Shown here piece by piece: positions 1-64,000 of a stretch of 64,000 nucleotides of DNA. The first letter of the stretch is position 1. Every line of letters begins with the position of its first letter. The DNA is taken from the IMG/VR virus record IMGVR_UViG_3300044730_001993, positions 23,861 to 87,860 of that record; one strand, written 5' to 3'. A model generated the notes under the pieces. That model made no database searches. It was given only the letters and a program-made list of their open reading frames with translations, and was not told where the DNA came from. The translations under genes and the position numbers were made by a program. This stretch comes from a virus.

Positions 1-1
1 C

Positions 2-82
2 GACGCCCGTGCGCTGTTCAACGCGGCGCGGGCCGACGGCCTCGTCGCCACCGCGAAGGCGATGCTCGCGATTCTCACGTAA
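2..82 (+). CDS. C-terminal end of an unidentified protein (partial)
   Basis: An open frame enters from the left edge and ends in TAA. Only 26 residues are visible, rich in Ala and ending in AKAMLAILT. No family can be assigned. It lies just upstream of a promoter for the next gene, so it is probably the previous gene on the same strand. Confidence 0.55.
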   Translation, partial: DARALFNAARADGLVATAKAMLAILT

Positions 83-109
83 GAACAGCCTCGCGAGCGG
101 CGTAGAAGG
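78..109 (+). promoter_or_regulatory. Three-box-class promoter of the 116-721 gene
   Basis: CGTAAG (78-83), 17 nt, CGTAGAAGG (101-109), then 6 nt to ATG. It matches the recurring second and third boxes found at about a dozen genes in the window. The upstream AATCG box is not evident here. Confidence 0.65.
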
Positions 110-115
110 GGCACC

Positions 116-721
116 ATGAACACCACCGAGAAGTTCACGAAGTCCGTCCGCTCCCCCGCTACGATGCGCGAGGCGAACGACCCCATCGCCTTCGTGAATG
201 CGCTCTTCGAGTCGCGCACGCTGCGCACTGCCGTGGAGCAGGCGCGCGAGCGCGGGTACAACACGCCCGTGTACCGCGACGGGATGCACTACTCCGTGCT
301 CAACGCGACGTGGACGGACGCCGGTCCCGTGCCCGAGACTGAGTTCGTCGGCGGCAAAATGTGGTCGATGGCGGACGAGAAGATCGCCCGACGCAACGCC
401 TACAAGGCACTCAAGGCGTGGGGATTTCTCGTCGATGAAGTCGAGACGTCGGATGGCCCCTGCTGCGTCGCTCGCGCGTGGTTCTCACTCGCCGCGGAGG
501 AGGTCGTGACGCTTGCGCTCACCCTCGTGCGGCAGACGCGCTCGGCGTCGCGGGCGCTCGATCACGCCGCGTGGGCGTGGCTCGGGTACTCGCGCCGCGA
601 CGTGTCGATGGCGCTCTACGACGCCCACTCGCGCGGGTTGTGCGAGATTTACGAGAGCGGGTCGATCGTGGAGCTCCGCTTCCGCGACGAGAACGGAGCG
701 TTCTTCGACGCGGTGGCGTGA
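116..721 (+). CDS. Hypothetical protein, paralogue of the central domain of the 26804-27997 protein
   Basis: 201 aa, function unknown. It shares a clear pattern with the middle of the 397-aa protein at 26804-27997: a segment with SRTLR-AV near residue 33, an EF-GG block, a KAW/VAW block, then G-S-RDV-MA-Y-AH followed by an aromatic-rich strand ending in GS-VEL-F-D. The last part resembles a small winged-helix or alpha/beta module. The start is set by the fixed 6-nt distance from the promoter. Unlike its paralogue it has no Asn-Gly/Asn-Pro tail. It converges on the 723-1031 gene with a 1-nt gap. Confidence 0.8.
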   Translation: MNTTEKFTKSVRSPATMREANDPIAFVNALFESRTLRTAVEQARERGYNTPVYRDGMHYSVLNATWTDAGPVPETEFVGGKMWSMADEKIARRNAYKALKAWGFLVDEVETSDGPCCVARAWFSLAAEEVVTLALTLVRQTRSASRALDHAAWAWLGYSRRDVSMALYDAHSRGLCEIYESGSIVELRFRDENGAFFDAVA

Positions 722-722
722 C

Positions 723-1031
723 TCACCGCGGGAGTTTCCCGCGACCGTACTTCGCGCCCGCCGTGCGGAGACTATCGATAAACGACGGGCCGCGCTCGGG
801 GATGTTCTCCATGCGGTACACCTCGCGGTCGAGCGCATTCAACTGCGCAGCGTACCTCGACACCGAGGGCCAGTCGCGTCGCTCCAGCGCGATCGTGAGC
901 GCCTCGTGGGCGTCGGAGGCTTGCCAGCGAAGGCTCGCGAGCCGCGATGCGTGCGACGTGACGTTCATCGGGCGCGTGCCGCGCTTGCGCTTCGGGTTGT
1001 GCGCCGCGGTGCGCTTCTTCGAGGTTGCCAT
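723..1031 (-). CDS. Hypothetical protein with N-terminal basic Asn-Pro tag
   Basis: 102 aa, no recognised family. The first 17 residues are strongly basic and contain AHNPKRKRG with Asn at residue 12, the tag seen on many proteins in this window. The rest is predicted helical, with Arg/Ala-rich helices and a short C-terminal basic end. A sigma70-like promoter lies immediately upstream, 6 nt from the ATG. Confidence 0.75.
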   Translation of the reverse strand: MATSKKRTAAHNPKRKRGTRPMNVTSHASRLASLRWQASDAHEALTIALERRDWPSVSRYAAQLNALDREVYRMENIPERGPSFIDSLRTAGAKYGRGKLPR

Positions 1032-1066
1032 GCCGTGACACTACACGAACGCAGCACCCCGCGCAA
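1032..1066 (-). promoter_or_regulatory. Sigma70-like leaderless promoter
   Basis: Reading leftward: TTGCGC (1066-1061), 17 nt, TAGTGT (1043-1038), then 6 nt to the ATG at 1031. With a start point about 7 nt after the -10 the transcript would begin at the start codon. Confidence 0.6.
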
Positions 1067-1075
1067 TCGGCGAAC

Positions 1076-1121
1076 AATCGCACACGGGCCGTAAGGTCGG
1101 CGGCGCTCGATGCGTAGAAGG
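1076..1121 (+). promoter_or_regulatory. Three-box promoter of the 1128 gene
   Basis: AATCG (1076-1080), 9 nt, CGTAAG (1090-1095), 17 nt, CGTAGAAGG (1113-1121), then 6 nt to ATG. All three boxes and the spacings match the other members of this class. Confidence 0.7.
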
Positions 1122-1127
1122 GGCACT

Positions 1128-1460
1128 ATGAACGACGACGCATTCACCCTCGATATGATCGCCGCACTGCGCGAACTCGCGGACTGGAACTAGCGCGAGG
1201 AGGCCGAGTGCACGCTGCCTCGCAACACCTCGTTCGGCCTTCTGCGAGCGCGTGGTCTCGTCGCGACGAACACTACGGTTTGCGTGCACTACCATCGAAG
1301 CACGGGTGAGACGACTTCGTTCGTCTCGCTCCGCGCGTGGCTCACGCCGAAGGGCCGCGCTGCGTGCGAGGCCATCTTCGGGATCACGCCAGTAGCGGAC
1401 CGTCCCGACGCCGACGCGATACGCGCCGCCGAGCCAGTTTCCGTCACGAAGAACTACTGA
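1128..1460 (+). pseudogene. Small gene interrupted by an in-frame amber codon
   Basis: A good promoter and ATG are followed by 21 codons and then TAG at 1191-1193. The same frame stays open for 88 further codons to TGA at 1458-1460. The downstream part reads as a normal protein (SFGLLRARGLVA, then a beta-rich stretch and RAWLTPKGRAACEAIFG), like a small winged-helix protein with a wing. A single C-to-T change from CAG would produce the TAG. It could be a recent nonsense mutation, read-through or a suppressor-dependent gene. TAG serves as a normal stop elsewhere in the window, so general recoding is unlikely. Confidence 0.6.
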
Positions 1461-1473
1461 CGGCGAACGTCCG

Positions 1474-2019
1474 CTAGTGCACCGACTCGGGTGCGTCGCC
1501 GCGCTCGATGCGCGCCTTGATCTGCTTGCAGATCGCGGTGAGCGTGTCGGGCGCGAGCGGCTTCTCGTACGCGCCCATCGCGCTCACTGTCCGCGCTGCA
1601 CGTTCCAGTTCGTCGGGCATCGCGCCGGTCACGAAGTACACCGCGACGCCGCGGGGGAGCGCGTGGGCCACGGTGATGCCGTTGTGCTGCGCGTGGCGGA
1701 GGTCGAGGTCGATGATCGCCGCCGCGAAGTCGCCCACGTCGGCCCGCTGCGCCGCGTACATCGCGTCGTCGGCGGTGCAGCACACGACCGTTTTCGTCCC
1801 CGTCTCCTCGCCGACGATCCCCGCGAGTTGCGTCGCGAGAAACTCGTCGTCTTCCACGATCAGCACACGGGGCTGCGGGTGAAGCGCCTCGATCACGGCG
1901 TGCAAGCGCGCGATGCTCTCGGTGAGCGTCCCGATCGCAGCGTTCTTCGCGTTGAGTGCCCTCGCGTATCGGGCCGCGAGGTCGTCGGTGATGGGGTCGG
2001 TTTGTGCGTCGGCGGACAT
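1474..2019 (-). CDS. Response-regulator receiver-domain protein
   Basis: 181 aa. Residues ~1-50 form a helix; residues ~52-170 form a receiver (REC) domain. Visible landmarks: acidic pair in VLIVEDDEF, the phospho-acceptor region AAIIDLDLRH, the Thr in VYFVTGA and the conserved Lys in YEKPL. No output domain follows, so it resembles single-domain regulators that act by protein contact. No histidine kinase is encoded in the window, so the phosphodonor is probably a host kinase. The ATG abuts the stop codon of the upstream membrane-protein gene, so the two are co-transcribed. Confidence 0.85.
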   Translation of the reverse strand: MSADAQTDPITDDLAARYARALNAKNAAIGTLTESIARLHAVIEALHPQPRVLIVEDDEFLATQLAGIVGEETGTKTVVCCTADDAMYAAQRADVGDFAAAIIDLDLRHAQHNGITVAHALPRGVAVYFVTGAMPDELERAARTVSAMGAYEKPLAPDTLTAICKQIKARIERGDAPESVH

Positions 2020-2397
2020 CTAGCGTTTGCCTCTCGGCAATGATTCAATTACGCGGGCGGCGCTGTCAAGCGCGGCAATACCCTTAGTGATGCTCTCCAT
2101 CTCGTCGATGCGCTGCTCGGTGACGCGCGCGAGAGCCTCCGCATGCGACGTTTGCAAGGCTTGCACAGTCGCCGCATGGGCCGCGTGAATCGCTTGAACT
2201 CTATCGCCGTGCTCCTTGTCGCGCGCGTGGATCGCCTCGTGCAGCGCGGTGTTCTGCCGCGCGTGGTAGACCACCACGCCGATCAGAACCCCGATGACCG
2301 CCTTCGATCCGCCCGCGTCGATCACCGCCCACAACGCGGGTGAGACCTGCGCGAGAAATGGTAGCGCGGGGAGCATGGGCACGAGTGTTTCGAGCAT
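2020..2397 (-). CDS. Holin-like or spanin-like membrane protein with coiled coil
   Basis: 125 aa. An N-terminal hydrophobic segment (FLAQVSPALWAVI, then VIGVLIGVVVY) is followed by ~80 residues of His/Ala/Glu-rich helix, probably a coiled coil. This shape fits small phage membrane proteins such as holins or inner-membrane spanins, but no motif proves it. ATG at 2397 was preferred to the GTG at 2409 because a TATCGT -10 sits 10 nt upstream. The PP2C gene at 45864 has a very similar upstream block. Confidence 0.65.
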   Translation of the reverse strand: MLETLVPMLPALPFLAQVSPALWAVIDAGGSKAVIGVLIGVVVYHARQNTALHEAIHARDKEHGDRVQAIHAAHAATVQALQTSHAEALARVTEQRIDEMESITKGIAALDSAARVIESLPRGKR

Positions 2398-2466
2398 TAC
2401 GCGAACCACGATAACACACGCGCGGCGCGGTTGAATAGTGCGAACGGTGGTCCCGTCTCACCCACC

Positions 2467-2811
2467 ATGCAGCATCAAACTGGCGATTTACACACCGCGG
2501 CGCACGACGACAGCGACGTTTCGACCGCCCACCGGCACCAGAGGATGCCCGACGTGCCGTTCCCGGCGCGCGGGGCGCGACTCTCGCGGCAACTCGCCGC
2601 CGCAGCCGCCGTGCGTACGGTGACGCTCGCGGCCCTCCGTACGGCGGCACGCGCGCTCCGCACGGTGCAGAAGAACCCGCTCTCGTTTCCGATCGCTACG
2701 CGTCTCGAAGCGCAGGGCGAGGTAGACGACTTGCTCGCGACGCTCGCCGACCTCGACGATCTCGTGAGCGGCAAGAAGACTCGCGTCGGCGGGCGCGACG
2801 TCGATGAATAA
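2467..2811 (+). CDS. Hypothetical protein, first gene of the rightward operon
   Basis: 114 aa. The N-terminal third is His/Asp-rich and low complexity; the rest is predicted helical (Ala/Arg-rich) and ends with an acidic segment. No family is recognised. ATG 2467 was chosen over an upstream TTG at 2431. Its stop overlaps the start of the next gene (ATGAATAA arrangement), indicating translational coupling. Confidence 0.6.
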   Translation: MQHQTGDLHTAAHDDSDVSTAHRHQRMPDVPFPARGARLSRQLAAAAAVRTVTLAALRTAARALRTVQKNPLSFPIATRLEAQGEVDDLLATLADLDDLVSGKKTRVGGRDVDE

Positions 2812-3217
2812 AACGCCGCGCCGAACGTCTATACGTGCGATGGAACCTCGACACGGCGTACGTTTCACCTCCCCCGAAGGCGCGAGGGTCACCGTTCTGG
2901 TTGACGGGGAGTTCCGCGCCAGCGACGTGACCGTGTGCGTCGGAGGGCGTACGCTCTCCGCGGGCAACGCCACGGTGGAACGGGTCGCCACGCGGCACGG
3001 GGCGGTGTTCTCCGAGGCGGTGGCGACGCTCCTCGCGAAGCACGCTGCGATCGTTCGCGAGGCGTGCGACGGGGCCATGCGCTACGACGGCGCGCTCGTG
3101 TGCGACGCGCTCGACGCCGTAGAGTGCGAGGTGAGGGAGAAGTGCGGCCCCGAGGATCGCGAGGCGTGCGCGCAGATGATCGTCGCCCGTGCGATGATCC
3201 CCACGGTGGTGCCGTGA
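2804..3217 (+). CDS. Hypothetical beta-rich/helical protein
   Basis: 137 aa. Residues ~17-60 look like a small beta domain (VRFTSPEGARVTVLVDGEF); residues ~60-137 are helical with four Cys in the C-terminal half (CDGAM, CDALDAVECE, KCGPED, ACAQM) that could bind metal or form disulfides. Function unknown. It overlaps both neighbours by a few bases. Confidence 0.7.
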   Translation: MNKTPRRTSIRAMEPRHGVRFTSPEGARVTVLVDGEFRASDVTVCVGGRTLSAGNATVERVATRHGAVFSEAVATLLAKHAAIVREACDGAMRYDGALVCDALDAVECEVREKCGPEDREACAQMIVARAMIPTVVP

Positions 3218-3306
3218 GCGCGATCGTCGAGGGCTTCGGGTGGCTTCTGATTTCGGTCGGCGTTCTCAGCGCGATTCGCGGGTGGTTCGTCGGAGGCGCG
3301 AAGTGA
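3214..3306 (+). CDS. 30-aa single-pass membrane peptide
   Basis: The GTG start overlaps the previous TGA (GTGA), and its own TGA overlaps the next GTG. It encodes one hydrophobic segment (FGWLLISVGVLSAI) followed by RGWFVGGAK. The tight coupling on both sides is the main evidence that it is expressed. Confidence 0.55.
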   Translation: MSAIVEGFGWLLISVGVLSAIRGWFVGGAK

Positions 3307-3623
3307 AACGTCCGTCCATCAGCGATTCAAGCGATCCCGACGATCGCCACATCTGCGATAACGCCGCCGCGGACTACCGGGATTATGAGTCGCATCTTCG
3401 CGACGCGATCCGGCAAGCGACGGAGGCGCTGGCCTTCTGGCATGAGCACGGCGAACCGATCCCAGGACTCCTCGTGGATGCGCAACGTTCGATCGGTGCA
3501 GCTATCGTCAAGGGCGCCTACATCACCGCGCGGGCGCCGTTCGTTTCCGAAGAGGATCACGCGCGGTTCAAGATGTTCGGCGCGAAGCGCAACGGTCGCA
3601 AGGTCGGTGAGGTGGTCAAGTGA
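3303..3623 (+). CDS. Hypothetical protein with C-terminal Asn-Gly basic tail
   Basis: 106 aa with a GTG start coupled to the previous stop. An acidic N-terminus is followed by amphipathic helices and a C-terminal FGAKRNGRKVGEVVK, which matches the RNGRK-type tail seen on many proteins here. Function unknown. Confidence 0.7.
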   Translation: MKRPSISDSSDPDDRHICDNAAADYRDYESHLRDAIRQATEALAFWHEHGEPIPGLLVDAQRSIGAAIVKGAYITARAPFVSEEDHARFKMFGAKRNGRKVGEVVK

Positions 3624-4042
3624 CGGCAAGAAGAATCATCACGCCCAACGAGGCGCTGGCGATCGAACTGCGGCATCCGTGCGACCCGGATACGTTCGCC
3701 GATCTGGCGTTCACCGTCGCTTCGACCGGCGATGAACTCGCGAGACTCGACGACGTTCTGCGCTCCGTGGCGCACCACGGCGTCGTGCTCACGCTCGACG
3801 ACGGATCGACGGTCGTGCGAGGACACCCGTGGATCGATGCGCCGACCCATGAAGGCTTCTGGTGGATTCTCACCCCCGACGGCAAGCGCGACGTGGTGCG
3901 CGTGGCGTTCTTCGGAACGTCGTGTGAGTACGTCGAGATCAACGACACGCGCGGGCACTTCCATATGCCTCCCGACGGCGCGCGGTGGCAAGCGATCGAC
4001 ACGCCCACCGTCCCGTCCGCGGCAAGCGAGGAGCAGCGATGA
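3620..4042 (+). CDS. Hypothetical protein
   Basis: 140 aa, GTG start in a GTGA overlap. The middle is beta-rich and aromatic (WWILTPDGKRDVVRVAFFG, EYVEINDTRGHF), suggesting a small beta-barrel or sandwich. No recognised family. Confidence 0.75.
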   Translation: MTARRIITPNEALAIELRHPCDPDTFADLAFTVASTGDELARLDDVLRSVAHHGVVLTLDDGSTVVRGHPWIDAPTHEGFWWILTPDGKRDVVRVAFFGTSCEYVEINDTRGHFHMPPDGARWQAIDTPTVPSAASEEQR

Positions 4043-4785
4043 AGCCCGAAGAACAACTGCGCGAGCGCATCACGGCGGCGCTGCAATCGAGGCACGCGAC
4101 CGACTCGGTGCGCGTCACGACGAACGTCAACGTACTCTCGGTGCCAACCGACGCAACGGGCATGGGTACGGCGCTGCGAACGTACCTGTTCCTCGAACGG
4201 GCGATGGTCGAACTCGACGGCATCAACCCGAAGGTCGCCGACGATCTCCGCGACCGCATGGACACGATCTGGCACGCCCTCACGGAGAGCGAGCGCGCGC
4301 TGCTCGACGCCCGCACCGAAGGCGCGTGGAGCGCCTGCGCCGTGGTGGGTCTCGACCACGATCGGACCACCGTTTCGCACCGGGAGAGCGAACTCGACGC
4401 GCTCGTGTCGCTCGCAATCGCGCTCGGCCTCGACGCCGACGGCACGGACCCGCGGGCCACGATCGTTACGCTCACGGCCGAGCGTGACGCCGCGGTAGCG
4501 CGAGTCGATCGCCTGCGCGCCGACTCCGCCGACTACGAAGTTCTACTCGGTGACGCGATCGAGGCACTCAGGGCCACGATCGACGAGCGTGACGCTGCTC
4601 TCGCCGACGCTGCGGCGCTGCGCCTCGCGGCGCGGGCGTACTTCGCCACGATCGACAACGCGCCGCCGTTCGGCGCTGGCGATCGATCGCTGCGCGAGCA
4701 CGATGCGCAGTGCAAGAAAACCGCACACACGCTCGCCGTTCTGGCGGGCGCGCGAGTGCCGCAACGGAACGACGAGGAACGATGA
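4039..4785 (+). CDS. Hypothetical coiled-coil protein
   Basis: 248 aa. ATG at 4039 overlaps the previous TGA (ATGA). Residues ~145-215 have heptad-like Leu/Ala/Arg spacing (TAERDAAVARVDRLRADSA), a likely coiled coil. The N-terminal ~90 residues are predicted helical. The pattern is common in phage proteins of unknown role. Confidence 0.75.
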   Translation: MKPEEQLRERITAALQSRHATDSVRVTTNVNVLSVPTDATGMGTALRTYLFLERAMVELDGINPKVADDLRDRMDTIWHALTESERALLDARTEGAWSACAVVGLDHDRTTVSHRESELDALVSLAIALGLDADGTDPRATIVTLTAERDAAVARVDRLRADSADYEVLLGDAIEALRATIDERDAALADAAALRLAARAYFATIDNAPPFGAGDRSLREHDAQCKKTAHTLAVLAGARVPQRNDEER

Positions 4786-5351
4786 CGATTCCCCTGAAGA
4801 TCAAGGCGGTGTGTCTCTCGACCGGCTACGCCGAAGGTCTGCGATCGACGGTGATGTTCGTGTGGTGGACGGGCAAGCCGTTCACCAGCGCGATCGACGC
4901 CGTGCGCTCGCTCGTGGCGGAGTTCCTGCGCGTGTGCGCGGCCCCGAACACGCCTCGCAAGGCGTGCTGCAACGACGTTCTCGCCGCGAAGCCGAACGCG
5001 AAGGCGTGCCCCGACTGCGGAGCGATGCTCACTGGCAAGCCGCACGATGCCGTGATGACCGACGTTTTCGACTGCGTGTGGCGCACCGACTGCGACGGCT
5101 GGTCCGCCGCGACCGACCCGCACATCGTCGACCGTGACGAAGAGCACGGGATTCTCGGAGGGTGGCGGTTCTTCGTTGGGATGCCCGCCGACTGCGACGT
5201 GGTGAACGTCGACAACTTCGACGCGCTCATCCGCGAAGACAAGCGCGCCCGCGAGGTGGATTTCACCGTGACGCACGTCGGCAAGCGGGCGACGCGAGCG
5301 TCGGCCCGTGGCAAGGTCGCGCCGACCGACGTGGCGGGAGTGGCGACGTGA
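4782..5351 (+). CDS. Hypothetical protein with Cys-rich zinc-ribbon-like segment
   Basis: 189 aa. Near residues 68-87 it has CCND and ACPDCGAML, a spacing compatible with a small zinc ribbon, and further Cys in VFDCVWRTDCDGW. It ends in a basic segment. Function unknown; it sits inside the overlapping rightward operon. Confidence 0.75.
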   Translation: MTIPLKIKAVCLSTGYAEGLRSTVMFVWWTGKPFTSAIDAVRSLVAEFLRVCAAPNTPRKACCNDVLAAKPNAKACPDCGAMLTGKPHDAVMTDVFDCVWRTDCDGWSAATDPHIVDRDEEHGILGGWRFFVGMPADCDVVNVDNFDALIREDKRAREVDFTVTHVGKRATRASARGKVAPTDVAGVAT

Positions 5352-5689
5352 CCTTCATCGACGAACAGGAATTCGAGCGGTTCAGCGACTCCGAACGGCT
5401 CGCGAAACTCAACCAGTTCGCCGCCGAGAACCGGCGCCTTCGTCAAATCCTCGACGGCGTTTCGCGCGCGACGAACACGAAGGGCGCGATCGTGGAACTC
5501 TTCGGTGCGATCGACCCCGGAGGGCGCGATGCGATCGGCATTTTGGTGTGCCGCCCCGACGTTGACGAGGCGGCGTTTATCGAGACGCTCAAGGAGTCGC
5601 TCGCCGCCCTGCTCGGCGCGGGCAGCGCCGACGTGACGTACGGCCCGACGAGAGTCACGGGCATCGAGGAAGAACGTGGCCCGCAATAA
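5348..5689 (+). CDS. Hypothetical protein
   Basis: 113 aa, GTG start overlapping the previous TGA. A helical N-terminus (EFERFSDSERLAKLNQF, AENRRLRQIL) is followed by an alpha/beta segment (AIVELFGAIDPGGRDAIGILV). No family recognised. Its end overlaps the next gene by 14 nt. Confidence 0.7.
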   Translation: MTFIDEQEFERFSDSERLAKLNQFAAENRRLRQILDGVSRATNTKGAIVELFGAIDPGGRDAIGILVCRPDVDEAAFIETLKESLAALLGAGSADVTYGPTRVTGIEEERGPQ

Positions 5690-6536
5690 GCACCCCACCG
5701 ATTCCGACCGTCACGCTTGCGTCGCGGTCGCCGACCTCGCCGCGACGTGGTGCGGCACCACGCAACTCACCGTCGCCGTTTCCGTGCTGCGCGGCTTCGT
5801 GACGGGCGGTCGCACCCGTAAGGACTGCGAACGTGAAACGCTCGCGATCACCGGCCCGATGGGCTTCGGCCCGTACGGGTTCATCCCCGACGATCAACGG
5901 GCGCAGCCCGCAGCGAACGCACTCAAGAATGCTCGCGATGCGTTTCTGCGCGCGTTCGAGGTGTGTTGCTGCGTGCCGCCCGAGTCGCTCAACGCGAAGG
6001 AGTGGGCGAAGATCGAGCGCGCGATTCTCGGTCACGTCGAGAACACGGGCACCCTCGTCGGGCTCGCGAACGCGATCGACACCGCACGCTCGACGTGGGA
6101 CGGCGCTTCGTCGTCCGCACTCGTCGTGCGTGGTTCCATGCCGACGCCGCACTCGACGGAGCACGCGCGGCTCATCCTGCGCGGGCAACTCGTCGAGCGC
6201 ATGAGGCTGCGACGCAAACTCTCCCCCGAGGCGTTGATCGTCACGATCAAGGAGGCGGGAGGCGATTTCTCGGTGGGGCAACTCAAGCGCGTCGAGAACG
6301 GCACCGCGGCACCGGCAACGGCCCGCAACGACGCGCTCACCCGTGCGCTCGGGTGCGAGCCATCGTGGGCCGACGACGTAGAGACGCAGGCTTACGCGCT
6401 CGCGGAGAAGTTCGCGGGGCTCGTGGCTCACGTTCGCGGGGATCGCTGGTTCGCCGACGTAGCGGCGCGTGACGGCGACGACGTGGCGTCGGCGATCACG
6501 CTCTGCGCGCTCGTTTCTACGCTGCGTAACTCGTGA
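5676..6536 (+). CDS. Protein with helix-turn-helix-like segment
   Basis: 286 aa, GTG start. Residues ~165-230 resemble an XRE/Cro-type helix-turn-helix: RLRRKLSPEALIVTI, FSVGQLKRVENGTAAP, TRALGCEP, including the typical 'RxENG' before the last helix. The N-terminal part is alpha-helical with a CCC run. It could be a regulator of the operon or a DNA-binding accessory factor. Confidence 0.7.
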   Translation: MARNKHPTDSDRHACVAVADLAATWCGTTQLTVAVSVLRGFVTGGRTRKDCERETLAITGPMGFGPYGFIPDDQRAQPAANALKNARDAFLRAFEVCCCVPPESLNAKEWAKIERAILGHVENTGTLVGLANAIDTARSTWDGASSSALVVRGSMPTPHSTEHARLILRGQLVERMRLRRKLSPEALIVTIKEAGGDFSVGQLKRVENGTAAPATARNDALTRALGCEPSWADDVETQAYALAEKFAGLVAHVRGDRWFADVAARDGDDVASAITLCALVSTLRNS

Positions 6537-7372
6537 GCAACGCACTCCGCACTTGCCTCGACGCGCTTCGTTACGGGGCAGCATCGACAATCCACGTCGC
6601 GTCCGGCATCGGACTCGCGCTGCACCTCACGCGCGAAAACCCCGTCGTGGTCGGACTCGTCGCAGCGATGCGCTCCGGCGCCGACTCGCACGCAATCGTC
6701 GCGCGGGAGTTGCTCTCGCTCGCGGCAGACGGCGGCGATCCCGCATACGCGCACCAGTACGACGCGGCGATGTTCGCGTTGCTCTACGCGCTCGACGAAG
6801 TGGCGCCGTCGGTTGCGCTCGCGACGGTGAGTGCGCCGTGGCCCGACGCGATTCTGCGCGCATCGTGGACGCGCGGATTTGCGACGCGCATCCTGAATAA
6901 CGGGCGACGTTCGCCCGTTCAACACTCGGAAGGTAGGACGAACACAATGTCGACGATTACCAGTGAATCCAGTCTTAGCGAGTGCGGCTTCTCTCAGCGG
7001 GCGCTCGACGCGCTCTCCGGTCTCGGGCTCGGCCCCGACGCCGCGGTGGCGTCGCTCGCCAGCATCGACGTGAAGACGTGCGGGGCGAAGAAGGCCGTGC
7101 TCTCGGAGCTCCAGCGCGCCGCGCAGGCCGCGGGCCTCTCGCTCCAGAACGCCGAGGGGCTCGTCCGCAAGACCCGCGAACCGAAGGAGCCCTCCGAGGT
7201 GTCGGAGCTCCCGACTACGGCGAAGATCGTGTCGCTCACCCTCTCCGACGAAGGGGTGGTGGTCACGCTCGACGCCGACGGCCAGCGGTTCGAGTACACC
7301 GAGGGCGCAGAGAAGGCCGCGACGCTGCGGCTCGGCGGCGTCGGTCGCATCGCGTTCGTGCCCGCGGGCTGA
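6533..7372 (+). CDS. Two-part hypothetical protein joined at an Asn-Gly-Arg-Arg segment
   Basis: 279 aa in one open frame. Residues 1-120 are hydrophobic helical; residues ~139-279 form a second unit (helices, then a beta-rich C-terminus). The junction encodes LNNGRRSPVQ and at DNA level is a perfect hairpin (6899-6919). An internal ATG at 6948 is preceded by TAGGAC seven bases earlier, so the second half may also be made separately. It is the last gene of the operon. Confidence 0.75.
   Translation: MSNALRTCLDALRYGAASTIHVASGIGLALHLTRENPVVVGLVAAMRSGADSHAIVARELLSLAADGGDPAYAHQYDAAMFALLYALDEVAPSVALATVSAPWPDAILRASWTRGFATRILNNGRRSPVQHSEGRTNTMSTITSESSLSECGFSQRALDALSGLGLGPDAAVASLASIDVKTCGAKKAVLSELQRAAQAAGLSLQNAEGLVRKTREPKEPSEVSELPTTAKIVSLTLSDEGVVVTLDADGQRFEYTEGAEKAATLRLGGVGRIAFVPAG
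6899..6919. repeat. Perfect inverted repeat inside the 6533-7372 frame
   Basis: Nine-base arms (6899-6907 and 6911-6919) with a 3-nt loop. It lies at the junction between the two halves of the encoded protein and encodes the NGRR motif. It could be an operator or attenuator for the downstream internal start, or a remnant of the fusion event. Confidence 0.6.
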
Positions 7373-7397
7373 TCTTCTCACTCCCCACCAGAACGGC

Positions 7398-7434
7398 ACG
7401 CGGCGGAGCGTCGGACTCCGCCGCGTTTCCGTTT
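7398..7434. terminator. Bidirectional hairpin terminator
   Basis: A perfect 11-bp stem (7398-7408 with 7416-7426) and 7-nt loop are followed by TTCCGTTT. It sits between the converging genes ending at 7372 and 7434 and probably stops transcription from both sides. Confidence 0.8.
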
Positions 7435-8267
7435 CACACCTCCGCAGGCGGCGTCGTATCGGGCGCAGGAATCGTCACTTCGACGACTTCGCCGACGCGC
7501 GGGAACGTGAGCACCAGTTCGCCGCTCTCCTCGTCCCACGACACGATCGCCTCGCGACCCATCGACGCCATAACCGACGGGATGGCTCCGCGGAACGTGA
7601 CGCCCGCGTTCGTCTTCGCTTCGATGAAGTAGCACCCCGACGACTTCGTGAGTCGCACGCTCTCACGCGAGCACCCGGCGACCATCACGCGCTCCTCGGT
7701 GCGGTCGGCGTACTCATGCACCCTCACCACGGGTCGGAGCACCACCTCCGCGGGCGCTGCGGAGCCGCCAGCGGGCGCCTCGCACCGCCCACCGGGGCAC
7801 GGGCCTCCGGGGCACTTGCTCGCGCCGCACGGGGCCTTCTTGCCCGTTCGCTTGAACGCATCACGGAACCCCGCGAGCACCATCGGGTCGACACCGAGCG
7901 ACTCGACGAGGTCGAGCAGTTTCGTCGGGTCGACGTCTGCGGTCGCGTCGGCGAACGTCTGCACGGTCTTGCGGAGGCTCTTCGCGATCGACTTCGCCCC
8001 CGCTTCGGCGACGAGCAGCGCGCACGCCTGCGAGCAGGCGAGCACGAACTCACGCGGCGTCGAAGCGGCGAGCGCCGCCATCAGGCCGTTCTTCGCCGCG
8101 CGGAGCGACTCCTCGGTGCGCAGGCGCTTGCGCTCGTCACGTTCGAGGTCGGCGATGCGGTCGGTGAGTTCGTCGAGGTCCGCGAGAACGTCGCCGTAGT
8201 CGGTGCCCTCGGCATCGTCGGCGGTCGTATCGTCGGGCGTGGTTTCGGGGGCGGTGTCGGTGGGCAT
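7434..8267 (-). CDS. Hypothetical coiled-coil protein with Gly/Cys-rich linker
   Basis: 277 aa. An acidic disordered N-terminus is followed by a Leu/Glu/Arg-rich coiled coil (residues ~30-65), a helical middle, a Cys/Gly/Pro-rich linker at ~150-175 (CGASKCPGGPCPGGRC) and a beta-rich C-terminal domain. ATG 8267 was chosen because GGAGG lies about 10 nt upstream, one of the few classic ribosome sites here. Function unknown. Confidence 0.75.
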   Translation of the reverse strand: MPTDTAPETTPDDTTADDAEGTDYGDVLADLDELTDRIADLERDERKRLRTEESLRAAKNGLMAALAASTPREFVLACSQACALLVAEAGAKSIAKSLRKTVQTFADATADVDPTKLLDLVESLGVDPMVLAGFRDAFKRTGKKAPCGASKCPGGPCPGGRCEAPAGGSAAPAEVVLRPVVRVHEYADRTEERVMVAGCSRESVRLTKSSGCYFIEAKTNAGVTFRGAIPSVMASMGREAIVSWDEESGELVLTFPRVGEVVEVTIPAPDTTPPAEV

Positions 8268-8341
8268 CTCGGTGGTTCCTCCGCGCTGGTTGCGCGCGAG
8301 AGAGGTAATCACCGGGAGGGGGCGTGTCTAGGTACGGCGAC

Positions 8342-8371
8342 GCCTCCCCCGCCGTACGTGGCGAGGGAGGC
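8342..8371 (-). terminator. Hairpin downstream of the sigma/ParB-like gene
   Basis: Seven-base arms GCCTCCC and GGGAGGC (8342-8348, 8365-8371) follow the stop of the leftward gene ending at 8384. There is no long T run, so termination strength is uncertain. Confidence 0.4.
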
Positions 8372-8383
8372 CGTCGGGGTGCG

Positions 8384-10354
8384 TCACTTCGGGTCGGTCA
8401 CGAGCGATGCGGCGTTCGGGTCGGTGTTCGGGTCGCCCTTCGCGCGAGCAATGGCCTCGGCGACCTTCTTCGCCTTCTCCGCGGCCTTCTTGCGGGCATC
8501 CTCGACGGCCCCGTAGAGCGAGGCGACGCCCTTGATGGCGTCCTTCTCGCGCTTGTTCAGCGACGCCCACCCGATGCTCGCGAGCTTCATGCACGCGAGG
8601 GCCAACGTCTCGTGCTGGTTCCCCTTGTTGTTGAGACCCTCACCGTACGCGGTGGCGAACCGTGCGCCGAGGGGCTTCTCGGCGAACTGCACGGGGACGC
8701 GGGGCGTGCCGCTGCCGGTCACCGCGTCGGGCGACTCGCGCTCGGTGCGCTCGCCGTTGCCGCCGCCCGAACGTTCGCCGCCGCCCTCGTCGTCGCGATC
8801 GTCGACCGTCGAGTTCGACACGTACTCCGCGGAGGCGCGGCGGGTCGCGATCGCGTCGCGAACGCTCGTGGCGCCCGCGGCGATCATCTCGGCGACGATG
8901 CGGCTCACCTCGTCGGGCGAGGCGCCGTTGCGGCACACTTGCAGGACGGCGTTGATCGAAATCGCGTCGCTGAACACCGCGTCGATCACGTCGGCGTTCT
9001 GCATCGAGAGGCGTTGCCACGAGCGCACCACGTTCTCGGTCCGGTTGACGTGGCGAGCGATCTCGCCGTACGGAGGCGCGGGCGCCTTCGCGTCGTTGCG
9101 GTGGGCCTTCGCCCACTCGCCGATGCGGTGCATCGCCATCGTGTAGAGCCCGCGCTCGCCGATCACCTTGCGCCCGGTGTTTTCGAGCATCACCTCGGCG
9201 GTGTACTCGTCGGCGTTCGCGGTGCCACGCCCGCCGCTCATCACCCTGAAGTCGGGGCGCCAGTTGGCGCCGAGCGTCTCACGGCGCTCCGCGACCACCG
9301 CGCGGAGGGCCTTCACATCGCGGGTGCCCGCGAGGCACTCCCACACGATCGCCCACCACACGAGGCGCGAGCGCCCGACCTTCGTGTAGACGTTCGTGTC
9401 GCCCTTGATCTGAACCACCTTGGGCTCGGTCTGCTGCCCGTCGATGAGCACCGAGAGCAGCATGTTCAGGTGATGCGCGGCGCGGTAGTGACCGCTCGCG
9501 ATGAAACCGTCGGTGTCGGCGTAGAGCGCACGGAGCTCCGAGGCGTCGGACGCGTCGGGGTCGACGAGTCCGCGGGTCGCGTCCGTCGGGGCGACGAACA
9601 GCCCGCCCTCGACGCCTTCCGCGACGATCTTGATGTCCTTCGTAGGGTCCGCGAGGGCCGGAACGCCCTTCGCCACGTTGCCGATGTTGCATGCCTGCTT
9701 CGTGATATCCATGTCGTCTTCTCCTGCCCCTTCATACGCTCCCGCCGTCGGGATTCTTTCATCGACGTGACCGTTTTCTTCTCCGCGCATCACTTCGGCG
9801 TACGCGCGCCTCGCGTGAAACAGTCGCGACATCACCGTGCCCTTCGGGATGCCTTGCTCCGCAGCGATCGCGGTGTACGCCTTGCCGTTCGCCCGCGCGA
9901 TCAGCACGTCACGGTGGGCGGGCGAGAGCGTGTGGATCGCCTCGACGACGCGGGCCTCGTGCTCGCGATCCTGCGCGACGGCGCACGGGTCCGTTTCGTC
10001 CGCGGTCGTGGGCAACTGCGAGTCGTCGCAGTCGTCGATAGAAACCGCGAGAGACGCTTTACGATTGCGGCGGTGGTGGTCGATCGCGAGGTTCGCGACG
10101 ATGCGATAGAGCCACGTCGCGAACGATGCACGACCGTCGAACTCGTCGAGGTGACGCCACACGCGGAGAAACGATTCCTGCACGATATCGTGCGTCGCTT
10201 CGGCGTCGCGGCACGCCCCGAACGCCATCGCGCGGGCGCGCGGCGTATGCCTCCTCACCAGTTCCGTGAACGCGGCGCGGTCGCCCGAACGGGCGCGATC
10301 CACGAGTTCACGGTCGTACAACGCCCCCTGCGCAGACTCGGAAACAGCACCCAT
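8384..10354 (-). CDS. ECF-type sigma factor fused in frame to a ParB-like protein
   Basis: 656 aa, one uninterrupted frame. Residues ~12-97 match sigma region 2 (ELVDRARSGDRAAFTELV, IVQESFLRVWRHL, FATWLYRIVANLAIDHHRR). Residues ~135-190 match region 4 (LSPAHRDVLIARANGKAYTA, IPKGTVMSRLFHAR). After a ~25-residue linker comes a ParB-like region: MLLSVLIDGQQTEPKVVQI and a helix-turn-helix (PPYGEIARHVNRTENVVRSW). The C-terminus is Ala/Lys-rich. An internal ATG at 9712 has its own ribosome site and promoter-like boxes, so a separate ParB-like product of 442 aa is likely. The sigma part is a natural candidate to read the three-box promoters. Confidence 0.8.
   Translation of the reverse strand: MGAVSESAQGALYDRELVDRARSGDRAAFTELVRRHTPRARAMAFGACRDAEATHDIVQESFLRVWRHLDEFDGRASFATWLYRIVANLAIDHHRRNRKASLAVSIDDCDDSQLPTTADETDPCAVAQDREHEARVVEAIHTLSPAHRDVLIARANGKAYTAIAAEQGIPKGTVMSRLFHARRAYAEVMRGEENGHVDERIPTAGAYEGAGEDDMDITKQACNIGNVAKGVPALADPTKDIKIVAEGVEGGLFVAPTDATRGLVDPDASDASELRALYADTDGFIASGHYRAAHHLNMLLSVLIDGQQTEPKVVQIKGDTNVYTKVGRSRLVWWAIVWECLAGTRDVKALRAVVAERRETLGANWRPDFRVMSGGRGTANADEYTAEVMLENTGRKVIGERGLYTMAMHRIGEWAKAHRNDAKAPAPPYGEIARHVNRTENVVRSWQRLSMQNADVIDAVFSDAISINAVLQVCRNGASPDEVSRIVAEMIAAGATSVRDAIATRRASAEYVSNSTVDDRDDEGGGERSGGGNGERTERESPDAVTGSGTPRVPVQFAEKPLGARFATAYGEGLNNKGNQHETLALACMKLASIGWASLNKREKDAIKGVASLYGAVEDARKKAAEKAKKVAEAIARAKGDPNTDPNAASLVTDPK
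9729..9764 (-). promoter_or_regulatory. Internal promoter-like element and ribosome site before ATG 9712
   Basis: Reading leftward: CGATGAAAG (9764-9756), 17 nt, CGTATGAAGG, then a 16-nt leader containing GGAG and the internal ATG at 9712. It resembles the second and third boxes of the three-box class but lies inside coding sequence and is farther from the start codon. Confidence 0.4.
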
Positions 10355-10403
10355 GCGCCGCTTGTCGCACGCATCGTAATACAACGCAACAAAAAGCGTG
10401 ACG

Positions 10404-10432
10404 TTGACGCGAGCGCCAAACGTAGGCACAAT
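10404..10432 (+). promoter_or_regulatory. Sigma70-like leaderless promoter of the RHH gene
   Basis: TTGACG (10404-10409), 17 nt, CACAAT (10427-10432), then 7 nt to ATG 10440. An inverted repeat ACGTT-N13-AACGT (10401-10423) overlaps the -35 and could be an operator for the encoded RHH protein. Confidence 0.65.
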
Positions 10433-10439
10433 CGCCCGT

Positions 10440-10646
10440 ATGTCGAAGAAGGTGAAGAAGCCCGCGGTGGCGGTGGTCGAGAGCGAGCGGCCGACGGTGG
10501 CGTTGAACCTGCGGATCACGCCGTCGCTCTCGCGTCGCCTCGACTGCGAGGTGAAGCGTGTGCTAGCGGAGCGTCCGGGTGCGGTGATTTCGAGGTCGGA
10601 TGCGGTGCGGGAGGCGCTCGCGCGGGTATTGCCCGCGGAGGCGTAG
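10440..10646 (+). CDS. Ribbon-helix-helix (CopG/Arc-type) regulator
   Basis: 68 aa. A Lys-rich N-terminus precedes TVALNLRITPSLSRRLDCEV and then a helix, turn (VISRSDAVREAL) and final helix, the pattern of an RHH DNA-binding domain whose beta strand inserts in the major groove. It is transcribed divergently from the sigma-factor gene and is a likely autoregulator or regulator of that gene. Start set by the promoter 7 nt upstream. Confidence 0.8.
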   Translation: MSKKVKKPAVAVVESERPTVALNLRITPSLSRRLDCEVKRVLAERPGAVISRSDAVREALARVLPAEA

Positions 10647-10651
10647 GCGGA

Positions 10652-10927
10652 CTACTGCGCGGCGGCGGGCTGCACGGGCGCGGGCACGGCGTTGCGCGTG
10701 ATCTTGCCCGTCGCGAGGTCGAGGCGGTCGGCTTCGGTGAGGGCGTACTTGTGCCCGAGCATCGCGTTGATGCTCTGCTGGTGCTGCGACGCGGCGTCGG
10801 CCTCGACCTTCGCTGCGGCAAGCGCGTGCGATGCGGCGAGGGCGCGGTAGTGCGCCTCGCCGAACAGCGCACGGTCGTTCGGCGAGAGGGTGTCGGGGGG
10901 AGTGGGAACGTTCGGTTGATCGGACAT
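10652..10927 (-). CDS. Hypothetical small helical protein
   Basis: 91 aa. A Pro/Asp-rich N-terminus, a long Ala-rich helix (FGEAHYRALAASHALAAAKV) and a Pro/Ala-rich end. Such small proteins between structural genes are often chaperones or scaffolds, but there is no direct evidence. Its ribosome site GGAGG is buried in a hairpin. Confidence 0.7.
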   Translation of the reverse strand: MSDQPNVPTPPDTLSPNDRALFGEAHYRALAASHALAAAKVEADAASQHQQSINAMLGHKYALTEADRLDLATGKITRNAVPAPVQPAAAQ

Positions 10928-10932
10928 GAATA

Positions 10933-10964
10933 CCTCCGCGCCGTTGTACGCCGCGGCGCGGAGG
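10933..10964 (-). promoter_or_regulatory. Hairpin sequestering the ribosome-binding site of the 10927 gene
   Basis: In leftward RNA, CCTCCGCGCC (10964-10955) pairs perfectly with GGCGCGGAGG (10942-10933) over 10 bp, extendable by one pair. The GGAGG of the 3' arm is the ribosome site, five bases from the ATG. Translation should need melting of the stem or coupling. It could also attenuate transcription after the 504-aa gene. Confidence 0.6.
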
Positions 10965-10979
10965 TTATTCAAGCGGCGA

Positions 10980-12494
10980 TCACGCGGCGGGGTTGATGAC
11001 GAGGAACGCGATCGCGTAGTTCGTCGCGCCGGGGGCGCCGGAGAGTTCGATCGTGATCGTGTCCAGCGTGGGCACCGCCCGACGGATGTTCACGGAGTTC
11101 GACGTTGCGGTCTGCATGTTCACGAAGATGAGCGACGACGTGGTGACGAGGGTGTTCGAGATCGTGAGCGTGGTCGCTGCATCATCGGTGAATGTCACCA
11201 CGCCGCTCGTCGCGTTCAGCGTCGCGCTGGTTACGCCCGTCGCGGTGCTGCTCCATGCGACGATGCCCGAGAGCGCGCCCGAACCGACTCGCTCGACACC
11301 GAGTACCGTGAGGGTGTCACCGGAGTCACGGAGCATCGTGCGCCCCGCTCCGCGAGGGCGCAGGGAGAGCGATACGTCAGCGCTGCCGGTCGCCGCGGCG
11401 TAAGGCGCGATCGACACGCCGCTCGTGACCGCTGCGGCGTTCGTGGCGGGGAGCACTTCGAGGCCGTTGAGGAGCGCCGCCGCCGCCGAAGGCGCTCGCG
11501 TGCGGATGCCGACCGACGCGAGGGTGCCCGCGAACGCGGGCACGATATCGACGCGCCCCTGCTCCGCACCGGGCGTCGCGACGGCCATGCCGCCCGAGAC
11601 CTTGCCCATCGCCACGGGCGCCCCACCAGCGGGGAGTTCGACCTGAAACGCGATGGCAGTTCCGAAACCCGCCGCCGTCGTGCCCGACGACAGATGATTC
11701 AGGACCAGCACGTTCGTGTCCGTGTTCGTCTCCGCGTCGGTGCCGATGTACCCGAAACCGTCGGTCTGCATCCGCGCGGCGAGCACGCCACCGAGCGAGA
11801 ACGCGATCGTCGTGGCGTCGAAACGGTACGCTCCCGTTCCGGGTGACGCGGCGAACGACCACGACGGCTGCGCGTCGGTGCCGTTCTGCGCGTAGATGCT
11901 CGCGGAGAACGTCGGCGTCGCGCCGAGGATCACTTCGGTCGCCGACTTCGCGACGCCGATCTTCTGCACCACGGCGCCCGCGGTCGTCGGAGCGGTCGTC
12001 GTGGCCGTGCCCGCGGTCTCCGAGAGGTACACCGTCGCGCCGGGGGTGAACGCCCCGCCGCCAGTGATCGTGGCGCACTCGCCGAACTCGCGGACGACGC
12101 ACGTCAGGGTGTCGATCACGTCGACCACGACGCCGAACGCGGGGAGCGTACCGTCGGAGGCGTCGGCGAGCACGACCGAGTTCGGGTTGATGCCCTTCGC
12201 GACGAGGTTTCCGACCGCGACGAGACTCGCCGTGTTCGAGAAGATCCCATCCACGCCGTCGACACCGCCCGACCCCGAGGAGAGCAGGACGATGCGGTTG
12301 CCCGAGAGGTACGTGCCGGTCGACCCCTTGTAGTAGAGGGCGTCGTTTTCGTCGACGAAGACGAGCGTGCCGCGGAGCATCTGGTTGAACTGCGCGATGA
12401 GGGCGGCGCTGGCGCCTTCCTTGCCGGGAACTTGCGCCTCCGTGTCGACGTAGACGTTGAATGGGGATTGCGGACGCATTGAGGGGAGTGCCAT
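10980..12494 (-). CDS. Virion appendage/tail-fibre-like structural protein
   Basis: 504 aa, rich in Thr, Ser, Ala, Gly and Val and poor in charge, as typical of phage fibre or decoration proteins. The N-terminal ~130 residues have short beta units (GTLVFVDENDALYYKGSTG); a segment near 165-185 (TVYLSETAGTATTTAPT) resembles repeats in phage structural proteins; the C-terminus (TITIELSGAPGATNYAIAFL) resembles a fibre tip. The gene leads the structural block and has a sigma70-like leaderless promoter. Assignment is by composition and context. Confidence 0.65.
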   Translation of the reverse strand: MALPSMRPQSPFNVYVDTEAQVPGKEGASAALIAQFNQMLRGTLVFVDENDALYYKGSTGTYLSGNRIVLLSSGSGGVDGVDGIFSNTASLVAVGNLVAKGINPNSVVLADASDGTLPAFGVVVDVIDTLTCVVREFGECATITGGGAFTPGATVYLSETAGTATTTAPTTAGAVVQKIGVAKSATEVILGATPTFSASIYAQNGTDAQPSWSFAASPGTGAYRFDATTIAFSLGGVLAARMQTDGFGYIGTDAETNTDTNVLVLNHLSSGTTAAGFGTAIAFQVELPAGGAPVAMGKVSGGMAVATPGAEQGRVDIVPAFAGTLASVGIRTRAPSAAAALLNGLEVLPATNAAAVTSGVSIAPYAAATGSADVSLSLRPRGAGRTMLRDSGDTLTVLGVERVGSGALSGIVAWSSTATGVTSATLNATSGVVTFTDDAATTLTISNTLVTTSSLIFVNMQTATSNSVNIRRAVPTLDTITIELSGAPGATNYAIAFLVINPAA

Positions 12495-12531
12495 ACGCGC
12501 GACGATACACCGCGAATTTGGCAAACGTCAA
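12495..12531 (-). promoter_or_regulatory. Sigma70-like leaderless promoter of the 504-aa structural gene
   Basis: TTGACG (12531-12526), 18 nt, TATCGT (12507-12502), then 7 nt to ATG 12494. Confidence 0.65.
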
Positions 12532-12572
12532 CGTGCAACCGTGCTTGTACGGTCGCGGCGACGCTGTTCTTC

Positions 12573-12794
12573 TCAGCCGCGCGTCGATTTCTTCGGCGGG
12601 TTCAGAAGTGCGGGCGGCACCATCCCGAGCGCCGACTTCGCGCGCTCGACGGCGTCACGCATTGAGCCGACGAAAACCTGCCCCGCGTCGAGCACGGTTT
12701 CGGCGGTGGCGACGTGATGTTCGACCTCGCGGATCGCGTTGGGGATCGCCTTGCGGGCACGATCGACGGTGCGCATGAGTTGCTTCGGGTTCAT
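12573..12794 (-). CDS. Hypothetical small protein with C-terminal Leu-Asn-Pro basic end
   Basis: 73 aa, mainly one or two amphipathic helices (ARKAIPNAIREVEHHVATAE), ending PALLNPPKKSTRG, a possible variant of the Asn-Pro tag. Function unknown. Confidence 0.65.
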   Translation of the reverse strand: MNPKQLMRTVDRARKAIPNAIREVEHHVATAETVLDAGQVFVGSMRDAVERAKSALGMVPPALLNPPKKSTRG

Positions 12795-12830
12795 GCGAGC
12801 GATAGTACGCACCGCGACGGCGCGAGGCAA
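12795..12830 (-). promoter_or_regulatory. Sigma70-like leaderless promoter
   Basis: TTGCCT (12830-12825), 17 nt, TACTAT (12807-12802), then 7 nt to ATG 12794. Confidence 0.65.
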
Positions 12831-12833
12831 CCG

Positions 12834-13598
12834 CTAGGCCAGCGCCTTGCGGTACTTCAACACCATGCGCGCGGCGGCATCTGGGGTGAGCGCGGGCAAC
12901 TTGCGCCCGTCGAGCACCGGCCACACGCGAGCGATCTTGCTCAGACGATTGCCGATGTACGGGCCATCGGGGCGGTCGAATCCTACCTCCGCCGTCTGGT
13001 GGTACGAGTCCGCGTCGGTGAAACGTACGCCGTAGGCCACGTTGTGCAACTCGACGACGAAACTCGTGGCGCCGTAACGTTTTCGGTTGCGCTCGCGGAC
13101 CTTCGCCGTCTCGGCTTCGACCTTGCGCAACCACGGGCGCTGCATCTTGTCGTACGCCGCCGACGCGCTCTTGATCGCACGTTCGAGGCGTTCCACGGCG
13201 TCGCGAACGGCCTTCGGGTGCGACCACGGGGTGTAATCGTGCGGGTCGATGCCGTGGCGGTCGTACAGCGCCTTGAGCGCGGTGTGGGCCTCCCGTTCCT
13301 GCGCATCGAGGTCGCGGAGCATCGCGCGGGCGGCGTCGTACTTCGGGTCCGTGCTCACCGCCCGCAGCGTGTCTTCGCCCTGCGAGAGCACGTCTTCGAC
13401 GCTGGTCTCGCCGAAAAACACCATATCGCGCCCGTCGCCGGAAAACGTGTTGCCGCGCCCCGTGATGCGCCCCGTCGCGAAAATGTCCGCGAGTTCGTCG
13501 GGCGACACGCTGCGGTACAGGACGGGCGACACGCCGTCGATGTTCTCGACGCCGTTGCGCGTGTACGGGCGGCGACGTTTGCGGGGCGAACGCTTCAC
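12834..13598 (-). CDS. Possible ADP-ribosyltransferase-like protein with N-terminal Asn-Gly tag
   Basis: 254 aa, GTG start overlapping the upstream stop. The first 16 residues are basic and end in YTRNG (Asn at residue 15). Then VLYRSVSPDELADIFATGRI, a Gly-rich stretch and MVFFGETSVEDVL resemble the 'Y-R-G-x-s ... I-x-x-x-G ... T' layout of phage/toxin mono-ADP-ribosyltransferase folds. A long helical insert and a beta-rich C-terminus (TSFVVELHNVAYGVRF) follow. This is a fold-level guess; no clear catalytic Glu motif was identified. Confidence 0.5.
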   Translation of the reverse strand: MKRSPRKRRRPYTRNGVENIDGVSPVLYRSVSPDELADIFATGRITGRGNTFSGDGRDMVFFGETSVEDVLSQGEDTLRAVSTDPKYDAARAMLRDLDAQEREAHTALKALYDRHGIDPHDYTPWSHPKAVRDAVERLERAIKSASAAYDKMQRPWLRKVEAETAKVRERNRKRYGATSFVVELHNVAYGVRFTDADSYHQTAEVGFDRPDGPYIGNRLSKIARVWPVLDGRKLPALTPDAAARMVLKYRKALA

Positions 13599-13822
13599 GC
13601 GATCCTCGGCCTCGGAGCGCGGGCGATGCCCTGCGCGTACGCCTCGCGGGCGCGCTTGTCGGAGTCGGCGCCAGACAGGATGTACCCCAGACCGAACCCT
13701 GCGGCGATGCCGAGCACGGTGACGATCCCCGGAACGCCGCGCGTCGGGCACGGGACGGGGTCGCCAGCGGCGGGGATCGTGCGAGGGGCGTACGTGAAGA
13801 GGAGGGCAGCGTTCGCGTTCAC
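13595..13822 (-). CDS. Small membrane protein
   Basis: 75 aa with a GTG start. One transmembrane segment (VPGIVTVLGIAAGFGLGYIL) is followed by a charged helix (ADSDKRAREAYAQGIARA). The position beside the endolysin suggests a lysis or virion-membrane role. TATCGT lies 6 nt upstream of the GTG, a leaderless-type -10. Confidence 0.65.
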   Translation of the reverse strand: MNANAALLFTYAPRTIPAAGDPVPCPTRGVPGIVTVLGIAAGFGLGYILSGADSDKRAREAYAQGIARAPRPRIA

Positions 13823-13853
13823 GGCGTCACGATACACGGGTCGCGGCGGCGTG

Positions 13854-14051
13854 TCACGCGTCGGGCGCGAGTCCGTACGTGCGGAGCCTCGCCACGCTGC
13901 GCAGGCGCCAGTTCTGCGAGTCCGAACGCACGGCACGGAGGTAGCGACGGAGCGCCCGGTTCGCCTCGACGACGGCCCGCTGCGCCTCCTCGGTGGGCGC
14001 GTCGGGCTCGCGTCGGCGTCGCTTCTGGAGTCGGCGGCGTAGGGCGTTCAC
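13854..14051 (-). CDS. Small Arg-rich protein
   Basis: 65 aa, GTG start, about one third Arg/Lys (LRRRLQKRRRREP at the N-terminus). Probably nucleic-acid- or membrane-associated. No family recognised. Upstream TAGAAT fits a -10 seven bases from the start. Confidence 0.5.
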   Translation of the reverse strand: MNALRRRLQKRRRREPDAPTEEAQRAVVEANRALRRYLRAVRSDSQNWRLRSVARLRTYGLAPDA

Positions 14052-14083
14052 GCCATATTCTACGACGCGAGGCGCGAGAATCT

Positions 14084-14695
14084 TTACCGGCGCGAACCGA
14101 AAACCACCGCGAGGGCTGCGGCGAGGGCGACGCCACCGACGACGTACGCCACCGTGTTCCCCGTCGCTTCGGGCGCAGCGGACCACGCCGCGAGGGCGGA
14201 GCGGACGCGAGCACGCATCACGTCGGCGGGCCACGTTCTCGCATCCGGGGAAAGCTCAAAATGGACGTGATCGCGGTGGTCCTGGCTCCCGGTGTACCGA
14301 TCCCACCGCGGGCCGTTGCGCGAAGCGGACCACTCGTACATCGACCACAGAACGTACTGGATGCCGAGGTACTCCGCGTTGCGCACGAGAAAATTCGCGA
14401 GCGCGTCGCCGTTCGCGGGGCGGTTCGCGTTGTTGACGACCATCGCGTCAATGGCGTTGCCCTCCAAATGCGCGTCGTGACCGCCGTTCCGACGATCGGA
14501 CGGACGAACCATCCCACCCGACGAAATACCGGGCCACGCGCGAACGATTTCTTCTTTGAGCGCCACGAGCGCGGGCGTCGGTGACCATTGCTCACCGGGC
14601 GGGACGTTGACCGCGAAGCGATACGGGACTTGCGCCCGCTCGCCCGCTGCTCGGGTAGCGGCGTCGGGAACCCATACGTGCGTGGATGCGCTCAC
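14084..14695 (-). CDS. Endolysin: D,D-carboxypeptidase-like metallopeptidase with C-terminal membrane anchor
   Basis: 203 aa. The catalytic region shows the zinc-peptidase layout DAHLEGNAIDAMV (His and Asp ligands) and, ~65 residues later, DHRDHVHFEL, as in D-Ala-D-Ala peptidases and related phage lysis enzymes that cut peptidoglycan cross-links. A Pro/Gly-rich N-terminus precedes it. The last ~25 residues are a hydrophobic helix (VAYVVGGVALAAALAVVFGS) ending in RR, a tail anchor. GTG 14695 is set by TATCGT six bases upstream. Confidence 0.75.
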   Translation of the reverse strand: MSASTHVWVPDAATRAAGERAQVPYRFAVNVPPGEQWSPTPALVALKEEIVRAWPGISSGGMVRPSDRRNGGHDAHLEGNAIDAMVVNNANRPANGDALANFLVRNAEYLGIQYVLWSMYEWSASRNGPRWDRYTGSQDHRDHVHFELSPDARTWPADVMRARVRSALAAWSAAPEATGNTVAYVVGGVALAAALAVVFGSRR

Positions 14696-14727
14696 GCGCC
14701 GACGATACACGGAACGTTCGCGGGAGG

Positions 14728-15063
14728 CTACGCCCGAACGTACCGCATGAGTTCCGTCGCCCGCCCGTCGCGATGCTCGACGAGGCGCACGCCGTCGAAC
14801 AACCGCCACAACGGCGTCGTCGTGTACCCGAACACAACGTACTCGCGGTTGTCGAGCACCTCGACGTAGCGTCGAAACAGCCCGTACACGAGCGCGCGAA
14901 AGGCATCCTCGCCAGTGTAGAACCGATACTCTAAGTGCTCGGCGTCGCCGCTAAATCGGTATCGGTTGTAGCCGCTGCGCTCCAGCACCCAACAGTTGCC
15001 GCCCGCGTGGTGGAACTCCAGCGAGAAGCGCATCCACTTCGGGTGTCTCCCGGTGCGCCTCAC
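14728..15063 (-). CDS. Hypothetical protein
   Basis: 111 aa, GTG start overlapping the upstream stop. It is rich in Tyr, Phe and Arg (RSGYNRYRFSGDAEHLEYRF), alternating beta strands and a helix. No family recognised. Confidence 0.65.
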   Translation of the reverse strand: MRRTGRHPKWMRFSLEFHHAGGNCWVLERSGYNRYRFSGDAEHLEYRFYTGEDAFRALVYGLFRRYVEVLDNREYVVFGYTTTPLWRLFDGVRLVEHRDGRATELMRYVRA

Positions 15064-15278
15064 TTCCCCTCCGCGAACTTGCGGAGTTGCTCCGCGGCGT
15101 CGTCGTACTGGCCGTTCTGCATCGCTTGAAGAATCTGCGCGATGCGCGTGAACGGCACGGCGGCGCGGGCACCGTACACCATCTGCGCGCTCGACTGCGC
15201 GCTGCACGCCGCAACGTGCAGCATGTGCAGCGTCGTGTTCAGGAACTCACTGCACGGCATTGCCTTCTCGGTGCTCAC
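15060..15278 (-). CDS. Hypothetical small helical protein
   Basis: 72 aa, GTG start coupled to the upstream TGA. Two helices with Cys at residues ~9 and ~24; ends in QYDDAAEQLRKFAEGK. Function unknown. Confidence 0.65.
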   Translation of the reverse strand: MSTEKAMPCSEFLNTTLHMLHVAACSAQSSAQMVYGARAAVPFTRIAQILQAMQNGQYDDAAEQLRKFAEGK

Positions 15279-15703
15279 TTCTCGCCTCCCTGCGTCGCCT
15301 TCAACCGCTCCGCCGCCAGCATGGCGACCTCCTGCTTCGCATCGACGATGCGCGCGAGTCGCGCCGTCTCCTCGTCGTACAGCCGCGCCGCCTCGCGCAT
15401 CGCTTCGCCGCGGCCCAACTTGTGAGCGTGGCGGTTCGTGCGCGCGACGGACAACGCGGCGAGCGCGGCGACGTACTGCGTCTCGGCGTCGGCGGTGCTC
15501 ACCTCGACGTGCGAGAGCGAAACGCTCCCGACGCAGCCGACGATCCACACGGAGACGTGGCCCGACATCACCGCGGCGGGCGCGCGTGTCGGCGCCTCGC
15601 CCGTCGGAGCGCCCTCGCGCGGCCCGTTCCAGTACCGAACGACGGTGCCGACGGGGTGCGCCGCGTTCCATGCGTCGGCGGCGCGTGTCTCCGCGGCGCT
15701 CAC
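15275..15703 (-). CDS. Hypothetical protein with N-terminal beta domain and C-terminal helix
   Basis: 142 aa, GTG start. Residues ~15-75 form a beta-rich module (GTVVRYWNGPREG, HVSVWIVGCVGSVSLSHVEV); the rest is one long charged helix. The first part resembles phage-encoded 'GxxVRYW' modules seen in small accessory proteins. Role unknown. Confidence 0.65.
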   Translation of the reverse strand: MSAAETRAADAWNAAHPVGTVVRYWNGPREGAPTGEAPTRAPAAVMSGHVSVWIVGCVGSVSLSHVEVSTADAETQYVAALAALSVARTNRHAHKLGRGEAMREAARLYDEETARLARIVDAKQEVAMLAAERLKATQGGEK

Positions 15704-16149
15704 GCCACCACCGCGTCGTCGCGCGTGACGGTGAGCGCGCGGTCGTTGAGCCCCGCCCTCGACGCGAGGCCACGCGAGGCGTCACGGAGCGACTCGGCGT
15801 CGCTCGCGAGTGACTCGATCTCCGAAGAGTCGAGCACGGCGCCGGGTGCGATCGCCACGTTCACCTTCTCAGCGGTGTACATCCGCGAGCCGCGATCTTC
15901 GTCGACCTCGCACAGTTCGCACACGATCGTAACGCTCTCGACGCACGGGAACGCCGCGAGGATCGCGCGCGCCGCCTCGGTGAGATTGTCGAGCGCCTCG
16001 CGCTCCTGCGCCTGAGCGTGCGAGAGTTCGATGCGCGCGAGCATCGCTTCGGCGGCGGCGTCCTGTTCGGGCGTGGGTTCGTCGGAAGCGTACTCGTCGC
16101 CGCCGAAGCTATCGGGGCCGATCGCGTCGTCGTAGCGGGTGGGGTTCAT
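15700..16149 (-). CDS. Hypothetical acidic protein, head of a four-gene operon
   Basis: 149 aa. An acidic N-terminus (DDAIGPDSFGGDEYASDE), an amphipathic helix, then VTIVCELCEVDEDRGSRMYT and a C-terminal segment. Untagged, and preceded by a clear three-box promoter; the three downstream genes overlap at GTGA junctions. Confidence 0.7.
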   Translation of the reverse strand: MNPTRYDDAIGPDSFGGDEYASDEPTPEQDAAAEAMLARIELSHAQAQEREALDNLTEAARAILAAFPCVESVTIVCELCEVDEDRGSRMYTAEKVNVAIAPGAVLDSSEIESLASDAESLRDASRGLASRAGLNDRALTVTRDDAVVA

Positions 16150-16152
16150 GCC

Positions 16153-16199
16153 CCTAGTACGACGGGCGGTCGCGGTTTCTTTACGACCGCCCGCCGATT
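16153..16199 (-). promoter_or_regulatory. Three-box promoter of the 16149 gene
   Basis: Reading leftward: AATCG (16199-16195), 9 nt, CGTAAAG (16185-16179), 17 nt, CGTACTAGG (16161-16153), 3 nt, ATG. Confidence 0.7.
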
Positions 16200-16211
16200 T
16201 CGGGAGCGCGA

Positions 16212-16325
16212 TCAGCGCGAGGCGGCGGGGGCTTCGATGCCCCAGCCCACGGCGGCGGTCGAGGCGGGGGACTCGGTGCCCCATCCGAAGGCCAGCGCGA
16301 GGGAGAGTAGGATCGTGGTGAACAT
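16212..16325 (-). CDS. 37-aa exported or membrane peptide with GWG repeats
   Basis: AAGGAG lies nine bases before the ATG. The peptide starts with a signal-like hydrophobic segment (MFTTILLSLALAFGWG) and continues with two similar units, GWGTESPASTAAV and GWGIEAPAASR. It occupies an otherwise non-coding 260-nt gap. Too short for family assignment; could be a lysis or envelope peptide. Confidence 0.5.
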   Translation of the reverse strand: MFTTILLSLALAFGWGTESPASTAAVGWGIEAPAASR

Positions 16326-16409
16326 CGTGATGGCTCCTTGCGTGGTCGCCGACGTGGCGACGCACCGGGGGCACCCTACTCACGCAGCGGGGGCCAGCGC
16401 AAGGGGAAA

Positions 16410-16664
16410 CTACACATCGCGCAGCGATACCCCGATGTACCTCGCCACGGCACGCCGAACGTCCTCTCGCAGTTCGTCGATCGTCTCGCCGTCCCGCGCG
16501 GGGCTCGCAATGTACTCGGCGCACGCACGCAGCGACTCGTCGCGCGTTTGCGCGGGCAGGCTCATCCAGTCGGTCGGAGGCGGAAGTCCAATCGCAGAGG
16601 CGATATGGCAGTCGACGCCGACCATTGCCTTCGCAGCCATTTCGGCGATGTCATTCTCGTTCAT
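16410..16664 (-). CDS. Hypothetical small helical protein
   Basis: 84 aa with GAGG upstream. Helical, with a Trp/Pro turn (GLPPPTDWMSLP) and an acidic/Arg-rich C-terminal helix. It follows the 651-aa fibre gene and may be a fibre-assembly helper by position only. Confidence 0.65.
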   Translation of the reverse strand: MNENDIAEMAAKAMVGVDCHIASAIGLPPPTDWMSLPAQTRDESLRACAEYIASPARDGETIDELREDVRRAVARYIGVSLRDV

Positions 16665-16672
16665 TTTTCCTC

Positions 16673-18628
16673 TTACACCGGCCGGAGCGATGCCCCGCCC
16701 TTGAGAAGCCACGTTACACCAACCTGCGCCTTCACGCGAATACCGCCGCAGAAATCCGACGGCAAGAAATCGGTGCTCACCGTACCGCTCGCCACGGACG
16801 GAATCGTGCCCGTGGTGCGGCCCGCGCACGCGGCCACGAGGTCGGCGTCAGAGAGTTCGGTGGAGTACGTTCGTACTTCGCCGATGAGCGCCGACACGAG
16901 CGGGTAGAACGTGGGCGAGTACGCGCGCGTCGAACCGATGTCGTACGTGTCCGCGCTTGTGGGCGCGGTGTACGTTCCAGCGAGAGCAGCGATCGTCTGC
17001 ACCGCGCCGCCGCTGACGGAGTAGCGGACCGACTTGTCGGCCTTGACAACGATCGCGATCACGTAGGCCGATGACACGGTGAAATCGCTGCCAGTGAGCG
17101 CGACCTCCGCGGATGCGTTCAGACCCGCGAGATAGAGGCGCACTTGCCTGCGAGCGCCAGCGTTGTTGCCGACCGCGATATACCACCCTCTTACGCCCGC
17201 CGTCGCATTGTGGGCAGCGATGATTTCTTGCCCGGTCGGCGTGGCGTTAGGATAGATGCACACGACGATCGACTGCCCCGGCCCGAACGCGGGCACCACC
17301 GCGGCGGCGCTCGCGGTGGCGTAGTCAGCCGCCGCCCAGCCCGTCGCCGACTCGCCGCCCATGTAGAACGCCGTTGCGTTGTAGAGATTGAGCCACCCCG
17401 CGACGCCGCCAGACGGTGCCACCCATGCGGGGATGCCACCGCTCACGGTCAACACTTGCCCCGCGGTGCCCACTCCGAGACGCAGCGGCGTACCGCCAGC
17501 GTTCGCGTAGAGCATATCGCCCGCGGTTGTCATCGGGTTCGTGAGCGCGGTCGACGTTTGCCACGTCGCCGTACCACCCGACACGGTGAGAACTTGCCCG
17601 ACGGTGCCGATGCCGAGCCTACCAGCGGCACCGGATACGCCGCCGACGATCAGATCGCCGACCGTTGTCATCGGGCTCACGAACGCAGGCGCCGCCCACG
17701 AGGGCGCCCCACCGGACACGGTGAGCACTTGCCCCGCAGAACCGATCCCGAGCCGTTGCTGCGCGCCGCTCACGCCGCCCGTGATGACGTCGCCGAGCGT
17801 AGTCATCGGGTTCGCTTGAATCGTGACGGTTTGCCACGACGGGGCGCCCGAAATGTACTTGAGAAACTGCCCCTCGGAGCCGCCCGCGAGTCGCGTCGGC
17901 ACCCCGAGAGTGCCGCCGTAGATCGTGTCGCCAGCGGTGGTCATCGGGTTGACGAGTGCCACGAACGTTGCCCACGCAGCGGTGCCACCGGCCACGGTGA
18001 GAACTTGCCCGTTCACGCCGATTGCGAGTCGCCCCGCCGCTCCGCTCACGCCGCCGAGAACGAGGTCGCCCGCGGCGTTCATCGGGTTCGCGAACCCGAC
18101 TGCCGCAGCCCACGCGGGAGCGACACCAGCGCCGCCCGCGGTGAGAACGTAGCCCGCGGTGCCCGCGGCGAGGCGCGTCGCTACGCCACTCGCACCGCCG
18201 TAGATCGTGTCGCCGACGCTGTTCATCGGGTTGGTGAGCGCGGTCGTCCATGCGAGCGCGCCGCCCGTGACGCCGAGCACTTGACCGTTCGTGCCGATTG
18301 CGAAACGTGTCGGCGTGCCCAATGCTCCGCCCGCGAGAAGGTCGCCAGCCGTGGTCATGGGGTTCGCGAAGCCCACCGCCGCAGACCACGCAGGCACGCC
18401 CGACTTGACGGTCAACACGTAGTCGCTCGCGCCGATGGCAAGGCGCTGCCACGCGGATGCGCCGCGCGCGAGAAGGTCGCCCGTCGCTTGCGATGCAATC
18501 GTAAGGTTGCTGGTCTGCGTGGCGATCGTGCCCGTACCCGAGCCCGTCGTGTCGCCCGTGAGCGTGACGGTGCTGCCAACGCCGCCGTTGTACGACCCCT
18601 CGATGATTTGCGTGCCGCAGGTAATCAT
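16673..18628 (-). CDS. Tail-fibre/receptor-binding protein with ~45-aa repeats and LamG-like C-terminus
   Basis: 651 aa. Residues 1-~75 are almost identical to the N-terminus of the 1064-aa protein encoded just upstream (same ITCGTQIIEGSYNGG start). About seven repeats follow, each with NPM(T/N)-x-x-GD, a GG-x-(S/L)G turn, RLA-x-G, Q-VLTV and a Trp. The C-terminal ~230 residues resemble a concanavalin/LamG jelly roll (IVVCIYPNATPTGQE, RRQVRLYLAG, LIGEVRTYSTELSDADLVA). This is typical of fibre shafts with a sugar-binding tip. ATG overlaps the upstream TGA. Confidence 0.8.
   Translation of the reverse strand: MITCGTQIIEGSYNGGVGSTVTLTGDTTGSGTGTIATQTSNLTIASQATGDLLARGASAWQRLAIGASDYVLTVKSGVPAWSAAVGFANPMTTAGDLLAGGALGTPTRFAIGTNGQVLGVTGGALAWTTALTNPMNSVGDTIYGGASGVATRLAAGTAGYVLTAGGAGVAPAWAAAVGFANPMNAAGDLVLGGVSGAAGRLAIGVNGQVLTVAGGTAAWATFVALVNPMTTAGDTIYGGTLGVPTRLAGGSEGQFLKYISGAPSWQTVTIQANPMTTLGDVITGGVSGAQQRLGIGSAGQVLTVSGGAPSWAAPAFVSPMTTVGDLIVGGVSGAAGRLGIGTVGQVLTVSGGTATWQTSTALTNPMTTAGDMLYANAGGTPLRLGVGTAGQVLTVSGGIPAWVAPSGGVAGWLNLYNATAFYMGGESATGWAAADYATASAAAVVPAFGPGQSIVVCIYPNATPTGQEIIAAHNATAGVRGWYIAVGNNAGARRQVRLYLAGLNASAEVALTGSDFTVSSAYVIAIVVKADKSVRYSVSGGAVQTIAALAGTYTAPTSADTYDIGSTRAYSPTFYPLVSALIGEVRTYSTELSDADLVAACAGRTTGTIPSVASGTVSTDFLPSDFCGGIRVKAQVGVTWLLKGGASLRPV
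17400..18360. repeat. Fibre-shaft coding repeats (about seven units)
   Basis: Tandem units of ~130-140 bp within the 651-aa fibre gene. One unit (~17.79-17.89 kb) is almost identical to one in the neighbouring gene (~20.22-20.35 kb), consistent with exchange between the two genes. Confidence 0.75.
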
Positions 18629-18843
18629 ACGCCGCCAGCCTCGGTCGACCAGCAGCCCGCGACGGGAGCGTCGTTGTCGCAGCGTGTCACCGCCACGAAT
18701 CGCTCGACGAGCACGCCGGGGCGCATCACGTCGATCGTCAAGGTGTCGGCGTCAATCACTTCGACAACGTGCGCCGTGCACCGCTCAAGATCCGACGAGA
18801 GCGGCCTCGCGAGGTAGAAGAGAACGTGGTCCGTCGTACGCAT
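18625..18843 (-). CDS. Hypothetical small protein between the two fibre genes
   Basis: 72 aa, start overlapping the upstream stop (TGATG). Beta-rich (CTAHVVEVIDADTLTIDVM, VERFVAVTRCDND), like small baseplate or fibre-associated barrels. The VIDADTLTIDV stretch also resembles thermonuclease/OB folds, but the catalytic part is absent. Confidence 0.65.
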   Translation of the reverse strand: MRTTDHVLFYLARPLSSDLERCTAHVVEVIDADTLTIDVMRPGVLVERFVAVTRCDNDAPVAGCWSTEAGGV

Positions 18844-21800
18844 CAGAGCGCCTCCACGGTGCAGTTGTCGAACGTCATCGTGACGGTGCCGCCCGCGGAC
18901 GGATTCTGAGCCATCAGCACCACAAGGTCCCATCCCTTCGTATCGAACGGAGAGTACGCGAAGACGGCGCCGCAGGATCGAAAATCGCTATCCGACGGCC
19001 TCGCTCCACCAGTCCCTCGCGCAAACGCGAACACCAGCGTGCCTCCGTCCGCAGTAAGTTGGGTCCAGTCGTTTCCGTCGTAGAGCGGCGGCGACGCGGG
19101 CGTGCCGCTCGTGATCGCGGCGGCGGTCACAAAATTCTGCGAACCGATCGTGGTCCCCGCGTAGTACATCCCGTACTTCGACGCAGCCGACCCCGTATTC
19201 TCTAACGTAACGCACGGCGTCGTTCCGCCAGTTTTGCCGCTGAACGAGGCGAGCCGGAGCGTGACTCTGAATCGTGAGGCGACAACGCCGGTCGGCATCG
19301 GCACGCGCACGCGCGGAGCGGTGTACGTCCCGCTTGCGTAGCCTGCGGTGACGCCCGCCCCGATCGACAGCGTGACGACGCTGGCCGACGTGATGGTCGC
19401 GGTGCCGTTGCCGTTCGTCGCGGCGCCAGTCGTCCAGTTGATCGTATACGTTGTCGTGCCAGTGGCCGACCACGACGGAGCAACGCCAGCGCCACCAGAC
19501 GTAAGCACGTATCCCGCGGTGCCCGCCGCGAGCCGCGTGGGCGCCCCCGAGGCGCCGCCGACGATCAGATCACCGACGGTCGTCATGGGGTTCGTGAGCG
19601 CGGAGAACGTGGCCCACGCGGGCACGCTGCTCACGATCTGGAGTACCTGCCCTTCGGTGCCCACGGCGAGTCGAGCGGGCACGCCCGACGCGCCACCTTG
19701 AATAAGGTCACCGACGGTGGTCATCGGGTTCGTGAGCCCCGCAGCCCACGTCACCGTCGTGCCGTTCGATGCGAGGAACGTTCCGTTCGCTCCGATGCCG
19801 AGTCGCGCCGGAGCGCCGGAAACACCGCCGACGATCACGTCGCCGTCGGTCGTCATGGGGTTCGCGAAGCCCACGGGTGCCGCCCACGACGGTACGCCAG
19901 CGGCGAGCGTGAGCACGTTTCCGTTCGAGCCAGCCGCGAGACGCGTGGGCACGCCGCTCACGCCGCCGTACAGCGTGTCCCCCGTCGTGGTCATGGGGTT
20001 CGAGAGACCCGCCGCCCACGACACGGCGGACCCGTTCGACGCGAGGAACGTCCCGTTCGCTCCGATCGCGAGGCGCGTTGCGGCGCCGGAGACGCCGCCG
20101 ACGATCACGTCGCCTGCCGTGGTCATCGGGTTAGCGAAGCCCACTGGCGCAGCCCACGCGGGCGCCCCACCGGACACGGTGAGAACCTGCCCCGACGTGC
20201 CGATACCGAGGCGTTGCTGCGCGCCGCTCACGCCGCCCGTGATAACGTCGCCGAGCGTTGTCATCGGGTTCGCTTGAATCGTGACAGTCTGCCACGATGG
20301 CGTGCCCGAAACGTACTTGAGAAACTGCCCCTCGGAGCCGCCCGCGAGCCGCGCCGGAGCACCACTCACGCCGCCAGCGATCATATCGCCCGCGGTTGTC
20401 ATGGGGTTGACGAGCGCCGTGAACGTTGCCCACGCAGCGGTGCCACCGCTCACGGTCAACACTTGCCCTGCGGTGCCGATCCCGAGCCGCCCCGCTGCGC
20501 CCGAGACGCCGCCGAGCACGAGGTCGCCCGCGGTGGTCATCGGGTTCGTGTACGGCGTCGCCCACGACGGCACGCCGCCAGCGATCGTGAGCACTTGCCC
20601 GGTGCTCCCGACGGCGAGGCGCGTCGGAGCGCCAGCGGTGCCGCCGTAGATCGTGTCACCTTCGGCGTTCATCGGGTTCGAGAGCACGGTCGTCCATGCG
20701 AGCGCGCCGCCCGTGACCCCGAGTACCTCGCCGTTCGAGCCGATGCCGAGTCGAGTGGGAGTGCCCGATGAACCGCCCGCGATCAAGTCGCCCGCGGTGG
20801 TCATCGGGTTCGCGAACCCGACCGCCGACGCCCACGCCGCGGTGCCGCCAGCGACGGTGAGAACCTGCCCCGCAGAACCGATCGCGAGTCGGCCCGCGGC
20901 GCCGGAAACGCCGCCGAGCACGAGGTCGCCCGCGGTGGTCATCGGGTTCGTGTACGGCGTCGCCCACGAAGGCACGCCTGCCGCGAGCGTGAGAACTTGA
21001 CCGTTCGTGCCCACGGCGAGTCGCGTCGGGGCGCCCGCGGTGCCCCCGTAGATTGTATCCCCGACGGAGTTCATCGGGTTCGTGAGCGCGGAGAACGTCG
21101 CCCACGCGGCGGTGCCGCCGCTCACGGTGAGCACTTGCCCCGCCGTGCCGATGCCGAGTCGCCCCGCCGCTCCGCTCACGCCGCCGAGCACGAGGTCGCC
21201 CGCGGTGGTCATCGGGTTCGTGTACGGCGTCGCCCACGACGGAACACCCGCGGCGATCGTGAGCACTTGCCCGGTGCTCCCGACGGCAAGGCGTGTCGGC
21301 GCACCCGCGGTGCCGCCGTAGATCGTGTCACCCACGGCGTTCATCGGGTTCGTGAGTGCGCTGAACGTCACCCACGCGGGGGCACCCGCGTTGACCGTCA
21401 ACACTTGCCCCGCGGTGCCGATCGCGAGTCGCGTCGCTGCGCCCGACGAACCGCCTGCGATCAGGTCGCCCGCCGTGGTCATCGGGTTCGCGAAGCCAAC
21501 CGCTGCGGCCCACGCCGGGGCAACGCCCGCGCCACCCGCGGTGAGAACGTACCCCGCGGTGCCCGCGGCAAGCCGCGTCGCTACGCCGCTCGCACCGCCG
21601 TAGATCGTGTCGCCGACGCTGTTCATCGGGTTGGCGAAGCCGACCGCGGACGCCCACGCAGGCACGCCCGACTTGACCGTGAGCACGTAGTTCTCGGTGC
21701 CCACCGCGAGGCGCGTGGCCGTGCCGCTCACGCCACCCGCGATCAAGTCGCCGGGGTCCGTCATCGGGTTCGTGAAACCCGCCGCAGCGGCCCACGCTGG

Positions 21801-22037
21801 CACGCCCGCGGTGACGGTGAGAACCTGCCCGTTCACGCCGATTGCGAGGCGTTGCCACGCCGACGCTCCGCGTGCGAGGATGTCACCCGTCGCCTGCGAT
21901 GCAATCGTGAGGTTGCTGGTCTGCGTGGCGATCGTGCCCGTACCCGAGCCCGTCGTGTCGCCCGTGAGCGTGACGGTGCTACCGCCGCCACCGCCGTTGT
22001 ACGACCCCTCGATGATTTGCGTGCCGCAGGTAATCAC
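18843..22037 (-). CDS. Large tail-fibre protein with about 17 shaft repeats
   Basis: 1064 aa. The N-terminal ~75 residues are shared with the 651-aa fibre protein. About seventeen repeats follow (counting NPMT/NPMN units), then a unique ~215-aa C-terminal domain, beta-rich with jelly-roll character (VRVPMPTGVVASRFRVTLRL, GTVTMTFDNCTVEAL). The shared base with different tips suggests two alternative or paired receptor-binding fibres on one baseplate. It leads a co-transcribed group with the small 18843 gene and the second fibre. Confidence 0.8.
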   Translation of the reverse strand: MITCGTQIIEGSYNGGGGGSTVTLTGDTTGSGTGTIATQTSNLTIASQATGDILARGASAWQRLAIGVNGQVLTVTAGVPAWAAAAGFTNPMTDPGDLIAGGVSGTATRLAVGTENYVLTVKSGVPAWASAVGFANPMNSVGDTIYGGASGVATRLAAGTAGYVLTAGGAGVAPAWAAAVGFANPMTTAGDLIAGGSSGAATRLAIGTAGQVLTVNAGAPAWVTFSALTNPMNAVGDTIYGGTAGAPTRLAVGSTGQVLTIAAGVPSWATPYTNPMTTAGDLVLGGVSGAAGRLGIGTAGQVLTVSGGTAAWATFSALTNPMNSVGDTIYGGTAGAPTRLAVGTNGQVLTLAAGVPSWATPYTNPMTTAGDLVLGGVSGAAGRLAIGSAGQVLTVAGGTAAWASAVGFANPMTTAGDLIAGGSSGTPTRLGIGSNGEVLGVTGGALAWTTVLSNPMNAEGDTIYGGTAGAPTRLAVGSTGQVLTIAGGVPSWATPYTNPMTTAGDLVLGGVSGAAGRLGIGTAGQVLTVSGGTAAWATFTALVNPMTTAGDMIAGGVSGAPARLAGGSEGQFLKYVSGTPSWQTVTIQANPMTTLGDVITGGVSGAQQRLGIGTSGQVLTVSGGAPAWAAPVGFANPMTTAGDVIVGGVSGAATRLAIGANGTFLASNGSAVSWAAGLSNPMTTTGDTLYGGVSGVPTRLAAGSNGNVLTLAAGVPSWAAPVGFANPMTTDGDVIVGGVSGAPARLGIGANGTFLASNGTTVTWAAGLTNPMTTVGDLIQGGASGVPARLAVGTEGQVLQIVSSVPAWATFSALTNPMTTVGDLIVGGASGAPTRLAAGTAGYVLTSGGAGVAPSWSATGTTTYTINWTTGAATNGNGTATITSASVVTLSIGAGVTAGYASGTYTAPRVRVPMPTGVVASRFRVTLRLASFSGKTGGTTPCVTLENTGSAASKYGMYYAGTTIGSQNFVTAAAITSGTPASPPLYDGNDWTQLTADGGTLVFAFARGTGGARPSDSDFRSCGAVFAYSPFDTKGWDLVVLMAQNPSAGGTVTMTFDNCTVEAL
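19470..21780. repeat. Fibre-shaft coding repeats (about seventeen units)
   Basis: Tandem units of ~130-140 bp. Some are near-identical at DNA level, for example around 20.53, 20.94 and 21.21 kb, where the YTNPMTTAGDLVLGG unit recurs. Unequal recombination could change shaft length. Confidence 0.8.
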
Positions 22038-22040
22038 TCG

Positions 22041-22643
22041 TCAGTCGTCCGATCGCGCCGCATCGTCGAGGAGTTTGGACACGCCATCGCGCAGTCGCTC
22101 CTCCCACGCGCCCGTGAGCGTGCGGACGACCGAGAGGGCCTGCACCGTGTCGGCCGCAGCGGCGAGCGTCGACCCGGACGCGTGGTCGTCGCGCGAGGTC
22201 ACGAGCACGCACCGCGGCCCGCGGCCCATCGACGCGAGCACGCTCAGACCGGAGACGCCGTGACCGAGCGTGAGGTCCGAAATAACCACCGCGGCGCGCA
22301 CCTCGCTCCATACGGCGGCGGCGTTTTCGAGCGACGCAACGACGTGCGCGTGCGCACCGAGCATCGTGAGCGTCGAGGCGCACGTCGGATCGTCGGTGAC
22401 CGCGTGCAGCGGCACACCGAGCGGCGCGAGCAGCGCCACCAGCGCGCAGAGCGCGGGCGGAGAGTCGTCGATAATCATGATGCTGCGACGAAGTTCGTGA
22501 TCGCAGAGCCACGCTCGCAGGTGCGCGGTGAGGTCCGCGGTCTGCGATGCGAGTTCGTTCATGTGGTACGCCAGTCCGCGCATCAGTTCGCCCGCGAACG
22601 ACGGCGAAGGCCCGTCGATTGGCGTGATAACGGAGTTCATCAT
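22041..22643 (-). CDS. Response-regulator-like protein with N-terminal helix
   Basis: 200 aa. Residues 1-50 are helical; residues ~52-165 resemble a receiver domain: IMIIDDSPPALCALVALL (acidic pocket), AAVVISDLTLGHG (phospho-acceptor Asp), CVLVTSRDD (Thr/Ser switch). A clear conserved Lys is not evident, so it may be a pseudo-receiver. Directly upstream of the fibre operon, in tandem with a membrane protein and a PAS protein. Confidence 0.7.
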   Translation of the reverse strand: MMNSVITPIDGPSPSFAGELMRGLAYHMNELASQTADLTAHLRAWLCDHELRRSIMIIDDSPPALCALVALLAPLGVPLHAVTDDPTCASTLTMLGAHAHVVASLENAAAVWSEVRAAVVISDLTLGHGVSGLSVLASMGRGPRCVLVTSRDDHASGSTLAAAADTVQALSVVRTLTGAWEERLRDGVSKLLDDAARSDD

Positions 22644-22969
22644 CGGACGACCACCCGAGCTACCGTCGCCGCGACTACGCCGAAAATGACGCTCACCAGA
22701 GCGGCGAGCGCGATGGCCTGCGAGCGCGTGGCTTCCAACTCGCGCAGCCGTCGCTCCACGTCATCGCGCAGCCGACGATCGATCTCCGCGCGCCACGTAG
22801 CGATATCGTCGAGTCGCGTGATGATTCTCGCCGTGACACCCTCCAGAGCGGTGTTCGCGCGCGATTGCTCCTTCGCGATTTCCGCCACGGAGCGATTGAG
22901 CGCCTCGATGCCGCCGAGGATCACTCGGCGGTGCTCCGCCCAGCTATCGCTGTCACTTGGATTCGCCAC
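22640..22969 (-). CDS. Tail-anchored coiled-coil membrane protein
   Basis: 109 aa. Long charged amphipathic helix, then a C-terminal transmembrane segment (AIALAALVSVIFGVVAATVA) and RVVVR. Similar in plan to phage spanin/holin-type proteins or tail anchors. Overlaps neighbours on both sides. Confidence 0.7.
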   Translation of the reverse strand: MANPSDSDSWAEHRRVILGGIEALNRSVAEIAKEQSRANTALEGVTARIITRLDDIATWRAEIDRRLRDDVERRLRELEATRSQAIALAALVSVIFGVVAATVARVVVR

Positions 22970-23399
22970 AGATCACTCCTCTCGCGACAGCGTAACCGTC
23001 GTGCCACGGGCTGATGCGCCACGCGATGCGTGACGGCGTTACACCATCTGCGTGCCGATACACATTCTCGAAACGTTCGACCCCGCGGTTCTCTGCGACG
23101 TTCGACGCCACAACGTCGTGTGAACTCGCCACGTCATCCGCCGACGCGAGGTAGCGCGACCACGGAGTCCCCTCGACTGCCTGCGCCTCGTAGCCGAGCC
23201 GCGCCCACCCGCCGCCGCCGACCGCGATAAAATGCGTGGTCGACACGAGGCAGTGCAGGATGTGATCGTCGGCGAGCGCCCACGACGCCGCGAGCGCCCA
23301 GCGCATCGCGGGAGGCGACGCGAGGTCGACGAGCGCGCAGAGGGCGCGGTCGATCTCCGCGAGCGTTGCGGCGGTGAGCGGTTCGGCGTCCAGACTCAT
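22953..23399 (-). CDS. PAS-domain protein
   Basis: 148 aa. Residues ~48-140 follow a PAS fold: a beta hairpin (STTHFIAVGGGGWARLGY), G-TPWSRYLASADDV like the 'G-x-x-x-x-d-x-v-h-p-D-D' turn, a helical connector and ENVYRHADGVTPSRIAWRI. PAS domains sense ligands or mediate partner binding. No kinase domain is attached. With the receiver protein two genes downstream it could form a sensory module, perhaps acting on host signalling (inference). Confidence 0.65.
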   Translation of the reverse strand: MSLDAEPLTAATLAEIDRALCALVDLASPPAMRWALAASWALADDHILHCLVSTTHFIAVGGGGWARLGYEAQAVEGTPWSRYLASADDVASSHDVVASNVAENRGVERFENVYRHADGVTPSRIAWRISPWHDGYAVARGVICGESK

Positions 23400-23725
23400 T
23401 GCCCGCCCGCCTCGATTGAGAGCGTGGTCCCGAGCGTCGATGTGAACGTCATGCGAAACGTCGTGATCGGCTCATCGCTCCCGTCGATCGTCGGAAGCGA
23501 TGCGCCCGCCGCCACCGGCACCGCCGTGATCGCCACCGCCGCGCCGAACAGCGTGCCGTTCGGAGACGATGCGACGGAGAGCGCCGTCAACGGGTTCGCG
23601 CCCGTGTTCGCGACGACGATGTTCCAGTTCGTCGCGTTGTTGATCGGCACGTCGAGCGTGCGCGGCGTCGCCGCTGCGAGCACGAGCGTCGTGGTGTAGT
23701 AGCACGTTCGCGACGGGTTCGGCAC
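23396..23725 (-). CDS. Small beta-rich virion-type protein
   Basis: 109 aa, GTG start. Ala/Thr/Val-rich with alternating strands (TRTLDV-like PRTLDVPINNATNWNIVV, FRMTFTSTLGTTLSIEAGGQ), like decoration or stabilisation proteins. Role inferred from composition and neighbours. Confidence 0.6.
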   Translation of the reverse strand: MPNPSRTCYYTTTLVLAAATPRTLDVPINNATNWNIVVANTGANPLTALSVASSPNGTLFGAAVAITAVPVAAGASLPTIDGSDEPITTFRMTFTSTLGTTLSIEAGGQ

Positions 23726-23728
23726 GGG

Positions 23729-24844
23729 TCACTCCCTCGTCTTGGCGTTCGCGAACATCGTCCGCGCGGCGAGCGCGAGGAGTTCTTCGTTGACGTGGTT
23801 CGCAGGGTTGAACGTGCCCATCGGCACGCGGTATTTCTTGAAGAGTCGCGTCACGAGGCGCCGCTGACGGTCCGGCGACAACGCGAAGAACTGACTCGTC
23901 GCCACCATGCCAGCGCGCTTGAGAAACGACCCCTCGTCGGCCCACTGGCGCGGGATTTGGCGCTTACGCTGCGACCTCGTGAGCGGGAGTCCAGACCTCG
24001 CCATGTCCTTGCGCGAGTCGCGAATGCGTTTCTGGAAACCGCGCTTCGAGTAGCGGTCGGGGTGAAACGACGCCTCTCGCTCGATCCAGACGCTCCAGCA
24101 GTGGTTGCGCACGGCGCGGATCGCCTGCTCGACCTGATAGCGCGACTCCAGTTCGGTGATCGCGCGGAGGTGCTTCGGGAGCGCGCGACGCACCGCATCA
24201 GTGAGCGCGTAGAAATCGCCATCCTCGCCCGAGTCGGTCCACGCGGCGACGAGTTTCTCCAGTCGCTTCGGCGCGATCTTCGAGTTGACGCAGCACGGCG
24301 ACGATCCCTCACGGTGAGGGAAGGGCATATCGTCGGCGAGGTCCATCGGGTGCACGCCCATGCGCTTCGCGTCGGCCTCGATCATGCTCGTGTACCCGCG
24401 CATCTCCGCCGTGAACGACGGCGTGTCGGGGCAGAGTTTGTCCTTCGCGTGGCGCATCCTCGCGCGAACGACCGAGCGCGGCACGGGCGTTTCGATCCCG
24501 CCCTTTCCCATGTGGGTGCGCACGATGAACGACGATTGGCACCTGTACGCCTTGCCGCGTCGCCCGTGCTGGAAGATCGTTTCGCCGAGCGGCGTCGCGC
24601 AGCCGATGACCATCGACGGCGAGGGGTCACCGCGCAGCGTCACCTCGCGACCGATCAGCTTCGACTTGCACCTGTACGGCGTGCCCGCCGACTGCGTGAG
24701 CCACGGCTTCGGCACGCGACCGGGCTTCCAACCGCAGGCTTTACACAGCCCCGTCTCGCACTCGCGGTGTTCGTGCTTGGCGGCGCGCTTCGCTGCGCGG
24801 GCATCGTTTCGGAGAGCGCGGCGGGCGCGACGTTTGGCGGGCAT
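23729..24844 (-). CDS. Hypothetical Cys-rich protein with basic N-terminus
   Basis: 371 aa. The first ~25 residues are Arg/Ala/Lys-rich with LRND (Asn at 13). Then two similar Cys-containing units: CETGLCKACGWKPGRVP and TPYRCKSKLIGREVTL/KAYRCQSSFIVRTH. The C-terminal half is basic and helical (RGFQKRIRDSRKDMARSG). A DNA/RNA-binding or virion role is possible. It shares a ~60-bp upstream promoter block with the 27997 gene. Confidence 0.7.
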   Translation of the reverse strand: MPAKRRARRALRNDARAAKRAAKHEHRECETGLCKACGWKPGRVPKPWLTQSAGTPYRCKSKLIGREVTLRGDPSPSMVIGCATPLGETIFQHGRRGKAYRCQSSFIVRTHMGKGGIETPVPRSVVRARMRHAKDKLCPDTPSFTAEMRGYTSMIEADAKRMGVHPMDLADDMPFPHREGSSPCCVNSKIAPKRLEKLVAAWTDSGEDGDFYALTDAVRRALPKHLRAITELESRYQVEQAIRAVRNHCWSVWIEREASFHPDRYSKRGFQKRIRDSRKDMARSGLPLTRSQRKRQIPRQWADEGSFLKRAGMVATSQFFALSPDRQRRLVTRLFKKYRVPMGTFNPANHVNEELLALAARTMFANAKTRE

Positions 24845-24900
24845 ACGGCGACGTTACACGATTGCGCGGAGCGGCGCTACGGGGAACGTGCGGCGTTTAT

Positions 24901-25956
24901 TCAGCTACGGAGACGATTGCGACTCGACCCGTTCTTCGCGGCCTTGCGCCTCCGCTGCGGCGCGGGCTTGCCATACGCCGCGAGTTCCGCCTGAGCGGAG
25001 CGAACGAGCGATCGAACGTCCGAGGGGACCGGCACGCCCGCCGCCTCCCGCGCCGCCACGTCGTTGAGGAAATCCTGTGATAGTTCGGCGTACAAGTCGT
25101 CCATCTTCTCACGCTTCGGCCCGCGCGACACGGTGAACGAACCCATCGAAATGAGGCGAGGAGCCGTCGCGACGGGCGGCACGCCGTGGCGGCGCTGCGC
25201 CTCTTGCAGAAGGCCGTTGAGACTGGAGTCCATCGCGCGCCACTCGCGACGTTTCTTGCCCTTCGCCAGAATCGACGGCGCTCGCCAGAAGCCCACGTCG
25301 CCGACGAAGATGCTCCCGTCACGGCGACGATAGAGCGAGAGTTCGTCGTGAACGCCCCACCCGTGTTTGCGCTCGATCGCGAGCAACTGGCCCTCCAGTT
25401 CGGCGTACTCCGTGCCCGTCATCGTCTGGAGCGGCTCGCCGTACTCGCGCACGAGCGCAGGCGTGCCGCCGTCGAGTTCCACGTAGGTCGTGCGCGGGAT
25501 GATGCTGTACCCGAGACTCGCGAGTTCGTTCGCGATGCCCGCCTCTTGCCGAAGGTTGCGCGTCTGTTCGTCGCGCATCCACGGTCGGCCATGAACGTTC
25601 GTCGCCGTCGCCAGCTTGACGACGCGCGGAGCATCGTCAGCCTCGATCTTGTACGCCGCGCCGAAGTTGCCAGAACCGAGCGGCTCGACGTAGCCGTACT
25701 GGCGCTTGCCGTCGCGGGTGAACGAGTACGATTGCGGCGCCAGTTTCAGTCGCGAGGCGATGCGAGCAGCCTCCGCGGTGTCGGGCCGTTTCCAGTGGTC
25801 ACGGGACACGCGCGGCGGGTAGGTGATCGTGCGGGTGTTTCTGCGATCGTAGGCATCGTCGCCTTCGCCGACGCGCTCCACGTAGTCTTCGTCGCGGTAT
25901 CGCTCCGCACGAAGCGGGTTGCGCGCACACGATCGGGTGTCCCGTCGAGGCTTCAT
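24901..25956 (-). CDS. Divergent protein-kinase-fold protein with Asn-Pro and Asn-Gly tags
   Basis: 351 aa. N-terminal tag CARNPLR (Asn 13). From ~90: LGSGNFGAAYKI (Gly-rich loop), RVVKLA (Lys 114, the ATP-anchoring Lys), a helix with Glu for the salt bridge, a hinge-like LVREYGEPL, HDELSL (203-208) in the catalytic-loop position and VGDVGFW (219-225) in the DFG position. These landmarks fit a small Ser/Thr kinase-like fold. The loop lacks a classic HRD-x4-N, so substrate or activity is uncertain. The C-terminus is basic with AAKNGSSRNR. A PP2C phosphatase is encoded 20 kb away. Confidence 0.65.
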   Translation of the reverse strand: MKPRRDTRSCARNPLRAERYRDEDYVERVGEGDDAYDRRNTRTITYPPRVSRDHWKRPDTAEAARIASRLKLAPQSYSFTRDGKRQYGYVEPLGSGNFGAAYKIEADDAPRVVKLATATNVHGRPWMRDEQTRNLRQEAGIANELASLGYSIIPRTTYVELDGGTPALVREYGEPLQTMTGTEYAELEGQLLAIERKHGWGVHDELSLYRRRDGSIFVGDVGFWRAPSILAKGKKRREWRAMDSSLNGLLQEAQRRHGVPPVATAPRLISMGSFTVSRGPKREKMDDLYAELSQDFLNDVAAREAAGVPVPSDVRSLVRSAQAELAAYGKPAPQRRRKAAKNGSSRNRLRS

Positions 25957-26807
25957 CGCGACCCGCGCCTCGCGTGACTGCGATGCGGTTCGCTGCGACT
26001 CACGTAGGCGATCGCCTCGACGCGGCCCGTATCGAACTTGTGCCACTGAAACGAGAGCGCCACGTCTTCGACTTGCGCAGGCGAGAACGGGTCGTCGGCG
26101 TTCGATTGAGCGAGGTAGATTGCCGTGCGACCGCTATCGTGCATGAACGTGTGCGAGTCGATGACGGAGCCCCACTCGTATCCGTGTCGCGCGAGGATCT
26201 CACCGCACTTCGCGAGCGCGGCACCGATCGAACGGAACAGTGGCTTGCCGCCGACGTGCTCCGCGAGTTCACCGTTGATCGCCTCGGCGACGTGCTCCGG
26301 CATCGAACTACGAACGTGGATCTCTCCGCGCGTGGCGGGTCGCCTCGTCGCTGCGCCTCGCCCGTTCTTCTCCGCCTCGCGCCCCACGACGGCGGGCACC
26401 GGGGGCACCTCGCCGACGAGCCCCTCGCGCGAGGCGAACGTGCCCTCTTCGCGCACATCGAACTGGTCTACCGGGCCGTGAAGCCACGCGGGGTCCGCGT
26501 ACTCCGCTTGACGGTAGATGCGCACGTCGGAACCGCGCCAGTGCACGCGAGGGGCGAGCGCGGCGTTGTAGACCGCGACGGTGCGACCGCGCTCCTTGAT
26601 GACGAGCACCGACACGCCGTAGCGCGGAACGTGGCGCTTGACGCCCTTGAGCCACTGTTCGATGCCGCGCCACGCACTCGCGCGCGAGAACTTCTCGGTC
26701 CACGGCCACGCATCTTCGCCCCCGTCGGGGTAGGTCACGTCGAACGTGACTGTTCGTGCGGGAGCGGGGTTGTGAGCGGACGGACGTGTGACTCGTCGAG
26801 AGTTCAT
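25953..26807 (-). CDS. Two-domain hypothetical protein with Asn-Pro and Asn-Gly tags
   Basis: 284 aa. N-terminal tag SAHNPAPAR (Asn 13); the first domain (to ~150) is alpha/beta with VSVLVIKERGRTVAVYNA. A second tag, EKNGRGAATRRP, separates it from a C-terminal domain (GEIHVRSSMPEHVAEAING...). The tag at a domain junction is the notable feature. Overlaps the kinase-like gene by 4 nt and the upstream gene by 4 nt. Confidence 0.7.
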   Translation of the reverse strand: MNSRRVTRPSAHNPAPARTVTFDVTYPDGGEDAWPWTEKFSRASAWRGIEQWLKGVKRHVPRYGVSVLVIKERGRTVAVYNAALAPRVHWRGSDVRIYRQAEYADPAWLHGPVDQFDVREEGTFASREGLVGEVPPVPAVVGREAEKNGRGAATRRPATRGEIHVRSSMPEHVAEAINGELAEHVGGKPLFRSIGAALAKCGEILARHGYEWGSVIDSHTFMHDSGRTAIYLAQSNADDPFSPAQVEDVALSFQWHKFDTGRVEAIAYVSRSEPHRSHARRGSR

Positions 26808-27997
26808 CGCGAGCCCGCCTTGCGCGCCGAGCGTCGCCCGTTCTTCTGCGACGGGCGGAAGGCGGGATCGGACCGCATGATTACTTTGCCGCTCGGTGTG
26901 GTGAACGGTCGGTAGGTCATACCGCCCGGACCTCCCATGTAAGGCCCGTGGTCGTCGATGCCGATCGTGGCCGTCGCCCTGCGACCGTCCCATAGAGTGG
27001 CCGTTACCATGACGGTCCCCGGCACGGAGTGATCGAACGACCATGCGGGGTCGGCGGCGAGATCGAACTCCACGGAGAGGATGCCGCGAGCGGTATCCTC
27101 AAGACGCCGCGCTTCATCCGCGCCGATGGCCTTGGTTGCCTTCATTGATCGTCGCCCGTTCTTCTGCGCTTCGCGATCGAGGAACGTGAGACTCACCACG
27201 CTGCCCTGCCGCCAGTAGTCGAGGAACCTGTACTGGTGCGCGTGGTAGAATGCCATCTCCACGTCGCGCTCGCTCATGCCGAACATCCCCCACACGGGAG
27301 ACTCCAGCGTGCGCAGCCCATTGCCGGTCGCGTTGTGAATGTCGCGGGCGATGTACGTGAACGTTTCGTCGTCGATGTGAAGTCCGCGGCGCCGCCCTTC
27401 GGCGTTGACGTTTCTGTCGCCCGACACCTTGTACGGTTCGTCGAGCACGCTCCACGCCACGAGGGCATCGAACAGGCGCAGCGACACGGAGTCGCGCTCC
27501 TTCTGGTCCCACCGCACGCCGCCCGTAAACTCGGCCTTGTCGCGGAGGCGCGGGTGCCCGTCGTCGTCGTAGACCGTCGCCACGTCGAACTGGTACGGCT
27601 TGCGCCTGAAGTTGCAGGTTCCGCCCTCGCGGTCGCACTCGTCGCGCACCATCTTCACTGCCTCGCGCAGCGTCCGACTGGCCTTGAGCGCATCGTAGAA
27701 CTCGCGTGCGTGCTTGTAGCGGTCGCGCGACTTCGGCACGGGCACGGTGCGCGAGAAGAGTTCCGACGCATCGCCCCTCGTACGCTTCACGCCGTCCACT
27801 GCGATCACGCGCTTCGACTCGATACGGTGGGGGAACTGCCTATCCTCGGAGTGCACGGTGACGTCGCCGCCGTCGTGCTCCTGAATCGAGTCAACGTAGA
27901 TCGTGCGAACGAGCGGCTCGAAGTCCGCGCGGTACGTGACGGAGTGCTTGCGGTCGGGGTTGCCGGTTGCGCGGCGGCGGACTCTCGTGGCGGGCAT
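26804..27997 (-). CDS. Multi-domain hypothetical protein with three Asn-Pro/Asn-Gly tags
   Basis: 397 aa. Tag 1 near the start (RRRATGNPDRK, Asn 13); tag 2 at ~280 (REAQKNGRRS); tag 3 at the end (SQKNGRRSARKAGSR). The central domain (~90-275) is a paralogue of the 116-721 protein; the C-terminal domain is beta-rich (GTVMVTATLWDGRRATATIG). The tags lie exactly at domain boundaries, and tags 2 and 3 use nearly identical DNA. Function unknown. It heads a three-gene overlapping operon. Confidence 0.75.
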   Translation of the reverse strand: MPATRVRRRATGNPDRKHSVTYRADFEPLVRTIYVDSIQEHDGGDVTVHSEDRQFPHRIESKRVIAVDGVKRTRGDASELFSRTVPVPKSRDRYKHAREFYDALKASRTLREAVKMVRDECDREGGTCNFRRKPYQFDVATVYDDDGHPRLRDKAEFTGGVRWDQKERDSVSLRLFDALVAWSVLDEPYKVSGDRNVNAEGRRRGLHIDDETFTYIARDIHNATGNGLRTLESPVWGMFGMSERDVEMAFYHAHQYRFLDYWRQGSVVSLTFLDREAQKNGRRSMKATKAIGADEARRLEDTARGILSVEFDLAADPAWSFDHSVPGTVMVTATLWDGRRATATIGIDDHGPYMGGPGGMTYRPFTTPSGKVIMRSDPAFRPSQKNGRRSARKAGSR

Positions 27998-28060
27998 ACC
28001 GGCGACGCTACACGATCGCCCGAAGTTCCGCTACGGCGAACGTCGCCCGTTTATTCACTC
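27998..28060 (-). promoter_or_regulatory. Promoter block shared with the 24844 gene
   Basis: Reading leftward: TGAATAAACG, then ACGTTC, CCGTAGCG, 17 nt including ATCGTG, TAGCGT and 7 nt to ATG. The region upstream of ATG 24844 (24845-24905) has the same elements in the same order with TAACGT as the -10. Confidence 0.55.
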
Positions 28061-28111
28061 CGCCGTTTCCCGCTAGACGCGCGACGCGGCGCGGCGTAGG
28101 ATCGCGGGACC

Positions 28112-28288
28112 ATGCGTAAACTCGTTCTTCTCGCCGCACTCCTCAACGCTTGCGACGACGCCGTTGTCGCGCCCCGCGACGCCACGCTCGACTCGCCCGA
28201 GTCCGATGCGGTCACCGTGTTCGACGCCTCGCAGGAGCCGCTGAACGCTCCCGCCGACGTGCTCGACGCGGGCATCGACGCGCGCTGA
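28112..28288 (+). CDS. Small lipoprotein
   Basis: 58 aa. The N-terminus MRKLVLLAALLNAC is a short signal with a lipobox ending at Cys 14; the rest is an acidic linker (ATLDSPESDAVTVFDAS). It should be lipid-modified and carried to the inner or outer membrane. Phage lipoproteins of this kind can act in superinfection exclusion or as outer-membrane spanins (inference). TAGGAT lies upstream as a -10. Confidence 0.7.
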   Translation: MRKLVLLAALLNACDDAVVAPRDATLDSPESDAVTVFDASQEPLNAPADVLDAGIDAR

Positions 28289-28319
28289 ACATCCACGCCG
28301 CCGCTCACGTACAACTCCC

Positions 28320-28661
28320 GTGAGCACCACCCCCGACCCCAGCGCCATCACCTACTACGCCCATCGTCGCGTTCGCGCCGACGGCCTCGTCTCGTATTTC
28401 CACGCGTCGCCGAGTCGGTGGTGGGTCGAGTTGCACGGCAGTACCGAGCCCGTCGTGACGATCCGACTCCGCGAACGTACCGCTGCGGACGCGCCGTCGT
28501 CCTACTTCGCGTGGCTCAGGTTCGATCGCCCCGAGCGATACGCGATGGTATGGCCGTCGGAGGGGCAACTCGAAATGTGTTTTCCGGGCGGCTCGCAAGC
28601 GGAGGCCGACCGCGGTCTCGGACGCAAGGTGAACTTGATCGTCGAGGAGGTGACGACGTGA
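28320..28661 (+). CDS. Hypothetical protein, intact member of a tandem pair
   Basis: 113 aa, GTG start. It contains YYAHRRVRADGLVSYF, TIRLRERTAADAPSSYF and GRKVNLIVEEV. The next gene is a tandem copy with the same landmarks but broken by a frameshift. Function unknown. Confidence 0.7.
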   Translation: MSTTPDPSAITYYAHRRVRADGLVSYFHASPSRWWVELHGSTEPVVTIRLRERTAADAPSSYFAWLRFDRPERYAMVWPSEGQLEMCFPGGSQAEADRGLGRKVNLIVEEVTT

Positions 28662-28979
28662 GCGCCGACCCTAGTTCGCACGCCTACTACGCCCACCGCA
28701 TCGTGCGGCGAAGTGGCGTACTCGCACGCGACCCCGAAGCGCGAGCGGCTTCGCTTCTACGGCGGCAACGACCCGATCGTGGCCGTGAGGTTGCGCGAGC
28801 GTACCGACGCCGACCCGCCGTCAACGTACTTCGGGTGGCTCGCAACGGGAGGGAGCGCCTACGAAATGGTGTGGCGCTCACGCACGCACTTCGAGGCGTG
28901 TTTCCAGTACACTTCCGACGAGGCGGCGAGCAAGGGCCGCGGGCGTCGGGTCAACCTCGTCGTCGAGGAGGTTCCGTAA
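28658..28979 (+). pseudogene. Frameshifted tandem copy of the 28320-28661 gene
   Basis: The GTG at 28658 overlaps the previous TGA and starts in the right frame (SSHAYYAHRIVRRSG), but homology then jumps frame near 28710-28713 and continues as YSHATPKRERLRFYGG, VAVRLRERTDADPPSTYF and GRRVNLVVEEVP to TAA. One base too many or two too few would explain it. Options: real pseudogene, sequencing error, or restart at GTG 28713. Confidence 0.6.
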
Positions 28980-29545
28980 TGCGCTGGCTCACCTCAGATT
29001 TGCACGTCGGACACACGAACATCATCACGTACTGCAAGCGTCCGTTCCCCGACGTAGCGGCGATGAACGAGGCGATCTTCTCGCGCTGGCGGGCGTCGGT
29101 CGCGCCCGACGACGAGGTTTGGGTTCTCGGCGACGTGGTGCTCGGGCACGACTGGCGCGAGTCGCTGCACGCCATCGCCGCGCTGCCAGGGCGCAAGGTG
29201 CTCGTGGCGGGCAACCACGATCGGTGCTGGCACGGGCACGGCGCGAAGCACGCACTGTACGTCTCCGACTACGCCGTCGCCTTCGACGTTCGGCAAGGCA
29301 CGCAGCGCCTCACGATCGACGGCATCGAGTGCGACGTGTCGCACTTCCCGTACGTGGACGAAGAGCGCGAGCGGCCCGACAAGTACGCGCAGTGGCGCCC
29401 GCGCGACGAAGGGCGACCGCTGTTGTGCGGCCACGTTCACGAGAAGTGGCGGCGGCGCGGGTGCGAGGTGAACGTGGGCGTGGACGTGTGGGACTTCGCC
29501 CCCGTCGCGGAGACCACGCTCGCGGCGATGCTGCGGGCGATTTAG
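28979..29545 (+). CDS. Calcineurin-like metallophosphoesterase
   Basis: 188 aa. Motifs in order: SDLHVGH (Asp/His), VLGDVVLG (Asp), AGNHDR (Asn-His), a His in CDVSHFPY and CGHVHE. These are the metal ligands of the calcineurin-like phosphoesterase fold, close in layout to small phage phosphoesterases. It may hydrolyse phosphodiesters or phosphate groups of nucleotides or proteins. ATG overlaps the TAA of the preceding gene; it ends with TAG. Confidence 0.88.
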   Translation: MRWLTSDLHVGHTNIITYCKRPFPDVAAMNEAIFSRWRASVAPDDEVWVLGDVVLGHDWRESLHAIAALPGRKVLVAGNHDRCWHGHGAKHALYVSDYAVAFDVRQGTQRLTIDGIECDVSHFPYVDEERERPDKYAQWRPRDEGRPLLCGHVHEKWRRRGCEVNVGVDVWDFAPVAETTLAAMLRAI

Positions 29546-29964
29546 GACGCGCTCTTGCGCTGCTCGTACGATGCGAGCGCATCGTCTGCCGTGGGCTGCA
29601 ATTTGTCGAGGTTGATCGCCATGTAGTCGCTGTTCTTGCCGAGGCGCTTGAATCCGATGCGACTCCAGTGCTCGCGCAGTTTTCGGAACGCCGCCGTCCG
29701 CTCGGGCGAGAGAGTCGGCGCGTCGGTCGATGCGAACTGCAAGGGGAACGCCTTGCCGATCGCGTAACCGCACCCCGCCCCGAACGTCTTCACGAACCGC
29801 ATCGCCGCCATAAGCCCGACGCCGATGCCGCGGTGCGCTTCATCGACCTTCACGAGTTCGACGATGAGCGTGTCGATGCCGTTCGATGCGTCTTCGATAA
29901 GATCCTCCACCTCGTCGCGAGCGAAGCCCGTCGCGGGGTCGGCGATCGCGTTCATGTACGACAC
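29542..29964 (-). CDS. GNAT-family acetyltransferase-like protein
   Basis: 140 aa. LIVELVKVDEAHRGIGVGLM matches GNAT motif A, where the R-G-x-G-x-G turn binds acetyl-CoA pyrophosphate, and HWSRIGFKRLGKNSDYMAINL resembles the final strand. Substrate unknown. GTG start at 29964; ATG 29955 is possible. Converges with the phosphoesterase. Confidence 0.75.
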   Translation of the reverse strand: MSYMNAIADPATGFARDEVEDLIEDASNGIDTLIVELVKVDEAHRGIGVGLMAAMRFVKTFGAGCGYAIGKAFPLQFASTDAPTLSPERTAAFRKLREHWSRIGFKRLGKNSDYMAINLDKLQPTADDALASYEQRKSAS

Positions 29965-29967
29965 GAG

Positions 29968-30192
29968 TTAGCCGTCGATCGCGTCGCAGGCGTCCATCGC
30001 TTCGTGGTAGGCGCCGCACGCCAGAACACGCCACCCGCGAACCTCGCCGACGATTTTCTCGCGGTCGTCGTCGCCGACGAAAACGATCTTGCCGTCGATG
30101 CGCTGCAAGACGTGCTCGAACTCGTCTTCGACGTTTGCGAGACTGCTCTCGATGCCGAAGCGAACCCTGTACTGGTCGATGTAGTGGCTCAT
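29968..30192 (-). CDS. Hypothetical small acidic protein
   Basis: 74 aa. Alpha/beta, acidic (NVEDEFEHVLQRIDG, FVGDDDREKIVGEV). Sits 3 nt upstream of the acetyltransferase gene in the same operon. Function unknown. Confidence 0.65.
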   Translation of the reverse strand: MSHYIDQYRVRFGIESSLANVEDEFEHVLQRIDGKIVFVGDDDREKIVGEVRGWRVLACGAYHEAMDACDAIDG

Positions 30193-30223
30193 GCCACGTT
30201 GACGCCGCGATGGTGGCGACTAT

Positions 30224-31273
30224 TCACCGAACGCCGCAGTCCATCGCAGCGCGAACGTACGCGGCGTGACTGTATCGGTTCTCGGCGTCGGCGAAACTCT
30301 TGGCCGCTCGGTAGACGCGCGTGACGCAGTTCGGGTTCAGAATCACCGTCTCCGACGCCATCGGCTGAAACACGTCGTAGCCCGATGCCTTCGCGTAGGC
30401 GTACGCCTCGCGCACGAACTCCAAGTGCGAGAACGAAGGATCGCCGGGAGTAATGCTCGCGATCCACGCAGCACGCATCGAACGACCGTTCGCCGCCGCG
30501 AGTGCGTGCATACGGTCGACCATCCGATCGAACCACGCAGGCTTCGACGACGGCGCAAAACCGAACCTATCGGTGACGTTTGCCGACCACTCCAGAATCG
30601 ACGCGTCAAGGCGCACTTCTACCGCGAGCACGTTCTTGCCGTACGAGGAATACGGTGTGGTCGTGGTGTAGAAGCCCTCGCCGAAGAAACCCTTGTCGGT
30701 GCGACTGCCATACATCGCAGGGTCGGGCTTCTGCTCCGCGAGCAAACGCTTCACGTTCGCCGCGGTCGAACCGTGGAAGTATCGCCGCGTGCGAAGGTCG
30801 AACTCGCGCACGGTGAGGCGCCACGGAGGCACGTCGCCCACCCCGTACCACGGGGCAACTCGATCCATGCAGTCGGCGCTCACGGTGGAACGCCCGTTCT
30901 TCTGCGCCCGTCGCCCCGCGCGCTTGCTCTCGAACGTCGCGATCACGTCACGGAGCCACGGCGCCACCGGGTCTTGCCACCCGCTCTTGCGGTAGGGGAT
31001 CGACGGCGTGCCACCCCACAAGAGCCAAGAAACCGCCGCAGGCGACTTCGGGTCGCGCATACGCTTCGCCGACTCGGCCTTCGCGACGCCGTGGCGCGCG
31101 AACCACCCGCGCATCTTCTTCGCCTTCGCGTAGTCGATCGGTTCGCCGTCGGCGAGACGTTCGGCCCACCGCACCGTCTCACCGCGCAGCCCCTTGCCCG
31201 CGTAGCCCTCGCGGACCAGCGCGAGCCCCTTGCGGAGCGCGGAGCGTACGGCGGCGGGCGCGGTGGTGCTCAT
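30224..31273 (-). CDS. Two-domain protein: DUF5824-like N-terminus and ADP-ribosyltransferase-like C-terminus
   Basis: 349 aa. Residues 1-~115 (RSALRKGLALVREGYAGKGL, KKMRGWFARHG, AVSWLLWGG) resemble the DUF5824 module found in phage and giant-virus proteins. A tag, RAQKNGRS, at ~127 marks the junction. The C-terminal part has RRYFHGSTAANVKRLLAEQ and FFGEGFYTTTTPYSSYGKNV, like the H-G and G-x-Y-x-T landmarks of ADP-ribosyltransferases. The catalytic acidic residue was not located. Start overlaps the upstream stop (TGATG). Confidence 0.6.
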   Translation of the reverse strand: MSTTAPAAVRSALRKGLALVREGYAGKGLRGETVRWAERLADGEPIDYAKAKKMRGWFARHGVAKAESAKRMRDPKSPAAVSWLLWGGTPSIPYRKSGWQDPVAPWLRDVIATFESKRAGRRAQKNGRSTVSADCMDRVAPWYGVGDVPPWRLTVREFDLRTRRYFHGSTAANVKRLLAEQKPDPAMYGSRTDKGFFGEGFYTTTTPYSSYGKNVLAVEVRLDASILEWSANVTDRFGFAPSSKPAWFDRMVDRMHALAAANGRSMRAAWIASITPGDPSFSHLEFVREAYAYAKASGYDVFQPMASETVILNPNCVTRVYRAAKSFADAENRYSHAAYVRAAMDCGVR

Positions 31274-31833
31274 CAGCCGACCAGATCGCCCCACGCTCGG
31301 ATGACGAACTTCTTCTTGGCGACATCGTAGATCACCGTGGCGATGTACGGATCGCCCATGTTCACGCAGAGGAACCGCGTGTCGCCGAAGTAGCGATCGA
31401 CCCACAGGCCGTCGTCGCGACGGATCGCCTCGACGCCGTGAGCGTCGAGCACGCGGTCTACGCGCGCGAGTACGTTGCCGACGAAACTGCCGCCGTACAT
31501 CGCGGCCTCGTTCATCGCGTCACGCAGCGACTCCGCGTCGGCCTTCGTGAACGTTCGCCCGTCGTGCCTCGCGTGCGGCGAAACCAGCGCGTAGATTGCA
31601 GCCGACGACGGGGCACGAGACACCTTGCGGGCGCTCGCGATCTTCTTGACGCGGGGCTTGCCGGTCTTGCCTCCGCAGATCGCGCACTCCTTGCCGCGGG
31701 GCCAGTGATAGAGTTCGTGACTCATGCGGACGCCGCGCCATCGGCTATCGGCGCTCTTGCCCGCCTCCCAGAAGCACGCCTCGTGAACGAACCCGCCGCC
31801 AGTGGAGTACCCGATCGTTTTCGCGCTGCTCAT
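31273..31833 (-). CDS. Hypothetical protein with CxxC motif
   Basis: 186 aa. A single CAICGG at ~50, a basic segment (KPRVKKIASARKVSR), a helical region and a beta-rich C-terminus (LCVNMGDPYIATVIYDVAKK). Function unknown. A possible promoter (TTGCTC, 18 nt, TAGCAT) lies upstream. Confidence 0.65.
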   Translation of the reverse strand: MSSAKTIGYSTGGGFVHEACFWEAGKSADSRWRGVRMSHELYHWPRGKECAICGGKTGKPRVKKIASARKVSRAPSSAAIYALVSPHARHDGRTFTKADAESLRDAMNEAAMYGGSFVGNVLARVDRVLDAHGVEAIRRDDGLWVDRYFGDTRFLCVNMGDPYIATVIYDVAKKKFVIRAWGDLVG

Positions 31834-31886
31834 CGTGGCGACGATGCTACGCACAAGTGGTGCGCGCGAGCAAGCGATTACGCGGC

Positions 31887-32462
31887 CTACCAGTTCTTGA
31901 CGATCCTCACGAGTCGCGCGTCGTTGTGCGGCTTGAGCACAACTTCGTGCTCGTGTCCGAAGCCGCGAGAGGCCAGCGGCGTATCGTCCTGCGCGTGGTG
32001 CGCGAGAACGTCGCTCGCCGCCACGTCGTACACGGCGACGAACTTCGCAGCGCCGGTCACGTCGTCGGTGGTGACGGAGAGGCCCGACGTTTCGTCCGCG
32101 GACTCGCCCTTGAGTCGCCGGTACATCCGCGCATGGTCGCCGCCGTGATGCGAGACGAACGCCCGCTCGACCCCGGCGTCCCACGCGCTTCGCTGCGCTT
32201 GCGGCAACGACTCGTAGTCGCTCAGAAGCGCGTTCTTCGCGTCGCGTGTGCCATAGAACACCCACTCGTTTAGGGACGGGTACAGGGTGTCTAGCGCAGA
32301 AGCGTAGGCCCGCTCGCGGAACCCGTTTCGCTGCGAGCGCCTCACGCTACCGGGCCGTGCGATCGCCGAGCACCCGCACACGACGCCGCGCCCGCGGTCG
32401 TCCGTGATCGAGCACGCACGCCCGCAACCGGCGCAGCGAACGCGACGCTTGCGCGCGGTCAT
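31887..32462 (-). CDS. Zinc-ribbon protein with internal Arg-Asn-Gly tag
   Basis: 191 aa. The N-terminal 31 residues have four Cys (VRCAGCGRAC, VVCGC) compatible with a zinc ribbon. SVRRSQRNGFRER follows at ~40, then a domain with YGTRDAKNALLSDYESLP and a C-terminal KFVAVYDVAASDV-type strand. The tag again lies between domains. ATG overlaps the upstream stop. Confidence 0.7.
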   Translation of the reverse strand: MTARKRRVRCAGCGRACSITDDRGRGVVCGCSAIARPGSVRRSQRNGFRERAYASALDTLYPSLNEWVFYGTRDAKNALLSDYESLPQAQRSAWDAGVERAFVSHHGGDHARMYRRLKGESADETSGLSVTTDDVTGAAKFVAVYDVAASDVLAHHAQDDTPLASRGFGHEHEVVLKPHNDARLVRIVKNW

Positions 32463-33055
32463 CGGCGATGTTTGCCCATCCGACGCGAGCCGTTACGCTC
32501 TGCACGGCGACGCTCCGCCTCATCGATGTCCGGGGTTTCGTTGAACGTAAGAAAACGACCCTCGCCGACGCGCTTGTGCATCCGCGCGAGACGTTCGTCG
32601 CCCTGCCAGCCGGGGATCGCCTCGATGCGCCCCGCCATCTTGGCGCGGTAGTTATCGCGATCGAGGTGACTCTCCATCGCCTCTACCACCGATGTTTTCA
32701 GCGCCTTTGATGCCTCGCGAGACCGCGCGCGAAGCCATGCAAGCCGAGCCGAAATAGGCGGCACCGCGCCACTGTTCCGCAGACCCGTGAACCACACGTT
32801 GTAGTCGACCTTGTCTCGCATCGTCATCGCATCCATCGCGTCGGCGAGACGGTCGTCCACGAACTCGCTTGCAGCGAACAACGACGTAACGTCGGGCACC
32901 CTCAGTTTCTCGTAGTGAAACTCGGTGATCTTGGCCGACGATTCGCCGTGAATGGCACGGAACTCGTAGCTGTAGTGCCGTTCGCCGCGAATCTTCTTTG
33001 TCTCGAAGCGAACGATCTCTTTGGCCGTCGCGCTGGTCTTCCACTCGTCTGCCAT
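32459..33055 (-). CDS. Hypothetical protein with C-terminal Arg-Asn-Gly tail, paralogue of part of 33099-34094
   Basis: 198 aa. C-terminal third: KMAGRIEAIPGWQGDERLAR, LTFNETPDIDEAERRR, then AERNGSRRMGKHRR. The RIEAIPGW-x-x-DERLARMH block is shared with the next gene upstream. The N-terminal part is alpha/beta. Function unknown. Confidence 0.7.
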   Translation of the reverse strand: MADEWKTSATAKEIVRFETKKIRGERHYSYEFRAIHGESSAKITEFHYEKLRVPDVTSLFAASEFVDDRLADAMDAMTMRDKVDYNVWFTGLRNSGAVPPISARLAWLRARSREASKALKTSVVEAMESHLDRDNYRAKMAGRIEAIPGWQGDERLARMHKRVGEGRFLTFNETPDIDEAERRRAERNGSRRMGKHRR

Positions 33056-33091
33056 TCGTCGATCCTATCGTCGGTGCGCGGTCACGCGCAA
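33056..33091 (-). promoter_or_regulatory. Sigma70-like leaderless promoter
   Basis: TTGCGC (33091-33086), 18 nt, TAGGAT (33067-33062), 6 nt, ATG 33055. Confidence 0.6.
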
Positions 33092-33098
33092 GTTGAGC

Positions 33099-34094
33099 CT
33101 ACCGCCGACTCCGCGGCGCCTTGCGGGGCTTCGCCGCCGAACGTCGCGCGGCACGCCGACCGTTCGTCGCAGCGCGGCGGCGCAGCGGCCCGAGCGCGGC
33201 TTCGACCTCCGCGTCCGTCGGGTAGTAGAACGGGACGCCGAAATCCTTCATCATCGCGCGCACCATGCGGAGTTGCGCCTCCGACGTGGCAACGCCGTCC
33301 GCGATCTGCGTTGCGAGCGTGCGGGCGAACTCAGCCGCGTCCGCGTTGCCCACGCGCTTCGCGATGGCGTACGCCTCGCGCAGTGCCACCGGGCGCCCAT
33401 CCCGCGGGTCGTAGGCGTCGGGGGCGACCGCACGCACGGGACCGGGCGCGGAGGGCGCTGCGGGGGCCGTGGGGCGCTGCGGCGGGGGTACGGACGGGGG
33501 CCGAGCGGCGGGGGCCGACGCACCGATGCCAGCGCGACGTTCCATCTGCTCGATATGCTGGTGCTCGCCTTCGGTGAGAACCTTCCTCTCGTCGGCGCGA
33601 TTGTGCATCCGCGCGAGACGTTCGTCGCTCCGCCAGCCGGGGATCGCCTCGATGCGAGCCATCGTATCGAGGCGGTATCGGCCACGATCGGGGACGCTTG
33701 CGTTGCGCTCGTAGAAGTCGGGCATCTTCGCGTACTCGGCGCGCATCGAATTGACGCCCTCGCGCCAGTTCTCACGCCAGTTCTTCGTGCGGTTGAAGCC
33801 CTTCTGCCCCTGCGCCCTCTTGTTCACCGTCTCCCCCGACACGGTGCTGATAAGCGAGAGTTGCATCGACCCTTCGCCCTTGCCGACGCCCTTGTCGCCG
33901 CTGCCGATCGTGGACGACACCTTGATCGCGACCTTGGGGCCGAGAGGGAGTCGGTAGATGCCCACATGGTTCGGGTCGCGCACCCACGGGGTGCCGAGCG
34001 TTTCGAGCCACGCTTCGAGGTCGGCGCGGGAGATTTCGACGTAGGTCGACGCGTTCGGGAACGAGCGGCGGGCAGTTCTCTTCGGGGTTCTCAC
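33099..34094 (-). CDS. Hypothetical protein with C-terminal Asn-Gly-Arg-Arg tail
   Basis: 331 aa. The middle contains the ARIEAIPGWRSDERLARMHN block shared with its neighbour, then a Pro-rich linker (PPSVPPPQRPTAPAAPSAP) and a helical domain. It ends RRRAATNGRRAARRSAAKPR. Function unknown; overlaps the helicase gene by 4 nt. Confidence 0.7.
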   Translation of the reverse strand: MRTPKRTARRSFPNASTYVEISRADLEAWLETLGTPWVRDPNHVGIYRLPLGPKVAIKVSSTIGSGDKGVGKGEGSMQLSLISTVSGETVNKRAQGQKGFNRTKNWRENWREGVNSMRAEYAKMPDFYERNASVPDRGRYRLDTMARIEAIPGWRSDERLARMHNRADERKVLTEGEHQHIEQMERRAGIGASAPAARPPSVPPPQRPTAPAAPSAPGPVRAVAPDAYDPRDGRPVALREAYAIAKRVGNADAAEFARTLATQIADGVATSEAQLRMVRAMMKDFGVPFYYPTDAEVEAALGPLRRRAATNGRRAARRSAAKPRKAPRSRR

Positions 34095-36442
34095 TTCGAT
34101 TGCTCCGTGCGCAGTTCGCGCGCGTTTCCGACGATCTCACGAAGCCCCGAAACGTAGTAGAGCTCACCGGGCTTCGCGGGGATTCCTCGCGCGGGGTCGC
34201 CTCGCAGGTTGAGCGGTCGCGTGACCGAGACGTACCAGAGGTTGAGTTCCTCTTGAACGTCCTTCGGGTTCTTCGGGCGGCGCTTCTGCCACCCGTCGAT
34301 GCCGTACTTGAACGTTTCATTGAGGATGAACACGCGGTTCGCCTCGCCGCCCTTGATGCGGTGAACCGACGTGAGCACGAGTCGCCCCGCAAGGTGCGCC
34401 TTGTACTCCTGCGGCGACATCGCCTTCACGTCGCCCTCGGTCGGCGCGATTTCCTTCAGGCGACGTTCTACTTCGGACGGGGTGTCGATGCCGGGGAGTT
34501 GCGTGAGGCCCGTGCGGTCGGGGTTCCAGAACGCGTTGTAGATGAGGTCGACCATCACGACTTCGTGATCTTCGTCGATCATCTGCGAAATGTTGCGGAA
34601 CTCCTTCCCGCTTCGACGTTGCAGTTCCGTAAGGCGCTCCCTTACCTCCGCGGATCGCGTGGCGCGCTCACGTTCGTGCCAGTTCTGGAGCGCCTCGATG
34701 AACACGCCCATATCGTCCGAGTCGCGCGTGCGCGCTCGGATCTTGTACATGATCTCCTTGAGTTCCTTCGCGATCGAACTGCCCTCTCCGAGAATCCACG
34801 GGGTGATGCCCTGCGAAATCGCGATGAGCGCCATCGGCACGAGCGCCATGTTCACGCGAGTGATTACGATATCGCCGCGGCCCCACATCTGAACCATTTG
34901 GCGCGAGTCGATGCGAGCGCACGTTCCTTCGGGGGTGCCTTCGGGCACCTCGAACTGCGGCACCAGTTTTCGCGCTTCGGCTGCGGAACACGCGGGCACG
35001 CGATACGATACGGAGAGCGGCAGAACCGTCGCATTCAACTGCTTGATGAGGCGCTTGATGGCGTCCGAGTCTGCTCCGCGGAATCGATACACCGCCTGCT
35101 TGGAGTCGCCCACGACGACAACGCGTCCACCGGGCGCGAGACTGCGGAACACGAGCGCGAGTTGCGCCTTGTCCATGTCCTGCGTTTCATCGACGAAGAT
35201 CACGTCGTACCGACGTTCGGGTTCCATGTCAGGCGTCGCCGCGACCACGAACGTCATGTCGCGGAACGAAATGAACGGAAGTCTACCGTTCTCGGTGATC
35301 TCGTCGTACGCCGCGAGGTCTTGCGGCCTCGCGATGCTGCGAGCGTATTTGGCATTGGCGGGCGGCTCTGTGAGTCGCGCGCGCTGCGCAGCATGAACCC
35401 ACCGCAGCACGTTCGCGTGCGTGAACCGCTGCGGCTTCGCCTGCGTGCCGCCGATGTACTCCCACTCTCGCGGGTCGCCCGACTCGGGGAGAAGAAGGTC
35501 GTGGTCGACTTGCACGGCGCGGATTTCGTCGTCACTGAGGGCGACGTAGCACTCGCAGAGCGAGCACAACTTCTCGATGCCTTCGAGAACGTCACGGAGC
35601 TTGTCGCCGCCGATTTGTTCGGGCACCGCAGCCCTCATCACCGCCTTGTCGCGAAGGTAGTCGAGGATGCCGGAGCTCTTGTGCTTCTTGCCCGCGGCGT
35701 AGCGAGCGTGCCAGTATCGCCGCAGGATCGAGTAACCGTGCGCCGAGAGCGTCGCGACCGTAACGTTCGTGAGGTTCGCGGGAATGCGAGCGTCGAGTTC
35801 CTTCTGAATGCTCGTGTTGAAGGCCACCACGAGAACGGAGAGGGAAGGGTCGATGTGCTTGAGAGCTTCGATCAAAACCGTAGTTTTTCCCGCCCCTGCG
35901 ACTGCCTCGATCACGAGGTGTCCGACGCCGTTGCGGATCTCATCGAAGATCGCCGTCTGGTAGTGCGACCACTTGCGTTCGGCTGTTGCGACGGCCTTGC
36001 TGCGCGAGTCTTCGGGGCGCGCTTCGAGCACCGCGCCTACGGGCGTTGAAGCCTCCTTGACGATCGCATCCTTCGGAGCGTCGGGCACGATTGCCAGTTC
36101 CCGACTCGACGGTGCTTCGTTCACGGGAATCGCGGGCTCGACCACCGTCACTTGTCGCGCGACGGGAACCGTGGGGATCGCGGCGCGCTCGGCTGCGTCC
36201 TTCGCCTTGTCCGCTTGCGAGAACACTCCGATGCTGGAACCGTTCAGGAGCGCCACGAAGCCCGCGGGACGAACGAGCGGCTCGCCAGCGATCATCGTAA
36301 CTGCGACCACGTTGTCGCCGATCGTCGTGCTCCACGACGTCGGGAACCCGAAGTTGCGCGTCCACACCGTCGGGGTGCTCCCGTTGCGGTGCGACTTGCG
36401 CGAGCGGACGATGCGGGGCGAACGGCGGGCGGAGCGACGCAT
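34091..36442 (-). CDS. UvrD/Rep superfamily 1 DNA helicase with N-terminal tag and extension
   Basis: 783 aa. Motif I AVAGAGKTT, motif II FVDETQDMD, motif III VVVGDSKQAVYRFRGA, a motif V-like LVLTSVHRIKGGE and motif VI YVSVTRP: an intact ATP-dependent translocase of the UvrD/PcrA type, 3'-5' by family. The first ~150 residues are extra: a basic tag SHRNGST (Asn 20), a small domain (VVAVTMIAGEPLVRPAGFVAL) and a linker. Likely role: phage replication or repair. The tag is unusual on a helicase and could target it. Confidence 0.85.
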   Translation of the reverse strand: MRRSARRSPRIVRSRKSHRNGSTPTVWTRNFGFPTSWSTTIGDNVVAVTMIAGEPLVRPAGFVALLNGSSIGVFSQADKAKDAAERAAIPTVPVARQVTVVEPAIPVNEAPSSRELAIVPDAPKDAIVKEASTPVGAVLEARPEDSRSKAVATAERKWSHYQTAIFDEIRNGVGHLVIEAVAGAGKTTVLIEALKHIDPSLSVLVVAFNTSIQKELDARIPANLTNVTVATLSAHGYSILRRYWHARYAAGKKHKSSGILDYLRDKAVMRAAVPEQIGGDKLRDVLEGIEKLCSLCECYVALSDDEIRAVQVDHDLLLPESGDPREWEYIGGTQAKPQRFTHANVLRWVHAAQRARLTEPPANAKYARSIARPQDLAAYDEITENGRLPFISFRDMTFVVAATPDMEPERRYDVIFVDETQDMDKAQLALVFRSLAPGGRVVVVGDSKQAVYRFRGADSDAIKRLIKQLNATVLPLSVSYRVPACSAAEARKLVPQFEVPEGTPEGTCARIDSRQMVQMWGRGDIVITRVNMALVPMALIAISQGITPWILGEGSSIAKELKEIMYKIRARTRDSDDMGVFIEALQNWHERERATRSAEVRERLTELQRRSGKEFRNISQMIDEDHEVVMVDLIYNAFWNPDRTGLTQLPGIDTPSEVERRLKEIAPTEGDVKAMSPQEYKAHLAGRLVLTSVHRIKGGEANRVFILNETFKYGIDGWQKRRPKNPKDVQEELNLWYVSVTRPLNLRGDPARGIPAKPGELYYVSGLREIVGNARELRTEQSK

Positions 36443-36475
36443 GGCGGGACACTACCGCGGAATCGTGCCGAACGT

Positions 36476-36886
36476 CTACCCCGTTCTCAGACCGAAGCCG
36501 TCGGCGGCGAGACGCCACACCATCGCCACCCACGCCTCCGCTACGGGCAAGCGGTCGCGCATCGCCGCTCGAAGGTCGCTCAGGCTCACTACGTCGCCCT
36601 CCCACGCGAACATCGGGCGTGTCGGTGGCGAGCGGACTGCTATGCAGTCGAGGTACTCCGCGAGAGCGACGTACAGGTCCGCATCGATCGCAGGCATCAC
36701 GCCGATCGTTGGCGTCCGATGCGGAGGAATTTCGCCGCTATCGCCACGCGATGCGCAGACCGAGGTGTGGATAACATACGCCTTGATCCACACGTCACCA
36801 GCGGCTCTCACGTACGGGTTGTTGAACCCCGCGGCGACCGCAGCGTCGATCAGTCGGTTGGCGACGGCGTCGAGTCGATTGCTCAC
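36476..36886 (-). CDS. Hypothetical protein
   Basis: 136 aa, mixed alpha/beta (NRLIDAAVAAGFNNPYVRAA, LYVALAEYLDCIAV). No family recognised. Overlaps the upstream gene by 4 nt. Confidence 0.65.
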   Translation of the reverse strand: MSNRLDAVANRLIDAAVAAGFNNPYVRAAGDVWIKAYVIHTSVCASRGDSGEIPPHRTPTIGVMPAIDADLYVALAEYLDCIAVRSPPTRPMFAWEGDVVSLSDLRAAMRDRLPVAEAWVAMVWRLAADGFGLRTG

Positions 36887-37404
36887 GTTTTCTGCCCCTC
36901 GATTCTCGCGATCTCGGCCCTGAGAAGATCGTTCGCCTCCTCGGCCATCGCGAGCATCAGCCTGATCGGCTTCGACTGCTCGCGCTCAATCAACCCGCCC
37001 TGCACGATGCCCTCTTGCAGCAAGAGCACCACGAGCGCCCACACGCCGTCGGACTCGTCACGGAGGTATCGGTTCTGCTCGCCGATGCACCCGGCGCTCG
37101 GCTCGCGACCGGGCCACGGTGCGCGACGCAGCCCCTTGATCGTCGCCTTCACGCCCGCCTCGCGCAACCACGCGACGATGCGCCGTGCCTCGTGCTCGAA
37201 CACCACCGGCTTCTCGTCGGGCCAGTGCAGCGCGGGAACCCACGGTGTCGCCGGGAACCTGCGAGCGACAACGGAGTCGCCCTCGCGGAGCACGGCTTCG
37301 ACCCACGGGCGCTTGCGGCGGGCGAGGCGCGCGTCGGCCGACTCCGCGGTGTGCTCGCCGAGAAACACGCGCGTCTCGTCGGGGTCGATCGCGTAGAGGC
37401 GCAT
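36883..37404 (-). CDS. Hypothetical protein
   Basis: 173 aa. Beta-rich N-terminus with Arg/Trp (RRKRPWVEAVLREGDSVVAR), then EHEARRIVAWLREAGVK and a helical C-terminus. No family recognised. Start overlaps the upstream stop (TGATG). Confidence 0.65.
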   Translation of the reverse strand: MRLYAIDPDETRVFLGEHTAESADARLARRKRPWVEAVLREGDSVVARRFPATPWVPALHWPDEKPVVFEHEARRIVAWLREAGVKATIKGLRRAPWPGREPSAGCIGEQNRYLRDESDGVWALVVLLLQEGIVQGGLIEREQSKPIRLMLAMAEEANDLLRAEIARIEGQKT

Positions 37405-37751
37405 CAGTCCCGCCACGGCGTCGCTCCCTCCCACGCAGCGCAGAAGTCGCGCAGCGCATCGTTGCATCGCGCTTCGATCGCGCGCGTTTTCGGCGTCTCG
37501 TTTTCGGGGTAGCCGTCAACGTAGAACCTGCGCTGGTACGAGACGTAGCGCAGTTTTCCTCCGTGCCCGAGCGCGCCGACGATGCGCAACTCGGTCGACG
37601 GACGCTCGCCGCGGGCTACCCGTTCAGACTCGTGCCGCACGTACTCCTCGCGGGAGAGGATGCGCAGTTCCGCGCCGTTCGCCGCCAGCGTGTCGTACAG
37701 CGCGGCGAAGAACGGTGCCACGAGCTCGGCCTGCTTGCGTTCGTCGCTCAC
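37404..37751 (-). CDS. Hypothetical protein
   Basis: 115 aa, GTG start in a GTGA overlap. Helical N-terminus (ELVAPFFAALYDTLAANGAE) and a beta hairpin (KLRYVSYQRRFYVDGYPE). Function unknown. Confidence 0.65.
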   Translation of the reverse strand: MSDERKQAELVAPFFAALYDTLAANGAELRILSREEYVRHESERVARGERPSTELRIVGALGHGGKLRYVSYQRRFYVDGYPENETPKTRAIEARCNDALRDFCAAWEGATPWRD

Positions 37752-37978
37752 GTCCGCGCTCCGTGGGCGCAGTGCTCGTGGCACTCGTCGGGCGAGGCGT
37801 CGTGCTCCTCGCAGAACGTGCAGCCCTTGCGCACGTCGGAGTGCGCGGTGCCGCCGCACTGCGGGCACCACGACCCGTAGTCGTCGGTGTTCGCGGTTGC
37901 GAGGGTGAATACGTGCCCGCGGACGCAGTGCATTGCGGCGCGGCGGTTGCCGCGAGCCTCGGTTACGGTGAATGCCAT
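37748..37978 (-). CDS. Cys/His-rich zinc-finger-like protein
   Basis: 76 aa with nine Cys/His-type ligands in pairs (CVRGH, CPQCGGTAH, CTFCEEHDAS, CHEHCAH), suggesting two small zinc sites. Untagged; heads a four-gene overlapping operon driven by a three-box promoter. Confidence 0.75.
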   Translation of the reverse strand: MAFTVTEARGNRRAAMHCVRGHVFTLATANTDDYGSWCPQCGGTAHSDVRKGCTFCEEHDASPDECHEHCAHGART

Positions 37979-37981
37979 GCG

Positions 37982-38028
37982 ACTTGTACGAGCGGAGCGA
38001 GCGAGTTCTTTACGTCGCCTCGCCGATT
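37982..38028 (-). promoter_or_regulatory. Three-box promoter of the 37978 gene
   Basis: AATCG (38028-38024), 9 nt, CGTAAAG (38014-38008), 17 nt, CGTACAAGT (37990-37982), 3 nt, ATG. Confidence 0.7.
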
Positions 38029-38038
38029 TCGTCGGCGG

Positions 38039-38599
38039 TCATCGCTTGCCGCCCGCGGTGGCGGGCAGCGTGTTCGTGAGCGAGTGCGTGCGCCCGACGT
38101 TCTGCGCGGCGCGGAGCGCACTGAGGAGGTGCGGCGCCACCACGCCGCTCTTGCGGCCCTCGACGGGCGGGAGCGGCATCGCTGCGAAACGGTAGCCGTT
38201 CTCCACCGTCTCGAACAGTTCCGCGAGTTTCGCGCGGTGGTGCTCGTAGAGTTCCACCGCGGAGAGAACCGCCGACTCCGAGCCGCGGAACTTCGTGGTC
38301 TTGCCGTCGGTGCGAAACTTCTCGTTCGCTCGCCCACGGTAGAGGGTCCGCCCGATGCTGAATGCCGCGCAGCCCGCGAACACCGCGCAGTGAACCGAGA
38401 GGCGCTCCTCGTACTCGTGCGCGTACGTTACGCACTGCTCGATCTGCGGTTCGCTCTCGGGGATCGACACTTCGGCGCCGTACTTCGCGATGTAGCGATC
38501 CATCACGCGGCGCGCGTTCTCGCGCTCCTCGGCGGTGGCGGTTTCGCACGACGCGATGGCGTGCAGGCGGCGGAACGTTTCGCGCGGGTTCTCACTCAT
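38039..38599 (-). CDS. DUF2786-like protein
   Basis: 186 aa. N-terminal ETFRRLHAIASCETATAEE and RENARRVMDRYIAKYGAE resemble the DUF2786 helix pair of phage/plasmid proteins; the middle (FRGSESAVLSAVELYEHHRA) matches the second conserved part of such proteins. Role unknown. Confidence 0.6.
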   Translation of the reverse strand: MSENPRETFRRLHAIASCETATAEERENARRVMDRYIAKYGAEVSIPESEPQIEQCVTYAHEYEERLSVHCAVFAGCAAFSIGRTLYRGRANEKFRTDGKTTKFRGSESAVLSAVELYEHHRAKLAELFETVENGYRFAAMPLPPVEGRKSGVVAPHLLSALRAAQNVGRTHSLTNTLPATAGGKR

Positions 38600-38671
38600 C
38601 TTGCTCTCCCAACGCCGCGAGCCCGCACCGCGCGAGTTGCGCAGGTACGGGCGTCGTGGCGGCGGCGTGCC

Positions 38672-38875
38672 TCACTTCGTGATGCGGACGACCTTCCACC
38701 CCTGCACGCTGGCGTTCATGCGGAGGAGGCCGTGCGCCGCCTTGCCCGCCGTCATGCGGACCTTGCCACTCTCGTCGATGGCGGCGATCCACCCGGCCTT
38801 CGGGGCGCGGCCGAAGCAACCGCGCATATCTTCGAGTGCCTTCGCGAGCGAAACCGTGTCGGTCGTGTTCTTCAT
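38672..38875 (-). CDS. Hypothetical small protein
   Basis: 67 aa. Helix, then a beta-strand segment (AGWIAAIDESGKVRMTAGKA) and GWKVVRITK. Untagged, with a three-box-class promoter 6 nt upstream. Confidence 0.65.
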   Translation of the reverse strand: MKNTTDTVSLAKALEDMRGCFGRAPKAGWIAAIDESGKVRMTAGKAAHGLLRMNASVQGWKVVRITK

Positions 38876-38881
38876 GGTGTC

Positions 38882-38928
38882 TCTTCTACGCCCGTCGGGG
38901 CGCCGTTCTTTACGACGCCCGATCATTT
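38882..38928 (-). promoter_or_regulatory. Three-box-class promoter of the 38875 gene
   Basis: AAATG (38928-38924, degenerate first box), 9 nt, CGTAAAG (38914-38908), 17 nt, CGTAGAAGA (38890-38882), 6 nt, ATG. Confidence 0.65.
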
Positions 38929-39150
38929 TTCCGCGCAGTGCTCGCAGTCGCACGGCTCGGCGCTCACCACGTCGCGCAGGAGCGCCGCTACGGACTCGCG
39001 GTGTACGCAGTGCGTCCCCTCGTACGCCCACCCCGGACGCAACTCCGCCCACAAGCTAGGCACTTCATCGACCGTCTCGTCCCACGCCGAGAGAACGCGC
39101 GGGTGCGCGAGGATTTTCTGCCACGACTTCGTTTTCGTAGGATTGCGCAT
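38923..39150 (-). CDS. Hypothetical small protein starting with Arg-Asn-Pro
   Basis: 75 aa. Begins MRNPTKTKSWQKIL, a very short tag variant; ends with PCDCEHCAEK, a possible metal site. The stop region overlaps the promoter of the next gene. CGTATAACT lies 4 nt upstream with a CGTGTAAG further up, an imperfect three-box-like promoter. Confidence 0.65.
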   Translation of the reverse strand: MRNPTKTKSWQKILAHPRVLSAWDETVDEVPSLWAELRPGWAYEGTHCVHRESVAALLRDVVSAEPCDCEHCAEK

Positions 39151-39219
39151 GCGCAGTTATACGCACCGCAACGACCCGCTTCTTACACGCCCCCGAAGTT
39201 TTCTTCGAGCGGGCAGAGC

Positions 39220-40269
39220 CTACCGCGTGCGGCGCCGCACGGACCGGCGACCGTTCTGCTCGCTCCTGCGGTCGTCGGGCAACTGGCCCACCGAGAACAG
39301 GTTGCGGTCGGGTTCGCCCTCGCGCGGGAGCGGGCGCTTGCGCCAGTACATCACGAGGCGACGGAACGCATCGAGTTCCCGCTGCGCAGACGCGATCGTG
39401 GCTTCGATGCGCTCGCGGTCGAACTTCTTCGTCGCGTTCTCGGCGGCGCGCTGCATCGACTCGATCAACTCGCCGAGCGCGGCGACGTTCTTCACCGTGC
39501 CCGCGGGCGACAACTCGAAGGGCGGGAACGCAACGCCGTCGCAACGTCCCTCGATGCCGCCCTGATAGCGGGGGCGCTCGTAGCCGTGCAGCACCATCAC
39601 GGGGAGGTCGCCGCGCCCAGCTTCGAGCTTGATGTTGCGGAAACACACGGGGCACGTTCCGGTGTTGTCGCGAGTCCGCGCCTCCGCGGGAACGTGCTCC
39701 TCGACGTTCAGGAAACGATTCACGCGCGCAACCCAGTCGGTCTCTTCGTCGAGCCACGAGGTCAACTCGTACGTCGAGACACCGGGCGCGCGACGCTTGC
39801 GACCGCTGGTTACGTCTACGACGTAGGTGCCGTGGCCCCGCATCGGCAGAAGCTCCACGGACTTGCCGTCGAGCGATGCGCGGATCGCGTCGACCGCGAC
39901 GACGCCCTCGTAGGTGACGTACCAGTAGCCATGCGCGACGTCTTCGGCGCTTCGGCGAACGTCGGAGAGGAACACGGCGCCCGACTTGAACTTCGCGGGG
40001 ATCTTGTCGACCACGCGAGTGCGGAGCGCGCTGGCGAGCGTCGCGAAACTCTCTTCGTCGTCGGCGTATGCGTGCGCTGGCCTGTTGTCTCCGACGCGAG
40101 CGAGCGCGACGAACTCCTCCGCGTGCCCACCGATCGCTTCGAGAACCGCCGCCAGTTGCGCGAACGTGAGCGATGCCGTCGCGCCCTTGCGGATCTTGAG
40201 CATCACCTCGCGCAACTTGTCGTCGGAGAGCGGCTTGCCGTTGCGGACGTGGTGTCGCGTGTTCTTCAT
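39220..40269 (-). CDS. Hypothetical protein with tags at both ends and a CxxC site
   Basis: 349 aa. N-terminal HHVRNGKPL (Asn 10) and C-terminal RRSEQNGRRSVRRRTR. The middle has a beta-rich domain (GYWYVTYEGVVAVDAI, GTYVVDVTSGRKRR), CPVCFRNIKLEAG as half of a zinc site and a helical region. A sigma70-like promoter (TTGCGG, 17 nt, CATAAA) lies upstream. Confidence 0.7.
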   Translation of the reverse strand: MKNTRHHVRNGKPLSDDKLREVMLKIRKGATASLTFAQLAAVLEAIGGHAEEFVALARVGDNRPAHAYADDEESFATLASALRTRVVDKIPAKFKSGAVFLSDVRRSAEDVAHGYWYVTYEGVVAVDAIRASLDGKSVELLPMRGHGTYVVDVTSGRKRRAPGVSTYELTSWLDEETDWVARVNRFLNVEEHVPAEARTRDNTGTCPVCFRNIKLEAGRGDLPVMVLHGYERPRYQGGIEGRCDGVAFPPFELSPAGTVKNVAALGELIESMQRAAENATKKFDRERIEATIASAQRELDAFRRLVMYWRKRPLPREGEPDRNLFSVGQLPDDRRSEQNGRRSVRRRTR

Positions 40270-40279
40270 GTCCGTCCCC

Positions 40280-40308
40280 TTTATGCCCGATGCGCAGTGC
40301 GCCCGCAA
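40280..40308 (-). promoter_or_regulatory. Sigma70-like promoter of the 40269 gene
   Basis: TTGCGG (40308-40303), 17 nt, CATAAA (40285-40280), 10 nt to ATG. Confidence 0.55.
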
Positions 40309-40315
40309 TGGCCGA

Positions 40316-40708
40316 TCACAACGCCACGCCCGCGGCGTCGTACCACCGCACGGCGCCGACGCCCGACAACGTGAGGTCGTCGATGGTGCCGAACGCCGCG
40401 CCTTGCGGCACGCCGTTGTGCGCGCGATGCTCGCGGAACACGGGGTCGAGCACCCACCCATCGAACGACGGCGAAACGATCACGGGCAAGCGCACGCACT
40501 CCGCGGCGGTGAATTGACTGCCGAGCGATACCAGTCGCCCCGTGATGCTCCGTGGTTGCGCGAACCACGAGAACGCACCTTCGCTGCGCTGGTGTCGCCC
40601 CGCGTGAACGCGGCGCACGTCGTCGGGCTCGATGCGAACGTCGGTGATCCCGAGTGCGGCGACGATGGTGTTGAGTCGGGCGGCGAGGCGCTCGCGTGTG
40701 GTCGGCAT
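40316..40708 (-). CDS. Hypothetical protein
   Basis: 130 aa. Helical start (RERLAARLNTIVAALGI), then beta-rich (ITGRLVSLGSQFTAAECVRL). No family recognised, no obvious tag. Confidence 0.65.
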   Translation of the reverse strand: MPTTRERLAARLNTIVAALGITDVRIEPDDVRRVHAGRHQRSEGAFSWFAQPRSITGRLVSLGSQFTAAECVRLPVIVSPSFDGWVLDPVFREHRAHNGVPQGAAFGTIDDLTLSGVGAVRWYDAAGVAL

Positions 40709-40756
40709 ACGCTACCGACGTGCGCTGCGAGCGCCGTATTCAGCGGGAGCGCGGCA

Positions 40757-41332
40757 TCAGGGGCGCCCGGTGCCCCACCGGATCTGGCCGAACTTGCTCC
40801 GCACGCTGGCCGCGGTCATCACCGCGACGCGGCTCGCGGGCACGCCCTCTTCGACCATCGCCTTGCGCTCGTCGACCGCATCCTCGCGGAACTCGTTGCC
40901 CGCGTGCACGAGCCCGGTGACCTTGTCGACGACGTAGTAGCCGTACTTCGCGCGACCGTTGCGGACGCTGGTGCGCTTCTGAACCGACACGACGTTCTTC
41001 CATCCGACGATCGGAGTATGCCCGAGAGCCCTCTGCTTGACGCCGGTTGCCTCGCTGCGCTTGCGCGATGACGTTCGACGGGCGAGCAACCACTTGATGC
41101 CTTCGCTCGGATTGCTACGATCAGTGATCCACGCGGTTGCGGAGTACACGCGACCATTCTTCGACGCATATGACACAGTGTCACCGAACTCGATGCTTCG
41201 CATGAGCGATTGCGCTTCGTCTCGCGTCATACCATCGGTTCGTTCAGCGAACCTCGCGTCGTAGACGCTACCGTTGCGGACGGAGGCGAACTTCGCGGGG
41301 CGCTTCTTCGGAGACTTCTTCGTGGTTGCCAT
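40757..41332 (-). CDS. Hypothetical protein with N-terminal Arg-Asn-Gly tag
   Basis: 191 aa. Lys/Arg-rich first 19 residues ending KFASVRNGSVY (Asn 20). The remainder has short beta units and basic patches (TSSRKRSEATGVKQRALG) and a segment YGYYVVDKVTGLVHAGNEF. Function unknown. Confidence 0.7.
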   Translation of the reverse strand: MATTKKSPKKRPAKFASVRNGSVYDARFAERTDGMTRDEAQSLMRSIEFGDTVSYASKNGRVYSATAWITDRSNPSEGIKWLLARRTSSRKRSEATGVKQRALGHTPIVGWKNVVSVQKRTSVRNGRAKYGYYVVDKVTGLVHAGNEFREDAVDERKAMVEEGVPASRVAVMTAASVRSKFGQIRWGTGRP

Positions 41333-41366
41333 GCTGCGACGCTACACGAACGCCGCCAGAACGCAA
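41333..41366 (-). promoter_or_regulatory. Sigma70-like leaderless promoter
   Basis: TTGCGT (41366-41361), 16 nt, TAGCGT (41344-41339), 6 nt, ATG 41332. Confidence 0.6.
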
Positions 41367-41370
41367 CCGC

Positions 41371-42528
41371 TCAGTCGCTTCTGCGTCGGCACGGTGGCGA
41401 ACGCTTGATGCCAGCCTCGTGCAGAACCGCCGCGAGTTCTTCGAGCGCGCGTTCGTCCGCATCGTCGCGACGCGGGTTTCGGGCGAGCCGCGTGTAGAGG
41501 TCGAGCGTGTTGCTGAGACCTTCGGGGTGCAGGCGGTCGATGCCGTAGAAGGCTTCGTAGAGCTCACTGGCCGTCTGCAACCGAGGGTCCGCGACGTTGT
41601 GCATCGCCTTGCCGTCGCGGAGCACCACCACCTCGTCGCCGCGCAGGCCGCACAGCGTGAGCGGCGCCTCGACGCCCGCGATGAACGTCATGCGCGGGAA
41701 CGTGGCCCGCACGCGCTCGACGAGCGTGACTTGCTCCGCGGGCGGGAGGTGCGCGTCGATCGCGTCGATGATGCACACGCCATCCATCGCGGCGTAGAAG
41801 TCGGCGGGCACCGTGCGCCCCGCCTTGACCTCGCGCACCACCCACCGGGCGCACAAGTCGGCGACCCACGCGGCGATGCCGTTCGCGCCGCTCCCGAGGC
41901 GCCGCAGGGGCACGCCGTCGACCTCGACGTGATCCTCGCCCATGCGGACTCGCTCCGCGCCGAGAATCGCCGCCAGCGCGCCGCACGTCCCGTCGTACGC
42001 GCCGCCGTAGAGCGCGGCCCACTCCGACTCGCCGACGAACGAGGCGATGCGTAGCAGTTCCGCGAGAACGTGTCGCGGTCGCAGAAGGCACGCCCGGTCG
42101 CCGAACACGGAACCGATATGCCGCCACCCGTTGAAGCCGTCGCAGTCGTCGAGGCGGTTGTCGCCCACGTTGTCGTCGCGCACGCGGTCGGCGCCGTACG
42201 CGACGAAGAACCCGCAGAACGTCGGTTCCCGAGACTGCACCGGGTTCCAGTGGGCGCCGTCGCGGGAGAAGTACGTCGCGAACGGTTCTTCGCCCGTATT
42301 GATGATCGCCATGCCCTCGCGGCACCCGTCGCGTACGATCGGGTAGATCGGTCGCGTCGGCGCACCCGCGTAGACGTTCGGCCCTGCGAGCGCGACGGCG
42401 GCGCCTCGCAGCGCGGACGTGACGCCCTCGCCGACGAGCGCGAGGAACTGCCCGCCGCGAGCGGGCGGGAACCGTACGCGAACGTCGGCGAACGGGCCGA
42501 TGTTGTGCAGCCGGAGCGAGCCGATCAC
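41371..42528 (-). CDS. Degenerate ABC/RecF-like ATPase (probable pseudo-enzyme)
   Basis: 385 aa, GTG start in a GTGA overlap. N-terminal SLRLHNIGPFADVRVRF is the classic first strand of RecF/SMC/OLD-type ATPases, but the P-loop position reads LVGEGVTSALRGAA, lacking G-K-S/T. A signature-like LRRLGSGANGIAAWVADL is present. The Walker B region reads CIIDAIDAHLPPAEQ, with Ala in place of the catalytic Glu, and the later THSP site reads VEAP. So the fold is kept and ATP hydrolysis residues are lost. A C-terminal ARNPRRDD is a possible tag. Confidence 0.7.
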   Translation of the reverse strand: MIGSLRLHNIGPFADVRVRFPPARGGQFLALVGEGVTSALRGAAVALAGPNVYAGAPTRPIYPIVRDGCREGMAIINTGEEPFATYFSRDGAHWNPVQSREPTFCGFFVAYGADRVRDDNVGDNRLDDCDGFNGWRHIGSVFGDRACLLRPRHVLAELLRIASFVGESEWAALYGGAYDGTCGALAAILGAERVRMGEDHVEVDGVPLRRLGSGANGIAAWVADLCARWVVREVKAGRTVPADFYAAMDGVCIIDAIDAHLPPAEQVTLVERVRATFPRMTFIAGVEAPLTLCGLRGDEVVVLRDGKAMHNVADPRLQTASELYEAFYGIDRLHPEGLSNTLDLYTRLARNPRRDDADERALEELAAVLHEAGIKRSPPCRRRSD

Positions 42529-42914
42529 GGCGCCACCGGAGCGGGAACCGCGGCGGCGATGGCGACGGTCGCCATCGTGTGGTGGGCGATCTTCGCCCAC
42601 TCCGCGTTGATCTTGCTCGCGAGGGCGGTGGCGTCGAGCGCCGTGCGCTTGCCGTGGAACACCCCCGCTTCGATCGCGGCCTTCGCCTCGCCGAGACCGA
42701 AGCCGGTCGCCGCGCGGAGCGCCTTGATCGCGTCGACCCTGCTGTAGCGCCCGGTGCAGTTCGTGTAGTCGGGCGTCGTGAACGCGACGACGTACACGGT
42801 CCCGGCGTGGGTTTTCGCCGCGAGCGTGTACGCCTCCGCGAGCACGGCGTCGCGGTCGGCGGGCGTGAGGCAGGCGATCGCGGTTGCGAGTTCGGTGAGG
42901 TTCGGCGTGTTCAT
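42525..42914 (-). CDS. Protein with ribosomal L7/L12 C-terminal-like motif
   Basis: 129 aa. RVDAIKALRAATGFGLGEAKAAIEAG (about residues 59-84) follows the L7/L12 C-terminal pattern K-x-x-x-I-K-x-V-R-x-x-T-G-L-G-L-K-E-A-K. The preceding strand (GTVYVVAFTTPDY) fits the same small alpha/beta fold. In ribosomes this domain recruits translation GTPases; here the partner is unknown. Untagged; three-box promoter. Confidence 0.65.
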   Translation of the reverse strand: MNTPNLTELATAIACLTPADRDAVLAEAYTLAAKTHAGTVYVVAFTTPDYTNCTGRYSRVDAIKALRAATGFGLGEAKAAIEAGVFHGKRTALDATALASKINAEWAKIAHHTMATVAIAAAVPAPVAP

Positions 42915-42917
42915 GCG

Positions 42918-42964
42918 CCTTCTACGTCGCCAGCGCCGCCGTTCTTCACGGCGCGGCGGCGATT
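42918..42964 (-). promoter_or_regulatory. Three-box promoter of the 42914 gene
   Basis: AATCG (42964-42960), 9 nt, CGTGAAG (42950-42944), 17 nt, CGTAGAAGG (42926-42918), 3 nt, ATG. The first box overlaps the stop of the upstream gene. Confidence 0.7.
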
Positions 42965-43200
42965 TACTGCACCGCGAACCAGCCGAGCGCGTACACGATG
43001 TTGTTGCCCACCACGAGCGCCAGCGTGGCGTAGAAGATAACTCGCGCGGGCGAGACGTTGTGCTGCACGATGCGCTGCAACTCCGGCGCGATGCTGCGCT
43101 CGCGGTCGAGTTCCGCCCGCAGCGCGACGTTCTCCGCGACCACGCGCTCGTAGTCGGTGCGCGGCACCGTGTCGTCGGGCGACGTTCGGTAGTCACTCAC
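42964..43200 (-). CDS. Small tail-anchored membrane protein
   Basis: 78 aa, GTG start. Charged coiled-coil-like helix (YERVVAENVALRAELDRER), then a hydrophobic C-terminal segment (VIFYATLALVVGNNIVYALGW). Overlaps the upstream gene. Confidence 0.65.
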   Translation of the reverse strand: MSDYRTSPDDTVPRTDYERVVAENVALRAELDRERSIAPELQRIVQHNVSPARVIFYATLALVVGNNIVYALGWFAVQ

Positions 43201-44432
43201 ACGCGCCCCACGTTCGCGACGCCGAGCATCGCCATGTTCATCACCCCGAGCGAGAAGAGCCCGCCGAGCACCGCATACTTCGCCCACGACGGGAGCGGCG
43301 GCACCAGCGTCGCCGCGAGCACGCCCGCCAAGGCATCCTTCGCCGCGTTCGGCCCGAGCGCCGCGATCTTCGCCTGCGCTTCGGCACGGGCGCGGGCCAC
43401 CTCGACTTGCGCGGCGTGGCGCGTCACTTCGTTCGCGGACACGAGGCCCTCCGCGAGTTCCGCGACGTGCTCCAGCGCCTCGCGCCCGAGACGCTTGCGC
43501 ATTTCGCCAACCTCGACGCCGTACGTCTTAGGCGTGAGCACCCGCGCGATCGCTTCGTCGGAGCACGGGCGGCACTCCTCGACGCGCGCCTCCTTCGGGA
43601 GCGCCTCGCGCTTCGCAGTGCCCCACGAGCGCCACTCGCCGCTCGCGTGATGGTACGCCTCCCACACGTCGTCGCCCGACGCCCGCATGCGCAGCGGGAG
43701 TGCCCACCCGGAGCGCTCCGCGCGCCTCGCCTCGACACGTTCGGCGAACGCCCGCGCCGCCGCTTCGGGATCGTCGCCGTCGATCGTGTGCGACCGGAAC
43801 ATGCCGATCGGCGCTTCGATCACGCGCTCCGTCGTGACCGTCGTCGTGCGAGTGAACTGCGGCGCGAGTTCCCGCAACCACGCGGGCACACGCGCCCGCA
43901 CCTCTTCGGTGACGATCGTCGTTGCCGTCGCGGCATAGTCGCCTTCGGGCATCGGCACCACCACGTCTCGCGTGAAACGATGCACCTCGCGAACGTCGCG
44001 CTCCCCGAGGATCACCCGTGCCCACGTTGCAAACCCGTCGGTCGGCGTGTTGCGCTGGTACAGGCTCCGCTCGCGAGGCTCCGCACGCCAGCGCCACCCG
44101 ACCATATCGCGCGTGAACCAGAGCGACGTTTCGCGCGCGTTGCGGACGTTCTCCGGGTTCTTGCGCCATCGCCAGCCTTCGACGAACTGCGCGGGACCGA
44201 TCGCGCCCGCGAGCGCGACGCCGAGACGCGGCGCGGGGGCCAACGTCGCCGTGAAGCCTCGCCCGCGCAGGTACTCCAGAAACGACGCGCCGCGCATCAC
44301 CTCGCGCCCCACGGCGGGGCGAACGATCGTCGCGCAGACCGACGCCGCGCCGACGCGCAGGGTGATGCTCCCGCCGTCGCGCTCGCCTTCGGCGTTGCTC
44401 CGCCACTTGAATGCGATGTTCATCGTGCTCAC
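43197..44432 (-). CDS. Large hypothetical protein with C-terminal membrane segment
   Basis: 411 aa from GTG 44432 (GTGA overlap); ATG 44423 is possible. N-terminal beta-rich domain with many Trp/Arg (EGWRWRKNPENVRNARETSL), a helical middle, Cys pair (VEECRPCSDEA), a long Ala/Glu-rich helix and a final transmembrane segment (WAKYAVLGGLFSLGVMNMAM). No family recognised. It could be an envelope- or virion-associated protein. Confidence 0.7.
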   Translation of the reverse strand: MSTMNIAFKWRSNAEGERDGGSITLRVGAASVCATIVRPAVGREVMRGASFLEYLRGRGFTATLAPAPRLGVALAGAIGPAQFVEGWRWRKNPENVRNARETSLWFTRDMVGWRWRAEPRERSLYQRNTPTDGFATWARVILGERDVREVHRFTRDVVVPMPEGDYAATATTIVTEEVRARVPAWLRELAPQFTRTTTVTTERVIEAPIGMFRSHTIDGDDPEAAARAFAERVEARRAERSGWALPLRMRASGDDVWEAYHHASGEWRSWGTAKREALPKEARVEECRPCSDEAIARVLTPKTYGVEVGEMRKRLGREALEHVAELAEGLVSANEVTRHAAQVEVARARAEAQAKIAALGPNAAKDALAGVLAATLVPPLPSWAKYAVLGGLFSLGVMNMAMLGVANVGRV

Positions 44433-44716
44433 CAGTAAACGTGGACGCAAAAGGCGTCGCTGAGAACGTCGTGCAGTTCGTTGAGAAGCGGGCCGTCGTA
44501 AGGGCTCAAGAAGTCGTCTTCGTTTTCCTTGCGGTACTTGCGATCGAGACGGACGAGCTCCCTGTTCTTCGCGCCGTAGTGCTTGAGCACTTCTCGCAGA
44601 GACTCGTCGAGTAACGATCCTGCTTCGGCACCGCGTCGGCGTTCGAGAAACGCGACGAGCGCGTGAGCGTCGTAGTACGACTCGGCCTTCGGCGGCGTTA
44701 TCGTCCGATCGCTCAC
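44429..44716 (-). CDS. Hypothetical small protein
   Basis: 95 aa, GTG start in a GTGA overlap. Helical and charged (HALVAFLERRRGAEAGSLLD, DRKYRKENEDDFLSP). Function unknown. Confidence 0.65.
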   Translation of the reverse strand: MSDRTITPPKAESYYDAHALVAFLERRRGAEAGSLLDESLREVLKHYGAKNRELVRLDRKYRKENEDDFLSPYDGPLLNELHDVLSDAFCVHVYW

Positions 44717-44973
44717 GAGGCCACCGCCACCGTGAGGGCGCCGATGATCGAGTCGAGTTCCGCCCGGTCGGCGGGCGACGTGATCGTCGGCGAGAGGCGC
44801 AGCGCGACGAGGCGCTCGACTTGCTCGCGGACGGCCTGCGCGGCAGTCGGCGAGAGAGGCTCGACGTGGCGCACGAACGGCGGTTGACGCGGTTGCGACG
44901 GAGCACCGTACACCGGGATGGTCACGAGTTTTCGATCCAGCGGAGGGATCGTGTTGAAGGGCTTGCTTGTCAC
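44713..44973 (-). CDS. Hypothetical small protein
   Basis: 86 aa, GTG start. Pro-rich N-terminus (NTIPPLDRKLVTIPVYGAP) then two helices. Function unknown. First gene of a four-gene overlapping run. Confidence 0.65.
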   Translation of the reverse strand: MTSKPFNTIPPLDRKLVTIPVYGAPSQPRQPPFVRHVEPLSPTAAQAVREQVERLVALRLSPTITSPADRAELDSIIGALTVAVAS

Positions 44974-45004
44974 GCCCTTGCGACGGCCCGCGCCCCGCGA
45001 TTAT

Positions 45005-45181
45005 TCACGACGCCGTGCGATTCTCTCCGCCCGCCGTTAGCAGCGCGAGCCCGCACCGGAGCACGTCGGCCCGCGTACCGACGGCGCCCGAAACGCAGTT
45101 GCGCCACCGCTCGCATCGCGCGTCGCACGGGCGCCACCCCTCGCGGAACACCGCCATCGTCACTCGCAGCGCGAGGCTCAC
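45005..45181 (-). CDS. Small Cys/Arg-rich protein, low certainty
   Basis: 58 aa, GTG start overlapping the PP2C stop (GTGA). Contains WRPCDARCERWRNCVSG, four to five Cys. No family. The overlap with the PP2C gene is the main support. Confidence 0.45.
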   Translation of the reverse strand: MSLALRVTMAVFREGWRPCDARCERWRNCVSGAVGTRADVLRCGLALLTAGGENRTAS

Positions 45182-45864
45182 CGGCACCTCGCCACGACGA
45201 TCGAGCAGTTGTCGTCGCCGCCCATCGCCATCGCTTCGTTGTGCGCATCGACGGCGAAACGTTCGATATCGCCGCCCGACGCATCCCACAGCGACGCGAT
45301 CGTTTCGTCGTCGATCATGCCGTGCAGCCCGTCGGAGCATAGCATCACGGCGTCACCGGGGAGCGTGGCGATGCGCGCGATCGTCGGTTCCCACGCGACG
45401 CGACAACCGCCACCGAGGCATCGCGTGAGCATGCTCTGCACCGCGTGGTCGCGCGTGAGTGAGATCGCGTTTCCGCGCCGCAGAAGGTACGCCCGCGAGT
45501 CGCCCGTGTGACCCACGACGACGCATCGCTCTTCGACGCGCACCGCCACGAGCGTGCAGCCCGCATCATCGGGCACGAGCGCCACCGTGCGCTGCGCGAG
45601 TCGGAACGCCTCTTCGAGCACGCCCTCCGCACGTTGCGACCGCACGCGCTTCGCGTAGTCGAGGAACGTTCGCACCGCCGCCTCGGAGGCGACTTCGCCG
45701 TGAGCGTGCCCGCCCATGCCGTCGGAGAGAACGAGAAGCTCTTCGCGGATGCCCACGCAGTCTTCGTTGTTCGTGCGCACGCGACCCACCCCCGTGAGCG
45801 CGACGGCGTTTGTCTCGCGGACGATTCTCGGAGCGGGCGCGACGGGCAGTCGCAGTTGTCTCAT
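45178..45864 (-). CDS. PP2C-type Ser/Thr protein phosphatase
   Basis: 228 aa. Motifs of the bacterial PP2C family: GRVRTNNEDCVG, LLVLSDGMGGHAHGEVAS, GCTLVAVRV, VVGHTGDSRAYLLRRG, LTRDHAVQSML, AVMLCSDGLHGMI and GGDDNCSIVVA. The metal-binding Asp residues are all present, so it should be an active Mn/Mg-dependent phosphatase. A natural counterpart of the kinase-like protein at 24901-25956 or of host kinases. TTATCGTGGT upstream matches the 2397 gene. Confidence 0.9.
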   Translation of the reverse strand: MRQLRLPVAPAPRIVRETNAVALTGVGRVRTNNEDCVGIREELLVLSDGMGGHAHGEVASEAAVRTFLDYAKRVRSQRAEGVLEEAFRLAQRTVALVPDDAGCTLVAVRVEERCVVVGHTGDSRAYLLRRGNAISLTRDHAVQSMLTRCLGGGCRVAWEPTIARIATLPGDAVMLCSDGLHGMIDDETIASLWDASGGDIERFAVDAHNEAMAMGGDDNCSIVVARCR

Positions 45865-45887
45865 AATGGCGACCACGATAACACCGA

Positions 45888-46442
45888 TTATCGCGGCGCG
45901 CGAGTCACCCGATCGTACGCTTCGACGATCGCCGGGAAGTCGGCGCGGTACGTGCCCTCCGTGAGCAGTTGCTCGCGCGTGCTCCACACGGCCTCGCCTT
46001 CGGCGCCGCCACGCAGTCGTGCGCCGCTGGCGACCTCCGCAGCGAACACCGAGCAGCGGTGCCCGCCGATGCTCGCCACGAGCACGAGGCGCAGGTTGAT
46101 CGCCTCGACGCCGCCCTCTTCGCGTGCCTCTCGCACCGCCGTCTCTTCGGGCGACTCGCCGGGTTCGGCCTTGCCGCCGAGGAGTTCCGGTTGCCCGTTG
46201 TGCTTGCGCGACTTGATGGTCGCGAAACGTCCGTTGCGCTCGATCAGCACGCACGACGAGAGCGTCGCCGGTTCGCACGGCGGCACGGGTTGATCGTCGG
46301 CGCTGAATCGCGTTACTGCGTCGCGCGAGTAGACGTTGAACGTGCGGTACTTGCGCCCGTTGTCGAGGCGCTCCGCCCACCGTGCCAGCGCGCAGTTCGC
46401 GCATTGCCACACGCCACCGGAGCGTTTCCATGCGTGTCTCAC
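45888..46442 (-). CDS. Nudix hydrolase with N-terminal zinc-finger-like segment
   Basis: 184 aa, GTG start. The Nudix box GGKAEPGESPEETAVREARE-EGG is complete (G-x5-E-x7-REAxEE), binding Mg2+ for hydrolysis of nucleoside diphosphate-linked substrates. A short N-terminal WQCANCALARW may bind metal. Substrate cannot be read from sequence: NADH, ADP-ribose, mutagenic NTP or mRNA cap are options. ADP-ribose would fit the ADP-ribosylation genes here (inference). Confidence 0.88.
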   Translation of the reverse strand: MRHAWKRSGGVWQCANCALARWAERLDNGRKYRTFNVYSRDAVTRFSADDQPVPPCEPATLSSCVLIERNGRFATIKSRKHNGQPELLGGKAEPGESPEETAVREAREEGGVEAINLRLVLVASIGGHRCSVFAAEVASGARLRGGAEGEAVWSTREQLLTEGTYRADFPAIVEAYDRVTRAPR

Positions 46443-47014
46443 GACGCCCCTCCGCGGGCCACGCCCTTGCGGACACGATCGGCCTCCGCTCGCATCTGTT
46501 CGTCGAGCCCGTGCGCCGTGAACTCGTGCATTTCCTCCTTCTGCGCGCTCACGAACTCGGCGTAGGCGGCGTGCGCCTTCGCGGCGCGCAGTTCCACTGC
46601 CGAACGTGCGATCGTGGCGTGGGCGTCGCAGACAAGCGGGATCGCATCGAGTTCCGTCGGGTTATGCACCCGCCAGTGCTTCGGGAGGTCGCCCGTGAGG
46701 AGCGCCGTCACGTCGACCGACGGACGGGTGAATTGCGCGTAAGGGAGCGGCGCGGTCGGTTCCGCGGAGCAGTACAGGCATCGGTCGGCCTGCGCGAGCG
46801 TCACGATCTCCTCGCGCCGTCGCTCGCGGACGGTGAGCGCCCGCTGCGGTGGCGGCACGGAGGGCTCCGTCGCCGTGGTCGCGTCGAGGCTCGGGAGCGC
46901 CGCCGTGGGGCGCGCAGTGGCCTTCGCGCGTCGTTGCCGCGCCCGCCATACCGCGTACACCGCCGCCACCGCTGCAAGCATCACGGCCAGAAGGCTAATG
47001 TCGTACTTGTTCAA
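46439..47014 (-). CDS. Membrane-anchored hypothetical protein
   Basis: 191 aa, TTG start at 47014 preceded by AGAGG. N-terminal transmembrane segment (ISLLAVMLAAVAAVYAVW) then RARQRR, a Pro-rich linker, ADRCLYCSAEP (one Cys pair) and a helical C-terminus. It overlaps the upstream gene by 20 nt. Confidence 0.6.
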   Translation of the reverse strand: MNKYDISLLAVMLAAVAAVYAVWRARQRRAKATARPTAALPSLDATTATEPSVPPPQRALTVRERRREEIVTLAQADRCLYCSAEPTAPLPYAQFTRPSVDVTALLTGDLPKHWRVHNPTELDAIPLVCDAHATIARSAVELRAAKAHAAYAEFVSAQKEEMHEFTAHGLDEQMRAEADRVRKGVARGGAS

Positions 47015-47468
47015 GTTGCCTCTCGATTGCTGTTGCGATGCGCGTCACGCTGCGAACGTAGATCGCCGAACGTAGGCGCGCTCTACGATATCTACGCCCG
47101 CGAGGCACCGCGCATTCACCGAACTGGTAACGATTCAACGCCCGCGGTGTAGCGCGACAACGGCGCAGGGCCGACGCGAGCGACCGGGCGGCGCACGTCG
47201 CCTGTTGCCAGTCGTCGGTGCCGTACGGGTTGCACGCCGCCAGCGAAGCCCGCGCGTTGCGTAGCCGGTAGCCCGACTCGACGAACACGATCGCGTGCAG
47301 CGTGGCGCAACGTGTGACGCCCGCGTCGGAGCAAGCGTAGTCGACCATCTTCGCGCGCACGACGAACGTGTCGCGGGCCAGCGGGTCGTGCAGCGTGCGG
47401 GCGACGGAGGGGAACAGCGCCGAGAGCGCGAGGGCGACCGCGTGGGCGGTGGGGAGGGAGACGGTCAC
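46995..47468 (-). CDS. Exported lysozyme/transglycosylase-like protein
   Basis: 157 aa, GTG start. N-terminal signal-like segment (HAVALALSALFPSVA). HAIVFVESGYRLRNARASLA looks like the catalytic Glu region (E-S-G) of lytic transglycosylases, followed by CNPYGTDDWQQATCAARSL and LNRYQFGECAVP; six Cys suggest disulfides and export. A cell-wall role is likely but fold-level only. Confidence 0.6.
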   Translation of the reverse strand: MTVSLPTAHAVALALSALFPSVARTLHDPLARDTFVVRAKMVDYACSDAGVTRCATLHAIVFVESGYRLRNARASLAACNPYGTDDWQQATCAARSLASALRRCRATPRALNRYQFGECAVPRGRRYRRARLRSAIYVRSVTRIATAIERQLEQVRH

Positions 47469-47499
47469 TCCGAGTAGACGCGAGTGACGGGGCGGGGAT

Positions 47500-48003
47500 T
47501 CAGCGGCGCGACTTCTTGGGCTTGCGGGCGACGCGCTTCTTGGGCGTGTTCGCTTCGAGCCACTCGTCGAGGTCCGAGTCGTTGCGAACGGACGAACTGA
47601 GTCCGTACGCCTTGCCGTTGTAGCCGTCGAGCCAGAGGATCATGCCGCTCGCGGTGATGTAGGGCGCTTCGTCGTAGCTGCGACCTTCGCTGTCGAACAC
47701 GTCGCGGAGGCGCTGCACGTCGGCCACGCTCTCGACGGAGTACGGCACGGAGAGCACGTCTCCGCCGTCGTACGAGCCGCCGTTGATCTGCCGGACCTTC
47801 GCCTTCTTCGCGACCGCTTCGGACGCCTTCTGTTCGAGCGCCATCACCATGCTCGTGAGGTCGTCCATGTGCGGACGCTTGTACTTCTTGAGCAGCCCCT
47901 TCGCGAACTTCTTCGCGTCGGCGTCGCGATCACCCTTGGCGTCGTCGTCGAAGTTGTCTTGCTCGAACGTGAAGTCGACCGTGCAAATCGCTCGTGTGAA
48001 CAT
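47500..48003 (-). CDS. Hypothetical protein under a homopolymer-containing promoter
   Basis: 167 aa. Acidic/Lys-rich helical N-terminal half (FDDDAKGDRDADAKKFAKGL), a beta-rich middle (YDGGDVLSVPYSVESVADVQ) and a basic C-terminus (TPKKRVARKPKKSRR). Function unknown. Its promoter has a run of ten C in the spacer, so expression may be phase-variable. Confidence 0.7.
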   Translation of the reverse strand: MFTRAICTVDFTFEQDNFDDDAKGDRDADAKKFAKGLLKKYKRPHMDDLTSMVMALEQKASEAVAKKAKVRQINGGSYDGGDVLSVPYSVESVADVQRLRDVFDSEGRSYDEAPYITASGMILWLDGYNGKAYGLSSSVRNDSDLDEWLEANTPKKRVARKPKKSRR

Positions 48004-48010
48004 ACCCGCA

Positions 48011-48039
48011 TCGGAGCACGGGAGGGGGGGGGGTGTCAA
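48011..48039 (-). promoter_or_regulatory. Sigma70-like promoter with a C10 tract in the spacer
   Basis: Reading leftward: TTGACA (48039-48034), a 17-nt spacer made of ten C (48033-48024) plus TCCCGTG, then CTCCGA (48016-48011) and 7 nt to ATG 48003. Slippage in the run would change the spacer length and promoter strength. Confidence 0.7.
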
Positions 48040-48088
48040 CGGCGAAAACGTCGCTACGCGGGGAGCGCGTGGCGGGGATTCGCGGCGC

Positions 48089-48118
48089 TTGCCCGTGCGC
48101 GGCGTGCTCGCGTAGAGT
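48089..48118 (+). promoter_or_regulatory. Sigma70-like leaderless promoter
   Basis: TTGCCC (48089-48094), 18 nt, TAGAGT (48113-48118), 6 nt, ATG 48125. Confidence 0.6.
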
Positions 48119-48124
48119 CGCACG

Positions 48125-48646
48125 ATGCTCACCCGCAAGCCCGCTCGCCGACGTTCGCTCCTCAACCCGGAGCCGACGATTCTCTACCCCGACGGGATGC
48201 GCCCGGTGCGAGCCCCGTTCATCATCGGCGCCGAGTACAGTTTCGACAACTTCGTCGATGGCGTTTTCGTACTGAGGTTGGGGTATCGCGGGGCGGCGTT
48301 CGTGCTCGATCGTGCTGGCGCTACGCCGCAGACAGGCGCGGGGCCGGTGGGCATCCACGACGAGGCGGAGTTCTTCGCGATGAAGCCTCGCCTCGTTCGC
48401 GTAGACCGCCAGCGGATTGCATACGACGTGCAGAGCGTTTACACGCCGCTGCTCGACCCCGACGATGATCCTCGCGAGGCCGTGAGTCGCAGCGCCGAAA
48501 TGTTCGCGCACATCACGGGCACGAAGAAGGTCTCGCTCGGTCGCACGAAGGCGTCGGTTGAAGCCGCGCGCAAGCAACTTCGGCGCGACGTTCGCGCCTT
48601 CGCCGAAGCGAACCGCATCGACCCGTACGAGGGCCGCGCCCTCTAG
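48125..48646 (+). CDS. Hypothetical protein with N-terminal Leu-Asn-Pro tag
   Basis: 173 aa. LTRKPARRRSLLNPEPT (Asn 14) is a tag variant; then a beta-rich domain (FIIGAEYSFDNFVDGVFVLR) and a helical C-terminus (RKQLRRDVRAFAEANRI). Function unknown. Divergent from the 48003 gene. Confidence 0.7.
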   Translation: MLTRKPARRRSLLNPEPTILYPDGMRPVRAPFIIGAEYSFDNFVDGVFVLRLGYRGAAFVLDRAGATPQTGAGPVGIHDEAEFFAMKPRLVRVDRQRIAYDVQSVYTPLLDPDDDPREAVSRSAEMFAHITGTKKVSLGRTKASVEAARKQLRRDVRAFAEANRIDPYEGRAL

Positions 48647-48674
48647 GCCGCGCCGACGCCGTGGATTCAGTGGT

Positions 48675-49295
48675 TCAGAATCCGGGGTCGAAATCGTAGG
48701 CGAGCGCGAGACTGTACTCGCGGTGCTTGATGTCGAGCTTCATGCGCTTCGCCGCCGCTTCGATGGCCTTGCGGTCCTTCGGGTGTACTTCATCCCACCG
48801 CAGCCCGCGGGAATGGTGCGCCGTTCCGCTTACGCGAGCCACGTTGCCGTACCGATCGTTCCCGAGTTTTCGGGCGAGCGCGCGGAGCTCGATGAACTTC
48901 TCGTCGTCGAGCTTCGCCTTCGCCTCCTGCTTCGCCTTCGCGGCGAGCCCCGCGGGCGAACGGCAGTAGTCGCACGGGCCTGCCCAGTGCCCGGTGTCTT
49001 CGTTGTAGCCTGCGTCGCACTCACACGCGGTCGGAGCGGCCTTCGGCTCGGGCGCGAGAAGCGATTCGGGCGACGCGCCTACGGACGTCATACGCATCGT
49101 ACCGCCGCCGGATACGGCGTACCACGATCCGATTTTGTAACGCTCACCCATCGTCTTGCGCGCAAACTTGCGTGCGCCAGCGAGGGTCTTGAAGTGTCGC
49201 GTCGCACTGTACCCGTCCGACGACTTGAGATAGATGGTGATCTCGCCGGAGTTGCGAACCGAACGTCGGACTCGCGTCTTGCTTTTCTTGCTCAT
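48675..49295 (-). CDS. Hypothetical protein with N-terminal Arg-Asn-Ser tag and Cys site
   Basis: 206 aa. Tag VRRSVRNSGEI (Asn 15). Then a small beta/alpha unit (ITIYLKSSDGYSATRHFKTL) that resembles a DUF-like single-domain nucleic-acid binder, a Cys site (CECDAGY, CDYC) and a helical C-terminus. Function unknown. Confidence 0.7.
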   Translation of the reverse strand: MSKKSKTRVRRSVRNSGEITIYLKSSDGYSATRHFKTLAGARKFARKTMGERYKIGSWYAVSGGGTMRMTSVGASPESLLAPEPKAAPTACECDAGYNEDTGHWAGPCDYCRSPAGLAAKAKQEAKAKLDDEKFIELRALARKLGNDRYGNVARVSGTAHHSRGLRWDEVHPKDRKAIEAAAKRMKLDIKHREYSLALAYDFDPGF

Positions 49296-49332
49296 GGGGT
49301 AGGATCATACCGGAGAGCGCGGGGCGGCACAA
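49296..49332 (-). promoter_or_regulatory. Sigma70-like promoter
   Basis: TTGTGC (49332-49327), 17 nt, TATGAT (49309-49304), 8 nt, ATG 49295. One of the best -10 matches in the window. Confidence 0.7.
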
Positions 49333-49353
49333 CTTCGTTGTTGCTGCGCCTTC

Positions 49354-49587
49354 TCACCCATCGCTCCGCCACCACTTGCCGCCGTTGAACCGGAAACCGT
49401 TCGCTCGAAGCCACGACTTCTCGGCATCGGCGGTGTGCCGACCGAAGCGGTCTGCCATCCACCCGTACTCGTACTCAGAATGCGGAGGGTTGCCCGATAA
49501 CACGACGCGTCGCAGTCGCTCCGTCGCGAGAGACGGCGGAGCGTCGGCGAAATACTCTCCGAACGTGGTGGAACTAATCGTTCTCAC
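49354..49587 (-). CDS. Hypothetical small protein
   Basis: 77 aa, GTG start in a GTGA overlap. Aromatic-rich (YEYGWMADRFGRHTADAEKS, FRFNGGKWW), similar to small winged-helix-like or FGG-KWW modules. Function unknown. Confidence 0.6.
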   Translation of the reverse strand: MRTISSTTFGEYFADAPPSLATERLRRVVLSGNPPHSEYEYGWMADRFGRHTADAEKSWLRANGFRFNGGKWWRSDG

Positions 49588-49799
49588 TCGCCGCGCGCCC
49601 GCGATCGTTCGAGTTCCGTCGCGGTCGCCGACACCAGCGCCGCGACGGCGGCGAGGGCGTCGTAGAGCATCGGGAGAGCCGCCGCGCGGCACCCCGCGCC
49701 GTAACGCATTTCGGCCTCCGCAGCGGCGAGAAGGCGCCTCGCTTCGGCCAGCGCCGAAGCCTCGCGGTCGGTGAGTTGCCCGCTCACTTGCGGTTCCGC
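49584..49799 (-). CDS. Small Ala/Arg-rich helical protein
   Basis: 71 aa, mostly one helical hairpin (REASALAEARRLLAAAEAEM, MLYDALAAVAALVSATATEL). It begins about a dozen bases beyond the right end of IscB element 1. Confidence 0.6.
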   Translation of the reverse strand, partial: AEPQVSGQLTDREASALAEARRLLAAAEAEMRYGAGCRAAALPMLYDALAAVAALVSATATELERSRARGE

Positions 49800-49843
49800 C
49801 ATTGGGCGGTAGTCACGATTTGCCCGAGCGGTTGCGCCGCTAT

Positions 49844-51226
49844 TCACGGCGGAAGGGGAGCGGATTTTCGGACCGCGACGGCATCGCGCTTCTCCTCTTG
49901 CCACGCATATCGGTATCCGTCGGCGCGTTGCAACACGCCGCAGTGTTTCCAAATCACGTCGATCCTCTTGTCTTTAGCGCAAATGGCGAATTGACCATTC
50001 GCCCGCACGGCAACGCGCCCGACGTACGTTCCAGCGTACTTGCCTCGCGGCGGTGTAGCACGGACCATATCGCCAGTGCGGAATCCACGCACGGACTTCT
50101 CGCGCATCTTCGGAACGCCGCGAGGGAAACCGTAGGCGTCCGAGTGTTGCCGTTGGTACGTGCCGCGCCCCGTGCTGTAAACGTAGAGCGTTTGCGTGTC
50201 GGCACCAATCACACCGCCGACGTTACCCGCGCACACGGCGTCGTTGGCGTGCGTCTTCGGAACGTTGAAACGGTGGCGGTTCCACTTCGTTCGCCCGCCA
50301 CTTGACGCCTCGACGGGCACCCCGAGAGACCGCAGCGCGCGATCGAGCGCCCATCGGGTCGAGTTCACCGCCGCCGCGTCGCGCAGCGACTCCTTGAGTC
50401 CTGCGAGAATGCGCGCCGCGCGTTTCGGGTCACGTTGGAGAAACACCGCCAGTGGTTGCGCGCCCTTGCGCTGGTTGCAGGGAACGCAGGCGGGCACGAG
50501 GTTGCTCGGGCGACTGCTTCCGCCGCTCACCCGCGGCACGACGTGATCGAGGTTCAGCGCCACGTTCTCGGCGTCGCAGTAGGCGCACGAGCGACCCCAC
50601 TTCTCCAACACCCACTCCCGAGTCTCGTAACCTGCGAGCGTGCCTTGCCGGTATTCCACGCCGCTGATCTCCGGGTTCTGCATCAACTGCGTGTCGAAAC
50701 GCACCCGCTCCACGCTCACGGCGGCGACGGGATACCAGCGCATGAGACGACGAGTCCATGAGAGCGTCGTTTCGACGCGGTGGTTGAGAGACGGTCGCAG
50801 CGTGCCCTTCGCGGGTCGGCGATTGCTGAAACGCGCCGGTCGGTAGCGAAGGTTTGCTAGGCGACGGCGCCTTCTGCTAGACGATCGCCTCTCCATCTGC
50901 CCGCGGATAACGTCGCCGCGGTGCGTGAGTTCCATCTTGAACAGGACGACGCGCGTCGGGCCGTCGCCTTCGCTGGCGGCGGGAACCTCGCGGACGACGG
51001 CGATGCCCGTCGTCTTGCTGCCGGGATCTTCGCAGACCCGGACGGGTTGCACGTCACCACCGACACGATCCTTGAGACGGATCACGAACGGCGTGTGATG
51101 CGCCACCACCGCACGCCCCGCACGGAGCAACTGGCGTGCTCGCGCGGGATGGCACGGCATCAGCGGAACGCCGCGCTTGTCCAGTACCGGAACCCACGCT
51201 TCTTCGGAACGATTCTTCTCGATCAT
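49844..51226 (-). CDS. iscB: IscB RNA-guided nuclease, copy 1
   Basis: 460 aa. PLMP domain at 12-39 (PVLDKRGVPLMPCHPARARQ); RuvC-I CEDPGSKTTGIAVV with Asp 67; Arg-rich bridge helix ~110-135; RuvC-II VSVERVRFDTQ with Glu 173; HNH 214-255 with CAYC, LDH (His 228), Asn 242 and CVPC; RuvC-III KTHANDAV with Asp 329; C-terminal target-interaction-like region to 460. All catalytic residues are present. IscB is the ancestor of Cas9 and is guided by an omega-RNA encoded upstream, as found here. Length is normal. Confidence 0.93.
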   Translation of the reverse strand: MIEKNRSEEAWVPVLDKRGVPLMPCHPARARQLLRAGRAVVAHHTPFVIRLKDRVGGDVQPVRVCEDPGSKTTGIAVVREVPAASEGDGPTRVVLFKMELTHRGDVIRGQMERRSSSRRRRRLANLRYRPARFSNRRPAKGTLRPSLNHRVETTLSWTRRLMRWYPVAAVSVERVRFDTQLMQNPEISGVEYRQGTLAGYETREWVLEKWGRSCAYCDAENVALNLDHVVPRVSGGSSRPSNLVPACVPCNQRKGAQPLAVFLQRDPKRAARILAGLKESLRDAAAVNSTRWALDRALRSLGVPVEASSGGRTKWNRHRFNVPKTHANDAVCAGNVGGVIGADTQTLYVYSTGRGTYQRQHSDAYGFPRGVPKMREKSVRGFRTGDMVRATPPRGKYAGTYVGRVAVRANGQFAICAKDKRIDVIWKHCGVLQRADGYRYAWQEEKRDAVAVRKSAPLPP

Positions 51227-51530
51227 TGGCGTTACCGCCTCAGTTGGGGCCTTGCGGCCTTGTCGTGACGGAACCGCGAGGCACCGCGGTTCGCTCCCCT
51301 CGTGAATGTCGATCGTCGCCCATGTGCGTACCCGTTTCTGTCTGACCCGACGTGACTACTGCACGCACTGCAAGTGGGTACGGACTGAGGAAGCATCCGT
51401 ACGTTGCCCGAGGCAAGCGTTCCGATCGACGTAGCGAGGCTCGAACGGGTTGCCAACCCTACCCTCGCTAACACTGGTAAACATGGGCTTTCTCAGTCTC
51501 CTTAGAAAGCCTCCGCCCGAAGGCGGAGGT
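51227..51530 (-). ncRNA. Omega-RNA region of IscB copy 1
   Basis: The 235 nt just before the start codon are nearly identical to the region before copy 2, except for one block at 51271-51292 that keeps a hairpin (GAACCGCG/CGCGGTTC) although its sequence differs. Other stems include TTGCC/GGCAA near 51.41 kb, and 51487-51510 and 51510-51529 (CCTCCGCC/GGCGGAGG). The guide would lie at the 5' end, toward 51530-51630. Exact ends are inferred. Confidence 0.75.
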
Positions 51531-51589
51531 CGATTACACGCCGATGGGAGCGACGCGAATAGGAGCGTCGTGGTGCATGTCTCGCGACA

Positions 51590-52039
51590 CTATAGCGCGA
51601 TTCCATCCAGCAATGTCTCGTTTTTTGTCTTTTCACGCATCGCCGCGCCGTTGCCGACGTACTGGCCTCCCGCGCGAAGGTCGACGGGGGCACCCGTTTC
51701 GAGCGCAGTGCGGATCGTGCCGCCCGTTCCGCGAGCGCGCCCGCCGAAGCCCGCGCCGCGATACCACTCGGTGTACTCACCTCGCGCGTGTTCGGCATCG
51801 AAGCCGCCGCACGCGAGGAGCGACTGCGCGAGGGCGACCGCCATCTGCGTGTCGTCCGTGAACGCCCCCGCCTTCTCGCCGTCGGGTCCGAGGCCGAACT
51901 GGCGCCCGCCGTCGTCGCACGCGAGAAACGTGTTGTCGGGGTCGTGGCACCACGAGTAGCGGGCGCGGTCGTCGCGCGATTGCTCGAAGGGCTTGCCGAG
52001 CGCGTCGGCGGTCGCGAGTGCTGTGAGAACGTGACGCAT
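51590..52039 (-). pseudogene. ADP-ribosylglycohydrolase (DraG/ARH family), truncated by the IscB element
   Basis: 149 codons. The N-terminal half is typical: TADALGKPFE, FTDDTQMAVALAQSL (metal-binding Asp pair), a TGGTIRTAL helix and YVGNGAAMR. Full-length members run ~250-300 residues and need a second Asp pair near the C-terminus; that part is missing. The frame departs from the family right after GNGAAMR and ends 14 codons later inside the element. The C-terminal half is not found elsewhere in the window. Confidence 0.75.
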
Positions 52040-52197
52040 TACGATTCCTCGTTTTCGATGCCGATTAGCACGGCGGTGGTGAGAAGAAAACAGCACAAGG
52101 CCATCGGGTCGAGACGCGACGCTGCCAGCGCGAAGAACGCGCCGTCGATCGCGTAGAGGCACTTCGTCGCCGCACGTTCGAGCGAGACAACGATCAC
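52039..52197 (-). CDS. Small membrane protein
   Basis: 52 aa, GTG start overlapping the upstream stop; its TAA overlaps the next ATG. A hydrophobic segment (MALCCFLLTTAVLIGI) follows a short helix. Function unknown. Confidence 0.55.
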   Translation of the reverse strand: MIVVSLERAATKCLYAIDGAFFALAASRLDPMALCCFLLTTAVLIGIENEES

Positions 52198-52658
52198 GGA
52201 TGCACCCGCCCCGCGAGGAGCGCGTCGAGGCAAGCCTTCGCGTGCTCTCGCGCTGCGGTGAAGTCCGCGAACGACACCTCCGTTTCGGTGCGCCCGTCGC
52301 CCGTCGGCACGAGCCCGCCGTGTGCGTGGCGCAGCGTCACCTTGCGCGACGTGAGGCTCGACTCGATCACGAACGGCCCGACGGTGGCGCTCTCCCGCGC
52401 CTCGCGGGCCTTCTCCGCGACCGTGGCGGCGGGAGTCCCGACGGGGGCACCGCGGAGCGTCTCGAACAGCCACGAGTCACGCGGCGTGATCGTGCGCCCG
52501 TCGTCGTCGCGCCACACGACGATGCCGCGCTTCACGGAGACCACCTCGGCGGTCACCTCGACGTGCGGCGAGGGGCCGACGTGCTCGCGCCTCACCACCC
52601 GGAGGGTGACGTTGCCGTCGGGGGCGAGCGCGAGGAGTTGTGTGACGGTGGGGATCAT
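52194..52658 (-). CDS. Hypothetical protein
   Basis: 154 aa, ATG in an ATGA overlap. Beta-rich (NVTLRVVRREHVGPSPHVEV, AEVVSVKRGIVVWRDDDGR), helix, strand and a final helix. No family recognised. Confidence 0.65.
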   Translation of the reverse strand: MIPTVTQLLALAPDGNVTLRVVRREHVGPSPHVEVTAEVVSVKRGIVVWRDDDGRTITPRDSWLFETLRGAPVGTPAATVAEKAREARESATVGPFVIESSLTSRKVTLRHAHGGLVPTGDGRTETEVSFADFTAAREHAKACLDALLAGRVHP

Positions 52659-53434
52659 CCCCATCCGACGTTGTAGCGGCGCCTGTATTCAGCGAAATCT
52701 GCGATGGCCTGCGCATCGAGGAACGCGCACTCTTCGTTGCGGGAGTACCGGACGCAGTGATCGATCACGTCGAGCGCAACGGCGACGGGCGCGAGCAATG
52801 GCGCGCAGTAGCCGTAACGCATCTGCACTTCGCCCACCGATGCGACGGACGAGAACGAGACTTCGCCAGTGACGATGCGACGCGCCAGTTCAGCGTTCGG
52901 GCGAACGATGAACCTCACGCTTCGGGTCGGGCCGAAGTGATCGTGGTCGCCTGTCGCGTACACGCCCACACCGCGCTCGTCGATCGACACGATGAACGTC
53001 GCGCGACCGATGCGCCACCGCGGCGCCTTCGTCGTATGCGTGAGAACCTCCCACCCGCAGCGGTCCTTGCCCGAGAGGTACGGCTCGGCGCTCGGGGCGC
53101 CGTACCGTTCCGTGAGCGTCGCAACGATCGCAGCGTACGTGCTCGCGGGGTCGTCCGTCACGCCGCGCAGTTCGCGAACGAGCGGCGCCCGACGCGCGGT
53201 GTCCTGAGCCTTCGCTGCGGCGACTACGCGGTCGTTGCGAGCCTTCTCGGCACCGTACTCGCTCGCGCGCCGAAGGTCTTGCGGGTCGATCGCCTTGCCC
53301 GTGCGCGCAGCGTCGGCGATGCTCCTCGCCGTAGCGTTGAGCACGGCCTCGATGCGCTCCGACTCCTTGCGGGCAGCGTGCGTGGCGGCGTTGAGTTTCG
53401 CGAGTTCTGCGAGAACGTCGATCGTGTGTCTCAC
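52655..53434 (-). CDS. Hypothetical protein
   Basis: 259 aa, GTG start. N-terminal coiled-coil-like helices (~1-90), then a beta-rich domain (TFIVSIDERGVGVYATGDHD). No family recognised. Co-transcribed with neighbours. Confidence 0.65.
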   Translation of the reverse strand: MRHTIDVLAELAKLNAATHAARKESERIEAVLNATARSIADAARTGKAIDPQDLRRASEYGAEKARNDRVVAAAKAQDTARRAPLVRELRGVTDDPASTYAAIVATLTERYGAPSAEPYLSGKDRCGWEVLTHTTKAPRWRIGRATFIVSIDERGVGVYATGDHDHFGPTRSVRFIVRPNAELARRIVTGEVSFSSVASVGEVQMRYGYCAPLLAPVAVALDVIDHCVRYSRNEECAFLDAQAIADFAEYRRRYNVGWG

Positions 53435-53715
53435 GGTGCCTCCGAGGTGCGGAACGGTTGCCCGGTGCCGCGGTGAGCGGCGAAGATCGAGTTGAGCGCC
53501 TGCGCCATCGCTTCGGCGTCGTCGCGCGAGAACTGGAACGCGATGCGCGAGTCGCCGACGCGGCCCTCGCGGAGCATCGTGAGGGCATCGGTCAACCCGA
53601 GACCGAAGTGCTTGCGAAGCGCGAGCACGGCGGTGACCTTGTAGTCGTCGCTCACTCCCGCGATCGTGATGCGGTAGCGCGTGGCGGTGTCGGTGGTGTC
53701 GGTCGCGTCACGCAT
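53431..53715 (-). CDS. Second L7/L12 C-terminal-like protein
   Basis: 94 aa. YKVTAVLALRKHFGLGLTDALTMLREG resembles the L7/L12 C-terminal helix-turn (x-V-I-K-x-V-R-x-x-T-G-L-G-L-x-E-A). Flanking strands fit. Paralogue in pattern to the 42525-42914 protein. Partner unknown. Confidence 0.6.
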   Translation of the reverse strand: MRDATDTTDTATRYRITIAGVSDDYKVTAVLALRKHFGLGLTDALTMLREGRVGDSRIAFQFSRDDAEAMAQALNSIFAAHRGTGQPFRTSEAP

Positions 53716-53992
53716 CGAGAAACTCGATCGTGCGCGCTGCGAGGGCGAGGTGCGCGGCGGGGGTCTCGTTCTCGCCCGTGGCCTCGATGCGGTGCCACGG
53801 GAGCACCTCGCGCCACTGGCCGTCGTGGAAGTGCTCGGTTTTCGCGCTAACGTCGTCGGGCTCGTTGCCGAAGTTCTCCCACCGCGAAGTGGTCACCCGG
53901 ATCTTGCGGCCCGAGAGAAGCCACACACTCACCGCGGTGTGGTTCTTGATGTCTTTACTCGTGTCGAACAGAAACGGTTTCGTGTCGATCAT
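53708..53992 (-). CDS. Hypothetical small protein
   Basis: 94 aa, beta-rich (HTAVSVWLLSGRKIRVTTSR). Untagged, heads an operon with the L7/L12-like gene; three-box promoter. Confidence 0.65.
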   Translation of the reverse strand: MIDTKPFLFDTSKDIKNHTAVSVWLLSGRKIRVTTSRWENFGNEPDDVSAKTEHFHDGQWREVLPWHRIEATGENETPAAHLALAARTIEFLDA

Positions 53993-53998
53993 GGTGTG

Positions 53999-54044
53999 CC
54001 TTCTGCGTGCGGTGGGCGGGTGTTCTTGCGGCGCTGCGGCGATT
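53999..54044 (-). promoter_or_regulatory. Three-box promoter of the 53992 gene
   Basis: AATCG (54044-54040), 9 nt, CGCAAG (54030-54025), 17 nt, CGCAGAAGG (54007-53999), 6 nt, ATG. The C-for-T change occurs in both CGTA copies. Confidence 0.7.
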
Positions 54045-54055
54045 TCTCGCTCCCG

Positions 54056-54298
54056 CTAGGCGTGCCGCTCCGTGATGCGCGGGTCGTCGAGGTAAAGCGT
54101 GACGCCCCGGAAGATATCGGGGCACGACCACACGCGGTCGACCACGCGGCGCTTGAGTCCGTCTTCGAGCACCACGGAGTCGCCGATGGCGGGCGGGACC
54201 GCCGTCGAAGTGCGCCCGTACGACTCGTACCGCCCGGTGCCGATCGTGCCGTTGACTACTTCGACGAAAATGCGAACCGAAACTTCGTTGCTGCTCAT
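54056..54298 (-). CDS. Hypothetical small beta-rich protein
   Basis: 80 aa, predicted all-beta (SVRIFVEVVNGTIGTGRYES, VVLEDGLKRRVVDRVW). Untagged; three-box promoter. Confidence 0.65.
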   Translation of the reverse strand: MSSNEVSVRIFVEVVNGTIGTGRYESYGRTSTAVPPAIGDSVVLEDGLKRRVVDRVWSCPDIFRGVTLYLDDPRITERHA

Positions 54299-54301
54299 GC
54301 C

Positions 54302-54347
54302 GCTTGTACGTCGGGTCGGCGCCGAACCTATCACCGCCGCGTCGATT
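54302..54347 (-). promoter_or_regulatory. Three-box promoter of the 54298 gene (weak second box)
   Basis: AATCG (54347-54343), 9 nt, TGATAG in place of CGTAAG (54333-54328), 17 nt, CGTACAAGC (54310-54302), 3 nt, ATG. Confidence 0.5.
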
Positions 54348-54359
54348 TTCTCGTCGGAG

Positions 54360-54971
54360 CTACCGGCAGCGACCGTTGCGAGTCGACGGGCGCGACACGC
54401 GCACGACGATCTTGTCGGCGCCGTTGCCGCTCGCGAGGCTCACGTCGGCGTCGCTGAGTCGGTTCGGGTGGCGCGCGTACAGCACCCGCTTCTGGCCCGA
54501 CGCGCTCCCGTTCATCGCCATGAATCGCACCGCGACCGCCATGCTCGACTCGGGCAACACCGTCGTGTTCTCGATCGCGAGCGTCACGCCCTTGTCGATC
54601 CCGATGCCGCGCGAGCCCTTCACCACCACGACGCGAGCGCCGGGGCGAACGCCCGCCTGCGCGAGAACGTCGTCGTAGCGGGCCGTCGCCGACACACGGG
54701 CGGGCACTTCGCCGTCGCGGCGGAGGTAGGCGCGATCGACCGCGGCAACCGCCTCGTCGGCCCCGACGAAATCGACGAACGCTCTCGCGGCGGCGTGAAC
54801 CGTCAAGAAGTCGTAGCGGCCCTTGTTGCGCCCACGATCGACGTAGACGGCGAACAGGCGCGTGCCCGTGAGGTCGCCAGCGCCGACGGTCACGTCGTCG
54901 GTGAGGGGAACGATGCCGTCGCCGATCGCTCGCGCGACGTAGCGCGCGGCTTCTGTTTTCGTGGTTGCCAT
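54360..54971 (-). CDS. Hypothetical protein with C-terminal Arg-Asn-Gly tail
   Basis: 203 aa. Alpha/beta (LFAVYVDRGRNKGRYDFLTV, GARVVVVKGSRGIGID), ending VSRPSTRNGRCR. A sigma70-like promoter (TTGCGA, 18 nt, TACGGT, 7 nt) precedes the ATG. Function unknown. Confidence 0.7.
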   Translation of the reverse strand: MATTKTEAARYVARAIGDGIVPLTDDVTVGAGDLTGTRLFAVYVDRGRNKGRYDFLTVHAAARAFVDFVGADEAVAAVDRAYLRRDGEVPARVSATARYDDVLAQAGVRPGARVVVVKGSRGIGIDKGVTLAIENTTVLPESSMAVAVRFMAMNGSASGQKRVLYARHPNRLSDADVSLASGNGADKIVVRVSRPSTRNGRCR

Positions 54972-55012
54972 GCGTGGCACCGTACTACGGGATCGCCCGC
55001 AGTCGCAACGTT

Positions 55013-55327
55013 TCACCACGCCAGCAAGGCGTCCAGTTCGTCCGCGAGGCGCAGTCGCACGGCGCGGCGGGCGACCGCAGCGACGAACCACGGCGGCGCC
55101 CCTGCGAGGCACGCCGTGGCCTCCGCGGTGCGCCCGACGAACGATGCGAGTTCGCCCGCGCCGAGCGCCAGCGGTTCGCCACGCACGCCGTCGAGCACCG
55201 CGGCGCACTCGATCAGGTCGAGCGCACGGGACCAGCGGAAAACGTGCGAAGTGCCGTTGCTCCGCCACGCGGGCGTGCGGATGGCGGCGCGACGGTGTTT
55301 CTGGAGACGGCGGCGGGTGCAGTTCAT
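55013..55327 (-). CDS. Hypothetical helical protein
   Basis: 104 aa. Basic N-terminus (CTRRRLQKHRRAA) then Leu/Ala-rich helices (ALDLIECAAVLDGVRGEPLA). Function unknown. Confidence 0.55.
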   Translation of the reverse strand: MNCTRRRLQKHRRAAIRTPAWRSNGTSHVFRWSRALDLIECAAVLDGVRGEPLALGAGELASFVGRTAEATACLAGAPPWFVAAVARRAVRLRLADELDALLAW

Positions 55328-55359
55328 GCTCCGTGTGACGAAGCGACGGGCGGCGGGAT

Positions 55360-55983
55360 TCAGCGGTAGGGATTGACCCAGTTGTTCCGCGCGTGATCCG
55401 AGATGCGACCGTCGCGGTTCAGTTCGTCGGTGTAGTCGAGCCACGCCGTACGCACCGAGACGCGATCCGTGTGGCGAAGGTGCGGGAGCACGTTCTCGCG
55501 GAACGATCGGTTCACTTCGGCCTTGCTCATCATCTTGCCGCGCTTCGCGCCGTTGCGCGACGCCTTGCGCTTCGCGGCGGGCTTGCGCGCCGGGGCGAGT
55601 TGCTTCGCGTACTCCTCGATCACGGCCATCACGGCGACGTCGAGGTTCTTCTTCTGCGCGGCGGTGAGCGTCTTCCACGCGCCCATCGTGAACTCGGGCG
55701 GGCACGAGTGGTCGAGCGCGCCGACCATCGACACGAACCACGCAGCGCGGTTCATGCGCTTGTTCACGACCACTTCGCGGGCCTCGGTGTAGGCCCCGAA
55801 GCCGTAGTTCCCTTCGAGAATCCACGCGATGCGTTCGGCGACGCGATCGGGGTGCTGCGCCATCACCTCGCGGAACTCGCTGCGCGCCTCTTGACGGTCG
55901 CGGAGGGGCTGCTTCTCCGTGTCGGCGATCTGCGCACGAAACATGCGCTTCTCGCGCGCGGCGTACTCTCGTTCGGTTTCCAT
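55360..55983 (-). CDS. Hypothetical protein with internal Arg-Asn-Gly tag
   Basis: 207 aa. A helical N-terminal domain to ~130, a basic linker KRKASRNGAKRGKMM, and a C-terminal helical segment ending ARNNWVNPYR. The tag again lies between domains. Confidence 0.65.
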   Translation of the reverse strand: METEREYAAREKRMFRAQIADTEKQPLRDRQEARSEFREVMAQHPDRVAERIAWILEGNYGFGAYTEAREVVVNKRMNRAAWFVSMVGALDHSCPPEFTMGAWKTLTAAQKKNLDVAVMAVIEEYAKQLAPARKPAAKRKASRNGAKRGKMMSKAEVNRSFRENVLPHLRHTDRVSVRTAWLDYTDELNRDGRISDHARNNWVNPYR

Positions 55984-56006
55984 GTTCGTGTTCTCGCTCG
56001 ACGTTC

Positions 56007-56597
56007 TCAGTACCGACGGTTGCGCGCGCTCGGCGCCTCGAACCACGGGTCGCGCGTGGTACTCCCGAAGCCGTACGCCTCGATGATCGCCTTCGCGGCC
56101 TTCTCGACGGGGTAGTGCTCCATGTTCCCGTCCACGGCGACGGCCTTGCTGAGCACGAGTTGATCCTTCGTGAGAACGACCACTTCTCCCGTGCTCTCGG
56201 TGCCGCCGAACTTGCCTCCGTGGATCAGAATGAGGTCGCCCTCGAACTGCCAGTAGTCGACGAGGTTCGTCGCCCGAACGAAGACACCGGGTTTGCCGGA
56301 GCGCATCGCCTCCGTGACGTACTTGCGGTCGCTCTCGCCACGATCGGCGATGATGGCGTCCTTGATCTGCTTCTTCCACTCGCCGATGTTTCCCTTGAGC
56401 GGGACGGCGAGGATGAGCGCCTCCATCGCCTTCTGCGCGGCGTCGGAACCGGCGTACTCGCCGACTTCGCGCTCGATCTTCTTGAGCGCGCGATCGACCG
56501 GGCCGAGGCCGCGGGCGACGGGGTTTCGCACGGCGCGGCGCTTCGCGGCGGGCTTGCGAGCAGCGGCGCGCTTGGGGGACTTGCGTGTGGTTGCCAT
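56007..56597 (-). CDS. Hypothetical protein with N-terminal Arg-Asn-Pro tag
   Basis: 196 aa. Long basic Ala/Lys/Arg N-terminus ending RRAVRNPVARG (Asn 25), a helical region and a beta-rich part (DLILIHGGKFGGTESTGEVV). GGAG lies upstream of the ATG. Function unknown. Confidence 0.7.
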   Translation of the reverse strand: MATTRKSPKRAAARKPAAKRRAVRNPVARGLGPVDRALKKIEREVGEYAGSDAAQKAMEALILAVPLKGNIGEWKKQIKDAIIADRGESDRKYVTEAMRSGKPGVFVRATNLVDYWQFEGDLILIHGGKFGGTESTGEVVVLTKDQLVLSKAVAVDGNMEHYPVEKAAKAIIEAYGFGSTTRDPWFEAPSARNRRY

Positions 56598-56682
56598 TGT
56601 GATTTTCTCCGAGTGTTCCCTGCCGACGGTGCCCGATTATGCGGGCGATTGCAATAGCGAACGGCGCGCTTCTCGCGACGGA

Positions 56683-57075
56683 CTACTTCTGCTCAAGCAT
56701 CCCCGTGAGCACCACGAGCACGAACTCGTTCCAGTGCTCCATGCACTGCGTCACGTCGACCACGATGCCAACGTGCCCGAACTCGTCGCGCAACCGCGCC
56801 GACTCGACGGTGCCGACGCACACCTCCGCTTCGCCCGCGCCGACGTACAGGCGGGCGAGGCACCCGTCGGCCTTGCGGACGCTCCACGGTTGACCGCGAA
56901 GGACGTTCGCCTCACGCACGCCGACTTCGGTGCCGGGGATGTACGCACCACCGACGGACACGACCTTGCGACCGACGATGCCGAACGCCGTGAACATCGC
57001 GTTGAGCGCGGCATCGGCGGCGCGGGCGGCATCTTCGTAGCGGGACACTGCGGAAACCATCGGGTTCGTGTTCAT
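56683..57075 (-). CDS. Hypothetical protein
   Basis: 130 aa, alpha then beta (GRKVVSVGGAYIPGTEVGVR, GIVVDVTQCMEHWNEFVLV). Untagged; three-box promoter. Confidence 0.65.
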   Translation of the reverse strand: MNTNPMVSAVSRYEDAARAADAALNAMFTAFGIVGRKVVSVGGAYIPGTEVGVREANVLRGQPWSVRKADGCLARLYVGAGEAEVCVGTVESARLRDEFGHVGIVVDVTQCMEHWNEFVLVVLTGMLEQK

Positions 57076-57082
57076 GGTGCCC

Positions 57083-57128
57083 ACTCTTACGCCTCGCGCC
57101 GCGGAGTTCTTACGTCGCACCGTCGGTT
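57083..57128 (-). promoter_or_regulatory. Three-box promoter of the 57075 gene
   Basis: AACCG (57128-57124), 9 nt, CGTAAG (57114-57109), 17 nt, CGTAAGAGT (57091-57083), 7 nt, ATG. Confidence 0.65.
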
Positions 57129-57163
57129 TCCGCCGCACCGCTTGCTGCGCGGCGCGCGAGAGG

Positions 57164-57209
57164 AATCGGCGACGCGGCGTAAGGTCCGTCGTGCTGGCGA
57201 CGTAGAAGG
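57164..57209 (+). promoter_or_regulatory. Three-box promoter of the 57216 gene
   Basis: AATCG (57164-57168), 9 nt, CGTAAG (57178-57183), 17 nt, CGTAGAAGG (57201-57209), 6 nt, ATG. Confidence 0.7.
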
Positions 57210-57215
57210 GGGACC

Positions 57216-57443
57216 ATGCGAGACCAATTCAGCAATCAACTCGAAGCCGCTCGCCAGAACCTCCGCACGCTCCGCGCGCAACTCGAAACCGCGCGTCGGT
57301 GCCTCCGCAGCGCAATCGCGGAGTACGTTGCCGACCCGTGCGAGGCCACGGAACTCACCGTCGCCACCAAGGGCGCATCGGTGTGTGCGATCGAGGCGCG
57401 GATCAAGAGCGGAGTCGACGCGCTCGACGCGGTGATCGGGTAA
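57216..57443 (+). CDS. Small coiled-coil protein
   Basis: 75 aa, two long helices with heptad Leu/Ala (QLEAARQNLRTLRAQLETAR, KGASVCAIEARIKSGVDALD). Untagged. Function unknown. Confidence 0.7.
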   Translation: MRDQFSNQLEAARQNLRTLRAQLETARRCLRSAIAEYVADPCEATELTVATKGASVCAIEARIKSGVDALDAVIG

Positions 57444-57471
57444 CCTACCGCCGCACGGTGCGTGCAGGAGA

Positions 57472-57517
57472 AATCAGTGTGGCCGCGCAAGAATCGGGTC
57501 GCCACCGCCGTAGAAGG
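57472..57517 (+). promoter_or_regulatory. Three-box promoter of the 57524 gene
   Basis: AATCA (57472-57476), 9 nt, CGCAAG (57486-57491), 17 nt, CGTAGAAGG (57509-57517), 6 nt, ATG. Confidence 0.7.
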
Positions 57518-57523
57518 TTCACC

Positions 57524-57979
57524 ATGAAGAACACCGCCCGCACCGCTCCCGACCCCGAGTTCGTCGCCATCATGCGAGAGAACCCGCTTCATGTTTTCGT
57601 GTACCGAGCGGGGCAAGCGGTCGACGCGGGCAAGCGCCAGTGGGCGGACGTGGCGAGGATCTACGGTGAGGCGATCCCCGGCATCGTGCTCGACGAGGTT
57701 CCCGCCGCGGGCGGCGCCCTCGTGGCGCTTCTCACCGCCTATTCGACGGCGACAACGGCCATCGCGATCCTGCATACCGAGCGGTGTTTCGGCGCCGTGA
57801 TCGGTGGGTGCAGCGCCGAGGAGCGTGCCTACATCGGCAAGGCGTGGATTCAGGAGGGTCTCGAAGCGGAGACCGCCTTCTCGTTCGCGTGCGCGCGAAG
57901 GCTTATGGAAATGGGCGAGAGCGTCGAGGATGCGGTGGCCGACGCCCCCGCGCGCCGCGCCCGTCGCTCCTCGCGCTAG
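57524..57979 (+). CDS. Hypothetical helical protein
   Basis: 151 aa, all-alpha (YRAGQAVDAGKRQWADVARI, GGALVALLTAYSTATTAIAI) with a basic end (PARRARRSSR). Ends with TAG. No family recognised. Converges on the cysteine desulfurase gene. Confidence 0.7.
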   Translation: MKNTARTAPDPEFVAIMRENPLHVFVYRAGQAVDAGKRQWADVARIYGEAIPGIVLDEVPAAGGALVALLTAYSTATTAIAILHTERCFGAVIGGCSAEERAYIGKAWIQEGLEAETAFSFACARRLMEMGESVEDAVADAPARRARRSSR

Positions 57980-57980
57980 C

Positions 57981-59243
57981 CTACCGCCGCGCCGGACACA
58001 CGCCGCCGTCGCAGCCCGCGGGAACGTCGCACCCTACGCCCACGAGCGGCATCGCCGCGTCGGCAATCACCTTCGCCGCCATGCGAACGTTCTCTTCGTT
58101 GTTGCACTTGCCGAGGCCGATGCGAACTACCGCGCCATCGTCGGGAATGCCCATCGCTTCGAGAACGTGACTCCGCTCGCCGCCGAGCGACTTGCACGCC
58201 GCCGCCGCCGACACGTCGATCTTGCTCCGCACCGCGGCGTCGAGCGAAATCGGGCACACGCCCACGAGACGAACCGAGAGCGAGTGCGGGAGTCGCAGTC
58301 GTCGCGCCGGATCGTTCGTCGCTTGCGGCGAACCGATCGGAGCGTCGATCGCGCCGTTCACCTGAACGATTTCGTCGCCGAGCGACTCGCGCAGGAGTCG
58401 GAGCATAAGGTCGCGCAGGCGGCAGAGTCGCAGCGCCTCACCCGCGAGCCCGCCGACGTTCTGCGGCCCCACGTTCCACGTTCGCATTTCGCGGCACGCG
58501 GCGCCGAAACCGGCGATGCCGTGCAGGTTCAGCGTGCCGCCGCGCACGCCGTTTTGCTGCGAGCCACCGAGCGCAGGCACCGACATACGCGCGAGTAAAC
58601 GTTGCGGAATCAGAACGCAGCCCACGCCGGTAGGTCCGTTGAGCTTGTGCGCGCTCGCGCTCGCGAAGTCGAAGCCGCGCAGCGGAATCTTGCCGAACGA
58701 CTGGCATAGATCGGAGTGCATCGGCACGCCGTAAGCGTGCGCGACCGCTGCGATTTCTTCGATCGGCTGGATACCGCCGAGTTCATTCTGCGCGCCCATC
58801 ACGGAAACGAGCACCGTGTCGGGGCGGATCGCACGGGCCACGTCGGCGGGGTTCACGATGCCCGACGCGCCCACGGGGACTGCCGTGAACGTGCATTGCC
58901 CGCGCTTCGCGAGTTGACGCAGGGGCACGAGAATGGCGCTGTGCTCGATCGCAGAAGTGACGATGTGAGGGCGCCGCCCGCGCTCGTTCTCGCCATCGAC
59001 GATTGACCTGAGTACGATGCCGTTCGATTCTGTAGCGCCCGAAGTGAAGTAGATGTCTGCCGGATCGACGCCGCCCATCGTCTCGGCGACGCAGCGGCGG
59101 GCATCCTCGACGATCTTCGACGCCGCCTTCCCACCCTCGTGCGACGACGAGGCGTTGCCAGCGACGCGCATCGCCCGCACCACGGCGTCGATCACGGCTT
59201 CGGAGGGAGGGGTGGTCGAGTGGTGGTCGAGAAAAATGGTCAT
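57981..59243 (-). CDS. Cysteine desulfurase-like PLP enzyme (IscS/NifS family)
   Basis: 420 aa. N-terminal FLDHHSTTPP, SGATESNGIVLRS (PLP phosphate site), SAIEHSA (stacking His), SDLCQSFGKIPL (Asp/Gln around the ring), SASAHKLNGPTGVG (PLP Lys) and AAAACKSLGGERSHV in the position of the catalytic Cys loop. It should release sulfur from cysteine as a protein persulfide. The C-terminus adds GCDVPAGCDGGVCPARR, three extra Cys. No scaffold, dnd or tRNA-thiolation gene is nearby, so the acceptor is unknown. Confidence 0.88.
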   Translation of the reverse strand: MTIFLDHHSTTPPSEAVIDAVVRAMRVAGNASSSHEGGKAASKIVEDARRCVAETMGGVDPADIYFTSGATESNGIVLRSIVDGENERGRRPHIVTSAIEHSAILVPLRQLAKRGQCTFTAVPVGASGIVNPADVARAIRPDTVLVSVMGAQNELGGIQPIEEIAAVAHAYGVPMHSDLCQSFGKIPLRGFDFASASAHKLNGPTGVGCVLIPQRLLARMSVPALGGSQQNGVRGGTLNLHGIAGFGAACREMRTWNVGPQNVGGLAGEALRLCRLRDLMLRLLRESLGDEIVQVNGAIDAPIGSPQATNDPARRLRLPHSLSVRLVGVCPISLDAAVRSKIDVSAAAACKSLGGERSHVLEAMGIPDDGAVVRIGLGKCNNEENVRMAAKVIADAAMPLVGVGCDVPAGCDGGVCPARR

Positions 59244-59324
59244 CGCGCCCTCACGTTACACCATGCGCGGCGCGATGGGGAGGAAAACGCGACGTTCTCG
59301 TTCGGCGTCGTTTGCCGCGGAACG

Positions 59325-59768
59325 TTACGGTCGCGGACCGCGCGGCTTCTTGACCGACTTCTGGATCTGCGCCATCGGCACGCTCCACGTCTTGATGTAG
59401 TCGGCGGCATCCGCGGTGTTGAAGCGGTGGAACTTGTGCCCGGTGAGGCGCTCCAGTTCAGTGGTGAACCCGATCATCGCGCCCATGTGTCCGATCGAGT
59501 CGCGCGCCTCCGCCTCCGACGCCGTGTCCGTCCATCGGTCCGCAGCGTACTCCTCCGGGTCGAACTTCCCACGGTCAAGTCGGGCCATCGCCACCGGGTT
59601 CGTCACGAACCGCTGCGCCCACGCCTTGCCCTCGTCGATCCACCACAACTCTTGACCGTGTTCGTGGAAGATGCGGTGCACGATGGCGTCGTACTCGTCC
59701 CACTGCTCCGCGAGCGACGGACGTTTCGACGGCGGGTTGCGGAGCGAGCGACGCTTGCTGGCGGGCAT
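59325..59768 (-). CDS. Hypothetical protein with N-terminal Arg-Asn-Pro tag (paralogue pair)
   Basis: 147 aa. Tag MPASKRRSLRNPPSK (Asn 11), then RPSLAEQWDEYDAIVHRIF, an EEYA--W segment, GFTTELERLTGHKFHRF and PRGPRP. The next gene upstream encodes a clear paralogue. Function unknown. Confidence 0.75.
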   Translation of the reverse strand: MPASKRRSLRNPPSKRPSLAEQWDEYDAIVHRIFHEHGQELWWIDEGKAWAQRFVTNPVAMARLDRGKFDPEEYAADRWTDTASEAEARDSIGHMGAMIGFTTELERLTGHKFHRFNTADAADYIKTWSVPMAQIQKSVKKPRGPRP

Positions 59769-59859
59769 TGACGTTTCCTTCGTGTGCGGTGGATGCTGCC
59801 GCTGGCTCAACTTCGCGCTCACCCTCGACGTGCGAGAGGTTCCCGCGAGGCGTGCCGAC

Positions 59860-60288
59860 TCAGTAGTTCGGCCTCGCCCCGCGCGGTCGCTTGAACATCT
59901 TCTGGACCTCATGAAACGGGATGTTCCACTGCTCGCGTGACGTACTGGAACGCAAGAACTTGCGGCCCGTGAGACGCTCCAGTTCATCAGCGAAACCGAC
60001 CTGCACCCCCATAAATCCGAGGCTATCCTTTACCTCTTCTTCCGTCGCTGCCTCGATCCACCACTCCGTGGCTTCTTCTTCGGGGTCGAACGACGGGGCG
60101 CTCATCATCTTCGCCGCATACGGCCTCGACACGAACTCACGCGCCCACTTCTCGCCCTGATCGACCCACTGCATTTGGATAATGTTTCTGCGGTAAGTTT
60201 CCGCGACGGCAGCGTCGTAGGCATCCCACTGCTCTGCCAGCGTGAGACGCTTTGGATTGTGGATGGACGTTCGCTTGCGGGTGGGCAT
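59860..60288 (-). CDS. Hypothetical protein with N-terminal His-Asn-Pro tag (paralogue pair)
   Basis: 142 aa. Tag MPTRKRTSIHNPKR (Asn 11), then LTLAEQWDAYDAAVAETYRR, FADELERLTGRKFLR and KRPRGARPNY. Same layout as the downstream gene, so a tandem duplication. Confidence 0.75.
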   Translation of the reverse strand: MPTRKRTSIHNPKRLTLAEQWDAYDAAVAETYRRNIIQMQWVDQGEKWAREFVSRPYAAKMMSAPSFDPEEEATEWWIEAATEEEVKDSLGFMGVQVGFADELERLTGRKFLRSSTSREQWNIPFHEVQKMFKRPRGARPNY

Positions 60289-60323
60289 GGGCCACAAATA
60301 CACGCCCGCGCCGCGCCCGTCAA
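60289..60323 (-). promoter_or_regulatory. Sigma70-like leaderless promoter
   Basis: TTGACG (60323-60318), 17 nt, TATTTG (60300-60295), 6 nt, ATG 60288. Confidence 0.65.
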
Positions 60324-60326
60324 CGC

Positions 60327-60707
60327 TCACCCCTCGCCGGGGTAGCGCATCCCGCAGCAGCAGTCGCCGTCGCCCGTCGAGAACTCGCGGCAGATCATCT
60401 CGCCACGGCACGTCGCGGGCTGCGCGCTGATCGGAGGCGGCGGCGGCGAGAACACCGACCTCACTTCTTCGTCGCTCATTTCGAGCGAGACCGTCGCGTA
60501 GTGCTCGACGAACACGGGCTCGTCGGGGCCACCCACGTCCGCGTACTCCTCCCACTTCGCGAACGCCAGCGCGGCGTCGATGCGCGCTACCAGCGCGGAG
60601 GTGAGTTCCTCGCGCGGAACCACGGCCTTGCGACCGCCAGCGAAGCAGAACTCGTACGGCGACTCGACGCCGTTCACGTCGGAAACGGTGATGTTTACGG
60701 GGTTCAT
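60327..60707 (-). CDS. Hypothetical protein with C-terminal Cys cluster
   Basis: 126 aa. Beta-rich N-terminus, a helix, a Pro run (SPPPPPIS) and a Cys-rich end (ATCRGEMICRE, GDCCCGMRY) that may bind metal. Untagged; three-box promoter. Confidence 0.7.
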   Translation of the reverse strand: MNPVNITVSDVNGVESPYEFCFAGGRKAVVPREELTSALVARIDAALAFAKWEEYADVGGPDEPVFVEHYATVSLEMSDEEVRSVFSPPPPPISAQPATCRGEMICREFSTGDGDCCCGMRYPGEG

Positions 60708-60711
60708 GCAC

Positions 60712-60758
60712 CCTCATACGCCCGCCGCCCCGCAGTTCTTTACGCCACCGCGTCGAAA
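60712..60758 (-). promoter_or_regulatory. Three-box promoter of the 60707 gene
   Basis: TTTCG (60758-60754, degenerate first box), 9 nt, CGTAAAG (60744-60738), 17 nt, CGTATGAGG (60720-60712), 4 nt, ATG. Confidence 0.6.
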
Positions 60759-60810
60759 ACAAATCACCGCCCCCGTGTCAGAACTCGCCGCCCCCGAGCG
60801 TATAAGCGGT

Positions 60811-61338
60811 ATGCACACCTCGACTGCCTCGCGCATCGCCGCCGCCCTCCTCGCCACCCCCGCCGACTACCTCGCCCGTTGCCTCGCGCAGCGGTGCCGC
60901 GGCGCCGACGCCTGCGGGTCGGTGTTCGCCGACTACAGCGACCCCGCCGCCCTTCTGCACGCCCTCCAGTCGGCCGCGTGGGAGGCGTACGAGCACCCCG
61001 CTATCATGGCGGGCTGCGCCGCGTTCCGCGCTCCGATGGCGGGCCGCGTGGGCATCGTGGCGCTCGCGTCGCTCCCCGCCGACACGACGGTCGTGCTCGC
61101 CGACGCGAAGCGCACCGGCTACGTCGAGGCGACCGTTCCCGGCGCCGCCACCACGCCGGTCGACTTCGCGGTTATCATCCTCGGCACCGACGAGGGGCAC
61201 GAGATCGTGTTCACGTTCCACCCCGGCGAACCGATCGCCCCGAGCACGCTCCCCGCGTCGCTGCTCAACGGCGCCCGCATGACCGCCGCGGTGGCGATCG
61301 AGCACGGGCTCACGCACGCGAAGGTCGTCGCGGCCTAG
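60811..61338 (+). CDS. Hypothetical protein
   Basis: 175 aa. Helical N-terminal half with Cys (YLARCLAQRCRGADACGSVF) and beta-rich second half (TTVVLADAKRTGYVEATVPG, HEIVFTFHPGEPI). Ends with TAG. CGTATAAGC lies 3 nt before the ATG, like the third box of the three-box class. Confidence 0.7.
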   Translation: MHTSTASRIAAALLATPADYLARCLAQRCRGADACGSVFADYSDPAALLHALQSAAWEAYEHPAIMAGCAAFRAPMAGRVGIVALASLPADTTVVLADAKRTGYVEATVPGAATTPVDFAVIILGTDEGHEIVFTFHPGEPIAPSTLPASLLNGARMTAAVAIEHGLTHAKVVAA

Positions 61339-62264
61339 CGCCGTCGGCGGCGCTTCATCGCCCGCCGTCCGTTCGGCGACGACTTGCGCGTCTCGCACGG
61401 CGCATCGCTCGCCGAACGTCGGGCGTCCCGCACCTCACGCACCAGTCGCTCCCACGCCGATCGCACGACGAACACCGGGTAACTGGAACGCCCATGCGCT
61501 CGCGCGAAGAACACGCGGTTGTTGCCGTTCTCCAGACCGAGACACGGCCCTGCCGCGTCGCTTGCGCTCATGCCGCTCGCGTGCCCGTAGTAACTCGTCG
61601 AGAACGCGGGGTCCGCCGTCCCGCCGATGGTCCCCTGCCTCGATTGCCGGTCGGGGTCGACGTGTGACGATGACGTGTGCAACCAGTCGATCGGCACGTT
61701 CACGAGCACGTAGCCGCCGCCTTCGCGCCCGTCGCGTTCGATGATGCGCGTGGTTCCGCGCGCCATCTTCGCTGCCGACTCCTGCGTCTGCGGTGGGCGA
61801 CCTTCGTACATCCCGAAGCGTCGCGGCAACTGGAACTGCTCCTGCCTCCGCGCCTCCTCGACAACCTCTTCGAGCGGAACCGACTGCGCCCGCGGGATGG
61901 GCGTTGCGATCGAGCGGGCCACCCGCTCCACCGCAGCATCGAAGCGACCCGCGAGTCGCTCCGCGACGATCGCTGCATCGAGTTCCGCTGCGACGATGAT
62001 CGACTCGGGACTGTTCGCGCGGCGCTGCCCCGTGGCTTCTTCGCGCCCGAACTTCACCTTGATGCCGTCCGCGATCAATGATCGCGCGAGTGCCCGCAGC
62101 GACTCCCATGCGTTGTCGCGCAGCGTTGTGTGGCCGACGCTGGCGCACCCGTGACGCGGAACTCCGACGGATACGGTCGTGCGACCATCGCGAACATCGA
62201 CGGCGATTCTCGCCCCGCGAAGCGACGTGATGCTCAATGCGCCCTCGTGCCTACGCGATTTCAT
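61335..62264 (-). CDS. Hypothetical protein with C-terminal Asn-Gly-Arg-Arg tail
   Basis: 309 aa. N-terminal beta domain (GARIAVDVRDGRTTVSVGV), helical middle, a domain with YVLVNVPIDWLHTSSSHVDP and NNRVFFARAHGRSSYPVFVV, ending SSPNGRRAMKRRRRR. Start overlaps the stop of the remnant upstream. Function unknown. Confidence 0.7.
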   Translation of the reverse strand: MKSRRHEGALSITSLRGARIAVDVRDGRTTVSVGVPRHGCASVGHTTLRDNAWESLRALARSLIADGIKVKFGREEATGQRRANSPESIIVAAELDAAIVAERLAGRFDAAVERVARSIATPIPRAQSVPLEEVVEEARRQEQFQLPRRFGMYEGRPPQTQESAAKMARGTTRIIERDGREGGGYVLVNVPIDWLHTSSSHVDPDRQSRQGTIGGTADPAFSTSYYGHASGMSASDAAGPCLGLENGNNRVFFARAHGRSSYPVFVVRSAWERLVREVRDARRSASDAPCETRKSSPNGRRAMKRRRRR

Positions 62265-62353
62265 CGTCGTTTACCCTTCATTGCCCGCCGCCCGTTCGCG
62301 TACGTCCGCACGGTCGGCACGACGGTCTGCAACCACGCGGCGGTGGTCGTCAT
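62261..62353 (-). pseudogene. C-terminal remnant of a tagged gene beside IscB element 2
   Basis: A 30-codon open end reads VVPTVRTYANGRRAMKGKRR and stops in an ATGA overlap with the next gene. Its tail is nearly the same as that of the 61335-62264 protein. The upstream part is replaced by the end of the IscB element, so it looks like the 3' end of an interrupted gene; an intact 30-aa gene is the alternative. Confidence 0.5.
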
Positions 62354-62400
62354 GACTTGCCAGCGCGGGTGCACAGCCATTCATGGCGGTGGGGAAGCGC

Positions 62401-63768
62401 CTATCGGTTAGTAACCGCATCGTTTTTCTCCTCGCGCCACGCGTAGCGGTAGCCATCGGCGCGCTGCAACACGCGGCAGTGTTTCCAAATCACGTCGATC
62501 CTCTTGCCCTGCGCATAGACCGCGAATTGACCTTTCGCGCGGACTGCGGCACGTCCGACGTGCATACCGGCGTGTTTTCCCTTCGGCATCACGGCGCGCA
62601 CGATATCACCCGTGCCGAAGCCCCGTACGCGCTTCTCACGCATCTTCGGAGCGCCACGAGGGAAACCATAGGCGTTCGAGTGTTGGCGTTGATACGTGCC
62701 GCGCCCCATGCACTCCACGTATAGCGTCTGCGTGTCGGCGCCGATCACGCCGCCGACGTTTCCCACGCACACGGCGTCGTTGGCGTGCGTCTTCGGAACG
62801 TTGAAGCGGTGGCGGTTCCACTTCGTTCGCCCGCCCGATGCTGCCTCGACGGGCACCCCGAGCGCCCGCAGTTCACGATCCAGCGCCCATCGCGTCGAGT
62901 TCATCGCCGCCGCGTCCCGCAGGGGCTTCTTGAGCCCCGCGAGAATGCGTGCCGCACGCTTCGGGTCGCGCTTGAGGAACGTCGTCAGTGATTGCGCGCC
63001 CTTCTTCTGGTTGCAGGGCACACACGCGGGCACGAGGTTACTCGGACGATTGCTCCCGCCGCTCACTCGCGGGACGACGTGATCGAGGTTGAGCGGCACG
63101 TTCCCCGCGTCGCAGTAGGCGCACGAGCGGCCCCACTTCTCCAGAACGTACTCGCGCGTCTCGTATCCGGCGAGGGTGCCTTGCTGGTACTCCACGCCGC
63201 TGATCTCCGGGTTCTCCATGAGTTGCGTGTCGAAGCGAACGCGCTCGACGCTCACGGCGGCGACGGGATACCAGCGCATGAGGCGCCGCGTCCACGAAAG
63301 CGTCGTGTCGAGGCGCGTACGCAGCGAAGGTGCAAGGCGACCCTTGCGGCGCGACGATGCGCGGTTGCTGTACCGTCGCTCACGGTAGCGCGTGTTCGCG
63401 CTGCGACGGCGCTTGCGGTTCGCCGAACGTTGCCCCATCTGCTTGTGGACGTCGGCGCCGCGGTGCGCGAGTTCCATCTTGAACAGCACGACGCGGGTCG
63501 GGCCATCGCCGTCGCTGGCGGCGGGAATCTCGCGGACCACGGCGATGCCCGTGGTCTTGCTGCCGGGATCTTCGCAGACGCGGACGGGTTGAACGTCGCC
63601 GCCCACGCGATCCTTGAGTCGGATCACGAACGGCGTGTGGTGCGCCACCACGGCACGCCCCGCACGAAGCATCTGACGCGCTCGCGCGGGATGGCACGGC
63701 ATCAGCGGGACGCCACGCTTGTCCAGCACCGGAACCCACGCTTCTTCGGAACGATTCTTCTCGATCAT
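62401..63768 (-). CDS. iscB: IscB RNA-guided nuclease, copy 2
   Basis: 455 aa. Same domain order as copy 1: PLMP, RuvC-I CEDPGSKTTG, Arg-rich bridge helix, RuvC-II VERVRFDTQ, HNH with CAYC, LDH and CVPC, RuvC-III KTHANDAV. All catalytic residues are kept. ATG 63768 corresponds to the copy 1 start; a longer frame upstream is omega-RNA sequence, not protein. Substitutions are scattered and conservative, so both copies look under selection. Confidence 0.93.
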   Translation of the reverse strand: MIEKNRSEEAWVPVLDKRGVPLMPCHPARARQMLRAGRAVVAHHTPFVIRLKDRVGGDVQPVRVCEDPGSKTTGIAVVREIPAASDGDGPTRVVLFKMELAHRGADVHKQMGQRSANRKRRRSANTRYRERRYSNRASSRRKGRLAPSLRTRLDTTLSWTRRLMRWYPVAAVSVERVRFDTQLMENPEISGVEYQQGTLAGYETREYVLEKWGRSCAYCDAGNVPLNLDHVVPRVSGGSNRPSNLVPACVPCNQKKGAQSLTTFLKRDPKRAARILAGLKKPLRDAAAMNSTRWALDRELRALGVPVEAASGGRTKWNRHRFNVPKTHANDAVCVGNVGGVIGADTQTLYVECMGRGTYQRQHSNAYGFPRGAPKMREKRVRGFGTGDIVRAVMPKGKHAGMHVGRAAVRAKGQFAVYAQGKRIDVIWKHCRVLQRADGYRYAWREEKNDAVTNR

Positions 63769-64000
63769 TGGCGTTACCGCCTCAGTTGGGGCCTTGCGGC
63801 CTTGTCGTGACGACCGCGGAGTGGCTCCCCCGCGGTGCTCCCCTCGTGAATGTCGATCGTCGCCCATGTGCGCACCCGTTTCTGTCTGACCCGACGTGAC
63901 TACTGCACGCACTGCAAGTGGGTACGGACTGAGGAAGCATCCGTACGTTGCCCGAGGCAAGCGTTCCGATCGACGTAGCGAGGCTCGAACGGGTTGCCAA
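63769..64000 (-). ncRNA. Omega-RNA region of IscB copy 2 (partial)
   Basis: Nearly identical to 51227-51460 except for the hairpin block at 63813-63836 (ACCGCGG/CCGCGGT), whose sequence differs while pairing is kept. The 5' guide end lies outside the window. Confidence 0.75.

What the first reader, a model, noticed from the sequence alone, without database searches (positions are those of the whole stretch)
49812..64000. Two IscB OMEGA nucleases with intact active sites on one phage-like replicon
Seen: two full-length iscB genes with all RuvC and HNH residues, in the same orientation, each with a conserved ~235-nt upstream region. No TnpA or TnpB is present. Established: IscB uses an omega-RNA to cut DNA and is the Cas9 ancestor. 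Inference: transposase-free copies on a phage-like element may have been kept for homing or for exclusion of rivals.
Basis: partly seen in the sequence, partly recalled or inferred. Interest (0 to 1): 0.85.

Follow-up and report, generated by a model that had tools for sequence, protein, structure and literature searches.

The report
Two IscB RNA-guided nuclease elements
A virus-classed DNA element carries two related copies of IscB, a known RNA-guided DNA cutter related to Cas9, each with its own guide RNA and probably acting as a selfish element that cuts copies of its insertion site lacking it; this is a good new example of a known kind, not a new system.

Summary
Two full-length iscB genes (A 49844-51226, B 62401-63768, minus strand) have intact RuvC and HNH residues and diverge under purifying selection (dN 0.10, dS 0.57). 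Each has an upstream omega-RNA that Rfam recognises as HEARO. A's scores 73.5 bits (E 1e-13, below the cut-off). B's is cut by the contig end here, but complete in a second assembly (83.3 bits, above the cut-off). No TnpA or TnpB was found. All of this is ordinary for the family: literature puts >16% of such loci on viral or prophage DNA, rarely beside TnpA, and 77 plasmid records hold 109 IscB-like places. Neither guide has another target in the element. Guide A overlaps the conserved 'RVAPIG' codons of an ADP-ribosylglycohydrolase gene that element A interrupts; B sits at the 3' end of another ORF. Best reading: selfish elements that cut alleles lacking them (inferred). Unusual details: the two omega-RNA scaffolds are nearly identical although the genes are 83% identical; one protein segment (aa 101-152, bridge-helix region) is anomalously divergent; both copies share about 21-24 nt past the usual right end. 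'Phage-like' rests mainly on the IMG/VR classification, since no capsid, portal or terminase was found.

The parts
49844..51226 (-). iscB copy A (460 aa; RRXRR/PLMP-RuvC-BH-HNH-RuvC-C-terminal domain)
51289..51537 (-). omega-RNA scaffold of copy A (HEARO, RF02033, model 1-211, 73.5 bits, E=1.4e-13; below the 83-bit gathering score)
51538..51553 (-). predicted guide of copy A (16 nt, TCGCTCCCATCGGCGT); lies in the RVAPIGV codons of the interrupted ADP-ribosylglycohydrolase gene
49826..49860 (-). right-end hairpin region of copy A up to the family-typical end (...CCGCTC)
49805..49825 (-). extra 21 nt past the typical right end that resemble B (GGGCAAATCGTGACTACCGCC), containing GTGA
51636..52162 (-). 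5' part of an ADP-ribosylglycohydrolase (DraG-type) gene, the target gene of element A
62401..63768 (-). iscB copy B (455 aa)
63832..64000 (-). omega-RNA of copy B, 5' part cut by the contig end (34.6 bits here; complete in L007:5688-5937, 83.3 bits)
62363..62400 (-). right-end region of copy B (GCGCTTCC...hairpin...CCCGCGC), matching plasmid relatives
62339..62362 (-). extra 24 nt past the typical right end that resemble A, containing ATGA

Best explanation
A and B are two stand-alone IscB OMEGA elements (omega-RNA + iscB + hairpin right end, about 1.7 kb each) of a subfamily common on proteobacterial plasmids. Each omega-RNA begins with a guide taken from the sequence left of its insertion site (A: the conserved AMRVAPIG codons of an ADP-ribosylglycohydrolase gene; B: the 3' end of a 348-aa ORF of unknown function). 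Once transcribed, IscB would load the RNA and cut DNA that still carries the uninterrupted site next to a target-adjacent motif, probably NTGA/NTGG-like. Repair from the element-bearing copy would restore or spread the element; the resident copy is not cut because the element splits target from motif. Shown: proteins, active sites, RNA fold, guide/flank relation, purifying selection, right-end structure, absence of TnpA/TnpB. Inferred: transcription, cleavage, target motif, homing.
For: Pfam, PDB and Rfam matches; residues conserved across 58 aligned sequences; dN/dS about 0.18. The right end matches plasmid relatives GGCGCTATCC-hairpin-CGCGC, whose next bases hold TGA in all nine listed (L134-L139, L025, L027, L037) against 11% at random positions. 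NTGA/NTG/NTGG are measured target motifs of the sister family IsrB (PMC9581776). Adding the codons next to element A to the truncated glycohydrolase raises its Pfam score from 70.5 to 82.5 bits. In Nodularia phages a distant iscB element is present in one isolate and the site is empty in sister phages. The related TnpB has shown retention and gene-drive behaviour (PMC11870625).
Against: No empty allele of A or B was found in any collection, so guide-target matching to a real empty site is untested. The 3' half of the glycohydrolase is missing downstream of A, so insertion A was not simple. A's RNA has a U-U mismatch in its first stem and scores below the Rfam cut-off. No sigma-70-like promoter was found near A's RNA. 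In the Nodularia phage element the predicted guide lies inside the insert, not in the flank, so the simple rule does not hold everywhere.
Confidence: 0.78

Rival explanations
1. Passive passengers: the two iscB elements are non-autonomous transposon insertions moved in trans by a host TnpA; nuclease function has no current role on this element.
For: No TnpA; typical right-end hairpin kept; A's target gene is wrecked and carries a further 80-nt insert.
Against: Overall dN/dS about 0.18 between the copies and compensated hairpin changes in the RNAs point to function kept in the lineage.
Confidence: 0.2
2. Domesticated weapon: the virus keeps two guides to cut competing phages or plasmids (exclusion).
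For: Two different guides with nearly identical scaffolds, so either protein could use either guide.
Against: No other site in the element with two or fewer mismatches. 23 exact 16-mer hits for A in viral contigs include 2 from this same virus; none of the rest extends beyond 16 nt by more than 1 nt. Guides look like simple flanking sequence.
Confidence: 0.08
3. Guide-directed repressors (like phage TldR), not nucleases.
For: [quoted passage not shown]
Against: All RuvC and HNH catalytic residues are intact in both copies.
Confidence: 0.02
4. The near-identity of the two omega-RNAs, or the second copy itself, is an assembly artefact.
For: Two of three records end at the same base inside B's RNA gene.
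Against: A third record reads through B with unique flank on both sides, and all assemblies agree at 100%.
Confidence: 0.03

Closest known systems
IscB / HEARO (OMEGA) systems (Altae-Tran 2021 from memory; PMC9755519)
   Same: RRXRR/PLMP, split RuvC, HNH, upstream HEARO RNA with a 5' guide from the flank, no CRISPR array seen nearby, rarely a TnpA; virus-borne examples known.
   Different: Two diverged copies on one virus-classed contig with nearly identical RNA scaffolds; mosaic bridge-helix segment; 21-24 nt shared beyond the usual right end.
IscB of proteobacterial plasmids (Cupriavidus, Allochromatium, Polaromonas, Methylobacter, Pseudomonas)
   Same: 51-57% identity, HEARO RNA, same right-end layout, stand-alone, often several per plasmid.
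   Different: In nine relatives TGA follows the CGCGC end at once; A and B have RTGA a few bases later.
Nodularia phage vB_NspS-kac68v162 HNH endonuclease (gp085)
   Same: IscB relative (42% identity) on an isolated phage, inserted in a transposase gene whose intact form is present in sister phages.
   Different: Guide region lies inside the insertion; flanked by IS607/TnpB genes.
TnpB of IS200/IS605 (gene drive in plasmids, PMC11870625)
   Same: Same proposed retention/homing logic.
   Different: Cas12-lineage protein with RNA on the other side of the gene.
IsrB (PMC9581776)
   Same: Shared RuvC/PLMP architecture, NTGA-type target motif.
   Different: IsrB lacks HNH and nicks; A and B have HNH.

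Membership tests
IscB | RRXRR/PLMP N-terminus and split RuvC with D...E...H..D | tested here: met
   Pfam PF14239 E=7e-63/8e-64; D67, E173, H326, D329 in both
IscB | HNH domain inserted in RuvC (separates it from IsrB) | tested here: met
   PF01844/PF14279, E about 1e-10
IscB | Upstream omega-RNA (HEARO) directly 5' of the gene | tested here: met
   B 83.3 bits, above the 83-bit cut-off (L007); A 73.5 bits, below the cut-off but E=1.4e-13 and full length
IscB | Guide at the 5' end of the RNA equals sequence flanking the insertion | tested here: inconclusive
   The 5' flanks of A and B differ up to the RNA start; A's guide is glycohydrolase coding sequence; no natural empty allele found
IscB | RNA-guided DNA cleavage next to a target-adjacent motif | not testable with these tools
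   Needs biochemistry; RTGA or RTGG proposed from flanks only
IS200/IS605-type mobile element | Subterminal hairpin ends acted on by a Y1 TnpA | tested here: inconclusive
   Right-end hairpin shared with relatives; no TnpA in 122 kb
Tailed phage (carrier) | Terminase, portal or major capsid gene | tested here: not met
   No terminase; the 'portal' hit is a NUDIX gene and rings in all 14 control genomes; both contigs are incomplete
Cas9 | Adjacent CRISPR array | tested here: not met
   No array-like direct repeats in 49000-64000

The most novel reading that the evidence does not exclude
The virus keeps a two-guide OMEGA set whose RNA scaffolds are held identical by gene conversion so that either protein can use either guide, while the bridge-helix segments that touch the guide diversify; it uses them to home into and displace related viruses at two gene sites, one of them the conserved active-site codons of ADP-ribosylglycohydrolase genes.
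Probability: 0.12. Interest if true: 0.6.

Novelty: new member of a known kind. Interest (0 to 1): 0.35.

Why it matters
It adds a compact, possibly active IscB pair with natural guides on a virus-classed replicon, and a case where the guide falls in conserved active-site codons of a widespread enzyme, as homing endonuclease targets often do. The near-identical scaffolds with diverged proteins give a natural test of whether paralogous OMEGA systems share RNAs. None of this changes what IscB is thought to do.

Tried and rejected
(1) Other targets of either guide in the same element: none with two or fewer mismatches. (2) Targets in IMG/VR: 16-mer A, 23 contigs, about chance for a 16-mer in a collection this size by my own estimate; many are one conserved gene with no extension of the match. 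The predicted B empty site gave 0 hits. (3) Relatives of the flanking genes, to find empty alleles: only the same virus. (4) First idea that A and B have an RTGG motif directly at the right end: kept as an alternative to RTGA, since shared sequence past the typical right end makes the exact right boundary uncertain. (5) Portal hit: spurious. (7) Nodularia phage guide search: only its own locus matched fully. (8) Promoter scan upstream of A: nothing.

Full report
What is there. The window is the last 64 kb of an 87,860-bp IMG/VR record. It holds two iscB genes on the minus strand, A (49844-51226) and B (62401-63768), 84% identical in DNA. Both match Pfam RRXRR and HNH and solved IscB structures. 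The catalytic residues of RuvC and HNH are intact; the columns tabulated in an alignment with 56 relatives (RuvC-I D67, HNH H228, RuvC-III H326 and D329) are nearly or fully invariant. Rfam's HEARO model, the IscB omega-RNA, matches full-length upstream of A (73.5 bits, E 1.4e-13; below the 83-bit cut-off) and is cut by the contig end for B. The same element occurs in two further records; in IMGVR_UViG_3300042340_000394 the contig runs on for 34.5 kb past the window's end and B's RNA is complete and above the cut-off.

Carrier. The element is at least 122 kb. It has a tyrosine integrase, a UvrD-like helicase, sigma factors, a gp88-like protein, a cysteine desulfurase-like gene, a PP2C phosphatase and NUDIX. 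No terminase, portal or capsid was recognised; the one portal hit is spurious. Calling it a phage rests on IMG/VR and gene layout, and the host is unknown. No Y1 transposase or TnpB domain was found.

Anatomy and guides. The predicted guide of A, 51538-51553, is coding sequence. Read on from the truncated ADP-ribosylglycohydrolase gene upstream, skipping an 80-nt insert (51556-51635), it supplies 'VAPIGV', the expected continuation of the family motif, raising the Pfam score from 70.5 to 82.5 bits. The 3' half of that gene is not present after element A. B's RNA begins at the 3' end of a 348-aa ORF in the sister contig. Joining B's flanks gives either a short ending (VAAGKS*) or 24 more codons ending in an ATGA overlap with the next gene, depending on which right boundary is true.

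Right end and target motif. In relatives on plasmids and in MAGs the right end is GGCGCTATCC-hairpin-CGCGC, and TGA follows within a few bases in nine of nine listed relatives (background 11% at random positions, whose stricter automatic pattern recovered only 6 right ends, 4 with TGA). B ends CCCGCGC and A CCGCTC; both then continue with a similar 21-24 nt stretch that contains GTGA or ATGA. NTGA, NTG and NTGG are measured target motifs for IsrB (PMC9581776), so RTGA (or RTGG if the boundary is after the shared stretch) is the expected motif. The shared stretch past the normal right end suggests that A and B descend from one copy that carried a piece of an older flank with it; this is inference.

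A versus B. Overall dN 0.10 and dS 0.57 mean purifying selection. Residues 101-152 (bridge-helix region, which touches the guide in IsrB) have dN 0.43 against 0.014 in residues 1-100, although this segment is not more variable than others in the family. The omega-RNAs differ by two substitutions outside two hairpins, and both hairpins keep pairing with different sequence. In other multi-copy genomes the upstream RNA is usually no better conserved than the gene. Homogenisation by recombination or very strong constraint on the RNA would explain this; assembly artefact is unlikely because three assemblies agree.

Function. Literature establishes RNA-guided cleavage by IscB/HEARO, their frequent viral location (>16% of contigs) and rare TnpA linkage (PMC9755519). 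Retention and gene drive were shown for TnpB (PMC11870625). Here neither guide has a second target in the element and database matches are at about chance level. A distant iscB element in Nodularia phage kac68v162 is absent from sister phages at the same site, showing that such elements come and go among phages, though its guide region lies inside the insert.

Verdict. Confirmed observation; ordinary in kind. New members of the IscB/HEARO OMEGA family, best explained as selfish elements guarding or spreading through their insertion sites, with some unusual sequence details worth testing.

Noticed in passing
window 51556-51635: An 80-nt insert, relatively A-rich at its start and unique in the element, splits the glycohydrolase gene between the codons for 'AMR' and 'VAPIGV', just upstream of guide A. 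Origin unknown.
   Followed up: partly
window 16673-22037: Two large repetitive ORFs (651 and 1064 aa) sharing many diverged internal repeats; weak match to a virion structural PHROG, probably through the repeats.
   Followed up: no
window 57981-59243: Cysteine desulfurase-like (Aminotran_5) gene between the two iscB copies, unusual cargo.
   Followed up: no
window 45178-47014: PP2C phosphatase, NUDIX hydrolase and an uncharacterised small ORF in a row; possible signalling or anti-host genes.
   Followed up: no
L025, L139 (plasmid/MAG iscB relatives): The iscB frame reads through the right-end hairpin and stops on the TGATG of the flank, so iscB takes over stop-start coupling to the next gene.
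   Followed up: partly
L140:2783-4304: Nodularia phage kac68v162 iscB element inserted in a TnpB/IS607 transposase gene; the empty site is intact in kac65v151 and kac68v161.
   Followed up: yes
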